A DNA stretch of 42,983 nt from a virus. The notes under the pieces were generated by a model. The model was not told where the DNA came from. It saw nothing but the letters and a program-made list of their open reading frames with translations, and ran no database searches. The first letter of the stretch is position 1; every line of letters starts with the position of its first letter. Positions 1 to 42,983 of this stretch are shown here, in pieces. The translations under genes and the position numbers were made by a program. The DNA is taken from IMG/VR virus record IMGVR_UViG_3300033149_004827, positions 1 to 42,983 of that record, one strand, 5' to 3'.

Positions 1-707
1 CCCACCACGTAATTCAAACGCGCTCGCTCACCCAGGAGCTCACGAGCCTTGCGGTTGTATGCCCTCGCCGCATCCTCAGCACTACGGAAACAACCCAGGA
101 AATACCGCTTGCCCTTCACCATGACCTTGGCCGTCCAAAAACGACCCTGCCGCTGATAATGCACACCACGATAACCAGTGTTGCTCTGAGCAATTACACT
201 CCCTATGTACTGCATGGACGGCAACGGCGACATCCTGCGCGAAGCCTCGAAATTCAAACGAGCATCAGAACCATAAAGAGTCAAGGCCGCTAAATCATAC
301 ATGCGCGCCGCCTCTTCCTCAGTGCCATGCCCCCCTAAATACCACGACCGACCACCCTTGGTGATGGACGCAACCCACTTCCCATCACGCCTGGAATAGG
401 AAACACCACGATAACGCGACCTCGTCCTCTTGTACTTGGCCCGATACTTGCCTAAATCAGCACGCGTGCCCACACGCAGATTGGCCCGCCGATTGTCTAA
501 CCTGTCACCATTCCGATAGAGAACAATCTGCCCCTCCTCAGGCTCCATGATGAACCGCCCAATACGCACAATCTTGCCATCAATCGTCGTCTGCACATAA
601 CGGTCGTAATACCGCCACTTGTGCTGTGCTACCCGCTCATAATCCTCATCGTCCACCACGAACGATCCGTAAATCTCAGACTTGCCGGAAAATCGCACCC
701 TCTTCAC
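1..707 (-). CDS. Tandem AP2-domain DNA-binding protein with degenerate HNH-like N-terminus (3' end outside window)
   Basis: Partial: 235 residues are visible and the frame stays open to the window edge. Residues about 8-80 follow the layout of phage HNH homing endonucleases, with an NGDRLDNRRANLR stretch at 67-79. The usual Asp-His just before it is replaced (LYRNGD), so the metal-binding and catalytic histidine appears lost. Two AP2-type domains follow. The first (98-153) begins RYRGVSY and ends ALTLYGSDARLNF. The second (178-234) begins GYRGVHY and ends RELLGERARLNYV. AP2 domains bind DNA through a three-stranded sheet and are common in phage homing nucleases. The GTG start (707-705) shares four bases with the TGA of the upstream 62-residue gene, so translation is probably coupled. 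It could be a former homing nuclease kept as a sequence-specific DNA binder, or a nuclease using other residues. The AP2 call is firm; loss of activity is inference. Confidence 0.85.
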   Translation of the reverse strand, partial: MKRVRFSGKSEIYGSFVVDDEDYERVAQHKWRYYDRYVQTTIDGKIVRIGRFIMEPEEGQIVLYRNGDRLDNRRANLRVGTRADLGKYRAKYKRTRSRYRGVSYSRRDGKWVASITKGGRSWYLGGHGTEEEAARMYDLAALTLYGSDARLNFEASRRMSPLPSMQYIGSVIAQSNTGYRGVHYQRQGRFWTAKVMVKGKRYFLGCFRSAEDAARAYNRKARELLGERARLNYVV

Positions 708-892
708 GGGGACTCCCCTGCCTCCAACGCAGCCACTACCTCATCATACTTCAACCGGAAACGCCCAATGATGTCCCGCACCACATAAGGACACCGACGC
801 TTCTCTAACCATAATAAATCCAACGTCTCATTGAACGCCACATCCCCCTGCTTGACTAACTCCGCCAAAATCTCTCGCTCCCTCGGATGCAT
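704..892 (-). CDS. Small protein of unknown function (62 aa)
   Basis: I do not recognise the family. The protein is 62 residues, charged and probably all-helical (MHPREREILAELVKQGD at the start, LKYDEVVAALEAGE near the end), with no cysteine cluster or membrane segment. The start is well supported: an AGGAGGT Shine-Dalgarno sequence lies six bases before the ATG. The stop overlaps the GTG of the AP2 gene by four bases, so the two are probably translated together. It is the first coding region after the intrinsic terminator at 925-958. It must therefore be expressed by read-through of that terminator or from a promoter I could not identify. Helix-rich small proteins beside DNA-binding genes are often regulators, but nothing in the sequence proves that here. 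Confidence 0.7.
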   Translation of the reverse strand: MHPREREILAELVKQGDVAFNETLDLLWLEKRRCPYVVRDIIGRFRLKYDEVVAALEAGESP

Positions 893-924
893 CAGCCACC
901 TCCTGCATTTTCAAGGTCGTTGCC

Positions 925-958
925 AAAAAATTAGGGCCTGATCAATACCAAGCCCTAA
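925..958 (-). terminator. Intrinsic terminator of the stand-alone ncRNA
   Basis: On the minus strand a perfect 7-bp stem (TTAGGGC/GCCCTAA) with a 14-nt loop is followed at once by six T residues. This is a standard rho-independent terminator. It lies between the ncRNA promoter at 1206-1234 and the 62-residue gene, so it defines the 3' end of a short transcript. Confidence 0.85.
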
Positions 959-1004
959 GTCCGTCTCACAGCATCCCGTCCAGGTCGGCACAGAGGAGGG
1001 TTCT

Positions 1005-1079
1005 GTGACTACTCCGCTTCGACTAAGCCAAGCGGCTTCTACGGGTTTGCACCGATGCCATGTAGCCCCATGGCAAATA
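1005..1079 (-). repeat. Copy A of the IS200/IS605 right-end / omega-RNA scaffold motif
   Basis: This 75-bp segment is the diverged partner of 6608-6683. Read on the minus strand it contains a 7-bp hairpin (TGCCATG, loop GGGCTA, CATGGCA) and a terminal hairpin with a perfect 6-bp stem (CCGCTT/AAGCGG). It ends in TCAC, like the tnpB-linked copy. The inner part of the terminal hairpin pairs less well than in the tnpB-linked copy. Confidence 0.75.
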
Positions 1080-1205
1080 ATATCTTTAGTGCGCTCTCAG
1101 GCAAGAGCGGATGCATGGACGGACCTGCCCTGGTCACAGTGGGGCTGACCAAACCCCACTGCGTCCCACCACACAAAAAAGGAGACCACCATGAAAACCA
1201 TCTAC

Positions 1206-1234
1206 ATTATATCACAAGCACATGGACTTGTCAA
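1206..1234 (-). promoter_or_regulatory. Consensus sigma-70 promoter for the stand-alone ncRNA
   Basis: On the minus strand TTGACA (1234-1229) and TATAAT (1211-1206) are separated by exactly 17 bp, so both hexamers match consensus fully. It starts ten bases beyond the stop of the exonuclease gene and points at the ncRNA. It is the strongest-looking promoter in the window. Confidence 0.88.
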
Positions 1235-1242
1235 GACCCAAA

Positions 1243-1842
1243 TCAGGCAATTCTCAGATTCCTTTTGATTTGTCCATGCAACGCTGGCATCCACGTCTCA
1301 ACAGGAATCCACCTAGTCTCACCATGATACCTGTACGGCACACGCCCATGACGCACCCCATACTCATATATCGCCTTGGTTATCTCCACGTCGCCATAAC
1401 AATACTGGATGACCTCATCGATCTTGCCCTGCGCCCATAACTCAGGGGCCTCACCACCATCCCCCGATTTGCTCAAGCCAAGACCCTCGGCAATCTGTTG
1501 CAACTTGACCCGGTGTCCCAGTTGATGGTGAACATGAGATAGTATGTCCACCTGAGAACCTCGCAGAATGCTGTTGGTGGAATTGGGCGATAACCCCAAG
1601 CACCCATCAATCAACAAACTGTCAAACCTGGATGTGTTGAAGCCAACCACCGCGTCGTAACCCATGAAGACCGAAACCAACTTGCCTATTTCCTCGGGGT
1701 TGCCAAAGTAATGCCGCCTCTCTCCCTTATGATCAATAGTGCAAACCACAGAAATCGTGAGCACCCACGGCTTGCCCCAACGCTCGTCGCCACCACCCAG
1801 CCTCTCCGTGATCTCAGCATCCCAGACGATGTACTTTACCAT
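1243..1842 (-). CDS. RNase H-fold 3'-5' exonuclease (DEDDy-like)
   Basis: The 199-residue protein resembles the 3'-5' exonuclease domain of family-B DNA polymerases and DnaQ-like enzymes. Candidate catalytic residues are D8 and E10 (VWDAE), D74 (VVGFNTSRFD) and Y147 with D151 (YCYGD). The Y-x3-D spacing fits the DEDDy subclass. No polymerase domain is attached and none is seen in the window, so it may serve replication proofreading, recombination or host DNA degradation as a free enzyme. The ATG at 1842 lies inside the last codons of recU (7-bp overlap) and is preceded by a G-rich Shine-Dalgarno-like stretch. A TTG six codons upstream is possible but less likely. It is the last protein gene of the early operon before the ncRNA promoter. 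The fold call is solid; substrate is unknown. Confidence 0.8.
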   Translation of the reverse strand: MVKYIVWDAEITERLGGGDERWGKPWVLTISVVCTIDHKGERRHYFGNPEEIGKLVSVFMGYDAVVGFNTSRFDSLLIDGCLGLSPNSTNSILRGSQVDILSHVHHQLGHRVKLQQIAEGLGLSKSGDGGEAPELWAQGKIDEVIQYCYGDVEITKAIYEYGVRHGRVPYRYHGETRWIPVETWMPALHGQIKRNLRIA

Positions 1843-2291
1843 TCCACCACCCCCGGCCAACGCACGATACCCCCACGCGTGTCAACCAATAAACCCTCTA
1901 CCCTCTTGATAGACTCCCCTATCGGTGGCAGGGACCGAGCCATGTGCACCCTGACCTCATCCATCTCATACCAGTAGATCAGGTAGAACGATATTACACC
2001 AAACTGCATGGCCCGCATGATGTAATCGTGCTGATGCCGTCGATCACGAGGGTAATGCCAACTCTCCTTGTTCTTGGTGGCCTTGGCCTCAAACAACACC
2101 CCCTGACCATTGGCCATCCAACCACCATAGTCCGGGAGAGCCTTGTTCACTGGCACCCAGATAAGATGGTCGCGCTGGAAGACAGGGCGACACTGCACGT
2201 GCTGTTTCTCTATCCAGGCTATACCCTGATCCAAAAATTGCCTGTGCGTGAGCTCCAGCCACTCTTCAAACAGCTCGCCCTGCCCCGCCAT
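1836..2291 (-). CDS. recU: RecU-like Holliday junction resolvase
   Basis: This 151-residue protein has the RecU layout: an N-terminal G-x-x-FE segment (GELFEEWLEL), then PDYGG (D54), then FEAKAT (E68, K70), then HQHDY and a hydrophobic strand (GVISFYLIYWY). D54, E68 and K70 match the metal-binding and catalytic positions of the PD-(D/E)XK-type RecU fold. RecU resolves four-way junctions made during recombination and is characteristic of Bacillota and their phages, a weak host hint. The ATG at 2291 shares a base with the TGA of the upstream gene (TGATG), which supports coupled translation; the open frame extends 25 codons further but without a better start. It sits between the unknown 139-residue protein and the exonuclease, and with SSB forms a recombination and replication set. 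Confidence 0.85.
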   Translation of the reverse strand: MAGQGELFEEWLELTHRQFLDQGIAWIEKQHVQCRPVFQRDHLIWVPVNKALPDYGGWMANGQGVLFEAKATKNKESWHYPRDRRHQHDYIMRAMQFGVISFYLIYWYEMDEVRVHMARSLPPIGESIKRVEGLLVDTRGGIVRWPGVVEW

Positions 2292-2710
2292 CAGTCCTCC
2301 TTGCCAGCACGGGCCACAAGATGGGATGGCGGATGGCGAGGATGGTTGGCCTTGTAATCCTCCCAATCCTCTAACAAAACGGCAATCTCTTCCCTCAACT
2401 CATCCAGCGTGCTTACCGTCTTGACATAACCACCCGCCACCCTGTCGTGATCAGCCACAGCCACAGTCTCGGCCACCGTGTAACCACCATACAGACAACG
2501 GATGGCAGCACTCTCAAAGCCAGCCGACAACATCTCATCCACAAACATGATGGCCTCTTCGACCTCAACTGTGTCCTTGCGCCCACCAGGGATGCTGAAT
2601 AACATGCTGGCATCTGGATCACGCGCCTCCACAAAGAACCGCTGGCTGAAAAGCCTGTACCCACCCTGCTTGTCCACCGATATGACGTGCGCTACCCTAG
2701 CAAAAGCCAT
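2291..2710 (-). CDS. Protein of unknown function (139 aa), early operon
   Basis: I do not recognise a family. The middle holds a predicted helix (VEVEEAIMFVDEML) and a strand-rich patch (AIRCLYGGYTVAETVAVADHD); the C-terminal third is helical and acidic before a basic, proline-containing tail. There is no signal peptide or membrane segment. I chose the ATG at 2710 because GGAGG lies five bases upstream; an ATG at 2713 overlaps the ssb stop but would leave only two bases to GGAGG. Its place between ssb and recU suggests a DNA replication or recombination accessory, by context only. Confidence 0.65.
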   Translation of the reverse strand: MAFARVAHVISVDKQGGYRLFSQRFFVEARDPDASMLFSIPGGRKDTVEVEEAIMFVDEMLSAGFESAAIRCLYGGYTVAETVAVADHDRVAGGYVKTVSTLDELREEIAVLLEDWEDYKANHPRHPPSHLVARAGKED

Positions 2711-2712
2711 CA

Positions 2713-3126
2713 TTACCTCCGTGGAGGCGGTGCCCCCAATTTGAACGGGGCCGCCGACGACTGAGGTTCCGCTGGCCCACGCTTGTCCTCTTCCCTCTGC
2801 GGCCAGACCAGAATCGCTATGTCGTTGGCCCTCATATCATAAGTGCCCCTAGGATTCCCATCACGGTCAGCCCATACATTGGGCCCACCATACTCCTCTG
2901 GTTGCAACTGACCAGATACCTGCACCAACGCACCCTTGGCCAAATGCTCATTCATGGCCTCGGCTAATTTGCCCCAACACGTGACCCTTACCCACATCGT
3001 CCTCTTTCTCTCACCCCAACCAACATCACTGGCCACAGAGAAATGAGTCACTGGCGTCCCGTCCTGAGTGTACTGCATCTCAGGGTCCCTTCCTAACCTT
3101 CCCGCAATAGTAATTGTGTGGCTCAT
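2713..3126 (-). CDS. ssb: Single-stranded DNA-binding protein
   Basis: A 137-residue SSB. The OB-fold pattern is clear: TITIAGRLGRDPEMQYTQDG at the start, then VTHFSVASDV, then RTMWVRVTCWGKLAEAMNEH, then KGALVQVSGQL. A short basic and proline-rich tail follows (ending PPPRR). It lacks the acidic DDDIPF-type tip through which bacterial SSBs recruit host replication proteins, so it may not use the usual host contacts. The ATG at 3126 overlaps the stop of the upstream coiled-coil gene by four bases (ATGA), with GAGAGG upstream. It coats single-stranded DNA during phage replication and recombination, next to recU and the exonuclease. Family assignment is confident; loss of partner binding is inferred from the missing tail. 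Confidence 0.93.
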   Translation of the reverse strand: MSHTITIAGRLGRDPEMQYTQDGTPVTHFSVASDVGWGERKRTMWVRVTCWGKLAEAMNEHLAKGALVQVSGQLQPEEYGGPNVWADRDGNPRGTYDMRANDIAILVWPQREEDKRGPAEPQSSAAPFKLGAPPPRR

Positions 3127-3548
3127 CCTACCTCTCCTATCATCAATCGCTTTGTGCTGGACTCGCTGTCCGCCGAGCGCGCCGCCAACTGCGCAGCCAG
3201 TAACCTGGCCTGTGTTAGCAACAGCCTGAATTTCTGCGTCGCTATTTCCACTTCCACCCCCATCCTGTCTACCTGGTTTCTAATAGCCTCCTCCTCTCTC
3301 ATGGCTTTCTGCCAACGGCCATCGTCGCGGAACGCTCGCTCTAAGACTAATCTACGCTCTTCGGCATTGCGACCAATCCTACCCTCAGATTGATCGTACA
3401 GCTGGCTGTGGATGGCGAACTCAATGGCTTCCCTGGAATGTATGGCGTCACGCAATGCTATCTTCAGCTCCACATGCCGCCTGAGTACATCCCTCAGTTC
3501 AACAAAGGCTGGCTCAGGTGATGCCCCGATCATCTCTCCTAGATTCAT
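3123..3548 (-). CDS. Helical coiled-coil protein of unknown function (141 aa)
   Basis: The 141-residue product is almost entirely helical and rich in Arg, Glu, Ala and Leu, with coiled-coil character at about 15-75 and 85-125 (for example [18 protein letters not shown]). No enzymatic motif is visible. Its start overlaps the 3' end of the methyltransferase gene by 35 bp and its stop overlaps the ssb start by four bases, so it is part of the same tightly packed operon. The start at 3548 is the only ATG near the beginning of the frame. It could be a DNA replication accessory or a small scaffold, but I cannot assign a role. Confidence 0.65.
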
Positions 3549-4374
3549 GTGCCTTCTCCTCTAAAATGTCCATGATGGTGGTTTGTTCATAGCCATTCTG
3601 CCTAGCCCTGGCCAACAAAGTGCCACCTTTACGCCCCGCCCTCAAGTCGTCTGTTGTACGCCGTACATACTCCTCATGCAACTCTACCCCAATTGCCTGC
3701 CTCCCTAAGTTCCTGGCCGCCATCAGCGTGGTGCCAGAGCCAGCAAAGGGATCCAGGACTGTATCTCCGACATAAGTCAATAACTTGATGCAACGGCTCG
3801 GCAATTCCAGGGGATAAGGCGCAGGATGCCACCCCTGAGTGCTATCACCCGAGAACCGCCATACACTCTGGGTGTATTTGGTGAATTCCTCATGGGTAAT
3901 GTCCGAGATACCCCTTTCACGACGCTTCACTGGCCCCTTGGACGCGATCAGGATGACCTCATGCCTGCTCCTGATGCTGGGCCTGCTGGCACTGGCAAAA
4001 GATCCCCAGGCCGTACTGGCAGCCCCAGCGGTAAATTTATCCCATATGACAGTCGCCCAAAGATTGAAACGCCGTTCCAACTGCCGGCCTATGTCAAGGT
4101 GCAGGTTGTAATAATCGTCGCCATAACCATAGTCTGGAGCGACATTGACGCAAATGCGCCCAGATATCTTCATGACCCTGTGACATTCAGCCCACACCAG
4201 GTCCATCTCAGCCAAGTAGTCGTCGTAGGTAGGCCAACTGGCATATTCCTCCCTGGCATTGTAGTAAGGGGGACTGGTAACAACAAGGTCAATGCTGTCG
4301 TCGGCTAAGGCATCCATAGACTTGGCGTCCCCTTGGTACAACGAAACGCCGTCTGCTTGATAGGCTAATTTCAT
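3514..4374 (-). CDS. Orphan DNA adenine/cytosine-N4 methyltransferase (beta class)
   Basis: The 286-residue enzyme has the catalytic TSPPYY motif (IV) at residues 33-38, before the SAM-binding [11 protein letters not shown] motif (I) in the C-terminal third. That order is the beta class of amino-methyltransferases (N6-adenine or N4-cytosine). SPPY is more usual for N4-cytosine but not decisive. No restriction endonuclease is nearby, so it is probably a phage orphan enzyme that protects viral DNA or marks regulatory sites. Expression looks leaderless: a promoter (TTGACG, 17 bp, TATAAT) ends six bases before the ATG, so the transcript should begin at or next to the start codon, and I see no Shine-Dalgarno sequence. 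It is the first gene of the minus-strand early operon. Confidence 0.92.
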
Positions 4375-4380
4375 GTCTCT

Positions 4381-4409
4381 ATTATATGTATAGGCGGATC
4401 AATCGTCAA
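4381..4409 (-). promoter_or_regulatory. Sigma-70-type promoter of the early (minus) operon
   Basis: On the minus strand TTGACG (4409-4404) is followed after 17 bp by TATAAT (4386-4381). Only six bases separate the -10 hexamer from the methyltransferase ATG at 4374, so the predicted mRNA start coincides with the start codon, implying a leaderless message. Confidence 0.82.
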
Positions 4410-4426
4410 CCTGACAGGCATTGACG
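4404..4426. promoter_or_regulatory. Inverted repeat spanning both divergent -35 boxes (possible operator)
   Basis: The two -35 boxes form the arms of an inverted repeat (CGTCAA ... TTGACG) around CCTGACAGG (4410-4418), itself a palindrome with one central base. A protein bound here would cover both promoters and could switch between the left and right arms. The arms may match simply because both are -35 elements, so an operator is a guess. Confidence 0.4.
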
Positions 4427-4450
4427 CCAATTTGCTGGGTATGGTATAAT
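4421..4450 (+). promoter_or_regulatory. Sigma-70-type promoter of the right (late) arm
   Basis: TTGACG (4421-4426) and TATAAT (4445-4450) are separated by 18 bp on the plus strand. The predicted start near 4457 leaves a leader of about 14 nt before the endolysin ATG at 4471, just enough to include a GAGAGG-type ribosome site. Confidence 0.8.
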
Positions 4451-4470
4451 CGAAGAGAGGACGAGTGCCC

Positions 4471-6042
4471 ATGACAAAACTAGCGCCACATATTATACCA
4501 GAACACTTCGATGCCAACTGGATTCCCAGATTCCGAAAGTGGAATAATGACACGGTCAAACTTGTCTGGAGCGGTAGCGTGCCGCACCTGGCTGACTTTG
4601 CCTGGTGCAACATGGTCGTCTATCGTGATTATCCCATCACAGAGAATCATGGACAGAGAGGGTTCATCAATGGCGACCATGCACGAGCCATGGGCAAACA
4701 GCACGCTAGCGAGTATGCTACTATCGCCAGAGAGATTGAGGGCTTTCCAGTCGACAAGATCGTCTTTGAATCACTGAATGAACCCCAGGATCAACCTGGC
4801 GGCAACGAGCCTCCACCGCTGGTCAATATCTACCTGGGCGCTTTCCTGGAAGACATGCATAGACACGGCCTGCGGTCTGCTCTGGGCAACTTCGGCGTGG
4901 GCCATCCCACTAACGGTGGCATCAAGGGCTACCCGACCAATTGGGAAGCCTATACGGTCTTCAATAAACTGCTGGATGGTGACTATCTGGCCATCCACGA
5001 ATACTTTCCCCTGGAAGGGGTTTGGGATGGCGCGCTGTGGTGGGCATTGAGTTACCTGCAAATCCCCTATGAAGTGCCTATCCTGATCACCGAGTGCGGT
5101 ATTGACCACGGTGTCAAGACTGGCGTGAACCTGGGATGGGGAGGGCTAAGTGGATCACAGGCAGAGAAGGCCGAGCGATATGTGAATTATCTCACCCAAT
5201 ATGAAGGGCAACTGCAATTTGACGACAGGGTCGAGGCAGCCTGCATCTTCACTTTCGATCTCCAGGATCACCGCTGGGATTCTTTCAATATCAACGATGG
5301 CGACTTCGAAGCGGCCTTCTTCCCAACCAGGGACGCCCCTCCGCCTACTCCATGGGGTGATCAGCGCACAGCGCGCTGGAAGTGGTTGGTGGACAAGCAC
5401 TCTACTGCCTTTGCCCTGCAACCAGAGGTGGTTGGTACAGTCCTGGCCATGGAAAGCAGTGGTAAACCCAGGGATGTCAGTAGCAAGGGCGCGGTGGGGC
5501 TGATGCAGGTGATGCCCTGCGAACGCGGCCTTACTGCCAGGCCTCGCGAAAGAGCATTGATGAACCCCGACCTGAACCTGCTCTGGGGCTGTCGTATCCT
5601 GCGCTGGGAATTGGATGCCCATCAAGACTCTTTGCCACATGCACTGGCTGCATATTACATGGGCGCTGGCGGCCTGCGGGATGCTGGCCTGAACAGCCAG
5701 CCTGCACAACATTACCTGCGTACCTTCGTGACGAACTGGCAGTCTCTCTGGCATACCGATCCGCCACAAAGCGTGGTGGAGGCTCTGGAAGAGCCAGGCG
5801 ATCACCACCCCTACATGCCATCCCACGACGAGATCGTCAATATGGCATGGAATGCCCTATGCATACCGCGCAACCCTGAGAGCGCTTTCTACAAGAAAGC
5901 GCAAGCCTTGAAGCTGGGCAAACCGTGTTCAGCGGAGTTTGACGCGGGGCCATACAGGATACAGGTATTTGACAGGGGTATTCTGGTGGCAAAGATAGGA
6001 GAATGGAATAAGATGGAGTTGGTAGAGTGGGACCTAAACTGA
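4471..6042 (+). CDS. Two-domain endolysin: clan-A glycoside hydrolase plus lytic transglycosylase
   Basis: The 523-residue protein carries two candidate wall-cutting domains. Residues about 1-285 look like a (beta/alpha)8 glycoside hydrolase of clan A: E104 in ESLNEP would be the acid/base and E208 in LITECG the nucleophile. Residues about 305-430 are a soluble lytic transglycosylase domain: catalytic E328 in MESSG, then GAVGLMQVMP, then the AAYYMGAGG helix. The last 90 residues may bind the wall. There is no signal peptide, so release would rely on the holin encoded 10 kb downstream. The ATG at 4471 is preferred because GAGAGG lies ten bases upstream; a GTG at 4465 is possible. It ends 16 bp inside the small terminase gene. 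Lysis is the likely role; use as a virion entry enzyme is possible. Confidence 0.85.
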   Translation: MTKLAPHIIPEHFDANWIPRFRKWNNDTVKLVWSGSVPHLADFAWCNMVVYRDYPITENHGQRGFINGDHARAMGKQHASEYATIAREIEGFPVDKIVFESLNEPQDQPGGNEPPPLVNIYLGAFLEDMHRHGLRSALGNFGVGHPTNGGIKGYPTNWEAYTVFNKLLDGDYLAIHEYFPLEGVWDGALWWALSYLQIPYEVPILITECGIDHGVKTGVNLGWGGLSGSQAEKAERYVNYLTQYEGQLQFDDRVEAACIFTFDLQDHRWDSFNINDGDFEAAFFPTRDAPPPTPWGDQRTARWKWLVDKHSTAFALQPEVVGTVLAMESSGKPRDVSSKGAVGLMQVMPCERGLTARPRERALMNPDLNLLWGCRILRWELDAHQDSLPHALAAYYMGAGGLRDAGLNSQPAQHYLRTFVTNWQSLWHTDPPQSVVEALEEPGDHHPYMPSHDEIVNMAWNALCIPRNPESAFYKKAQALKLGKPCSAEFDAGPYRIQVFDRGILVAKIGEWNKMELVEWDLN

Positions 6043-6611
6043 AGGACGAAGGACTGATAGCGCTGAACGAGGAATGGGACGCGGTTGCCCGCCTCGATCT
6101 GACCAGTGAGCAATTCGCCGTCATTGGCTATCTCGTCAATGGTATTTCTATATCCAAGATTGCCGACCTGACAGGTATACCACGCAAGACAATCAAACGA
6201 TGGGTCGATAAAGACGCCTTGTTCAATCATGCCCTCGCCATTATCAAAGAGCGACGTGACGCCTTGGTTAGGTCAGAGGCTATTGCGTTACGCCTGAAAT
6301 CGTTTGACGTGCTGGGGTGGTTCCTCCTGGTTGATCCATTCGAGATGGACCGAGACCAGGATGCCCCTAAATACACAAACAGCGAGCGTGTGGCTCTGCT
6401 GAACGCCAAGCTGAAAGTGGCCCAGATGATGGTGGGCGACATGCTGGATCGCACCAAGGTGCAACGGCACGAGGTCACCCATGTGGTGGACAACAACATG
6501 ACTCCAGCCACCGTCCACGTCATTGATGACCGACTCAAGGCGCTGGCTGGCGAGGCCGAGAGGGATGTGCCACATATTTCTGAGGTGGTGGATGCCGAAT
6601 ATGTCGAGTGA
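6027..6611 (+). CDS. terS: Terminase small subunit
   Basis: The 194-residue protein lies just upstream of the large terminase. Residues about 25-60 contain a helix-turn-helix (LVNGISISKIADLTGIPRKTIKRWV) of the kind small terminases use to recognise packaging sites. The middle is helical (DALVRSEAIALRLKSFDVLGW) and would form the oligomer ring. The acidic C-terminus (VVDAEYVE) would contact TerL. The start is GTG at 6027, inside the endolysin gene. The stop at 6609-6611 is formed by the first bases of the transposon right end. Removing the element would give the same final residue and a TAA stop, so the insertion leaves the protein unchanged. The assignment rests on HTH, size and position. Confidence 0.8.
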   Translation: MGPKLKDEGLIALNEEWDAVARLDLTSEQFAVIGYLVNGISISKIADLTGIPRKTIKRWVDKDALFNHALAIIKERRDALVRSEAIALRLKSFDVLGWFLLVDPFEMDRDQDAPKYTNSERVALLNAKLKVAQMMVGDMLDRTKVQRHEVTHVVDNNMTPATVHVIDDRLKALAGEAERDVPHISEVVDAEYVE

Positions 6612-6740
6612 TGACTCCGCACCGACTGAAGTCGGGCGGCTTCTAGGGACTCACACCCATGCCATGTCATCCCAGGGCAAGTGACACTCCACGAGGGCTA
6701 AAGCCCTGTGGCTTCTCGGAATAAACTCCGAGCAACTTGC
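6588..6740 (-). ncRNA. Predicted tnpB-linked omega RNA (3' end and guide)
   Basis: TnpB guide RNAs come from the 3' end of tnpB plus the element right end, with the guide read from flanking DNA. Here the scaffold would run through the tnpB stop region (GGGCTTTAGCCC hairpin at 6706-6695), the 76-bp conserved end (6683-6608) and TCAC. The guide would be about 6607-6588, inside the 3' end of terS. The 5' boundary is uncertain and processing is not visible from sequence. Confidence 0.6.
6608..6683 (-). repeat. Copy B of the right-end / omega-RNA scaffold motif
   Basis: Right end of the tnpB element, aligned to 1005-1079 with about 56 of 75 identities by hand. The terminal imperfect palindrome reads CCGC, CCGAC, loop TTCA, GTCGG, bulged T, GCGG. 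A single bulged T on the 3' side is typical of IS200/IS605 subterminal hairpins. The end is TCAC. Confidence 0.8.
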
Positions 6741-7897
6741 GCTGTGTCCGAGCGAACTACCTGGCTTTTGCCAGGATACTTAGAAGGGTGAACTGCATGA
6801 ATCGTGTTTGGTACACGACAACCAGGAACCAAAGTGCCGTGCTGCCCGATGCAGAGGATGTTGGCACTGCCCACCACATCACGCGGGGCAACATATCCAC
6901 ACTTTCTGCATTTGTACACGCGCCGACACTTGTTCCGTTCTCCGCATACGGGGCACGTCTGCGAAGAATAAGCCTCGTCCTGCTCTATCGCGCCGCAAGT
7001 CTTGTAGTCCAGTTGTTCGATAATCTTGCGGTTGCAGGCAGAACTTACCTGCTGAGCCTGCTTGCGTCTCATCTTCTGGGCCGCGTCATTGAACGGTTTA
7101 CCTACATGACAGGTCGCATTAGGGAAGGCATCGGCTACTTTGCGCGTCGCCTTGTGAGTGATGTCGCGGATACGCCGCTTGGCCTTCGTCAGCATCTTGG
7201 CTTTGCGCCGCTGCAACCGCTTCCAGCGTTTAGAGCCTTTCATCTTACGGCTTTGCAATTGCGAGATTTCAGCAAGTTGCTTGTTACGCCATTGCACCGT
7301 TGCCTTTGCTTCCCGTCCGCTGACCAGTACCGCTTGAACTCCATCAGTAGCGGCAATGAGTGTATTGACACCCAGGTCAACACCGATGACAGTCTGCTGC
7401 GGGCTGGCTTTATCTGGAACTTCGCAGACGAGCAAGAGACTGCCCATCGTCAGACGGGCCTCCATCAACCGTCCCGGAAGGGCGAACGGCAAGGGGATGT
7501 GCAAGATACCAGCACCACCATTGGGCAGACGCACTCTTCCATCTCTGACAGTCGCACCCTGGTTGGTATAAATCACATCTCGATACTTGGTTTTGCGCCA
7601 GGGATAACGGGCGTTAGATTGCCCATTGCGTCGCAGTTGGTGCGCGGACTGAACGGCCTCGCAAAACTCTCCAATGATCTGCTGAACACTCTGCGAATGA
7701 AGATTCGGATACCTGCGCTTGCCCCACTTCTCCCAACGCCCCTTGGAAGGCCATTGCCAGTTGAGACGGCGAATACGATGATGACGCTCCACCAAATCAT
7801 TCCACAGGCGCGCCGCTTCCTGACGAGCAGCAGTAAAAGTGTGCCACTCCGTTTTGGATCGGGGAACCCAGACGATTTCTACTGTTCTATATCCCAT
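6698..7897 (-). CDS. tnpB: TnpB RNA-guided nuclease (IS605 OrfB family)
   Basis: The 399-residue protein has the TnpB order: N-terminal wedge/REC-like region, then RuvC. RuvC-I is IGVDLGVNTL (D174). The zinc finger is C315/C318 and C330/C333 (CPVCG, CRKCG). RuvC-III is PRDVVGSANIL (D340). The usual RuvC-II site, normally a V-I-E-D-L-type strand, reads HVGKPFND (264-271) with no glutamate in place. A conserved-looking glutamate stands instead at E305 in AIEQDEAYSSQTCP, just before the zinc finger. This fits my recollection of TnpB lineages with a relocated RuvC-II glutamate, so activity is plausible. TnpB cuts DNA matching its omega RNA next to a short TAM, keeping the element at its site. Expression looks leaderless from the promoter at 7904-7932. 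The stop lies inside a hairpin of the guide RNA region. Confidence 0.93.
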   Translation of the reverse strand: MGYRTVEIVWVPRSKTEWHTFTAARQEAARLWNDLVERHHRIRRLNWQWPSKGRWEKWGKRRYPNLHSQSVQQIIGEFCEAVQSAHQLRRNGQSNARYPWRKTKYRDVIYTNQGATVRDGRVRLPNGGAGILHIPLPFALPGRLMEARLTMGSLLLVCEVPDKASPQQTVIGVDLGVNTLIAATDGVQAVLVSGREAKATVQWRNKQLAEISQLQSRKMKGSKRWKRLQRRKAKMLTKAKRRIRDITHKATRKVADAFPNATCHVGKPFNDAAQKMRRKQAQQVSSACNRKIIEQLDYKTCGAIEQDEAYSSQTCPVCGERNKCRRVYKCRKCGYVAPRDVVGSANILCIGQHGTLVPGCRVPNTIHAVHPSKYPGKSQVVRSDTAQVARSLFREATGL

Positions 7898-7903
7898 ACG
7901 AGT

Positions 7904-7932
7904 ATTCTACCACACGGTAAGGAGATTGTCAA
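7904..7932 (-). promoter_or_regulatory. tnpB promoter, leaderless geometry
   Basis: On the minus strand TTGACA (7932-7927), a 17-bp spacer and TAGAAT (7909-7904) precede the tnpB ATG by six bases, the same distance as at the methyltransferase promoter. Transcription should start at or next to the ATG; no Shine-Dalgarno sequence fits. Confidence 0.75.
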
Positions 7933-7935
7933 GTA

Positions 7936-8002
7936 TGGCTAAAGCCAGGATCGTTTCATCCACTGCCACTAAAGTGGCATGGCTTTCACGGGCTAAAGCC
8001 CG
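7936..8002. repeat. Three tandem TAAA-loop hairpins upstream of tnpB
   Basis: Three short perfect palindromes share a TAAA centre: TGGCTAAAGCCA (7936-7947), TGCCACTAAAGTGGCA (7964-7979) and CGGGCTAAAGCCCG (7989-8002). A fourth of the same design lies at the tnpB stop (6695-6706). They resemble degenerate copies of element-end hairpins. Confidence 0.65.
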
Positions 8003-8024
8003 CTTTTGTAAAGGAGGTTCCCCC

Positions 8025-8168
8025 TTGAGTGCGATTCAGATTTTACGCGACAATCTACTTGCCGCAACCACCTATCTGAAGTTGTTAAAGGGCCGCGTTG
8101 GACAAGTGCTGAGCCTATTCTGCTTCTGTCACTTTACGCCCAACCGTATTAGGGGAATTATGCCATGA
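8025..8168 (+). CDS. Possible small ORF inside the transposon left region (47 aa)
   Basis: A TTG-initiated frame of 47 codons has an unusually good ribosome site: AAGGAGG lies six to seven bases upstream. The product (start MSAIQILRDNLLAATTYLKL) is helical, with a hydrophobic Cys-containing middle (VLSLFCFCHF) and a basic end. I do not recognise it. It lies on the strand opposite to tnpB, between tnpB and the left-end palindrome, so it would be element cargo or debris. Low confidence because it is short and begins with TTG. Confidence 0.3.
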   Translation: MSAIQILRDNLLAATTYLKLLKGRVGQVLSLFCFCHFTPNRIRGIMP

Positions 8169-8200
8169 ATGAACGAGAAAGGCAAGATTGCACCTTATAT

Positions 8201-8223
8201 CCACAGCCGTTGAAACGGCGTGG
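8201..8223 (-). repeat. Left-end imperfect palindrome of the tnpB element
   Basis: On the minus strand an outer CCAC/GTGG stem encloses GCCGTT/AACGGC with a single bulged T on the 3' side, mirroring the right-end palindrome. It lies 16 bases inside the presumed TTAC target (8243-8240). Confidence 0.7.
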
Positions 8224-8244
8224 TTTTACGGAGCGATCTGTAAG

Positions 8245-10029
8245 ATGACGATAGACGTTGGGAATAGCGACATCAATGATAGCCTGGAACGGGATCCTCT
8301 CCTGTGGACCCTGGCTAACGTCTCCCTGCCGCGCGGAGCCAAATGGCAGTTCGATGGAGAGAGAAGGTGGCAGGTCAACCTGTTCACCGATATGTCCAGA
8401 CAGATTGTGGTACGCAAGTCGGCCCAGGTGGGCATGACTACAACTGCCATCTGCCGGGTTTTCCACTATCTCTATTACTATCCACTTTATTGCATGTATA
8501 CCCTGCCACGTCGCGACGATGTGACTGACTTTGTGGATGTGTATGTCGATCCGCTCCTGTCCAATTCACCTGCCATGCAAGCCCGCCTGCGGTTTCCTGA
8601 TTCCAAGAGGGTGGATAGCAGACGCATCAAGAGGTTTGTGGCTGGCGCTAACCCGTCTGGATCACTGGAGTCCTCTTTCCTCATCTTCATGGAGGCGTCT
8701 GTTGAGCCTCGCATGATCCCCGTTGACGTAATGATCAATGACGAGATTGACCGCTCAGACCCAGATAACATCGAGATATTCGCGGCCAGACAAGAGAACT
8801 CAGCCTGGAAGATCAATTACAAGTTCAGTACCCCATCCATCGAGGGATATGGCATCAGCCCCTATTTCCTCAATTCCACCCAGAACTACTGGCATGTACG
8901 ATGCAGGCATTGCAATCACTGGAACCGCCTTTCCTGGCACAGCAACTTCCGGGAGCCATCCCTGTCTATGGGGCCACACTTGGCCTGCGAGCGCTGTGAT
9001 AGCGTGCTTCGCCCTGAAGATATCATTGATGGCCAATGGATATCGGTAGGCAAACGTGGCCCTGAAGTACCCACTGGCTACCAGGTCTCCAACTTACTCC
9101 TGCCCTACTCCAGGCCAATTGAACGCCTCTACGAGCAATATCTGGAGGCAAAGCGCCTCAAGAACTTCTTCAACCTCACCCTGGGCGAAGAGTATACAGC
9201 GCCGACTGGCTCCATCACCCGTGATACGATCATGAACCGCTGCTTCCAGGAGCCGTTCCCAATGGAGATGATGCGGGATGGGCAGTCACAGTATTATATC
9301 GGCGTCGATCAGGGAAACGACTTGTATGTCGTGGTCAGCAAAAGGTACGGCAATCAGCTGAGAACCGTGCGAACACGCCGCATCCCCTTCGATAGGGCAG
9401 ACGGCTTTGGCGAAGTGGCCAAAATGATCGATGCCTATGATGCCATCGCCGTCATCGAGGCGGAACCCAACAAGCACTCTGCGCGTCGGGTGCAGAGGAT
9501 GTTCCCACACGGCAGAGTCTGGCTGTCAAAATACAACCGCATCGCGAACGAAGTCGCGATCAACAGGGATACTGGAGGGACAGTAACGATATCCAAGACT
9601 GATGCCTTTGACGATCTGCGTGATAGCATAGCGATGGGGCGACTTCAGCTCTGGCGCGACCGTGGCTATGTCGACCCATCCATATTGACACTGGTAGATC
9701 ATCTGACCAACATCAAGAGGGACGAAGATGAAATAAAGATGCAACACGGGGCCACGACAATTGGGGTATGGAAAAGCGTCGGGCCAGACCATTTGGCCCA
9801 CGCACAACTCTTTGCCTTCGTGGCCTGGAAATTCATCAATGCCGGGCATTTCGAAGTCTCTATGATGGGGGTGTCCCCTGAGAAGATACAGGAATTGGTA
9901 GAGGAGTATAGGGCTAATGTTGCTTCTGAAAGTTTACGGGTGGCTACTCAACCAGATAATGGACCACAGGAAGATGTTGCTGGAGAGATGGGGAGCAGCA
10001 AGCTCGGAAGATTGCTCCGCATTGGCTAA
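8245..10029 (+). CDS. terL: Terminase large subunit (GpA-like ATPase/nuclease)
   Basis: The 594-residue protein packages DNA into the prohead. The Walker A-like loop is KSAQVGMTT (58-66) and Walker B is VMINDEID with D166 and E167, followed by the nuclease half (YIGVDQGNDLYVV with an RNase H-type aspartate). A zinc-finger-like pair of CxxC motifs (CRHC, CERC) between the halves is typical of lambda GpA-type terminases. I chose ATG 8245 because it lies just outside the inferred transposon boundary. The frame is open 19 codons further up, but those codons are element left-end DNA. Without the element, terS would stop one base before this ATG. Function is confident; subfamily fairly so. Confidence 0.93.
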   Translation: MTIDVGNSDINDSLERDPLLWTLANVSLPRGAKWQFDGERRWQVNLFTDMSRQIVVRKSAQVGMTTTAICRVFHYLYYYPLYCMYTLPRRDDVTDFVDVYVDPLLSNSPAMQARLRFPDSKRVDSRRIKRFVAGANPSGSLESSFLIFMEASVEPRMIPVDVMINDEIDRSDPDNIEIFAARQENSAWKINYKFSTPSIEGYGISPYFLNSTQNYWHVRCRHCNHWNRLSWHSNFREPSLSMGPHLACERCDSVLRPEDIIDGQWISVGKRGPEVPTGYQVSNLLLPYSRPIERLYEQYLEAKRLKNFFNLTLGEEYTAPTGSITRDTIMNRCFQEPFPMEMMRDGQSQYYIGVDQGNDLYVVVSKRYGNQLRTVRTRRIPFDRADGFGEVAKMIDAYDAIAVIEAEPNKHSARRVQRMFPHGRVWLSKYNRIANEVAINRDTGGTVTISKTDAFDDLRDSIAMGRLQLWRDRGYVDPSILTLVDHLTNIKRDEDEIKMQHGATTIGVWKSVGPDHLAHAQLFAFVAWKFINAGHFEVSMMGVSPEKIQELVEEYRANVASESLRVATQPDNGPQEDVAGEMGSSKLGRLLRIG

Positions 10030-10225
10030 GCGCATTGAGCGCCTGGAGCACATGGATATACACGGGGTCGCTGGCGAGATGCTCATCATACGCCTGCCGG
10101 CAGATATGGCTGACGAAGACGTGGCAGCCTTTCAAGAAATGCTGAAGGCACGAGATGTTGATGCAATCATCCTGCTGGCCAACAACATGGATATCATTAG
10201 CCTGGGTCGTGGCGATACTACTTGA
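9974..10225 (+). CDS. Small helical protein between terL and portal
   Basis: This frame overlaps the end of terL and continues to 10225. The convincing part is after residue about 17 (AKRIERLEHMDIHGVAGEML, then ADMADEDVAAFQEMLKARD), an amphipathic alpha/beta pattern ending IILLANNMDIISLG. No family recognised. The start is uncertain: ATG 9974 gives 83 residues and overlaps terL by 56 bp; TTG 10022 gives 67 residues with a minimal overlap; an ATG at 9917 has GAGGAG upstream but overlaps terL by 113 bp. Its place before portal suggests a minor packaging or head gene, or a small regulator. Confidence 0.55.
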   Translation: MLLERWGAASSEDCSALAKRIERLEHMDIHGVAGEMLIIRLPADMADEDVAAFQEMLKARDVDAIILLANNMDIISLGRGDTT

Positions 10226-10251
10226 CAGTACGAGTAAAACATGCTAATAAT
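10222..10251 (+). promoter_or_regulatory. Possible promoter for the head operon
   Basis: A consensus TTGACA (10222-10227), which includes the stop codon of the preceding gene, is followed after 18 bp by AATAAT (10246-10251), matching the -10 box at five of six positions. It lies 50 bp before the portal start, in one of the few AT-rich gaps of the head module. Confidence 0.5.
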
Positions 10252-10300
10252 ATTGTAGGGATCGTTGGATAATGAGCCGAGGAGCAACCACAGGTGCAAT

Positions 10301-11887
10301 ATGCGAGTCTATAGTACGAAGCCACTGCAAGAGCACGCCCCTCTCGTGGCACCAGTTCTCAAGGATCTGCAGAGTCGTGTGGAGCAGGTGGTCAGGGGTA
10401 GCCCTCTAGGGCCCCACTCCACTTTTTGGGATCTCTTGGATGCTGCACGTGCTCATCCGTGGCTGAGGGCGGCCATTGCTTCGATTGGCCGCTCTGTTGT
10501 TGGTACTGGTTGGCACATTGGCGACGTAGATGGTGAGACTCCGACGGATAGTGGCCGGAAGGCGCTGCAAGAATTCTACGCCAATCCCCCAGACAGGGAC
10601 TTTGTCAATCTCCAGGATCTATACACAACAGCCAACAAGTTGTACCTCACAGCCGCATGTCTGCGCTTGTTCGGCGTGGCTGCTTGGCAACCTATCAGGA
10701 ACGGACTCGGCAAAGCTGTCGGTTTCGACTATGTTTGGGGAGTTGTCGAGCCCAACATTGATGCTCAGGGCAATTTCCAGTCCCCAGCCTGGCGCGTCTA
10801 CGCGAGTCGCAAGAAGCAGTACAAGCCAAAAGAATATGCCAATCCTGCGGACCTGGTGGTCTTCTTCAATCCTGATTTCGGCGGCAGGCCATACAGTTCT
10901 GACCTGGAGGCCCTAGTCCCTTACAGCCTGCCTTCTGACATTTGGGCAATGTTGTCCTACCTCAAGTTGCATTCCGAGCGTAGCGCGCCATACGACGGCT
11001 TCTGGATAGTGCCGCAGGATGTAGACAACGATACATTCGAGATGGTGCAGGCATTGCTATATGCCAGATATGCTGGCGGCGACAACTTTGCCCGCACTCC
11101 CATAGTAGCGAAGGGCGATCTGGATTTCAAGCCCACGCGTCGTGGTGAGGACGAAGCCCCGTACAGGGAAGGCCGCCAGATGTCGCGCCAAGAGATCACG
11201 GGCGTGGTGGGAACGACAGGGGCGCAACTTGGCGTTACCGATGACATGACGCGCTCGAATCTGGCGCAGATCAGGAAGCAAACCCATGAGATGACAATCC
11301 TGCCTATTTTGAGGATCATCGAAGAGGCTGCTTACGTCCAGGTGAGTATCAGAGAGTTCTCCGAACCTGGATCAGCCTTGCGCTTCAATCCGCCTGACTT
11401 CCTGACAGTGCTGGAACGTGCTGGCGTGGCTTTTAGGTTGAGAGATCGTGGGGCATTGTCGTCTAACGAGATGAGGGATAAGGTCTGGAACATGCCACCC
11501 AAAGAAGGTGGGGACGACGACTGGCTGTACCCGTCCAACATGGTGAATGTCGGCGGCCTCGCTGGTGGTTCACCACAAAATCCTGGCGACAAACCAGCCG
11601 ACGATGTTGGCGACGATGGTGGCGACAACGCGTCACCGCCGCGCACTGATGATCCTGATCAGCACAGGGATAATCTGGCATTGGCATTACATGAGATCAA
11701 GCAATGGAAAAGATTCTACAATCGCATGGCTGGCGGAAAGCGTCCGCCACGCCAGTTTGTGGCCAAGCATATACCGCCTGATCTATATGACATGATTGAT
11801 ACCCACATTGAGGCGGGGGCCGAGAGGGAGTTCGTAATGGACTTGTTTGACGCAGCAGTGGAGGCCGTTAGTGAGCAATGCACGTAG
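10301..11887 (+). CDS. Portal protein
   Basis: The 528-residue protein forms the twelve-subunit channel at the head vertex. Its position right after the terminase, its length and its sequence character support this: an N-terminal helix region (FWDLLDAARAHPWLRAAIASIGRSVVGTGW) typical of HK97/PBSX-type portals, a central PADLVVFFNPDF ... YSSDLEALVPYSLPSDIW segment, a clip/stem region with ITGVVGTTGAQLGVTDDMTRS, and a long helical crown. The region around 425-455 is a disordered acidic linker (GDKPADDVGDDGGDNASPP). I chose ATG 10301 because AGGTG lies five bases upstream; TTG 10265 is possible. The C-terminus overlaps the next gene by 17 bp. Confidence 0.88.
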   Translation: MRVYSTKPLQEHAPLVAPVLKDLQSRVEQVVRGSPLGPHSTFWDLLDAARAHPWLRAAIASIGRSVVGTGWHIGDVDGETPTDSGRKALQEFYANPPDRDFVNLQDLYTTANKLYLTAACLRLFGVAAWQPIRNGLGKAVGFDYVWGVVEPNIDAQGNFQSPAWRVYASRKKQYKPKEYANPADLVVFFNPDFGGRPYSSDLEALVPYSLPSDIWAMLSYLKLHSERSAPYDGFWIVPQDVDNDTFEMVQALLYARYAGGDNFARTPIVAKGDLDFKPTRRGEDEAPYREGRQMSRQEITGVVGTTGAQLGVTDDMTRSNLAQIRKQTHEMTILPILRIIEEAAYVQVSIREFSEPGSALRFNPPDFLTVLERAGVAFRLRDRGALSSNEMRDKVWNMPPKEGGDDDWLYPSNMVNVGGLAGGSPQNPGDKPADDVGDDGGDNASPPRTDDPDQHRDNLALALHEIKQWKRFYNRMAGGKRPPRQFVAKHIPPDLYDMIDTHIEAGAEREFVMDLFDAAVEAVSEQCT

Positions 11888-12176
11888 GGGCCAGGAATGG
11901 CAATGCCAATGCGGTTACCCTCTGGGCCGTGTTTATCGTGATGAGCTGACCATAGAGCTAGACAACGTCTCCATGGCACAGACTAAGCAGGGGGCCATAG
12001 TCATTCAGTGTGCCCGTTGCGGCAAGCTGAAAAGCTGGTTTACCAGGCCAGAGGTTGCGTTCCTGTCGGCAATCAGAGCGATGCAGCGATTCTCCAATAA
12101 CGAGTTGCTGTCACAGATTATGGTTATCCTGGATGAAAGGGAGAGGAAACAAAAAGATGAGCGTACCGGGGAATAG
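11871..12176 (+). CDS. Com-like small zinc-binding protein
   Basis: The 101-residue protein has two cysteine knuckles: CQCG near the N-terminus and CARCG after about 30 residues, enough to form one zinc ribbon, followed by a helical basic tail (LDERERKQKDE). It resembles Com of phage Mu, a zinc protein that activates translation of the modification gene mom, but the similarity is only in architecture. The GTG start at 11871 is supported by GGAGG six bases upstream. It overlaps portal by 17 bp and the next gene by 20 bp. Nucleic-acid binding is likely; the target is unknown. Confidence 0.65.
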   Translation: MSNARRGQEWQCQCGYPLGRVYRDELTIELDNVSMAQTKQGAIVIQCARCGKLKSWFTRPEVAFLSAIRAMQRFSNNELLSQIMVILDERERKQKDERTGE

Positions 12177-12480
12177 AGTGACACTTGGCCCGTGGCAGGG
12201 CAGGTTCATCGAGCCAATCAAGAGCATTGCCATCGTGACCGATCCTCTCATTGAGGATGTGATCGGCTGGGAGGCCGCCGAGATCATATATGCTAATTGG
12301 GACACGGAGCAATGGGGCAACCTGATTGACTTCGGTGGTGGGGAATACGGCATTGACGTTGGCATGATACTGGCGGTTTCGCTCGAGGATCTGACAAAAA
12401 TGCCTGGCATGAACGAGGTGAGTGCCAAGCACATCCTTCAGGCCTGCAAGGATGTGTATGAGAAGGAGCCGTTCCACTAA
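12157..12480 (+). CDS. Small helix-hairpin-helix protein
   Basis: The 107-residue product ends in a clear helix-hairpin-helix element: LEDLTKMPGMNEVSAKHIL, with the P-G turn expected for non-specific DNA backbone binding. The N-terminal 65 residues are beta-rich (VTLGPWQGRFIEPIKSIAIV). ATG 12157 follows a GAGAGG-type ribosome site and overlaps the zinc-protein gene by 20 bp. A DNA-binding protein between portal and protease is unusual and may act in DNA retention or packaging. The HhH is the only firm clue. Confidence 0.65.
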   Translation: MSVPGNRVTLGPWQGRFIEPIKSIAIVTDPLIEDVIGWEAAEIIYANWDTEQWGNLIDFGGGEYGIDVGMILAVSLEDLTKMPGMNEVSAKHILQACKDVYEKEPFH

Positions 12481-12481
12481 G

Positions 12482-12754
12482 ATGGCACACAAATATTTAT
12501 CCGATGCACGTAGGGCGCATTTGAGCAACAGGGAATGCCTGGGAGATCTCAGAACCTTCCAGTGCGCGCGCGGCCATATCATATTCACCCGTGTTAAGCC
12601 GAATCAATGCCCATACTGCCATAGCGCCATCGTGTCTGATCTGACCGAGGATATTCGGCGCAAACCGCCGGGCCGCCCGAAGTGGACTGACCTGGATTAT
12701 CCCGCGCGGCGTAAGCCGAGAAAGAAGAAGAGACGCAATGCCCGAAGAGACTGA
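12482..12754 (+). CDS. Small zinc-ribbon protein (90 aa)
   Basis: The 90-residue protein carries CARGH followed twelve residues later by CPYC, forming a probable zinc ribbon. It then has a strongly basic C-terminal tail (RKPRKKKRRNARRD). Such proteins usually bind nucleic acid. ATG 12482 lies one base after the HhH gene stop, and the 3' end overlaps the protease gene by 17 bp. It has no family name that I can give. Together with the two preceding genes it forms a trio of small DNA- or RNA-binding candidates between portal and protease. Confidence 0.65.
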   Translation: MAHKYLSDARRAHLSNRECLGDLRTFQCARGHIIFTRVKPNQCPYCHSAIVSDLTEDIRRKPPGRPKWTDLDYPARRKPRKKKRRNARRD

Positions 12755-14738
12755 GAATTACATTCACATCCCTGTGCGTGATGCCGACGACTTCGTGGAG
12801 GATTCGTTTCGCACAATAACGCTCTCTGAAAGCGAGGGGATCAAAGCGGTGATAGGTCATCTGAAAAGTGATCCTGATGGCCCCACGAAGGTTCAGAAGT
12901 ACCTGTTCGACCGCGAAAAGTGGAGTTTGGAAGAGGCTCAAGAGTGGGTCGACGAGCACAAAGAGGATGTGCTCAATACTAATAGTACAGGAGGAGAGAA
13001 TATGGATGGCGTGACTGAAGAGACCATTCCTGTGCACGCGACCAAAACACATCGCGAGTCTCGCGTCAAGTTCCTAACGACACCGACACTCGTGAAGGCC
13101 GCAAATGAGGAAGGGCGGAATCTCTACCATGCCTACTTCACCTCTGATGCACAGGACGAGGTGGGTGATATTATCACCCGAAATGCTACGGAGAAGGCAA
13201 TAGAGAAGTATCGGCAGTGGGGGAATGTGCGTTACATGCACCAGCCTCGTGCTGTAGGCAAGGTAACCCGCATCGGTGCCGGCGATGGCCTTGAGTGGAA
13301 TCAAGTGGAGTTTGAGATCACTCATGATGACGTTGCCAGGGACATTGATGCTGGTGTGCTGAAGGCCATGAGCGTCGGTATCATTGTCAATGATTTCGAC
13401 TGGATCAACAACGAGGAAGAGGAAGAGGAAGAGAGGGATGATGGCAAGAGCAAGTTCTTCTGGTGGCCCATGGAGATCACGGACTACGATCTGGTAGAGA
13501 TCTCAGTGGTTGACCATCCAGCAAACTACGATGCTGTTATCACTGGACAGGCTGGTGATGGCAAGTCGTTCACCAAGAAAGTGCTTTACCAATTCGATCC
13601 CGAGAGCGAGTTTGAGTTAGCGATGCAGAAATGCAAGCGCGACAAGAACTACGAAGTGGTCGTGAAGGGTGAATTGGGCCATCGCCGTATGTTGGTGCAT
13701 CGCAAGTCTGATGGCAAGCTCTTTGATATCGACGAGCAAGAAGGTATGCTTGACCGGGATCCAGAAGAGCTGAAGGCAGAGTGGACGACGGCTGAGATCA
13801 ATGACGCCAGAGATCTGGTGTTTGCCGTCGTGGAGGACACAGGGGAGAAAGACGATGATGGTAAGACGGTGCCACGCAGTGCCCGTCATCTGCCACATCA
13901 CGACCTTGACGCCGTGGATCACAACAACGACAATGTGGACCTTCCGCACTACCGCAATGCACTGGCGCGCGTGAACCAAATAGAGCCAGTTACCGATACC
14001 ATATCCACGGAAGAGCTACGCAGCAAGGCTCAGAGTCATCTTGACAGGCACAGTTCTGTCTTGGAGGACTCCCTAGGCATAAAGATTGACAACGAAAAGT
14101 TGTTGGATGAGGACGAGTGGGGACGTTTCTTGTCGTATGCCGAGGGGGAAATTACATGGCAGAAATGGGTCGAGTGGGTTGAGTCTGAGACCGAAACCAA
14201 AGATTCCGATGGTGCTGAACCACAAGGTGACGCGGAAGAAGCGCGCACGGACGAGGTGCCAGAGGAGAAGGGAGCGGACGACGCTATGGATAAGGTATTG
14301 GCTGGAATAGAAGAAATCAAGACCGTGTTGGGTGACCTGCCCTCAGCTGTTGGCGAGGCTGTCAAGGAAGCTATGGCGGCTGAGCCTGCCGAGCCCGTTG
14401 AAAATACAGGGCCCGTTGAGGATGCAGAAGTCACGGAGCCTGAGCCTGCGCCAGAACCTGCCCTCGAGGCAGAGATGGACAGGGCCACTGGGCCTACCTC
14501 GGATTACGACCAGTTGAACAAGTTCATCGAGACGTTTACGTCGATTATCGATGCGCTGAGCGACAGGATCTCTAATCTGGAGGCCGACCTGGAGGAGGCT
14601 AAGAAGCCGCAGGATCGCCGTGCTGGTGTACCCAATACTGACGAAGAAGAGAAGGCAACGGCTGAGATCAAGAGCGGGATGACCCGCGACGAGATGAAAA
14701 GCGAAATCGGCCGTGTCCTTCGACAACGCATCCGGTGA
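12738..14738 (+). CDS. Prohead maturation protease fused to a scaffold-like domain
   Basis: The 666-residue protein joins several parts. Residues about 20-80 contain a conserved phage segment (KYLFDREKWSLEEAQEWVDE). Residues about 95-275 are an HK97/XkdF-type serine protease: candidate catalytic His in YMHQPRAVGKV, candidate Ser in LKAMSVGI, and the hallmark VEISVVDHPAN. Residues about 370-445 hold a SARHLPHHDLDAVDHNNDNV segment seen in other phage head proteins. The C-terminal 200 residues are acidic, Pro/Glu-rich and coiled-coil (SDRISNLEADLEEAKK), as expected for an internal scaffold that the protease later degrades. It lies directly before the major capsid gene. An acidic run (EEEEEEERDD) sits within the protease domain. 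The protease call is strong; scaffold is inferred. Confidence 0.85.
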   Translation: MPEETENYIHIPVRDADDFVEDSFRTITLSESEGIKAVIGHLKSDPDGPTKVQKYLFDREKWSLEEAQEWVDEHKEDVLNTNSTGGENMDGVTEETIPVHATKTHRESRVKFLTTPTLVKAANEEGRNLYHAYFTSDAQDEVGDIITRNATEKAIEKYRQWGNVRYMHQPRAVGKVTRIGAGDGLEWNQVEFEITHDDVARDIDAGVLKAMSVGIIVNDFDWINNEEEEEEERDDGKSKFFWWPMEITDYDLVEISVVDHPANYDAVITGQAGDGKSFTKKVLYQFDPESEFELAMQKCKRDKNYEVVVKGELGHRRMLVHRKSDGKLFDIDEQEGMLDRDPEELKAEWTTAEINDARDLVFAVVEDTGEKDDDGKTVPRSARHLPHHDLDAVDHNNDNVDLPHYRNALARVNQIEPVTDTISTEELRSKAQSHLDRHSSVLEDSLGIKIDNEKLLDEDEWGRFLSYAEGEITWQKWVEWVESETETKDSDGAEPQGDAEEARTDEVPEEKGADDAMDKVLAGIEEIKTVLGDLPSAVGEAVKEAMAAEPAEPVENTGPVEDAEVTEPEPAPEPALEAEMDRATGPTSDYDQLNKFIETFTSIIDALSDRISNLEADLEEAKKPQDRRAGVPNTDEEEKATAEIKSGMTRDEMKSEIGRVLRQRIR

Positions 14739-14749
14739 GGTGTAAGACA

Positions 14750-16069
14750 ATGACTACCGAACTAAGGAAAGTGCTTCAGGCCACTACTGGAAGTGGCCAG
14801 TACCTCGTGGCTGAAGACCTTGAACCCTTGATTCGGCAAACCTTGCTCAATCTCAGCCCCCTGACCTCGATGGTGCCGATGGTCTCTGCGGATGGTCATA
14901 TCCATAAGATCACCCGCCGAACGGCACTGCCTCGTGGTCGCTTTGAGGGCGAGAACCCATCTCCTACCTATACTCAGTCGACTTATGACCGTCGGCAAGT
15001 GCAGGTCAAGATCCTGCGCGTGCACGGTCAGGTCACTGACTTCCTGGTTTCTGCGGCACGGTCCTATGCAGATGTCCTGGAAGAGGAGCTGATGGCCACT
15101 ATCGAGGGGTTTGCCGACGTACTTGAGTTTGCCACCATCTGGGGTTGCTCTGACGAGCTGTCCTTTACTGGTGACGCTATTCAATATCCAGGCTGGTATG
15201 CATGGTTGCTCAACGACGCTTCATCTACCAACGTGATAGATGTCGATGGCACTATCGCTTTGACAAACCTGGATTCTGCATTGGCGACAAGCAAGCTCAA
15301 GTATCGCCAAACGTTGAACGACGACTACGTGTGGCTGATGAGCCAGGACATGATCGACAAGGTCTCTGGCCTGCAAACACGTATCCAGAGAGAAGTGCCG
15401 CGCGTCGAGTACGAGGGCGGTTTCGTGATGACCACCTATAAGGGCATCCCGATCCTCCCGTCCAGCTTCATGGCACCTGCTTCTACTACAACCAGCCCAG
15501 CTGTCAGTGCTACTGGTGGAACAAGCGGTACACTGGATGATGACACCTACTACTACAAGATCGCTTCTATTACTCGCTACGGCGAGCAAGAAGCTGGTAC
15601 TGTCTCTAGTGGTGTCACACTGAGCGGTGGTGGGAACGGCAGTGTGGATCTGAGCTGGACTGCAGACTCTAATGCGGAGCTGTATGCGATCTATCGCTCT
15701 GACGCTACGAACAACAACGATGACGACTTCGATCTCGTTGACATCATAGCGGCTAAGACATATACCAATGGCGCGCCTACAGGTACCGCCACCACGTATA
15801 CAGACGATGGTTCGCAGACGGCGCTGACGACAGTTCATCCTCTTGGTTCTGGAGAGGAAACAATCGCCTTGGTCAACCTCAATCCAGAGCGCGGCATGTC
15901 ACGTGTCGTGCTGAATCCTGAATTGGGCGACCCGGTCGAGGCATTCCTTTCCTACGTGCCTGTGGTTGAAAACACGGACACACACCAGTGGCGACTGAAA
16001 TCGTATCATGCGATTCAGGTGCCTTGGGGTGCAGCCCATGCCGTCATCCGCCGAGCGACGCCGACGTAA
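14750..16069 (+). CDS. Major capsid protein with inserted Ig/Fn3-like domain
   Basis: The 439-residue protein follows the protease and has HK97-type features: an N-terminal arm (ELRKVLQATTGSGQYLVAEDLEPLIRQ), an E-loop region (PRGRFEGENPSPTYTQ), a spine helix (LEEELMATIEGFADVLEFATIWG) and a typical C-terminal strand set (WRLKSYHAIQVPWGAAHAVIRR). Between about residues 245 and 360 an insertion rich in Ser, Thr and Gly reads as an Ig or fibronectin-III-like beta sandwich (DDDTYYYKIASITRYGEQEAG ... ELYAIYRSD), probably displayed on the capsid surface. GAGGTG lies seven bases before ATG 14750. A strong hairpin follows the stop. Fold identity is inferred from position and pattern. Confidence 0.88.
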   Translation: MTTELRKVLQATTGSGQYLVAEDLEPLIRQTLLNLSPLTSMVPMVSADGHIHKITRRTALPRGRFEGENPSPTYTQSTYDRRQVQVKILRVHGQVTDFLVSAARSYADVLEEELMATIEGFADVLEFATIWGCSDELSFTGDAIQYPGWYAWLLNDASSTNVIDVDGTIALTNLDSALATSKLKYRQTLNDDYVWLMSQDMIDKVSGLQTRIQREVPRVEYEGGFVMTTYKGIPILPSSFMAPASTTTSPAVSATGGTSGTLDDDTYYYKIASITRYGEQEAGTVSSGVTLSGGGNGSVDLSWTADSNAELYAIYRSDATNNNDDDFDLVDIIAAKTYTNGAPTGTATTYTDDGSQTALTTVHPLGSGEETIALVNLNPERGMSRVVLNPELGDPVEAFLSYVPVVENTDTHQWRLKSYHAIQVPWGAAHAVIRRATPT

Positions 16070-16076
16070 GATAGTT

Positions 16077-16103
16077 AGGGGGAGGGTGCCAAGCCCTCCC
16101 CCT
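16077..16103 (+). terminator. Strong GC hairpin after the capsid gene, without U-tract
   Basis: A perfect 10-bp stem (AGGGGGAGGG/CCCTCCCCCT) with a 7-nt loop begins eight bases after the capsid stop. No run of T follows, so it is more likely a partial terminator or an mRNA 3'-end protector than a full stop. A similar hairpin follows the tail tube gene. Confidence 0.6.
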
Positions 16104-16118
16104 GCCACAGGTTGTGAA

Positions 16119-16508
16119 ATGCATTGGCTGAAGGCTGGCTTGGCGGCCCTCATTGGTGCTCTCCTTGCGGTCATGGGTGGCTGGGACTTGCCGTTACGTA
16201 TCTTACTAAGCATTATGTTGCTAGACATAGCCATGGGGACGCTACGCGCCATCGTGCAGCGGCGCGTTTCGAGTGACACCAGTTTCCGCGGCATTGCCAA
16301 GAAGGTGGGTGCCCTGATCTTGGTGGGTCTAGCCTATCAAGTCAGTCTGATTACTGGTGACCCAGCAATCAGGCGGGCAGTGATCTACTCGTTCGCACTT
16401 GCCGAAGGTTGGTCGGTGATAGAGAACGCTGCGGCGATTGACGTGTTCATCCCCGCTGAGATGAAGAAGATCTTCCGCCATGGCGGATCAAAGAAGTTCC
16501 TTGATTGA
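16119..16508 (+). CDS. Holin (toxin-secretion/phage lysis holin family)
   Basis: The 129-residue protein has three or four hydrophobic segments: LKAGLAALIGALLAVMGGW, ILLSIMLLDIAMGTLRAIV, VGALILVGLAYQVSLI and a weaker one around RRAVIYSFALAEGWSVIENAA. The pattern matches the phage_holin_4 family (also TcdE-like): an LLxDxxxGxxxA helix, a basic loop with S-x-x-FRGIAKK, and ENAAAI followed by a short cytoplasmic tail (MKKIFRHGGSKKF). It would make holes in the membrane to release the endolysin encoded at 4471-6042. Its place just after the major capsid gene, away from the endolysin, is unusual. ATG 16119 begins the first membrane segment; upstream codons lie in the terminator hairpin. Confidence 0.8.
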   Translation: MHWLKAGLAALIGALLAVMGGWDLPLRILLSIMLLDIAMGTLRAIVQRRVSSDTSFRGIAKKVGALILVGLAYQVSLITGDPAIRRAVIYSFALAEGWSVIENAAAIDVFIPAEMKKIFRHGGSKKFLD

Positions 16509-16541
16509 TTTTCCTCGCATTAAATCCAAGGTGATAGAACT

Positions 16542-16937
16542 ATGCCATACGGACTGACGAGAGTGCCGAAGGGCGAGAAGCCACGGACGGTGGCGTATGA
16601 GCGGCGGGACAAGGATGTGGTGCACCGCTACCGCGTGGTGCGGGATGAGATATACCTGCGTGGCAGCGAGATGAGCCTGGAGAACCAGATCAGGCGGCTG
16701 GAGGATGAGATTGCTGCAACCAGTAGCCTGAAAGCGAAACTTGATGCTTACAACTCGCAGTCTCTCAGTGCTAATGAGTTAGAAGCCTTCCTGAACGAAT
16801 TCGCGGCTATGCCACGCTTCCCGACTGCGTCTGGGGTAGATGAGCATCTGGCCGAACTGACAGTCGAAAGAGATAAGTTGCAAGCACTGCATGATGACCT
16901 GAACAAACTCAAAGTTGAGGCAATCGGGGGCGTCTGA
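16542..16937 (+). CDS. Coiled-coil protein of unknown function, head/fibre region
   Basis: The 131-residue product is basic at the N-terminus (YGLTRVPKGEKPRTVAYERRDKD) and becomes a coiled coil in the middle and end (ENQIRRLEDEIAATSSLKAKLD; AELTVERDKLQALHDDLNKLK). I recognise no family. The ribosome site GGTGAT lies six bases before the ATG, and the stop overlaps the next ATG in a TGATG junction, so it is translated with the 516-residue fibre-like gene. It may be an attachment or trimerisation partner of that protein. This is context only. Confidence 0.6.
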   Translation: MPYGLTRVPKGEKPRTVAYERRDKDVVHRYRVVRDEIYLRGSEMSLENQIRRLEDEIAATSSLKAKLDAYNSQSLSANELEAFLNEFAAMPRFPTASGVDEHLAELTVERDKLQALHDDLNKLKVEAIGGV

Positions 16938-18487
16938 TGGGGATCACGTATCCTAACACGTGGCAGGACTTGTCCTACATCTACACAGACGACGGTGGGG
17001 CGTTCTCGGCAAACAATGCGGGGAACACAGCGTTTGATTATTTCCCTGATGATGCCGCAGTAGATGATGCTTTGTATTTCGGGAAGTACGAACGGTGGGA
17101 CGACCTACAGATTTATGTCGGTACGGCGTTTACCGCTACTTCGGTGACGTTCGTGTGGGAGTATTATTCGATTGATGCAAGTGGGTGGGCAACATTGACC
17201 GTTACCGATAATACAAGTGGGTTCACGGTGTTGGGGCAAAATGCAATTGAGTTTGTCCCACCAGTAGACTGGGTACGGACTGGAATCAATGGCAAGTACG
17301 GAATGTGGGTACGGTGTCGCATATCCGCTATATCTGGCGTGACGGAGGGAGGAGCAAACTCCACCGGCAAGTGTCAATGTGGGAATAATCGTATACTGAT
17401 CACTGGTTATTCTGAGGGGACGCCAGCCACACCAAAGGACATATACGATGCCGATCAAGCCGCAGGTTGGGGCCTGGTCTCATTCACGAGAGGACGCGAG
17501 ACATATCATGGTGGCTACCAGTTTCTTGCCTCTGTACAGGTCGGTGATCCCAGTAACGCTGGTTACTTCAAGAATATGTACAGTTTCCTAGACTTCAGCG
17601 TCTTGGGACTGCGCTTCTACCTGCAGAATGCTGGCACGATAGTGCAGTTTGGAGAAAAGGTCGCAGCAAATGGCAACTTTGAATTTGGCCGAGGCGGCGG
17701 CGCGGTATATTTCGCAGGTTATTCTGTTGATGGGTTCCAGTCCGTAGATTCGAGTGGGCCAACGCTGAGGCTCTTCGGCGCATCTGTGTATACGGATGGA
17801 TCGCAGTATACCTTGTATAACGCTAAACTCCATTTAGAGTCTTTGGACTCTATCCTGATGAGGGGGACTACGGAACCAACGCTCGCGGTAGACATAGAAC
17901 ACTCCAACATCACCGCGCTCATTCTTAGCGAGAGCCCAACGACACTCTCGAACACAAGGATAACAGACCAACTCAAGTTGAGACAGAGTGGCACATTTGT
18001 GGGCCTCACTGTCTATGAGGTCGTATTCTGGCAGAATTACCCCAACACATCAACCTGCTATATGCGCAACTGCACTTTCACCGTGAAGACGTATGATATT
18101 ACGGGGGCGGATAGAGGCGTAACGGTCTATTATCAGTTTTCGTTTGACCTGAAGGTGATTGATGAGAATTTCAGTCCGATGGCTGATGCCACGGTGGTGA
18201 TGAAGGATCAGTATGGCACGCAGGTATTCTCAGTCACAACGGACGCGAGTGGGGACATCACGTCTCAGTGGGTGACGTACGAGAAGCGGGTGAAGATCAT
18301 TAATCCGCCAGAAGACACCGATACGTTCTATACTCCCCACACCGTCACCATCACATCTGCCGATGGGTCTCTGACCCGCACGATCCAGTACACGATGGAC
18401 AGAAAGCGGGAAGAGGTTGAGATGCTGAGCGCCAGTGGTGGCGGGCTGCTTACACACCCAGGCATGGCAGGAGGCATGAGGGCATGA
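16937..18487 (+). CDS. Fibre or spike-like beta-rich protein
   Basis: The 516-residue protein is beta-rich with few charged helices. Residues about 30-140 form a sandwich-like module (ALYFGKYERWDDLQIYVG ... GMWVRCRISAISG) that recurs in the distal tail protein at 38848-40959. The middle (about 190-400) has strand repeats reminiscent of a beta-helix (NAKLHLESLDSILMRG, SNITALILSESPTTLSNTRI). Residues about 410-495 resemble a carboxypeptidase-regulatory-like or Ig domain (DENFSPMADATVVMKDQYG). Overlaps on both sides (TGATG upstream, ATGA downstream) show coupled translation. It is probably a surface fibre or head decoration that contacts glycans. I cannot tell whether it is on head or tail. Confidence 0.65.
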   Translation: MGITYPNTWQDLSYIYTDDGGAFSANNAGNTAFDYFPDDAAVDDALYFGKYERWDDLQIYVGTAFTATSVTFVWEYYSIDASGWATLTVTDNTSGFTVLGQNAIEFVPPVDWVRTGINGKYGMWVRCRISAISGVTEGGANSTGKCQCGNNRILITGYSEGTPATPKDIYDADQAAGWGLVSFTRGRETYHGGYQFLASVQVGDPSNAGYFKNMYSFLDFSVLGLRFYLQNAGTIVQFGEKVAANGNFEFGRGGGAVYFAGYSVDGFQSVDSSGPTLRLFGASVYTDGSQYTLYNAKLHLESLDSILMRGTTEPTLAVDIEHSNITALILSESPTTLSNTRITDQLKLRQSGTFVGLTVYEVVFWQNYPNTSTCYMRNCTFTVKTYDITGADRGVTVYYQFSFDLKVIDENFSPMADATVVMKDQYGTQVFSVTTDASGDITSQWVTYEKRVKIINPPEDTDTFYTPHTVTITSADGSLTRTIQYTMDRKREEVEMLSASGGGLLTHPGMAGGMRA

Positions 18488-19353
18488 AACTGGCACTCGT
18501 GAAGGGCACAACCAGCAAGATCGTACACGTGTTCATCCTGGACTCCTCAGCCACCGATGGCTCTGGCCTGACTGGACTTACGTACAACTCGTCGGGCTTG
18601 GCCGCGTACTACATCCGACCAGGCGACTCATCACCGACTGCTATCACGCTGGCGACTGCGGCTGTTGGAACGTGGACAAGTGGCGGATTTGTGGAAGTGG
18701 ATGCCACGAACATGCCGGGCGTATATGAGATCGGGCTACCAGATGCGTGCCTAGCGAGCGGTGCAGACCAGGTAGTGATCATGCTCCAGGGGGCTACCGA
18801 CATGGCTCCCGTGGTGCTGGAGATCGAGTTGACGGACTTTGATCTACACACGGCCACAGTGACGGTAGGCACAAACAATGACAAGACGGGATACGATCTG
18901 AGTGCCGACCAGTCGGGTGTTACTGTTGGTGAGGTGAACACCGTCAATGACAAGACGGGTTATGCCGTAGATACGGTGAATGACAAAACTGGATACAGCT
19001 TGGCCGCTGATCAGTCTGGTGTTACAATTGGCACAGTAAACAGCATGGGGGATAAGACGGGCTACTCCGTGGATACTGTGAACGACAAGACGGGGTATAG
19101 CATCAGCGGGACCAAGACGACGCTGGACGATTTGAACGATATTGCAGCAACTGATGTGCTAACAGCAGTCGGAGAAGGCTCACTATCACTGGAGGCGATG
19201 TTGCGAATCATCCTCGCGGCCAATGCGGGGATAAGTTCTGGCGGCCGTACTACGACGCAGAAGTTCCGGGACGTGGCAGATACCAAGGATCGCATTGTGG
19301 CAACGGTGGACACGAACGGCAATAGACTGGCGGTGACGTTAGATGGCAGTTAG
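18484..19353 (+). CDS. Fibre-like protein with DKTGY repeats
   Basis: The 289-residue protein begins with a beta-sandwich-like domain (LALVKGTTSKIVHVFILDS ... VLEIELTDFDLH, residues 1-122). Residues 131-208 then contain five short repeats centred on N/G-D-K-T-G-Y, the kind of shaft repeat found in many phage fibre and head-decoration proteins. A helical segment and a C-terminal strand (RIVATVDTNGNRLAVTLDG) follow. The start overlaps the previous stop (ATGA). It likely trimerises with its neighbours to form a virion appendage. Repeat family recognition is good; position on the virion is unknown. Confidence 0.65.
   Translation: MKLALVKGTTSKIVHVFILDSSATDGSGLTGLTYNSSGLAAYYIRPGDSSPTAITLATAAVGTWTSGGFVEVDATNMPGVYEIGLPDACLASGADQVVIMLQGATDMAPVVLEIELTDFDLHTATVTVGTNNDKTGYDLSADQSGVTVGEVNTVNDKTGYAVDTVNDKTGYSLAADQSGVTIGTVNSMGDKTGYSVDTVNDKTGYSISGTKTTLDDLNDIAATDVLTAVGEGSLSLEAMLRIILAANAGISSGGRTTTQKFRDVADTKDRIVATVDTNGNRLAVTLDGS
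18874..19107 (+). repeat. Five DKTGY shaft repeats
   Basis: Five copies of (N/G)DKTGY occur at residues 132-137, 155-160, 166-171, 189-194 and 200-205 of the fibre-like protein. Spacing alternates between 11 and 23 residues, so the array has a short/long rhythm. Longer units carry LAADQSGVT or LSADQSGVT. Confidence 0.75.
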
Positions 19354-19495
19354 CCAGGATTACTCGGTTGCACTCTACTATTGGCCAATATACTACTGGC
19401 CTGACAACTACTGGCCCGACATAGACGTGGACATCGCAGACATAGAAGTCTCGGCTCAGGTTGTGACGACGGTCGAGACAGGCGTAGAGGAGTAG
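19343..19495 (+). CDS. Small Tyr-Trp-Pro-rich protein (50 aa)
   Basis: A short gene begins inside the end of the fibre-like gene and ends four bases before the next start. The 50-residue product contains a striking aromatic repeat, YYWPIYYWPDNYWPD, followed by an acidic beta-like stretch (IDVDIADIEVSAQVVTTVETG). Very short proteins with tandem YW or WP units occur beside phage head and tail fibre genes and may be anchoring or decoration peptides; I cannot name a family. The packing with its neighbours supports that it is real. Confidence 0.55.
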   Translation: MAVSQDYSVALYYWPIYYWPDNYWPDIDVDIADIEVSAQVVTTVETGVEE

Positions 19496-19498
19496 ACG

Positions 19499-19669
19499 AT
19501 GGCTGACAATGCAACGGTTACAGTGTCTCATGATGTAGTGACCAGCGTGACCGCTGGCAGTAGCGCAACCAACAGCGTTGCCGTCAGCGCAGATGTGAAT
19601 ATTTCCATCACACTGACATATGAAGCGGCAAACACCGTCACCATGACGATGTTTCCGTTGGGAGGGTAA
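19499..19669 (+). CDS. Small Thr/Val/Ser-rich protein (56 aa)
   Basis: The 56-residue product (start MADNATVTVSHDVVTSVTAG, end MTMFPLGG) is almost entirely alternating Thr, Val, Ser and Ala, the composition of an extended beta-strand or repeat. It sits exactly between two other small genes, with gaps of three bases and one base, which argues for a translated unit. No known family. It probably forms a complex with the neighbouring virion surface proteins. Confidence 0.5.
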   Translation: MADNATVTVSHDVVTSVTAGSSATNSVAVSADVNISITLTYEAANTVTMTMFPLGG

Positions 19670-19670
19670 G

Positions 19671-19958
19671 ATGGCGATAGACGTTGGAGACAAGGTTCGG
19701 CTGACAGCGGTGTTCAAGGACAGCGACGGCAATGAGATTGATCCGACGGCGGTTGCAGCCGAGGTGAAAGACCCATCGGGCAACACAGACAGTTACACAT
19801 ACGACCCTGGTGACATCGTGAAGAGCGCGACGGGGACGTATTACGTGGACATTGACATCGACGAGGCTGGCACATGGTACTATCGCTTCTATTCCACGGG
19901 CACAGGCAAAGCGGCTGAGGAAAGTTATTTTGTAGTATCAGATTCTAAATTCAGTTAG
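19671..19958 (+). CDS. Small Ig-like protein, probable decoration or fibre subunit
   Basis: The 95-residue protein reads as one bacterial-Ig-like beta sandwich: VGDKVRLTAVFKDSDGNEID, then AAEVKDPSGNTDSYTYDPG, then GTYYVDIDIDEAGTWYYRFYSTGTG. This pattern is common in phage proteins that coat heads or attach to fibres. It begins one base after the upstream stop, with GGAGGG ahead of the ATG. It is the last gene of the surface-protein cluster before the sugar cassette, so it or the capsid Ig domain could carry the glycan made by that cassette. That link is speculation. Confidence 0.65.
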   Translation: MAIDVGDKVRLTAVFKDSDGNEIDPTAVAAEVKDPSGNTDSYTYDPGDIVKSATGTYYVDIDIDEAGTWYYRFYSTGTGKAAEESYFVVSDSKFS

Positions 19959-19967
19959 GGGCGTAGC

Positions 19968-21113
19968 GTGCGCATAGTGGTGATGATCCCCTTGTTGAAG
20001 GGGCGAGTCTACGATCACAGGTTGAGGTTGCCATTAGAGCAACTGGAAAGGAACGGCAAGGCCGACATCATCTGGGCTGATAGCATTTCCGCAGTCCTGC
20101 ACGGCATCAAAGGCGCTGATATCTTCCTGTCCACGAGGCCAGCAGAGGCTGAGATGCTGTCTATCCTGGCCAAGTGCAAGCAATATGGCGTCAAGGTGGT
20201 TGTGGATATGGATGATGCCCTGCATGTCATCCCACACCGCAATCCATTCTACGTGGTTTGGGGAACTCAGATAGATATCATTGAGAAGTGGCAAGACATC
20301 TTGGCCAGCGAGGGAGTTGACATTCCTGCCATCGCCTGGGCCACACAATTTGATGCCCACATGGTAGCGCGCATGGCCAAGGGACGACTATATGTCCTAG
20401 AGCAGTGCCTGAAACAAGCCGATCTGGTGACTGTCACCTGTAGTTTCTTGGCCAACTTCTATAAGAAGCTGTTGCATCTCCACAATGTCAAAATCATCCC
20501 CAATTGCGTGTCTGAGGAAGAATTCCGCGGCATAGAAAGACGGGTAGCAGATGGCGGACGGGTACGCATCCGCTGGGGCGGTTCTCCTACCCACTATGAC
20601 GACCTGGCTATCATCCACGATCCTATGGCGCAGGCCATGAAGGCGTGTCCACATATAGACTTCGATACAGTAGGCCTATCACAGGCTGGCTATCATTTCA
20701 TGAACCAGTTGCCTCGCGATAGATTCACATGCCTGGACGCTAAACCACATCACGAATATATGCAGTGGTTGGCTGACGCAGACATCATCATCGCCCCCTC
20801 AGACAAAAGCAAGTTCTCTATGTCCAAGTCGGACCTGAGGGTGCTAGAGGCTGGCTATCTAGGTGTTCCAGTGGTCGCCAGTGCCGTAACCTATGGCGCA
20901 ACGGTGTCGAAATACAAAATGGGCATCGTGGTACGCAACCCGCGAGACTGGACCAAAGGCATTGTGTCGTTGGCAAGAAATCCTGCTATGCGAGATCGCT
21001 ATGGCAGGAATGGTCGTCATTACGTCAGGACTCATCGGACCTACGAGAGGCAATGGAGTTGGTGGTACAATGCTTATCAATCCCTCTGTGCTAGTGGTGA
21101 TACCGAGCATTAG
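19968..21113 (+). CDS. GT4-like glycosyltransferase (GT-B fold)
   Basis: The 381-residue enzyme opens the carbohydrate cassette. The C-terminal half carries the GT-B nucleotide-sugar signature: WADADIIIAPSDKSKFSMSKSDLRVLEAGYLGVPVVAS, with the glutamate of the E-x7-E-like pattern in the VLEAGYLGVP helix. The middle has a typical acceptor/donor hinge (VKIIPNCVSEEEF). The N-terminus is Rossmann-like with VVVDMDDALH. It would transfer a sugar from a nucleotide donor; which one cannot be read. GTG 19968 has AGGGG six bases upstream. The gene overlaps the GT75 gene by 44 bp. No membrane anchor or signal is visible, so it acts in the cytoplasm. Confidence 0.85.
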   Translation: MRIVVMIPLLKGRVYDHRLRLPLEQLERNGKADIIWADSISAVLHGIKGADIFLSTRPAEAEMLSILAKCKQYGVKVVVDMDDALHVIPHRNPFYVVWGTQIDIIEKWQDILASEGVDIPAIAWATQFDAHMVARMAKGRLYVLEQCLKQADLVTVTCSFLANFYKKLLHLHNVKIIPNCVSEEEFRGIERRVADGGRVRIRWGGSPTHYDDLAIIHDPMAQAMKACPHIDFDTVGLSQAGYHFMNQLPRDRFTCLDAKPHHEYMQWLADADIIIAPSDKSKFSMSKSDLRVLEAGYLGVPVVASAVTYGATVSKYKMGIVVRNPRDWTKGIVSLARNPAMRDRYGRNGRHYVRTHRTYERQWSWWYNAYQSLCASGDTEH

Positions 21114-22137
21114 AAATGTGGATCCATTCATGCTGGACGGCATCCCCAATGATGTCAGGGTTCTAGTTGTCGAAGACCGAGATCATGGAGTGATCAATAT
21201 TGATGATGATCGCTTCACCATCATGGATCACACGGCAGCTAAGCAATACATTGGTGCCAATCGTTACTGGCTGATAGATCAAGGCTCGTCAGCATGTCGT
21301 TCTTTTGGCTACTACTATGCCTACAGAGAAGGCTTCCAGTACGTTATTACCCTGGACGATGATTGTTATACCCGTCCCTCTTTCTGGCCCAGCCTGTGGT
21401 TCAATCGTCAGTCCGAGCCTTGCTGGCCCAAGGCCACTTTGACTGGTGATGCCAGGTGGGTCAACACTATCCCCCTGGGCCCATCGCGCCGCTTTGCCAG
21501 GGGCTACCCACCCGATTACCGCAACGGCTTGACCTTCCTGAGAGAAGGCCGCGGCCATTGCGATGCGATCATGGCACAGATGGGGCTTTGGTCGGGACAT
21601 CTCGACCTGTCAGCCGCTGACAAGCTGACCTGTCAACATGAATGGTCAGACATACACATTGCCGCAGTCACTGATGCAGTTGTGGATAAGGGGAAGTTCT
21701 TCCCCTGGTGTGGCATGAATTACACCTTTGACATACGCTTGGCCCCTGCCCTTATGCATTGGCACAGCAATAAGGACCCTCAATGGGACAGGTACGACGA
21801 TATTTGGGCCGGCTATGTGGCCAAGCATTTGTTGGACAAGAACAATCATGGTGTAATTGTAGGCAATCCTGTTGTCGATCATGCCAAGAGCGGGGACATC
21901 ACTAAGGAATGGGTCAGAGAAAGATACTGCGAATCAATCTCTCACTGGCTCTATCCGTTGATCGACGAGGCTATGACTGGCGTAGGGCCAAGCCCTTCTT
22001 ATGCCCAGCAGGTCTACCAGTTTGCCAATACCTTCAGGCACTTACTGGCAAAGAGCGAGTGTCCACCCATGTGGTCACATTATCTTATGCACATGAGTTG
22101 TGTTCTCAGCGAGTGGGCGGAGTTGTATCATGCATGA
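21070..22137 (+). CDS. Reversibly glycosylated polypeptide / UDP-arabinopyranose mutase-like (GT75)
   Basis: The 355-residue protein matches plant RGP/UAM proteins along most of its length. Visible landmarks: IPSIRN (11-16), the metal-binding DDDC (96-99), ARGYPPDYRNG (143-153, corresponding to the plant RGYPFSLREG site whose arginine is reversibly glycosylated; here R151), MGLWSGHLDL (171-180), FFPWCGMNYTFD (210-221) and RYDDIWAGYVAKHL (241-254). In plants the family interconverts UDP-arabinopyranose and UDP-arabinofuranose. Plant hits would normally dominate, so its presence in a phage is surprising. It probably supplies a furanose donor or acts as a glycosyltransferase. ATG 21070 is preceded by GGAG and lies inside the GT4 gene. 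Family is confident; substrate is inferred. Confidence 0.85.
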   Translation: MLINPSVLVVIPSIRNVDPFMLDGIPNDVRVLVVEDRDHGVINIDDDRFTIMDHTAAKQYIGANRYWLIDQGSSACRSFGYYYAYREGFQYVITLDDDCYTRPSFWPSLWFNRQSEPCWPKATLTGDARWVNTIPLGPSRRFARGYPPDYRNGLTFLREGRGHCDAIMAQMGLWSGHLDLSAADKLTCQHEWSDIHIAAVTDAVVDKGKFFPWCGMNYTFDIRLAPALMHWHSNKDPQWDRYDDIWAGYVAKHLLDKNNHGVIVGNPVVDHAKSGDITKEWVRERYCESISHWLYPLIDEAMTGVGPSPSYAQQVYQFANTFRHLLAKSECPPMWSHYLMHMSCVLSEWAELYHA

Positions 22138-22840
22138 TGAGCGGATCTACCAAGTAGGCGATCCAGTCCCGGACCCTCGTTACACAGTGCTTACCCTGAC
22201 GTATAAACGGCCACGCATGTTGTATGAAGCCCTGCGTTCTCTACAATGTCAGACTGATAGGCGCTGGGAATGCGTCATCTACAACGACGGGGGTGAAAAT
22301 GTATGGCCCATGATCGAGCGGCTTGGCGATCCTAGATTTGTCTATGTGCACTCTCCAGAGAATCACGGGTTCCCTTATGGCTACGAATGGTGCAGGGAGA
22401 ACAGCACCATGATCAGGGGACGGTACGTTGCCTATCTCGACGACGATGACATCTATTATCCCCGTAGCCTGGCAATACGTGGCAGGGTGCTAGACAACAA
22501 CCACTCAATTGGGCTGGTGTATTGCGACGTGGTGCAGATCAGGCATGGCCGCCAAGTGAATTATTGGGGCATCAAGGGGCAACCAGGGAATGGCAGCATG
22601 GACGAGAGATTGTTCCAAGTCGCCAACTGGATTCAACCGCTGAGGGTCATGCATCGCCGTTACGATCACATCAGTTGGGGCAAGACGAAGGCGGCCCATG
22701 CCGACTGGCTGTTCCTCAAGCAATTGATGAAGCATGGGGTAAAGTTCTATTATCATCCAGTGATCATCGCGCAGTACAATTGGCACAATCTGCCCAACGT
22801 GCCATCAAACAACACTGGCATTGACGGGGTGACGCGGTAA
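22130..22840 (+). CDS. Family 2 glycosyltransferase (GT-A fold)
   Basis: The 236-residue enzyme has the GT2 pattern: YTVLTLTYKRPRMLYEALRSLQCQT at the start, ECVIYNDGG, then the DXD-type YLDDDDIYYPRS, and a C-terminal segment with HADWLFLKQL typical of the acceptor side. It would invert configuration while transferring a sugar from a UDP- or GDP-donor. ATG 22130 is preferred over the earlier GTG because CGGAG lies seven bases upstream; it overlaps the GT75 gene by eight bases. The stop shares a base with the next start (TAATG). There are no membrane segments. Confidence 0.87.
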   Translation: MHDERIYQVGDPVPDPRYTVLTLTYKRPRMLYEALRSLQCQTDRRWECVIYNDGGENVWPMIERLGDPRFVYVHSPENHGFPYGYEWCRENSTMIRGRYVAYLDDDDIYYPRSLAIRGRVLDNNHSIGLVYCDVVQIRHGRQVNYWGIKGQPGNGSMDERLFQVANWIQPLRVMHRRYDHISWGKTKAAHADWLFLKQLMKHGVKFYYHPVIIAQYNWHNLPNVPSNNTGIDGVTR

Positions 22841-24108
22841 TGAACACCTATTACATCATACTGGCCGCTGGCAGTGGGACAAGGGTTGGTACGATAGTGC
22901 CCAAGCCATTCATGCCGCTGGGTACCAGGTCGATTCTTGATGTGACTTTGGATGCTTTCGACAAGCAACGCACTGTCGTGGCCGTCCCTGTTGGCCATTA
23001 CGCCCTCGGAGTCACCAATGTGCTGGGTGGCAAAACGCGGGTGGAATCGCTACGGCGAGCCTTTGCTCGTATCCCAGAGTGCGATGTGGTAGTCATCCAT
23101 GATGGCGCGCGACCCTTTGTAAGAGCAACGCAGGTTGATGCAATCGCAGAGGCTGCATGGCGTTATGGAGCGGCTGGTTATGGCCTGCCACTGGTTGATA
23201 CTCCTATTGAGATTGACAGTGAGGGCTTCATGGTAAGCCGTCTAAGACGCAACAGGTGGCACAGTTCCCTCACACCACAAGCCTTTCGCTATCAAGTCCT
23301 CGCTGATGCGCTGGAAACCATAGATGACAATGAGACGGAAATACTAGCTGGTTGCAAGCAAGTCAAGATACTAAGTGGTGGCAACAACCTGGTCAAGATC
23401 ACTTATAGGCCAGATATTGAGATTGCAAAACTATACGACCGACAGCAGAAGGTAGCGTTAGTTACGGGCAGTAGCAGGGGCATAGGCTATCATACTGCTA
23501 TTGCCCTACACGATGCGGGCTATCAGGTCGTTATCAACAGTCGAAACGAACGCTCTCTCCGCAACTTGGCAAGTAACCTGGGCGTCGATCATTGCGTGGC
23601 AGACGTATCGGAGGAAGATGATGTGCAACGAATGATGTCAAAGATCCACGAGAAGTACGGCGGGCTTGACGTGCTCATCAACAATGCTGGGATAGGCTAT
23701 CGTGGTGAGATTGCTGGCATGGATGTTACAGAATGGGAGAGGGTAATGTCCGCCAATCTCACTGGTGCATTCCTGTGCATCAAGCACGCCGTGCCGATCC
23801 TGCACGAGAATGGCATCATTGTCAACGTTGTGTCGTCCAGTGTCAAGGGTGGGCGTGCTGGACTGGCGGCATACGGAGCATCAAAGGCGGGCCTGGCCAA
23901 CCTGACTGGCGTTGCTGCTCAGGAACTAGCTCCCATGAACGTGTCAGTGTTCGCCGTAGCACCGCGTCGGACAGACACGCAGTTGAGGTATGATATGTTT
24001 GGCAGGGAAGATGGATTGGACAAGCCCGAACGTGTGGCGAGGGTTATACGCACCATTTGCTGTGGCGATATGAGTGCTCTCAGTGGACAGGTGTTGTGGA
24101 TACACTAA
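22840..24108 (+). CDS. Fused cytidylyltransferase and short-chain dehydrogenase (CDP-ribitol synthase type)
   Basis: The 422-residue protein joins two enzymes. Residues 1-200 are an IspD/TarI-type cytidylyltransferase: LAAGSGTRVG (8-17), PKPFMPLG, VVVIHDGARPFV (83-94), TPQAFRY (145-151) and NLVKITYRPDIEIA. Residues 204-422 are an SDR: TGSSRGIG (209-216), NNAG (281-284), a Ser cluster at 332-334 and YGASK (345-349), so catalytic residues are intact. The same fusion order occurs in Bcs1/Acs1 of Haemophilus, which reduces ribulose 5-phosphate and activates ribitol 5-phosphate to CDP-ribitol. The TagF/TarL-like transferase three genes later would use such a CDP-polyol. It overlaps the upstream gene by one base and the sulfotransferase gene by 13. 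CDP-ribitol is the likely product, but another polyol is possible. Confidence 0.85.
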   Translation: MNTYYIILAAGSGTRVGTIVPKPFMPLGTRSILDVTLDAFDKQRTVVAVPVGHYALGVTNVLGGKTRVESLRRAFARIPECDVVVIHDGARPFVRATQVDAIAEAAWRYGAAGYGLPLVDTPIEIDSEGFMVSRLRRNRWHSSLTPQAFRYQVLADALETIDDNETEILAGCKQVKILSGGNNLVKITYRPDIEIAKLYDRQQKVALVTGSSRGIGYHTAIALHDAGYQVVINSRNERSLRNLASNLGVDHCVADVSEEDDVQRMMSKIHEKYGGLDVLINNAGIGYRGEIAGMDVTEWERVMSANLTGAFLCIKHAVPILHENGIIVNVVSSSVKGGRAGLAAYGASKAGLANLTGVAAQELAPMNVSVFAVAPRRTDTQLRYDMFGREDGLDKPERVARVIRTICCGDMSALSGQVLWIH

Positions 24109-24758
24109 TCAATCGATGTATATTTGTTATTGGCACGGGCAGATCAGGGACCAGTGCTGTTGCCAACGTCCTGCATCATCTTGGTGTATTCATGGGAGCC
24201 AAACTTAGTGCTCCTGGTCCAACAAATCGCTGGGGAAATTACGAAGACAGAGAGTTCTACGAATTCAATCGGGCAATGGCTCATGGTGGCACTCTAGAAA
24301 AGGGACAGCCCCTAAAGGTTGGAACATGGGAAGGTAGGGCTATAACCATCCCTGAAGGCATAGAGAGATTCAAGTCCTTTCAGGCTGCTAGGAGTAGTTA
24401 CCCGATCTGGGGAGTCAAGGATCCAGGCCTTTGTTACACGTTACCCGTCCTAGCCCCATTGATTGAAGATCTGAGAGTAATAGTTGCCAGGAGACCAGCA
24501 GAAGAGAGCATCGCATCGTATAGACGGGCGTATGGTGCAAGTGCACGTGAAGCCAGCGAATGGTATTATGATGTCAGGAAGGCATTGGACGCTAATCTTC
24601 TCCAGTTCAGGGGGCCACTCATGGAGGTGCAGTTCCGTGACCTCCTCACTGATACGAAAGTCGTGGTGAACAGTATCGTGGAATTCGTATTCGATGGTAT
24701 GGACAAACCCGGTGATGATGTTATTGAAGCTGCATGTGGAGTCGTGGTGAATTCATGA
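24096..24758 (+). CDS. Sulfotransferase-family protein
   Basis: The 220-residue protein has the P-loop-like PAPS-binding start of sulfotransferases: FVIGTGRSGTSAVANVLHHLGVFMG (about 10-34). It then has VIVARRPAEESIASYRR, which fits the 3'-phosphate-binding motif (R...S) of the family. It would transfer sulfate from PAPS to a hydroxyl, most likely on the glycan made here. No PAPS synthesis genes are nearby, so the host must provide the donor. I chose GTG 24096, which overlaps the previous stop by 13 bp; a TTG at 24057 would add 13 residues. The stop overlaps the methyltransferase start (ATGA). The family call is good; kinase-like alternatives are less likely. Confidence 0.75.
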   Translation: MDTLINRCIFVIGTGRSGTSAVANVLHHLGVFMGAKLSAPGPTNRWGNYEDREFYEFNRAMAHGGTLEKGQPLKVGTWEGRAITIPEGIERFKSFQAARSSYPIWGVKDPGLCYTLPVLAPLIEDLRVIVARRPAEESIASYRRAYGASAREASEWYYDVRKALDANLLQFRGPLMEVQFRDLLTDTKVVVNSIVEFVFDGMDKPGDDVIEAACGVVVNS

Positions 24759-25492
24759 AATGCAAGATATGTGGTAGCCAAGCCAAGTATGCTTACTCGA
24801 TACCAACAACCCGCAAGGAGTTCGCCGACCAATATGATTTTTACGTTTGCCCCTTCTGTCGTTTTGCCTTCACGACAGCCCTGGACCATGTGGACATGGC
24901 TAAGTTCTACGGCGATGGCTACGAGCAATATGATATCGCGTCGGGGCGGCGGGGCCCGAGGGAAGTCGGAGTGGCAAAGAGAGCACTTGAAATGTATCGC
25001 AGCGGCGGAGTAAGGACTTTATCTCTTGGGGATAGAACCCTGACCGGGCAGGAATATCTGAGTCGGGCTGGATTCGATGTTCTTAGTGCCGACCTCGGGT
25101 TGAGAGGGGCTGGACATTGGGATCTAAGCAATGGGCTACCCCGCGAGACGTTTGATATCATCACCCTGATCGAGGTTGCCGAGCACTTTGTGCAGCCCCT
25201 TGCCGAGTTTACCAACATAAGTGCACTCTTGAATCCTGGCGGTGTACTCTGTGGAACAACCGGGTGTCGAGATTTTGCTGAGATCTGCCGCGACTCAAAG
25301 CCAGACGCCGAGTGGTGGTATTGCAATACTGCCAATTGCGACAATGGGCATATCTCGTTGTATTCCCTCAGCTCATTGCTATATCTAGCACGGCAGTGCA
25401 ATCTGGAGTTATTCCTAGAACCACGAGATCCGGCCGTCACCGATTACATGGGGCAAAGTCAGGTCGTATTCTATTTCAGGAGACCTGCATGA
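24755..25492 (+). CDS. Zinc-finger SAM-dependent methyltransferase
   Basis: The 245-residue protein starts with a zinc-binding knuckle (CKIC and CPFC, 19 residues between the pairs). It continues with a class I methyltransferase core: LSLGDRTLTGQEYLSRAGFDVLSADLG as motif I to II and FDIITLIEVAEHF as motif IV to V, then LNPGGVLCGTT. N-terminal zinc-ribbon methyltransferases of this type modify sugar nucleotides (C- or O-methylation). Motif I is degenerate (LGDRTLTG rather than G-x-G-x-G), so SAM binding may be altered. The gene overlaps both neighbours by four bases. A sugar methyltransferase is the likely role, given the context. Confidence 0.78.
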   Translation: MKCKICGSQAKYAYSIPTTRKEFADQYDFYVCPFCRFAFTTALDHVDMAKFYGDGYEQYDIASGRRGPREVGVAKRALEMYRSGGVRTLSLGDRTLTGQEYLSRAGFDVLSADLGLRGAGHWDLSNGLPRETFDIITLIEVAEHFVQPLAEFTNISALLNPGGVLCGTTGCRDFAEICRDSKPDAEWWYCNTANCDNGHISLYSLSSLLYLARQCNLELFLEPRDPAVTDYMGQSQVVFYFRRPA

Positions 25493-26415
25493 GATTTCTA
25501 GCACTAAGCACTGATACCAAGCACACGGCAGCCATGGCCAGGCTGGTTGCTGGACTTCGCGCGGCAGGTCATGAGGCAGTTGCCAAAGGCGCTGACAAAG
25601 ATTTCATCCTGGTGGACAATGCCGGCTCCATACGTAGTGCATCTGTGCCTATTATTTGGTTGCCACATGGCCTGAGTCCATCCAAGTGGGCTTTTTGCAA
25701 TCAGCGCTTCGATTGGCACCTGAATCAGAACAAGGCGGATAACTTGGCCGACCTGATGTTGTTGCCAGGCCCCTGGTGGCTCACGTTCATGCGCCAGTAC
25801 TTCCCTACTTCCAGGCAGGCTTTCGTAACTGGTTGGCCCAAGGCTGACGCACTCGTTGACGCCAATGTGCCACCAGCGAAGGCCGGTGCGAAACCCGTGA
25901 TTCTATTCGCCCCGTCGTGGAATCGTGCGGACCTGTCCACTGTTGGCACGTTCCACCTTGTGGATGATGTGCAGAAAATAGCATCGCAACATGGCACATT
26001 TGTGGTTGTGCCGCACCACCCCGATTTCCACAAACGTGATGGCGCCGTGGAGGTTGGCGACATCACCCCCTGGCTGAAGGCAGCAGATGTGTTGATCACG
26101 GATCAGTCTAGCACGGCCATCGAGTTCGCAGTGCTGGATAAGCCAGTGCTACACCTGACCGATGTTATCAAGGCCAGGCAATGGTCTGGCGGCGACGGCC
26201 AGCAATTCGCGGTTGGAGCGTTAGTGACGCTAGACGATCTTGGCCAGGCCATCACGGAGGCCTTGGCGGCCCCCAACAAGTACAAACACTTGAGGGATTA
26301 CTGGGTTGCGGCCATGCTTTACGACGTGGGACACGCCACTCAGAGATGTATACGTGTCATAGAAGCATTCATGGGGATTTGGAAGGACACCAATGTACAT
26401 TGCCATGGTAAGTGA
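25489..26415 (+). CDS. TagF/TarL-like polyol-phosphate transferase
   Basis: The 308-residue protein has the C-terminal catalytic region of CDP-glycerol/CDP-ribitol polyol-phosphate transferases: WLPHG (58-62), LFAPSWN (139-145), the VPHHP motif (175-179) and DITPWLKAADVLITDQSS then EFAVLDKPVL (191-221). In teichoic acid synthesis these enzymes move glycerol- or ribitol-phosphate from CDP-polyol onto a carrier or growing chain. The CDP-polyol would come from the fused synthase two genes upstream. It lacks the amphipathic N-terminal extension of full-length TagF. AGGAG lies six bases before ATG 25489, which overlaps the previous stop (ATGA). The family is clear; the acceptor is unknown. Confidence 0.82.
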   Translation: MRFLALSTDTKHTAAMARLVAGLRAAGHEAVAKGADKDFILVDNAGSIRSASVPIIWLPHGLSPSKWAFCNQRFDWHLNQNKADNLADLMLLPGPWWLTFMRQYFPTSRQAFVTGWPKADALVDANVPPAKAGAKPVILFAPSWNRADLSTVGTFHLVDDVQKIASQHGTFVVVPHHPDFHKRDGAVEVGDITPWLKAADVLITDQSSTAIEFAVLDKPVLHLTDVIKARQWSGGDGQQFAVGALVTLDDLGQAITEALAAPNKYKHLRDYWVAAMLYDVGHATQRCIRVIEAFMGIWKDTNVHCHGK

Positions 26416-27853
26416 CAACGTATTACCTACCCCCGTTGATGGGTGGGGCGGATTGCAACGAGTAGTCTACGATATGGCGATGGAGTTGCAGTCGCGAGAC
26501 CATCGCGTTGACCTCTTTGCCACTACTGGCTCAAAGTTCTCTGGCACCCTCTATACCCTAGGTGAACCACAGCACAGCTGGCAACATGAAGGACAGTATG
26601 TGGATGCCGTAGAAAAAATCATAGGAAAGAGGGTCAAGTATCATGTGATTCATGATCATACTCATCGCCATCTCTTGCAGGACAGGCATCCTGAGTGGCC
26701 CATCATCAACCATGTGCACGACGAGCTACCGCAATCTGACCATAACTTACTTCTACCCAGCTATGCCCTGAAGCACCGCTTAGGATTGCGGCGTGCCCGT
26801 GTGCTCTACAACGGGGTTGTCACCAGTGACTTCCGTCCTTACTTCAAAGAGGCCCCTAGCAACTACCTGCTGTATATGAGCGTCATTTCGGAGCGAAAGG
26901 GTGCCGACATCGCCGTGAAAGCGGCTATAGCCACTGGCACAGAATTGCTCATTGCTGGCAAGACGGATTGGGACAGGGCCTACTTTGACAATCGCCTACT
27001 GCCACTCATCGAAAGCAGTCACGGCCTTGTGTCATTTATCGGCCCCCTGACTGGCCCAGAGAAGATGCATCACTTATCTAACGCTAAGGCCCTGATATTG
27101 CCCAGCCGATACTGTGAGCCCGGCTCGATTGTTGTACTTGAGGCACAGGCTTGCGGCGTGCCAGTCATCACTTCACGTGATGGTTGCCTGCCTGAATACG
27201 TTGAGCACGGCGTCTCTGGTTTCAACTGTGGCAATCTTCAGGAATATATGGATGCCATCAACAACGTGGGCGACCTCAATCGCAAAGACATTATGGAGAT
27301 TGCAGCCCATGAGTGGGATATCACGCGTGTGGTGAATAATCTAGAGATCTGTTACACTATGATGGCGCGGGGAGAGACATGGATCTCGGAAAAAGAGATG
27401 CACTCACCCTCACCACGTGATGGGGTGCGTGATATCTGCGTCATTATCGAATATGGGAGTGGCAAGAAGAATCTATTGCAGAGAAAGCAACTGCTACGAA
27501 CATTGCAGTCAGTTGTTGACAATACCTATCTCGGGTGGTATGCTATTGTAGTAGGCGGGAGTGCGTCGGCGCTGGTCAGGCAACAGGGCTGGGGGAAAGA
27601 TCCCCGAATCATCTTCGTGGATGATATGGAAGCAGCCGAGGAGTTGGCCACCAGCGGGAGATTTATCATGAGCATCCGCCCAGGGACGGAATTGAGGAGC
27701 AGGCATTTCAAATGGATGGTCAGGTTCTTGGGGTCCTCCAGCACATCAGCGGATGCGGCAGCCTACACCGATATGCCAGACGCGATCATGTGGAAGATGC
27801 CTGGGCAGAGGGATAATGCCGAGATAGCACTGATAGAATATTGTGAGGACTGA
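26393..27853 (+). CDS. GT4 glycosyltransferase with extra C-terminal domain
   Basis: The 486-residue protein has a full GT4 fold in residues 1-345: VDGWGGLQRVVYDMAMEL near the start, then YNGVVTSDF, YLLYMSVISERKGADIAVKAA, and the donor-binding PSRYCEPGSIVVLEAQACGVPVITS, where E-x7-E is replaced by EPGSIVVLE. Residues about 345-486 are an appended domain (RDICVIIEYGSGKKNLLQRKQLLRTLQSVVD ... GRFIMSIRPGTELRS) that resembles a decayed GT2/GT-A fold without a clear DXD. It may be a non-catalytic sugar- or partner-binding module. The gene overlaps its neighbour by 23 bp and closes the first sugar block. GT4 is firm; the second domain is a guess. Confidence 0.82.
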   Translation: MYIAMVSDNVLPTPVDGWGGLQRVVYDMAMELQSRDHRVDLFATTGSKFSGTLYTLGEPQHSWQHEGQYVDAVEKIIGKRVKYHVIHDHTHRHLLQDRHPEWPIINHVHDELPQSDHNLLLPSYALKHRLGLRRARVLYNGVVTSDFRPYFKEAPSNYLLYMSVISERKGADIAVKAAIATGTELLIAGKTDWDRAYFDNRLLPLIESSHGLVSFIGPLTGPEKMHHLSNAKALILPSRYCEPGSIVVLEAQACGVPVITSRDGCLPEYVEHGVSGFNCGNLQEYMDAINNVGDLNRKDIMEIAAHEWDITRVVNNLEICYTMMARGETWISEKEMHSPSPRDGVRDICVIIEYGSGKKNLLQRKQLLRTLQSVVDNTYLGWYAIVVGGSASALVRQQGWGKDPRIIFVDDMEAAEELATSGRFIMSIRPGTELRSRHFKWMVRFLGSSSTSADAAAYTDMPDAIMWKMPGQRDNAEIALIEYCED

Positions 27854-27855
27854 AG

Positions 27856-28452
27856 ATGGCTTGGGAACTCTTCACCAAAGAGGATGTGGAAATCGAATTC
27901 GGCGTGCCTAGCGACAACTTGGTTGATGCTCATTATAACCAAGCCATTGCTATTGCCGAGGACTGGATGGACAAAAAGATCTCTGGCACGGCCACTTACA
28001 CCGATGAAGCTCATGACGGAGATGGTACTGACACGCTATTTGTGGACCATCCACCTATCGTTTCCGTCTCCGATCTCTCTGTTGACGGTTCGACGCAGGG
28101 CAACACAACGTACAAAGTTTATAAGACGCATGTACGCATCAAGACTATCTCTCCTACAGAGGTTGAGGCGGCACTGTGGGGACGTGAGGCCGTCTTCCCT
28201 GTAGGCCGCCAGAATGTTACCATCACCTATGTTGGTGGCACGGCGACCGCTGATGTGACAGAGATGGTCAAGACTGGACTGAAGATGATCGTGGCTCAAC
28301 TTGCGTTGATGAAGGAGCGGGGAGGGTCAGATGCATCAATGGCCCTTGACTTTGCCCAGGCCAGGCAGGGTGAGGACACAGTTGTGCCTAGTGAGATGTC
28401 TATTGAGCGCATAGCACGCCGCTTCTTTGGTCGAAGGGTAAGAGCATTCTGA
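27856..28452 (+). CDS. Head-tail connector (gp6-like)
   Basis: The 198-residue protein begins with a helix bundle typical of HK97 gp6-type adaptors (LFTKEDVEIEFGVPSDNLVDAHYNQAIAIAEDWMDKKI). It continues with beta segments (DTLFVDHPPIVSVSDLSVDG; QNVTITYVGG) and a closing helix (VTEMVKTGLKMIVAQLALMKERGG). This is the first virion gene after the sugar block. GAGG lies seven bases before the ATG. It would form a ring below the portal. The assignment rests on pattern and order, not on a specific motif. Confidence 0.68.
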   Translation: MAWELFTKEDVEIEFGVPSDNLVDAHYNQAIAIAEDWMDKKISGTATYTDEAHDGDGTDTLFVDHPPIVSVSDLSVDGSTQGNTTYKVYKTHVRIKTISPTEVEAALWGREAVFPVGRQNVTITYVGGTATADVTEMVKTGLKMIVAQLALMKERGGSDASMALDFAQARQGEDTVVPSEMSIERIARRFFGRRVRAF

Positions 28453-29051
28453 TGGCTAGGATATGGTTGCGTAGCCGCATGAAAAGGCTACAGGCAACAT
28501 TCCTCAAGCTTGCCAGCGACGAACTGTATGACAGGCATGTCAACAGTGCTTTCGAGCGTGTCACGGCCTTGTGGAACGACTACATTGATCGCAATTTCGC
28601 GGACATCAATTACACTGGTGCATCCAGGAGGGCGATTGTCATACATAGGCCATCGCCGCGTGAGTGGGAGATCAGGGAGGAGAGCGAGAATCTCCAGCGC
28701 ATTCGCGAGGGCACGCCCCCTACTGGCCGCTTCGATCCCAAAGTGTACGAATGGGCACTCAAGAAAGTGCTGGGTGTGCCAGAGGCCATCAATGCCGAAC
28801 GTGGCAGCCCTACACATCTATCCGCTAGAAGGGCGGCTCGGCGCATTACCTTTAGCGTGGCTAGACATGGTACGTCAGCCTATTATGCCAAGCACAAGTT
28901 CCCCCTGGGCCATCCAGGATATGATTACGTCGGTCATTTCATGGCCATACATGGCGACGAGGTGGCAGAGATGATCTCTGATTCCTACCTTGCGATAGCC
29001 CAGGAGATGCAGGGCAACCTTGTGTTGAGGGGAGGCCCCGCTAATGGCTAG
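28452..29051 (+). CDS. Neck or minor head protein (HK97 gp10-like candidate)
   Basis: The 199-residue protein is basic and mostly helical (LRSRMKRLQATFLKLASDELYDRHVNSAFERVTALWNDY). A small beta patch follows (YTGASRRAIVIHRPSPREWEI) and then a long helical end. It lies between the connector and the tail terminator candidates, where HK97 gp10 or head-closure genes are found. TGATG and seven-base overlaps tie it to both neighbours. I recognise no diagnostic motif; the call is by position. Confidence 0.55.
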   Translation: MARIWLRSRMKRLQATFLKLASDELYDRHVNSAFERVTALWNDYIDRNFADINYTGASRRAIVIHRPSPREWEIREESENLQRIREGTPPTGRFDPKVYEWALKKVLGVPEAINAERGSPTHLSARRAARRITFSVARHGTSAYYAKHKFPLGHPGYDYVGHFMAIHGDEVAEMISDSYLAIAQEMQGNLVLRGGPANG

Positions 29052-29499
29052 TGACTATTCGGCGATGGAAGCGGCCTTGGTCAGCGCCCTCATCTCGCGT
29101 GCAAGCAACCTGACGACCGACAATTGCAAGGCTGGTGGCCATGACGAGGTGGTGCGTTATCTGATTGCTTCCCCCAATGTCAATTACGGGGCCTACACCA
29201 TGTTTGGCGGAGGCAACAAAAACCCCGAGCAGCCGCTGATATGGATATGGCATGTGCGGTTGGTGTTCCTGGTCAGAGCCAATGTCTCATCAATCTCTGA
29301 GGCTGAGACGCGGCTGAAAACGTTGCTGGCTGATGTGGATTTGGAGCAATGGAGACCAATCAGCAGGCTGGGTGGTACCGCCCTGGCAAGTAGGATAGTG
29401 AGAATGAACGCGCCACAAGTAGTTTCCTACAATCGTTTGGTGTTCTACGAACAGACCGTTGATGTTCAAATTGACGTAAGGTATGCTGATGCCCACTAA
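29044..29499 (+). CDS. Tail terminator/completion protein candidate
   Basis: The 151-residue protein has the alpha/beta pattern of tail terminators: an N-terminal helix (DYSAMEAALVSALISRAS), strands (LIWIWHVRLVFLVRANVS), a helix with SEAETRLKTLLADVDLEQW, and a final strand (YNRLVFYEQTVDVQIDVRY). Terminators cap the tail tube and lie between neck and tube genes, as here. The identification is by fold pattern and order. Confidence 0.6.
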   Translation: MASDYSAMEAALVSALISRASNLTTDNCKAGGHDEVVRYLIASPNVNYGAYTMFGGGNKNPEQPLIWIWHVRLVFLVRANVSSISEAETRLKTLLADVDLEQWRPISRLGGTALASRIVRMNAPQVVSYNRLVFYEQTVDVQIDVRYADAH

Positions 29500-29887
29500 A
29501 AAGAGCAAGAAGAAGGTAGAGGAAGTGACGGTGGCCATGGACGAGGCTGTGCCGCAGGAAGAGCCAGTGAAACCGCCGCGCACACTAGAAGAGTTTCTGT
29601 CTGGCAAGGTATACACATTCTTTGACAGGCATATCTATTCCTTGCCAGTCATAACGACAGGGCGTAGGTATGAGGTGATGGTGGCTAATGAGGGGCAGGA
29701 GATGTTAGGCGACATCATCCCCAAATCACGCCGCTGGCTGGTAGAGTGCGGTTTCTTGCTGACGACCTTTGATCACCCAGCATTGCGTGCCAAGTTTGAT
29801 GGGCCATTTGAGGGAGTAGTGGAGGGCTATCTTGTCTGGCAACTTATCTTTGGAGACTGCGGCTGCGGAAGCCAGGGCCGCTTATAA
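29489..29887 (+). CDS. Unknown protein in neck region (132 aa)
   Basis: The product has a lysine-rich then acidic disordered N-terminus (PTKKSKKKVEEVTVAMDEAVPQEEP) followed by a compact region of about 90 residues (LEEFLSGKVYTFFDRHIYSLPVITTGRRYEVMVANEG ... LVECGFLLTTFDHPALRAKF). I chose ATG 29489 because TAAGG stands about seven bases upstream; ATG 29483 is too close to it. It overlaps the terminator gene by 11 bp and the next GT2 gene by 56 bp. No family is recognised. It may belong to the neck, or be an acceptor or partner for the sugar enzymes next to it. Confidence 0.55.
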   Translation: MPTKKSKKKVEEVTVAMDEAVPQEEPVKPPRTLEEFLSGKVYTFFDRHIYSLPVITTGRRYEVMVANEGQEMLGDIIPKSRRWLVECGFLLTTFDHPALRAKFDGPFEGVVEGYLVWQLIFGDCGCGSQGRL

Positions 29888-30560
29888 TACCAAGGGGCGA
29901 GTTTTTGTTACCCTTGACGACATCTCGGTGATCATCCTGACCTACAACAGGCCAAGAGGCCCGCAGAGCATTATAGAGAAACTGCCACCGGGCCTTGAGA
30001 TTGCCGTAATTGACGATGGGTCTGACAAGGATCCTGTGATCCCAGATGGCGTAATCTACGAATCCTTGAGGCCCAAAGAAGGGTGCCGTGCAGCATCATG
30101 TCGGAATAGGGGCATTGAGCTGACGACGCGGCCCAAGATCGTGTTCCTGGATGACGATGTGGTTCCTAGCCCGGGCCTGATCTTTGCCCACTCGTTGGCG
30201 TTGCAGATGTACGATGTCTCTCTGGGCCTGCTATGCAATCAATCCTTCAATCCAGACACCGACGAGAGGACGCTGTTTTTCATCAGGCGCACGTCGTTGT
30301 GGCGCTTCTGCTGGACAGGCAATTTGGCGGTGCGCAGGGCGATGTTGTCTAAAGTGGGCAACTTTGATACAATGTATGATGGAGACTACGGCTACGAGGA
30401 TCTTGACTTAGGAAAGAGGATGGCCCTGGCTGGGGGGAAGTTCATTCTGAACCACATGGCGCTGGCATTGCATCCAGAGGTAAGAATGGTTGACGATGCC
30501 GACCCCATGGTGATCGCCAACCTGAAGAAGTTTGAAGAGAAATGGGGCGCGATCTTCTGA
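29832..30560 (+). CDS. Family 2 glycosyltransferase, second sugar block
   Basis: The 242-residue enzyme has ISVIILTYNRP near the start, IAVIDDGSD, the DXD motif in IVFLDDDVVPS and a GT7/GT27-type acceptor region (TGNLAVRRAMLSKVGNFDTMYDGDYGYEDLDLGKRMA). The second GT2 of the window, it belongs to a different subgroup from the one at 22130. The TTG start at 29832 is supported by GGAGGG five bases upstream and lies inside the preceding gene. The stop overlaps the next start (TGATG). It is cytosolic and probably extends the same glycan as the first block. Confidence 0.87.
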   Translation: MSGNLSLETAAAEARAAYNTKGRVFVTLDDISVIILTYNRPRGPQSIIEKLPPGLEIAVIDDGSDKDPVIPDGVIYESLRPKEGCRAASCRNRGIELTTRPKIVFLDDDVVPSPGLIFAHSLALQMYDVSLGLLCNQSFNPDTDERTLFFIRRTSLWRFCWTGNLAVRRAMLSKVGNFDTMYDGDYGYEDLDLGKRMALAGGKFILNHMALALHPEVRMVDDADPMVIANLKKFEEKWGAIF

Positions 30561-31672
30561 TGGACGTGGAAAAGGTTCTTGTGGTATACTCAGGACACAA
30601 CTCGTCGACCTTTGATGTCTCAAAGTATATTGTCAACGGGTTTAGGTCGATAGGCATTGATGCCAGACCATGTCGGTATGACCAGGAGTTGGTCGTGGCA
30701 TCTGGAGCAGTGGACAAGTGGGCTGAGACTCACGAGGATTATGTACGGAAAGAGGGTGACGTAGTATACATAGCAAGCAAGGCAGTCTTGGCCGATGTGG
30801 TCACGTACATGCCTGATCTTGTGTTGGTAGTAACGGGCCTGATGTTGTTCGGTTCGTTATGGGATTGGTTGAGGGAGTTACAGGAACGGCTACGGAGGCC
30901 GTACGTGATTGGCTTGTTGCTCACAGAGTCTCCTTACCGTGTCGAGGAGGAACTCCAGGCGGCTTCGATGGCCAATATCGTATGGACAAGCGAAAGAGCG
31001 TTTGTGAAACGATTGCGCCATCTGAACCCCCGTTCATTTTGGCTTCCCCACGCCTATGACGAAGGAGTTCATTACCCGGCATGGGCAGAGCAAACTGCGC
31101 ACGACGTGTACTTCTGTGGCAGCGGTCAACCAACACGTATGAAGTTGCTGGGCGAGACTGACTGGTCTGGGATAAACTTCCGACTGGAGGGTTATTTCAC
31201 ACACCTGTTGGACGAGTACAGCAGCCTTGAGCCGTACTACCGTGAAGGCATACGGAACAATGCAGAAGTGGCCGACCAATATAGGAGAGCGGCCATCTGC
31301 CTCAATATTCATCGCAAAGAGGCACGGCGGATGGATTTCCGCATCGACTTGCCCTATAGGCAGACTACGGGTTTCTCGCCTTACTTGATCAGTGATGGGG
31401 ACGCATGGAGTCTGAATAATAGGGCAATAGAAATTGCAGCATGTGGATCGTTGCAATTATGCGACAGTGGCAGAGAGGAACTCCGTGAACTCTTTGGTGA
31501 TTCGGTCCCCACATATGAATCGCCTGAAGAGTTGCGCGACAAAGTCTTATACTATCTAGATCACGAGAGTGAAAGGAAGCGATTAGCGGAACAGGCACTG
31601 CTCTGCGTACAGAACAGAACCTACCGCCATAGCGCCTTTCGCATCGTAGATAACATGACGGAGGCATTCTAA
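30560..31672 (+). CDS. CgeB-like glycosyltransferase
   Basis: The 370-residue protein resembles CgeB-type GT-B enzymes. It has a Rossmann N-terminus (VEKVLVVYSGHNSSTFDVSKYIVNGF), a middle with FWLPHAYDEGVHYPA and DVYFCGSGQ, and the characteristic C-terminal block LNNRAIEIAACGSLQLCDSGREELRELFG followed by SPEELRDKVLYYLDHESERKRLAEQA. CgeB proteins glycosylate spore coat components, and relatives occur widely in surface-glycan clusters and in phages. ATG 30560 overlaps the previous stop; ATG 30542 is a possible earlier start. It is the last sugar gene, directly before the tail tube gene. Confidence 0.85.
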   Translation: MDVEKVLVVYSGHNSSTFDVSKYIVNGFRSIGIDARPCRYDQELVVASGAVDKWAETHEDYVRKEGDVVYIASKAVLADVVTYMPDLVLVVTGLMLFGSLWDWLRELQERLRRPYVIGLLLTESPYRVEEELQAASMANIVWTSERAFVKRLRHLNPRSFWLPHAYDEGVHYPAWAEQTAHDVYFCGSGQPTRMKLLGETDWSGINFRLEGYFTHLLDEYSSLEPYYREGIRNNAEVADQYRRAAICLNIHRKEARRMDFRIDLPYRQTTGFSPYLISDGDAWSLNNRAIEIAACGSLQLCDSGREELRELFGDSVPTYESPEELRDKVLYYLDHESERKRLAEQALLCVQNRTYRHSAFRIVDNMTEAF

Positions 31673-31673
31673 C

Positions 31674-32081
31674 ATGGCTACTGTCTTCGGAGAAAACGGC
31701 CTGATCTATATTGGCTTCCCGAACGCAGTTCCCAACGTGAACGACTGGGAAGTCAACATCGAACAGGAGAAGATCGAGCAACCCAGGGTGATGGTTTGCC
31801 CTGCTTCAGCCTCGGCAAAGTGGGTGACTAGGAGCGGCAGCTACTTCAGTGCAAATGGTAGCATCAGCACGCTGTACGATAGCACTGACCATCTGCCCAT
31901 CAATGCGGCCTTGGCCAATCAATCCTACACCCTGATGGTTTACCCTGACTGCGAAAGTTCGTCCTACTACTGGACTGGCGACGCCTGGCTGCAGATCTCC
32001 CACTCTGGTACAGTGGATGACTACATCCCGCTGGACATAGATTGGGAATCTACTGGTCAATGGCAATGGATCGGTGGCTAG
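31674..32081 (+). CDS. Major tail (tube) protein
   Basis: The 135-residue protein starts a new module after the sugar genes. Its beta-rich pattern (TVFGENGLIYIGFPNAVPNVNDWEVNIEQEKIE ... ARSGSYF-like TRSGSYFSANGSISTLYDSTDHLPIN ... YTLMVYPDCESSSYYWTGDAWLQ) resembles phage tail tube subunits, in which a G-S-x-x-G-S-I strand pair is followed by a short helix. It lies just before the frameshifted chaperones and the tape measure, the usual place. GGAGG lies nine bases before the ATG. A perfect hairpin follows the gene. Confidence 0.75.
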   Translation: MATVFGENGLIYIGFPNAVPNVNDWEVNIEQEKIEQPRVMVCPASASAKWVTRSGSYFSANGSISTLYDSTDHLPINAALANQSYTLMVYPDCESSSYYWTGDAWLQISHSGTVDDYIPLDIDWESTGQWQWIGG

Positions 32082-32094
32082 TAACTAAATCACA

Positions 32095-32121
32095 GGCTGC
32101 CAGGAGATCATCCTGGCAGCC
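32095..32121 (+). terminator. Perfect GC hairpin after the tail tube gene, without U-tract
   Basis: An 11-bp perfect stem (GGCTGCCAGGA/TCCTGGCAGCC) with loop GATCA lies 13 bases after the tube gene stop and 15 before the chaperone start. There is no T run after it. It is more likely a partial terminator or 3'-end protector that lowers expression of downstream tail genes. Confidence 0.6.
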
Positions 32122-32136
32122 GCATGGAGTAGTGGA

Positions 32137-32658
32137 ATGGCAGAGGAACGCATGTATTGGCACACTGACGACCCACACGTCTTCAGCATAGGTGGTCGTC
32201 AGATCAAACTTGTCAAGACTGGCGCAGACTACGCACGCCAGAGTGGTCGCATCATGTCTTGGCTAGGCCGACACGGGATCAAGGCCATACAGGCATTGCA
32301 AGAGTCTGGGATTTACGAGGAAGACCAGCAGGTCGGAGTATATGAATTCCTGCTAACTGCCATCAGCCTGGTCCTGGACGAAGAAGCATTGCTGGAGCTG
32401 GCGGCCGCCGTCACGGCCGAGGATCGTAAGTTTATAGACAAATACTTTGATCCAGGTTGGCTATACGATGCCGTCGAGGTAATCTGGAATGAGCAAGCTG
32501 GCATTCGTTATGCCGTGCAGCGGTTTGCGAACCGTTTTTTTGGAGCGCAGCTACAGGCAGCAGGCGAAGAAGCAGAGAGCGGCTCTTCCATGTCATCCGA
32601 TCAGGATACGGATGGGACGACAGGCAAATCTACCGGGCCATCAGCGACTATGGGATAG
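32137..32658 (+). CDS. Tail assembly chaperone, short form (G-like)
   Basis: The 173-residue protein occupies the position of lambda gpG. Residues 1-135 are an ordinary folded segment (YMWHTDDPHVFSIGGRQIKLVK-like N-terminus; VGVYEFLLTAISLVLDEEALLELAAAVTAEDRKFIDKYF). After RFANRFFG the composition changes to a low-complexity Ser/Thr/Glu tail (SGSSMSSDQDTDGTTGKSTG). That is expected when only the non-shifted product uses these codons. The slippery sequence at 32535-32541 allows a longer product by -1 frameshift. Its role is to hold the tape measure in solution and recruit tube subunits. Confidence 0.75.
   Translation: MAEERMYWHTDDPHVFSIGGRQIKLVKTGADYARQSGRIMSWLGRHGIKAIQALQESGIYEEDQQVGVYEFLLTAISLVLDEEALLELAAAVTAEDRKFIDKYFDPGWLYDAVEVIWNEQAGIRYAVQRFANRFFGAQLQAAGEEAESGSSMSSDQDTDGTTGKSTGPSATMG
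32535..32541 (+). promoter_or_regulatory. Slippery heptamer for -1 programmed ribosomal frameshift
   Basis: Seven T residues sit in the exact X-XXY-YYZ register of the chaperone frame (T TTT TTT, followed by GGA). A -1 slip continues in an open frame to 32999. I did not find an obvious pseudoknot downstream. Confidence 0.7.
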
Positions 32659-32999
32659 GATGGCCTATTGAAGTCTACAAACTAATTGTTGAGGACAAAG
32701 CAGGCGAACTGCGTTGGTTGTCTAACATCGTTCCACTGGCTAGATCTTCATGGGATAAAAGGGGTGCAAGACATCAACAACGGTATGCCCGCAAGCTAGA
32801 GCGTGCGATAGATTCGCTTACGCCCTGGGCACGTCCGTCCAAGTGGGACCATCTCATCAGGCGCAAGAAATTGGCCGAGCAGGGGAAAGAAGACCCGGCT
32901 ACCAAGAGGGCCAAGAAGAAGGCGCTGGAGATGAGCGCCATGATTGGCCAGGCGATGAAACAGGGGCGCTTGCCAGAGGGCACTGAGAAGAAGAACTGA
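32541..32999 (+). CDS. Frameshift extension of the tail chaperone (T-like)
   Basis: This frame has no good start near its beginning but stays open from before the slippery site to 32999. It reads as normal protein (WPIEVYKLIVEDKAGELRWLSNIVPLA), then a basic helical end (KLAEQGKEDPATKRAKKKALEMSAMIGQAMK). If joined at the T7 site the fused product has about 287 residues, like lambda gpGT, with the T part contacting the tape measure. A TTG at 32718 could start an independent 93-residue protein, a less likely alternative. The stop overlaps the tape measure ATG (TGATG). Confidence 0.68.
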   Translation, partial: WSAATGSRRRSRERLFHVIRSGYGWDDRQIYRAISDYGIGWPIEVYKLIVEDKAGELRWLSNIVPLARSSWDKRGARHQQRYARKLERAIDSLTPWARPSKWDHLIRRKKLAEQGKEDPATKRAKKKALEMSAMIGQAMKQGRLPEGTEKKN

Positions 33000-35900
33000 T
33001 GCCACCCCAATCTGTTGTCTTGCGTATGGGGGCTGACGTTGACGGAGTCAAGGTTAGCCTCAAGACGATTGCCAAATCCGCGGCAGATGCGGACAATGTC
33101 TTCAAGCGCTGGGACAAGACGCTGAGGAAAGTCGGCCAGACCCTTGCCGTACAGGGCCGTGGAACTGGCATTGTCACTGCAAAGTCCAAGAAATATACTA
33201 TCTCCATCAATGAGGCGTCTAACGCCAATGAGCGACTGGCGCGGTCAACCAATCAGGTTGGTCGCACCTTCAAGGTCGTATCTGGCGTCTTTGTCAGCTT
33301 CAACCGCAACATTGTAGGTAGTCTCTCGCGCACTACTCTGGCTATCACCCGCGCCTTCAGCGGTGTGCGCCAGATCGGCCAGGCATTCCTCAATCTTGGT
33401 ATTACCATGACCCTCTTCCTGGGCCTCCCTCTGAGGCGCGCTGCGGAAGGGGCAATAGGGGTACTGGCAGATCTTGACGAAGCCCTGGTCAAGGTCGGGA
33501 AAACCGTTGGCACTCTCAGCCGCAAACAAATTCGTGGAGAGCTAGAACCAGCCCTACGCGCTATGGCCCTGCGTGTGCCCACTGCCGTGCAAGACCTTGC
33601 TGACCTAGCAGCTGTGGCTGGTCAGCTGGGCATCAAGTCTATCCCACAGATCCTGGAGTTGGTGCAAGTTGGTGCAGAATTGGCCTCTGCCACTGACCTG
33701 ACTGCCGAGCAATCCATCACCGCCCTTGGCCGGCTGGCCAATGCCTGGGACGAGCTGGCCAACCAGGTGGGCGGCCCTGGTGCATTCGCCAGGAGGCTGG
33801 GTAACGTTATTGTCCGCTTGGGCAATGACATGGCTGTCTTTGAGAGCGAGATTCTTGATGCCGTCTCTGATGCTATCAGCACAGCCAAGTTGCTTGGTGT
33901 TTTGCCCCAACAGCTTGTTGCCCTAGCCGCTGGCCTGCGGGCTGCTGGTCTGAGCATCGAGGAATCTGGCACGGCGGTCAGGCGGGCCTTTGAGAACATG
34001 CTCCAGAACAGGGAGATATTAGCCCAGGCTGCTGGCCTGACCGTTGCGGAGATTACCAAGCGCATAGGTGAGGACCCTGTTGGGTTCTTCCTTGATCTGA
34101 TCCGCGCCATCAATCAGATCGAGGATCCTGCCAAGCGTGCTCTGGCTGGCCTAGCTATCTTCGAGGTCAGAGGTGTTCGCGCTCTGACGGCTTCCGTCCC
34201 CGACCTGGAAGAGGCCCTCAGTAAGGCCAATCAAGAGTTCGATGATGGCAGTGCCCTGACCAATGAGTTCCAGCGGTCGCTGACTTCGGTCAATGCTCAG
34301 CTCAAGATACTCAAGAACTCCATCAATGAGGTCGCCCTCACCCTTGGCGAGGCAGCCCTGCCTGATCTGATCAAGGCCATACAAATGGCTGCTGGTGGCG
34401 TGCAGGTACTAGCCGACCGATTCAAAGTGTTGCCCAAACGCACCAAGGAAATCATCCTGGTTGCCGGCGCGTTGACACCTATATTCTTGATGCTGTTCAC
34501 GGCGCTCGGTTCTCTAACCTTTGCCATCGGCATATTCATCTCTGGTCTCTTCACTGTCTTTTCGGTGGTTTTGAGCCTGATCGGAGCGCTACCCAGCCTG
34601 ATCTCCTTGCTGGTGGCGCTGGGGGCAGCCCTGCTCGCTGGCCCCGTTGTGATAGGAGAACGGTTCTTCAAGGTCTTCGACAATATACGGACACGCGTGA
34701 TCGAGCCACTGCGCAGGCAGGTCGCCAGCTGGGGAGAGAGCATCATCAAGTCTCTGGCCCAGGGCATGTTGGATGGCATGGACTTTGTGGTAAGTGCCAC
34801 TGAAGCCATCGCACGCGCTATAGCCGACTTCTTCAAGGCTGAATCACCACCCAAGGAAGGCCCGCTGTCCAAGATAGTGGATTGGGGCCGCAACTTGATG
34901 GACACCTACCTGGGAGCATTCCAGCTGGCCGACTTTGGCGTACTCAGGGACGTAGCTGGCATCATCCGCGACGTGCTGGATGCCTTCGCCAGTGAGGGGC
35001 TGATAGGCAAGAGTGATGTCATCCCCAGGGTGCTGGAACTCAGGACAGAAGTTGCCAAGCTCATTGATATCTTCAATCGCACTGGAGTGATTGCATCTGA
35101 CGTGATGGCCCGCATCACCTCGCAACTTGGCGATGCTGGCGACGAAGTGGCAAAGCTCCTACGCCTGTCTCTGGAATACAACCGCACTCAGAAAGAGCTG
35201 AGGGACATCGAGCGGAAGCGCGAAGATGTGGACAGGTTGCTGGACAAGGAGATCAAGGCCATCTCACTCCGCAATGATCTGACAGCAGCAGAGAAGCTGC
35301 TGCTCATCTCTAGGGCGCGGGCACGTGCTCGTGATACCAAGGAGTCGCTGAGAGACCAGGAGCGCTTGCTCAAAACCAAAGAGGAGACTCAGAGCGAAGA
35401 GCTGGATCGCCAGAAAGCCCTCATTGATACATATCGTGATACCACCGCCCTGCAGATGGAACAGATCAAATTGCTGGACCAGATTGCTAAATCACTGCGC
35501 CAGGCAAAGGGCGTTGATTTCAGCCTCAAGCTGGGAGAGGAGGGGGCCAGGGACCTCAGCAAGTTTGTGGGTGTCTTTGATGACACCATGGAGGATGTTC
35601 TCACCAAGATCAGTGAAGCCAAGAAGGTCATGGAGGCATTCCTCAAGGGTGTCTTGGGCGAGCCAGCTGCCCGCCTAGTTGAGGAGTTTGACCCCTTCAC
35701 TGGCCAGAAGGAGCCAGCCCTTGTGCCGTATGGCAAACAAGAACAGGAAGCTTATGCATTCGGCCAGAGGCTGAGGGCTTCAGTGGATGCCGTCCTCCAA
35801 CCGTTCAGGGATCTTCAGACTGCCATCGGGGATACAGCCAATGCTATCAGCGAGTTCTTCAGGGGTGAGGCAGGAGGGGGAGCTGGCGGCCTAAAGGCAG

Positions 35901-38848
35901 AGAACACCAATCTGTACAGTGCATTGAGCAAGGTGCTCGGCTTGGCCACGGCGATTGCGCTGGTCTTTGGCGCACCGAAGTTCCTGGCTGGCCTCAAAGC
36001 GGCCACTGCCTTTACCGAGTCCATCTCCGTCATGGCCATCCTCTCGAAGATCCTGGGCGTTATTGTCTTGGCAGGATTCATCGGTCGTCTGGTGGAACGA
36101 TGGGGAGAGCTGAATGATGCCTTCACCATCACTGGTAAGCAGTCAGATGCCATCACCATCCTGGAGCGACTCCACGCGGTGCTAGACAACGTATTGACTG
36201 CCATGGCCGGTATCACAGCGTTACTAGGGCAGATAGGCGTCACTGCCGCCGACGGCTTTATCGCTGTCGTCACTGGTGACCCCGACGACGTACAGACCTT
36301 CAATGACAGCTTGGTCGAGCTCAAGGGCAATCTCGAAGATGTCTTGGGAATTGTAGATAGTTACAAGCTAGAGGCTGGCCTGATAGGGTGGCTACTATTC
36401 GGCGACATGGCCCTGGCTAGCGCTGGTGGCCTGGCCAAGTATCTGAGACCCGGAGGCTTCACCAGGCTCAAGGCTCAAATCATGGGCTTGCTGGCTGGTC
36501 TGTCCACCATGTCCCTGAAGGGAAGAATTGCTACAGGCATTCTCCTGTTGCTGGTTGACGAAGTGCTCTTTGGCGGTCGTGGCAGAGACAACTTCGAGAA
36601 GTATGCGGGGGAGGCTCTCGGGTTCATCGGACGCACCCTTGGCTGGCTTGTAAAGCAAATTATAGGGAAGTTTCAGTATTCGTACCATAACATTCGTGCC
36701 TTCTTGGCTGGCATGAGGGGCGACCCGTTTGAAGAATTTCTCAAGACATTGCCAGAGAAGTTCCAGGATCAACCGAATAAGTTCCTGGGTTCATTCATCG
36801 CGGGAGCAGCGCTCTACGAAGCTGGCCTGACCGTTTCATTTGATCTGCCAGTAGAAGTCAAGTTGCCTTTCATCGACAAGGTCTCTGAGAAGATTAAGGA
36901 GAAGCTCGAGGGGGTAGATTGGTGGAGCATTATCTTTGCGGCAATCTCTCTCAAACTCATAGGCATTCCTCCGCTCAAGGTAATTATCTGGGGCTTCAGA
37001 ATCGGTGCATGGATAGCAAGTGGGCTGATCCGCATCTTCGGGTTTTCCCTCGAGATAGCATCGGCACTCGTTGGTGTCGCCTTGCCGCCAGTCTTACTAG
37101 CGGCACTCATAGCCGATCTAATCCTTGGCGGCAATGTCATCAAGGCACTCGGTGATGAGATACGTAGCAGGGCCACGGTTTTCCAGGGGCCCATTGATGC
37201 CGCGCTGATCGAGTTTTTTGCTGGTCTGTCCGCCTACATAAATGGGTTCCTGGGCGCTGAGGGCAAAAACGCCTTTATGCAACGGTTCAAGGGCGATAAG
37301 ATAGTGGCTGGCTACATCGCCGACGGCCTGATTAACCCAGATATTATCGAGTCGTCCTTCGAGAAGGGAATGCGCGGTAGGGGCACCCTGGATCGGATCT
37401 TTGGCGGTGGCGATTGGCAACTCAATCTGTCTGACTGGGTCTTTGATTCATTGTTTGGGGAGAATTGGGAAACTAGATTCAGGCAGGGCCTCAAGGACAA
37501 GTATCACTCAATCACTGACCCCATCGACGCTGCACTGACAGAGTTCTTTGGTGGCTTGGCGGCTTATATCTCAGGTTTCATCGGGGCTGAAGGCGAGGAT
37601 GCCTTCCTGGACAGGTTCACAGGTGGCGACAAGGTAGCAGACTACATCGCCAAAGGGCTGATCAACCCCGACATCATCAAGGAGTCGTACCAGAAGGGGA
37701 TGCGCGGGCGTGGGGTCTTGAACGCCCTGACAGATCCGACCATGCCTGTGCAGTTCAACCTCTCAAAGATCGTCTGGGATGCAATATTTGGCGAGAATTG
37801 GGCCACCAATTTCGTCAAGGGTATAGAGGACAAGTTTGCCGAGCTCAAGGGGGCATTGATTCTATCGTTAGTCAAGGGACTCCTGAACTTAATTCTCACT
37901 ATTGTGGCTTTCTGGAAGGGAGTACAAGGAGCCAAGTGGGAGGACCAGGCCACTCAAGACTTTCTGAATGTAGTTGCTGGCCTCGTCGGGCTGAGCGTGG
38001 ATCAGCTAGACGTAGACCAATTCAAGCGCAGCCTAGCTTTTGGCAACACGCTTGGCAATTTGGCACAGACCATCAATGAGTTGCTGGGTGGTGCAGTCGC
38101 GGATGCCACCAGTGACGCTGGCGGTGGTGGCACAGCAGACATGGGCGTGGAGATTCCGCTTGATGTCAGTCTATCCCAAAGCGGGGAAGACATTGGGGCT
38201 GGCTTCCTGGATGGCATCATTGCTGGCATTGAATCGAAGACTGGCATAGAGAAGCTCAAGAAGGCCATCAACGGCATCTGGGACGTGTTCTCTGAGGTGT
38301 TGGGGGCCAGGGATCTGCCAACCACGGTGATTGGCCGCGTGTTCCAGGCCGGCATGGACATCATGGTGGTGCTGGCAGAGGGCGTGCTCTCAGCTGTCAC
38401 GACTGGCAAGATCTCACTCGTGCTTGAGTTGGCCGGCCTCAAGATGTCCCTGATCTTGCTCAGAACCATCGTGGACACGATAGCATCCCAGTTAGGCCCG
38501 ATTGGATTCCTGCTGGGCGGCAAGATCGCCGACACTATCGCCGACTTCATTGCCAACATCACGGGCATAGAGGCCAGGATTGCGGAGCTGGAGCAGCAGA
38601 TAAAGGGCGACCAGTCCACGCGGCCTCCGACATGGCATCCGCCGCATAGGGGTTTGTCTACCACACCGATGTTCTTTACTGGGGCACCTGCGGCTGCGGC
38701 AACGGCATTTGCTGGCCCAGGTATAGTGGTGAATGTGAATAATCCTGTGGTGGATAACCAGCAGAGGGTGCGTGATATGGCCGATGAGATCGACCGCATT
38801 GTGGGACAGAAAGCAAGACTGCGCAATAGCATGGGGGTGGTGCACTGA
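32999..38848 (+). CDS. Tail tape measure protein
   Basis: The 1949-residue protein is the longest in the window. It follows the chaperones and has tape measure features: a TP901-type core (about 150-470, DLADLAAVAGQLGIKSIPQ; ESGTAVRRAFENMLQN), long hydrophobic stretches (FLMLFTALGSLTFAIGIFISGLF), and a highly charged coiled coil (about 720-830, RDIERKREDVDRLLDKEIKAIS). More membrane-like segments follow, then a duplicated module of about 105 residues near 1400-1610. At about 1.5 angstrom per residue the tail would be about 290 nm. I see no peptidase or transglycosylase domain. The C-terminus (NVNNPVVDNQQRVRDMADEIDRIV) resembles the part that binds the tip complex. Confidence 0.92.
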   Translation: MPPQSVVLRMGADVDGVKVSLKTIAKSAADADNVFKRWDKTLRKVGQTLAVQGRGTGIVTAKSKKYTISINEASNANERLARSTNQVGRTFKVVSGVFVSFNRNIVGSLSRTTLAITRAFSGVRQIGQAFLNLGITMTLFLGLPLRRAAEGAIGVLADLDEALVKVGKTVGTLSRKQIRGELEPALRAMALRVPTAVQDLADLAAVAGQLGIKSIPQILELVQVGAELASATDLTAEQSITALGRLANAWDELANQVGGPGAFARRLGNVIVRLGNDMAVFESEILDAVSDAISTAKLLGVLPQQLVALAAGLRAAGLSIEESGTAVRRAFENMLQNREILAQAAGLTVAEITKRIGEDPVGFFLDLIRAINQIEDPAKRALAGLAIFEVRGVRALTASVPDLEEALSKANQEFDDGSALTNEFQRSLTSVNAQLKILKNSINEVALTLGEAALPDLIKAIQMAAGGVQVLADRFKVLPKRTKEIILVAGALTPIFLMLFTALGSLTFAIGIFISGLFTVFSVVLSLIGALPSLISLLVALGAALLAGPVVIGERFFKVFDNIRTRVIEPLRRQVASWGESIIKSLAQGMLDGMDFVVSATEAIARAIADFFKAESPPKEGPLSKIVDWGRNLMDTYLGAFQLADFGVLRDVAGIIRDVLDAFASEGLIGKSDVIPRVLELRTEVAKLIDIFNRTGVIASDVMARITSQLGDAGDEVAKLLRLSLEYNRTQKELRDIERKREDVDRLLDKEIKAISLRNDLTAAEKLLLISRARARARDTKESLRDQERLLKTKEETQSEELDRQKALIDTYRDTTALQMEQIKLLDQIAKSLRQAKGVDFSLKLGEEGARDLSKFVGVFDDTMEDVLTKISEAKKVMEAFLKGVLGEPAARLVEEFDPFTGQKEPALVPYGKQEQEAYAFGQRLRASVDAVLQPFRDLQTAIGDTANAISEFFRGEAGGGAGGLKAENTNLYSALSKVLGLATAIALVFGAPKFLAGLKAATAFTESISVMAILSKILGVIVLAGFIGRLVERWGELNDAFTITGKQSDAITILERLHAVLDNVLTAMAGITALLGQIGVTAADGFIAVVTGDPDDVQTFNDSLVELKGNLEDVLGIVDSYKLEAGLIGWLLFGDMALASAGGLAKYLRPGGFTRLKAQIMGLLAGLSTMSLKGRIATGILLLLVDEVLFGGRGRDNFEKYAGEALGFIGRTLGWLVKQIIGKFQYSYHNIRAFLAGMRGDPFEEFLKTLPEKFQDQPNKFLGSFIAGAALYEAGLTVSFDLPVEVKLPFIDKVSEKIKEKLEGVDWWSIIFAAISLKLIGIPPLKVIIWGFRIGAWIASGLIRIFGFSLEIASALVGVALPPVLLAALIADLILGGNVIKALGDEIRSRATVFQGPIDAALIEFFAGLSAYINGFLGAEGKNAFMQRFKGDKIVAGYIADGLINPDIIESSFEKGMRGRGTLDRIFGGGDWQLNLSDWVFDSLFGENWETRFRQGLKDKYHSITDPIDAALTEFFGGLAAYISGFIGAEGEDAFLDRFTGGDKVADYIAKGLINPDIIKESYQKGMRGRGVLNALTDPTMPVQFNLSKIVWDAIFGENWATNFVKGIEDKFAELKGALILSLVKGLLNLILTIVAFWKGVQGAKWEDQATQDFLNVVAGLVGLSVDQLDVDQFKRSLAFGNTLGNLAQTINELLGGAVADATSDAGGGGTADMGVEIPLDVSLSQSGEDIGAGFLDGIIAGIESKTGIEKLKKAINGIWDVFSEVLGARDLPTTVIGRVFQAGMDIMVVLAEGVLSAVTTGKISLVLELAGLKMSLILLRTIVDTIASQLGPIGFLLGGKIADTIADFIANITGIEARIAELEQQIKGDQSTRPPTWHPPHRGLSTTPMFFTGAPAAAATAFAGPGIVVNVNNPVVDNQQRVRDMADEIDRIVGQKARLRNSMGVVH
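37190..37838 (+). repeat. Internal duplication in the tape measure gene
   Basis: Two consecutive units (37190-37506 and 37520-37838) encode about 105 similar residues each. Both contain PIDAAL, GF(L/I)GAEG, GLINPDII, KGMRGRG and FGENW in the same order. The proteins are more alike than the DNA. Confidence 0.85.
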
Positions 38849-40959
38849 TGGCCTGCCTGGCACAATTACTAGATACTGGCACGAACAAATACATTCATTT
38901 CACGAATGTCTCGCATGATGGTGGCGATTCCAACATCGCCGTGCCAGCTAACACAACCATCGCCATAGAGGAGGGGACGATGGACATGACCCCTCCGACC
39001 AAGTCCGAGATATGGAGCGGCATGTCCCCATTCAGGCATGGCGAGGATTTGATCAACGTCACCTACGAGAATCGGCGTATCACCTTCAACTTCTCGATCA
39101 TGAATGCAACGGCTGCCTCCATATCAGACACTGTGGTGGCTATCAACAAGATGCTGGAGTCAGCTCGCCAGTATGCGTTGTGGCCTGTGCGGCGCGGAGT
39201 GGAGTTTCGCTACAAGCTACTGGATGGCGATGAGACTGTCGCCTTCGACGTGATTGATGGCGAGCTAAGGCTCCCCTTCAGTATCCTGGACTATGCCAAC
39301 TTCCAGCTCTATGGTGGGCAGTACGTCCTCAGTGGCTGCAGCCTCACGCTGATCTGCAAGCCCCTGGCTCGCGGCACCTACACACAATTGGTGACTTCCA
39401 CCACGTGCTACACTGTGGACGAGGGCATCAATTACATCCTAGTCTACGATGCCAGTGCAAGCGACTACGAGCATCTAGACCAATCGCCGCCCTACCTAAA
39501 CAACTATGCGGCCAAAGATTACTTCTTCCTCTTTCCTGAAAACGGGGAGGCAGTGGGTGCCGATCTGCCAGCCAACGGCGACTACATAGCCTTCGGTTGC
39601 AAGTCAAAGTTTGAGGCCCTGTATTTCACCATCGGACAGGCGGCCGCGTACAGCGCGGCTACCTTCACCTGGCAATACTGGAATGGCTCGGCATGGACTA
39701 ACTTCACCCCGGATACGGATACCACGAATGGCTTCCAGGATACGGGGAGAGTGGAGGTTACCTGGACGGCCAGCAACCTTTCTGGCTGGGCCACCACGGA
39801 TGAGGGGGGTCTCGGCGACGCATGTTACTATGTGCGTTGCTTGCTGTCTGGCATAAGCGGCTGGACGACCAATGTCAGGCAGGATGGCGACATTGTGCAT
39901 CGCAAAGACAACAAGGTGTATGTGGACGCGTCGTCTATCAGCGGCGACGTGCCTTCTCCCTTGACGGTGATTGTCAAGAGCAATCAGACCAAAGACGAGC
40001 ATGGGGCCACGGAAGTTGACCTATTCCCGACCAGCCAGATCAAGGTCTTCGCCGTCAACCGCTATGCCCTAACCAGAATCAGGGGGCTGTACGAGGCCGA
40101 GCTGGGGCACCCACAATCTGGCTGGTCGGGATACACCGTAGAAAGCAACGCGGCTGGGGCCTCAGCTGACAAGTACGTTTACTGGACAACTACCGGCACA
40201 AGTGAGCAACGCCTCATCTATTGGGACCTCTCGGAATCATCTGGTATGCAACGGGATAGATGGGGTCGCTACATCGTGGCCATCAGGTATAGAGACTGGA
40301 ACACTGGTAGCGGCAACATGATGGTAAAGGCGCGTTGCTACATCGCGCGTGATGATGCAACAGGCAACATCCTGGGCGAGGAGGGTCGCTGGTACACCCT
40401 GCCAGTATCATATGGGGCGATCAATAGCGGTGATTCCAGCACTCAGCCGCGCTGGAACACTGTCGACATTGCACGCTTCCCGATGCCACCAGCCAACATC
40501 AATTATCAGACTGGCTACTTTGTCTCTCTTGATCTGTGGTTCAAGAGGAAAAGCGGCAGCGCTCGCTTTGATCTGGACCTGCTGTATCTCAGGCCAGCAG
40601 ATCAGTATGTGTTCACGGCACGTACCAGCACCGATCACTGGCACAATGATTCGGCCAACGATGATGACGGGCTGTCCTATCCCTACGCTATCCTGGACAC
40701 CGAGTTCCGTAGCGCTATCATCTCGGATGACAACACGCCAGCCGAAGATCCAGCGTCAAGTGGGGCAGCTGTGGCATTGGCCGGGTTCGATGCTTACGAA
40801 TCTGGAACATATCCCTGGGTGCACCCCAACCAGAATCTACTCTTGGGGGTTCACATCAAACAGGGTGCTCAGTCAGAGGGGATGCGCTACGATCACGTTG
40901 ATGATAACGTGTCAGTGGAAATCTGGTATGCACCCAGGTATCTGCATGTGGGGAACTGA
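38848..40959 (+). CDS. Distal tail (Dit)-like protein with carbohydrate-binding-like inserts
   Basis: The 703-residue protein follows the tape measure. The first about 200 residues match the position and style of Dit ring proteins (NITVTYENRRITFNFSIMN-like region: YENRRITFNFSIMNATAASI; YGGQYVLSGCSLTLICKPLARG). Residues about 225-348 repeat the beta module of the fibre-like protein at 16937 (DYIAFGCKSKFEALYFTIG ... CYYVRCLLSGISG). A second sandwich near 425-585 (VYWTTTGTSEQRLIYWDLSES) looks like a carbohydrate-binding module. Large insertions in Dit proteins serve host recognition in other siphophages. The start and stop overlap both neighbours. Confidence 0.72.
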   Translation: MACLAQLLDTGTNKYIHFTNVSHDGGDSNIAVPANTTIAIEEGTMDMTPPTKSEIWSGMSPFRHGEDLINVTYENRRITFNFSIMNATAASISDTVVAINKMLESARQYALWPVRRGVEFRYKLLDGDETVAFDVIDGELRLPFSILDYANFQLYGGQYVLSGCSLTLICKPLARGTYTQLVTSTTCYTVDEGINYILVYDASASDYEHLDQSPPYLNNYAAKDYFFLFPENGEAVGADLPANGDYIAFGCKSKFEALYFTIGQAAAYSAATFTWQYWNGSAWTNFTPDTDTTNGFQDTGRVEVTWTASNLSGWATTDEGGLGDACYYVRCLLSGISGWTTNVRQDGDIVHRKDNKVYVDASSISGDVPSPLTVIVKSNQTKDEHGATEVDLFPTSQIKVFAVNRYALTRIRGLYEAELGHPQSGWSGYTVESNAAGASADKYVYWTTTGTSEQRLIYWDLSESSGMQRDRWGRYIVAIRYRDWNTGSGNMMVKARCYIARDDATGNILGEEGRWYTLPVSYGAINSGDSSTQPRWNTVDIARFPMPPANINYQTGYFVSLDLWFKRKSGSARFDLDLLYLRPADQYVFTARTSTDHWHNDSANDDDGLSYPYAILDTEFRSAIISDDNTPAEDPASSGAAVALAGFDAYESGTYPWVHPNQNLLLGVHIKQGAQSEGMRYDHVDDNVSVEIWYAPRYLHVGN

Positions 40960-42983
40960 TGCTTAGCGTATTGCTGTACAGCTTCACGCCGCCAAGCACC
41001 ATCACCTTTCACCGTGATATCACGCAGGTGGTATCCGGCCTGCGGATTGGCACGAAGCTGAATGGTGGTTATTCCGACTGCCGCTTCTCTGTGCGCAGTA
41101 GCTTCACTGACGCCTATGATTGGTATGACCGTAGGCTTACCTGGGTCATCAAGGTTACTGACAACTTGGGCGAGCCTATCTGGGAGGGGCGTATCGAAGA
41201 CATCAGCAACACTATCACTGGTGTTGATGTAACGGCAGTTGGTTTCTATTCTCACCTAAAAGACCGACTGTATGGGATACCATGGCCATCAGTGGTAGAG
41301 ACAGTCGAGGTTGATCAAGTTACCTCCAATACCGTTTCCAAAGAGGTAGATGACACTGACACGGGCTGGACGGTTGATCAGCTGGCCGATGGGAATTATT
41401 ATGTCACCGTGCCCGCTGTTGCCAATGATGGGGCCACAGATGGTAGTTGGGTCACGGGCTACGACTTCACAGACACAGATCCTGATTACGCCCTACAGTT
41501 TGATGGTGTCACTCAGGGCCTGACAGTCCCTTCATCCCAGAGATGGCGATTCAAGGCTGATGTCAGCTTCACGGTAGAACTATGGGTGAAGTTCATCACG
41601 CTACCTGGCGACTACGAGCGATGCATCATCACTAACGAGGCGTTTAGCGGCCCGACAAGCCCGGCGGGCCCGTGGCGCAGTTTCTTTCGCATTGATGTTA
41701 CAACTGGCAACAAGCTACGTGCCTTGATGAGTGACGGGACATGGACTTTCCGTCCGTCTGATGGCAAGGAGGTGCCCAACTGCGCACGAGTAGATGGTGA
41801 TACAACTCTCTCAACTGGCACATGGTATCACATTGCCCTTGTCAGGGATGCGGAGGCTGGGACAGTACGGATATATCTGAATGGGCAACTGGATGGTGAC
41901 CGTGGCGCGGCCTTCAACACGGACATCCTTTCCACGAATGACCTGCGGGTAGGCACAGAAGTGGAGTCGGATGGCGGGGTCTACCGCTACTTCGATGCCT
42001 ACACAGATAGTAATTACAGCCAATATGTGGTGAGGGCTGGCAACATCGCTGTGGATGAGATTCGCCTATCACGGCGCGCCCGCTATACATCAAGCTTCAC
42101 TGTACCGACTGCAAGATTCTCACCTGACCAAGATACGGTACTGCTGTATCACATACAGGAGAATACTGGCACATCGGTGGCGGACAGCTCTGGCCCAGGA
42201 TGGGGTGACGGGGACACATCTGATGCCATAATAACGTCTAACACGGCAGACACCATCACTATTGCGGGCACATGGCAATCTTCCCTGATCCCAGGAGATA
42301 GCTTGATTGTTGGTCACAAGGCAACGCAAGGTGATATCATCAAAGACGCACTCTCCCTCTGCGACATGATCAGTACCGACTACAGCAATATTGACTCTGA
42401 TGGTATAATAACTATGGACGTGACTCCACAGAAGTTCGACAATGGGGAGAACTGCCAGGATGTTGTGGAGCACTTGGTCGAAATGGGTAGTGGCGAGAGT
42501 AGCCCGCGGCAGGTCTACTTTGCCATCTGGAATGATCGTGTCCCATACCTGTTTGTCGTAGACACAGACAGTGTGGACTGGCTGGTCAGGTTCAGCGATA
42601 TCACAGGCGAGAGAGCCATGGACGTAACGCGTACCGTGAGGGACATGGCGAACAGGACGTTGGCCTACTACACTGACGCTGATGGGGAGCGCCAGATCAC
42701 CGATTGGTTCCCAGACAACTTGGATGCTGGCGACCTAAAAGACAATGCCGAAGACAGCCAGGATGAGTATGGTACATTCGAGCGTGCTATATCACTTGGC
42801 GCTGGCACACAGGGCGAGGCAGAGACCTATGCCCAGCAATTGCTCAGTGATGAGCTGGAGCCAAATCAGTCCAGCACCCTGACACTGAGCGGCTTTGTCG
42901 GTGGACCGACAGGCGCGCGACACTACCTCTGGGAAGTCAGAGCTGGTGACGTCATGGAGGTGGTTGATCTCCTGAACGCCGAG
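40959..42983 (+). CDS. Tail-associated (Tal-like) protein with LamG domain, 3' end missing
   Basis: Partial: 675 codons are visible, to the edge of the window. The N-terminal about 100 residues (ITFHRDITQVVSGLRIGTKL ... GEPIWEGRIEDISNTITG) are typical of baseplate hub or Tal proteins that sit under Dit. Residues about 175-400 form an inserted LamG/concanavalin-like fold: YALQFDGVTQGLTVPSSQRW, VELWVKF, TGTWYHIALVRDAEAGTVRIYLNGQLDG and IAVDEIRLSRRARY. Hub-like sequence resumes after about 430 (GDIIKDALSLCDMIS) and continues. LamG domains bind sugars or proteins, so this is a host-recognition candidate. TGATG links it to the Dit-like gene. Confidence 0.8.
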   Translation, partial: MLSVLLYSFTPPSTITFHRDITQVVSGLRIGTKLNGGYSDCRFSVRSSFTDAYDWYDRRLTWVIKVTDNLGEPIWEGRIEDISNTITGVDVTAVGFYSHLKDRLYGIPWPSVVETVEVDQVTSNTVSKEVDDTDTGWTVDQLADGNYYVTVPAVANDGATDGSWVTGYDFTDTDPDYALQFDGVTQGLTVPSSQRWRFKADVSFTVELWVKFITLPGDYERCIITNEAFSGPTSPAGPWRSFFRIDVTTGNKLRALMSDGTWTFRPSDGKEVPNCARVDGDTTLSTGTWYHIALVRDAEAGTVRIYLNGQLDGDRGAAFNTDILSTNDLRVGTEVESDGGVYRYFDAYTDSNYSQYVVRAGNIAVDEIRLSRRARYTSSFTVPTARFSPDQDTVLLYHIQENTGTSVADSSGPGWGDGDTSDAIITSNTADTITIAGTWQSSLIPGDSLIVGHKATQGDIIKDALSLCDMISTDYSNIDSDGIITMDVTPQKFDNGENCQDVVEHLVEMGSGESSPRQVYFAIWNDRVPYLFVVDTDSVDWLVRFSDITGERAMDVTRTVRDMANRTLAYYTDADGERQITDWFPDNLDAGDLKDNAEDSQDEYGTFERAISLGAGTQGEAETYAQQLLSDELEPNQSSTLTLSGFVGGPTGARHYLWEVRAGDVMEVVDLLNAE

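Follow-up and report, generated by a model that had tools for sequence, protein, structure and literature searches.

TnpB nucleases are the ancestors of CRISPR-Cas12, and the tnpB gene is regarded as yielding their RNAs as by-products. What is a segment that resembles such an RNA doing among phage genes, with no tnpB beside it? The segment lies on the minus strand of the viral record IMGVR_UViG_3300033149_004827, of which a stretch of 42,983 nt, hereafter the window, was analyzed. On the ORF map of the window, the minus-strand early gene set has no gaps except an ORF-free one of 350 nt, which holds the unit. Upstream, this gap follows the 1243-1860 ORF; downstream, it extends to the ATG at 892 of a 62-aa ORF (892-704). 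The closest tnpB, at a distance of 5.4 kb, belongs to another family, as judged from the ORF map, Pfam domains and the covariance model described below. This gene, at 6698-7897 on the minus strand, is the sole TnpB-like gene of the 43-kb window; the preliminary description was thus right that no tnpB lies beside the unit. No close relatives of the phage were found in IMG/VR using the 1243-1860 protein, tnpB and terL as queries, and blastn against GenBank phages gave chance-level matches only.

A covariance model (R1) was derived from 33 tnpB-linked scaffolds, with the sequences of the window excluded. Its top match in the window was 1086-1005 on the minus strand, a core ending in GGAGTAGTCAC, which aligned over the full length of the model (1-81) with 67.9 bits and an E value of 1.1e-15. 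Because a model free of window sequences ranks this segment first, we conclude from the sequence that it is a genuine scaffold of an omega-RNA (TnpB guide RNA), here of TnpB family B, and that chance likeness is ruled out. Stem 1, at 1056-1075, consists of TGCCATG/CATGGCA with the loop GGGCTA, both in the structure alignment and in the covariance model. The loop sequence GGCTAC pairs with the 3′ GTAGTC to form a pseudoknot, in the same register as in the ISDra2 TnpB structure, where positions -6 to -2 pair upstream (PMC10097598). The right end of the core carries the cleavage motif TCAC at 1005, as found at the right ends of non-autonomous IS605 elements and as the preliminary description had it. 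In the omega-RNA or reRNA of IS200/IS605 TnpB of the ISDra2 type, the scaffold likewise ends in TCAC, the guide follows directly and the 3′ end forms a pseudoknot with an upstream loop (PMC8612924, PMC10097598). The phage unit agrees with this class in scaffold sequence and structure, in the pseudoknot and in the placement of the guide. It differs in not being attached to a tnpB 3′ end, in having its own promoter and terminator and in the absence of a cognate tnpB from the window. The stretch 1039-1098 on the minus strand retains a C-terminal remnant of the tnpB reading frame (ESALKILFAMGLHGIGANP followed by a stop, compared with NAALNILALGLQSLG... and a stop in tnpB-linked members), in which the TAG of TAGAAGCC serves as stop codon.

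The pattern TAGAAGCC-N14..24-GGAGTNNTCAC matched 89 viral stretches. About half of the matches lie where a tnpB ORF ends at its 3′ side, the TAG of TAGAAGCC often being the tnpB stop codon. Judged by this placement, the pattern is the right end of a TnpB family other than the phage's own. Among the 33 tnpB-linked scaffolds the three stems and the pseudoknot were paired in 97.7% of cells, compared with 76% for shuffles and at most 48% for slid controls; doubly changed cells numbered 114 versus 31, and 12 of the 17 pairs were doubly changed. The pseudoknot, in which a loop GRnnAC joins a 3′ GTNNTC, covaries across the family, loop and partner being Watson-Crick paired in 24 of 32 cases (shuffle mean 9.5, maximum 15). 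The aligned family-B TnpBs retain D-E-D, the canonical RuvC residues. Family B occurs in viruses and in Chloroflexota, where its RNAs were found in 21 of 400 genomes and were mostly tnpB-linked.

In the preliminary description the core had been matched by hand, at about 56 of 75 positions, to the tnpB element's right end. The likeness stood, with 54 of 73 aligned positions identical between the core and 6680-6608 (minus strand), an E value of 1.6e-9 within the window and an alignment score of 35 against a maximum of 12 among 1000 dinucleotide shuffles, but the identification of the matching sequence did not. The tnpB element ends at 6681 and the matching sequence starts at 6680, so the comparison had been made with a second family-B core, unit 2 (6608-6680, minus strand, ending in GGAGTCATCAC), which scored 49.5 bits and E 8.8e-11 with the R1 model. 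The pseudoknot of unit 2, GATGAC/GTCATC, is compensated relative to that of the stand-alone unit: CTA in the loop has become TGA, a stop codon in the remnant frame, while the 3′ partner TAG has become TCA, so that pairing is restored. Such a compensated change, including an in-frame stop, points to constraint on the RNA and not on the protein. The left part of the family-B element lies at 8008-8239 (minus strand), with a left-end hairpin CTCCGTAAAACC..GGATATAAGG after CTTAC, and the element ends at 6608. The hairpin, at 8233-8194, has the CTCCGTAAA..GGATATAAGG frame of family-B left ends such as those of the elements in genome G001. When the inserted tnpB element (8007-6681) is subtracted, 305 nt without a tnpB remain. 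By these ends and this content, unit 2 is a non-autonomous IS605-type element split by the tnpB element. The nested insertion as a whole (8239-6608, minus strand) lies between terS and terL, with the end of the core abutting the terS stop codon, and the break that the inserted element made in the 305-nt element coincides exactly with the 5′ edge of that core.

The phage tnpB itself belongs to family A (PF01385, 6e-14; PF07282, 8e-14). The RuvC D residues of its product are present, and the canonical RuvC-II E is replaced by K. Its element, delimited by right and left ends at 6681-8007 on the minus strand, was inserted after TTTAC. The right end GGAGTGTCAC, with 6681 as its last position, is common to loci L002-L008, and the left end is 81% identical to that of L006 over 69 nt. 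The right ends of seven relatives, which share 58-68% identity with the phage TnpB and come from MAGs labelled Anaerolineae, Ardenticatenales and 'Proteobacteria', all terminate in a GTGTCAC motif. The guide predicted for the TnpB of the phage itself, TTGCCCTGGGATGACATGGC (6680-6661), is the start of the unit 2 core; it also matches the stand-alone core at 1076-1057 (minus strand) in 16 of 20 positions, without a preceding TTTAC. The RNA of the phage tnpB reached only 28.2 bits (E 3.9e-5) with the R1 model, compared with 67.9 for the stand-alone unit. We therefore rejected the phage TnpB as partner, its own scaffold being of another family, and the earlier proposal of a guide RNA for the phage TnpB was not supported. 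No family-B tnpB was found in the window, which means that any partner would need an outside source. Given the different family of the phage TnpB RNA, a family-B TnpB of the host or of a co-resident element is the likelier partner, as far as scaffold families tell.

The promoter and the terminator that had been noted before both held up. The promoter, at 1234-1206 on the minus strand, is of the sigma-70 type (TTGACA-17-TATAAT, with TG before the -10 hexamer) and matches the consensus at 12 of 12 positions. It is the only such match in the 43-kb window, and none of 150 random 220-nt segments from the same strand of the same contig attained this score. The intrinsic terminator, at 958-925, has a 12-pair stem, a loop of 4 and a T6 tail. 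The span between them would give a transcript of ~275 nt (1199-925, minus strand). In folding predictions this RNA outperformed all of 200 shuffles (z -3.4), with the opposite strand close behind (z -3.1). Homology, covarying structure, pseudoknot, perfect promoter and terminator together give good support to the earlier reading of the locus as a stand-alone omega-RNA gene.

Since the terminator lies ~40 nt ahead of the next start codon, and alternative hairpins are present around the guide, the RNA might be a leader or attenuator that controls the 892-704 ORF and a downstream AP2-HNH endonuclease gene through the terminator. We consider this very improbable: the TnpB scaffold is the only conserved part, a closing stem formed by the 5′ and 3′ flanks was no better than in shuffles (762 of 1000 were as good) and Rfam returned no match, neither at the gathering threshold nor at E<1.

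The explanation we prefer, to which we give about an even chance of being correct, is that of an immobilised stand-alone gene whose omega-RNA acts in trans on a family-B TnpB of foreign origin. The unit would derive from a tnpB element of the family-B IS605 type, of which the 3′ end remains and the tnpB and the left end have gone, and would have gained a promoter and a terminator of its own. Its transcript would fold into the TnpB guide-RNA scaffold with the pseudoknot intact, and a family-B TnpB of the host or of a co-resident element could then load it in trans. The loaded enzyme may recognise a site bearing the guide sequence, classically one that lacks the unit, such as a rival phage might offer. 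It is the specialised layout of the locus that leads us to prefer a working trans-acting RNA to the leader described above and to the two readings that follow.

The first of these is that the unit is a transcribed remnant, a non-autonomous IS605-type element that decayed between two genes and is now functionless. Such elements are common (unit 2, L101/L065, L121/L126 and the G007 and G001 sets are examples), one of the same make-up, a PATE-like element, has been published (PMC7290912) and a piece of the tnpB reading frame survives here. We nevertheless rate this reading as rather unlikely, because scaffold and pseudoknot are intact although the left end is lost, a perfect promoter and a terminator are present, and ~350 useless nt would tend to vanish from a compact phage operon. 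Upstream of the stand-alone unit there is no recognisable family-B left-end hairpin with TAM, although a diverged one may exist; in the window the CTCCGTAAA..GGATATAAGG frame occurs only at 8233-8194, in unit 2. Without a left end the stand-alone unit is not a plain mobile element. The preliminary description had also considered a tnpB right end that lost its gene recently. The surviving C-terminal frame makes this case partly true, but with the left end gone the loss of the gene need not be recent.

The predicted guide of the stand-alone unit, AGAACCCTCCTCTGTGCCGA (985-1004, minus strand), comprises the 16-20 nt after TCAC according to the omega-RNA right-end rule, and its start at 1004 had been placed correctly. 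A 17-nt guide had no exact match in IMG/VR, and 16 nt with up to 3 mismatches had no second site in the window. In 400 Chloroflexota genomes there was one 16-nt match, about chance level and without a TAM, since it sits behind ATCGTG and not behind TTTAT- or TTAC-like bases. The proposal that the phage aims TnpB at a chosen site therefore gained no guide target beyond chance in IMG/VR, the window or these genomes. The guide can pair with the last CAC of the scaffold in a 6-bp hairpin, CACAGA/TCTGTG. Occlusion of the guide by this hairpin was rejected, as the predicted pairing of the first 12 nt is unremarkable and 75% of units are at least as paired.

With no target found, the RNA could also be a decoy that ties up a TnpB of the host without directing it to a useful target and so shields the phage or its elements, in the manner of RNA anti-CRISPRs (Racrs) acting on Cas proteins. 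A solitary, promoter-driven mimic without a protein is the layout of the viral Racrs, solitary repeat units in which even a non-targeting crRNA inhibits (PMC10651486), and the promoter of the unit is the strongest in the window. The phage unit resembles a TnpB guide scaffold and not a CRISPR repeat, and any inhibition is putative. Against a decoy stand the complete scaffold and the guide directly after it, and we regard this possibility as unlikely.

Related stand-alone units in other phages, which the preliminary description had envisaged, were sought with the covariance model, and 21 viral units without tnpB in reach aligned to it at E<1e-5. Adding one bacterial unit and both units of the window gives a set of 24 distinct rows, in which 96.3% of pair cells are paired, as are 96.7% of those of the pseudoknot, which is absent from the model. 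A promoter matching at least 10 of 12 positions within 220 nt upstream was found for 5 of the 24, compared with 1.0 expected. Among the 24 tested, only the phage unit at 1234-925 had promoter and terminator together; the terminator being confined to that unit, we rejected this layout as general to stand-alone units. Ten of 45 viral records had no TnpB domain at all, though most are fragments. It is conceivable, though in our view doubtful, that TnpB guide RNAs with promoters but no nuclease are dispersed among phages, which use them to borrow, reprogram or block the TnpB of hosts and rival elements, with the stand-alone unit as a fully domesticated member derived from a transposon right end.

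Several of the other units have features of their own. L101 (two copies) and L065 share the left boundary TTTAT and the TCAC end within different flanks and are clearly mobile; the same applies to L121 and L126. A virus record of 68.6 kb (G007; L128-L131) has six family-B omega-RNAs versus two TnpB genes, and three of these RNAs are ~120-nt mini-elements consisting of the left-end hairpin plus scaffold. Another (G008; L132), a contig without a TnpB domain, has two stand-alone copies (9509-9584 and 17965-18034) with a common left-end hairpin, both with a promoter-like TTGACA..TAGTGT just upstream of the core. In genome G001 a stand-alone omega-RNA-like repeat of ~250 bp is dispersed (L028, L029, L031, L033, L034 and L038), with overlapping copies at L014, L016, L017, L019 and L020; L022 also has it. 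In six aligned copies its left boundary (CCAT|AGAAAATCCTC) directly precedes the start codon of a gene, to which the element thereby contributes a Shine-Dalgarno-like GAGG from the opposite strand.

Stand-alone IscB omega-RNAs occur in Ktedonobacter. Of 16,029 RAGATH-18 RNAs, 36% are not beside an IS607 TnpB (PMC11061315). Unlike the phage unit, these scaffolds serve other protein families and are not phage genes with promoter and terminator. A non-autonomous IS605 element that keeps the tnpB 3′ end has been described in Halanaerobium (PMC7290912). Such PATE/MITE elements, of which unit 2 is one, share with the phage unit a tnpB 3′ end and a right end without the gene; the phage unit differs in having no recognisable left end and in its strong promoter and terminator. 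TldR-guide RNA cassettes in prophages place phage-borne TnpB-type guide RNAs beside a dead TnpB (PMC13418256), whereas no nuclease-dead tldR adjoins the phage unit and no regulatory target was found. Non-autonomous IS605 elements, CRISPR RNA mimics in phages and phage guide RNAs with dead TnpB are thus already known. In the open papers searched, a set without subscription papers and most preprints, no account was found of a phage stand-alone TnpB guide RNA gene with promoter and terminator. If the preferred explanation is true, guide RNAs would be a component inherited on its own, much as crRNAs came to be for Cas12, and phages would gain a nuclease-free means to steer or jam an enzyme widespread in bacteria. 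This significance derives from an intact scaffold for a TnpB that the phage does not encode and from the ~21 stand-alone viral relatives.

The AP2-HNH endonuclease gene at 1-707 (minus strand; PF00847, 3.9e-15; PF13392, 1.8e-6) is homing-endonuclease-like, is the second gene after the omega-RNA gene in the downstream direction and is truncated by the contig end. Judged from translations, glycosyltransferase-like, nucleotidyltransferase/reductase-fusion-like and methyltransferase-like genes lie amid phage structural genes at 19968-31672 (plus strand). Antisense to the omega-RNA promoter there is a 25-codon ORF (1191-1268, plus strand) with a strong Shine-Dalgarno sequence, AAAAAAGGAGACCACCATG, and unit 2 has a comparable short ORF opposite its 5′ part.
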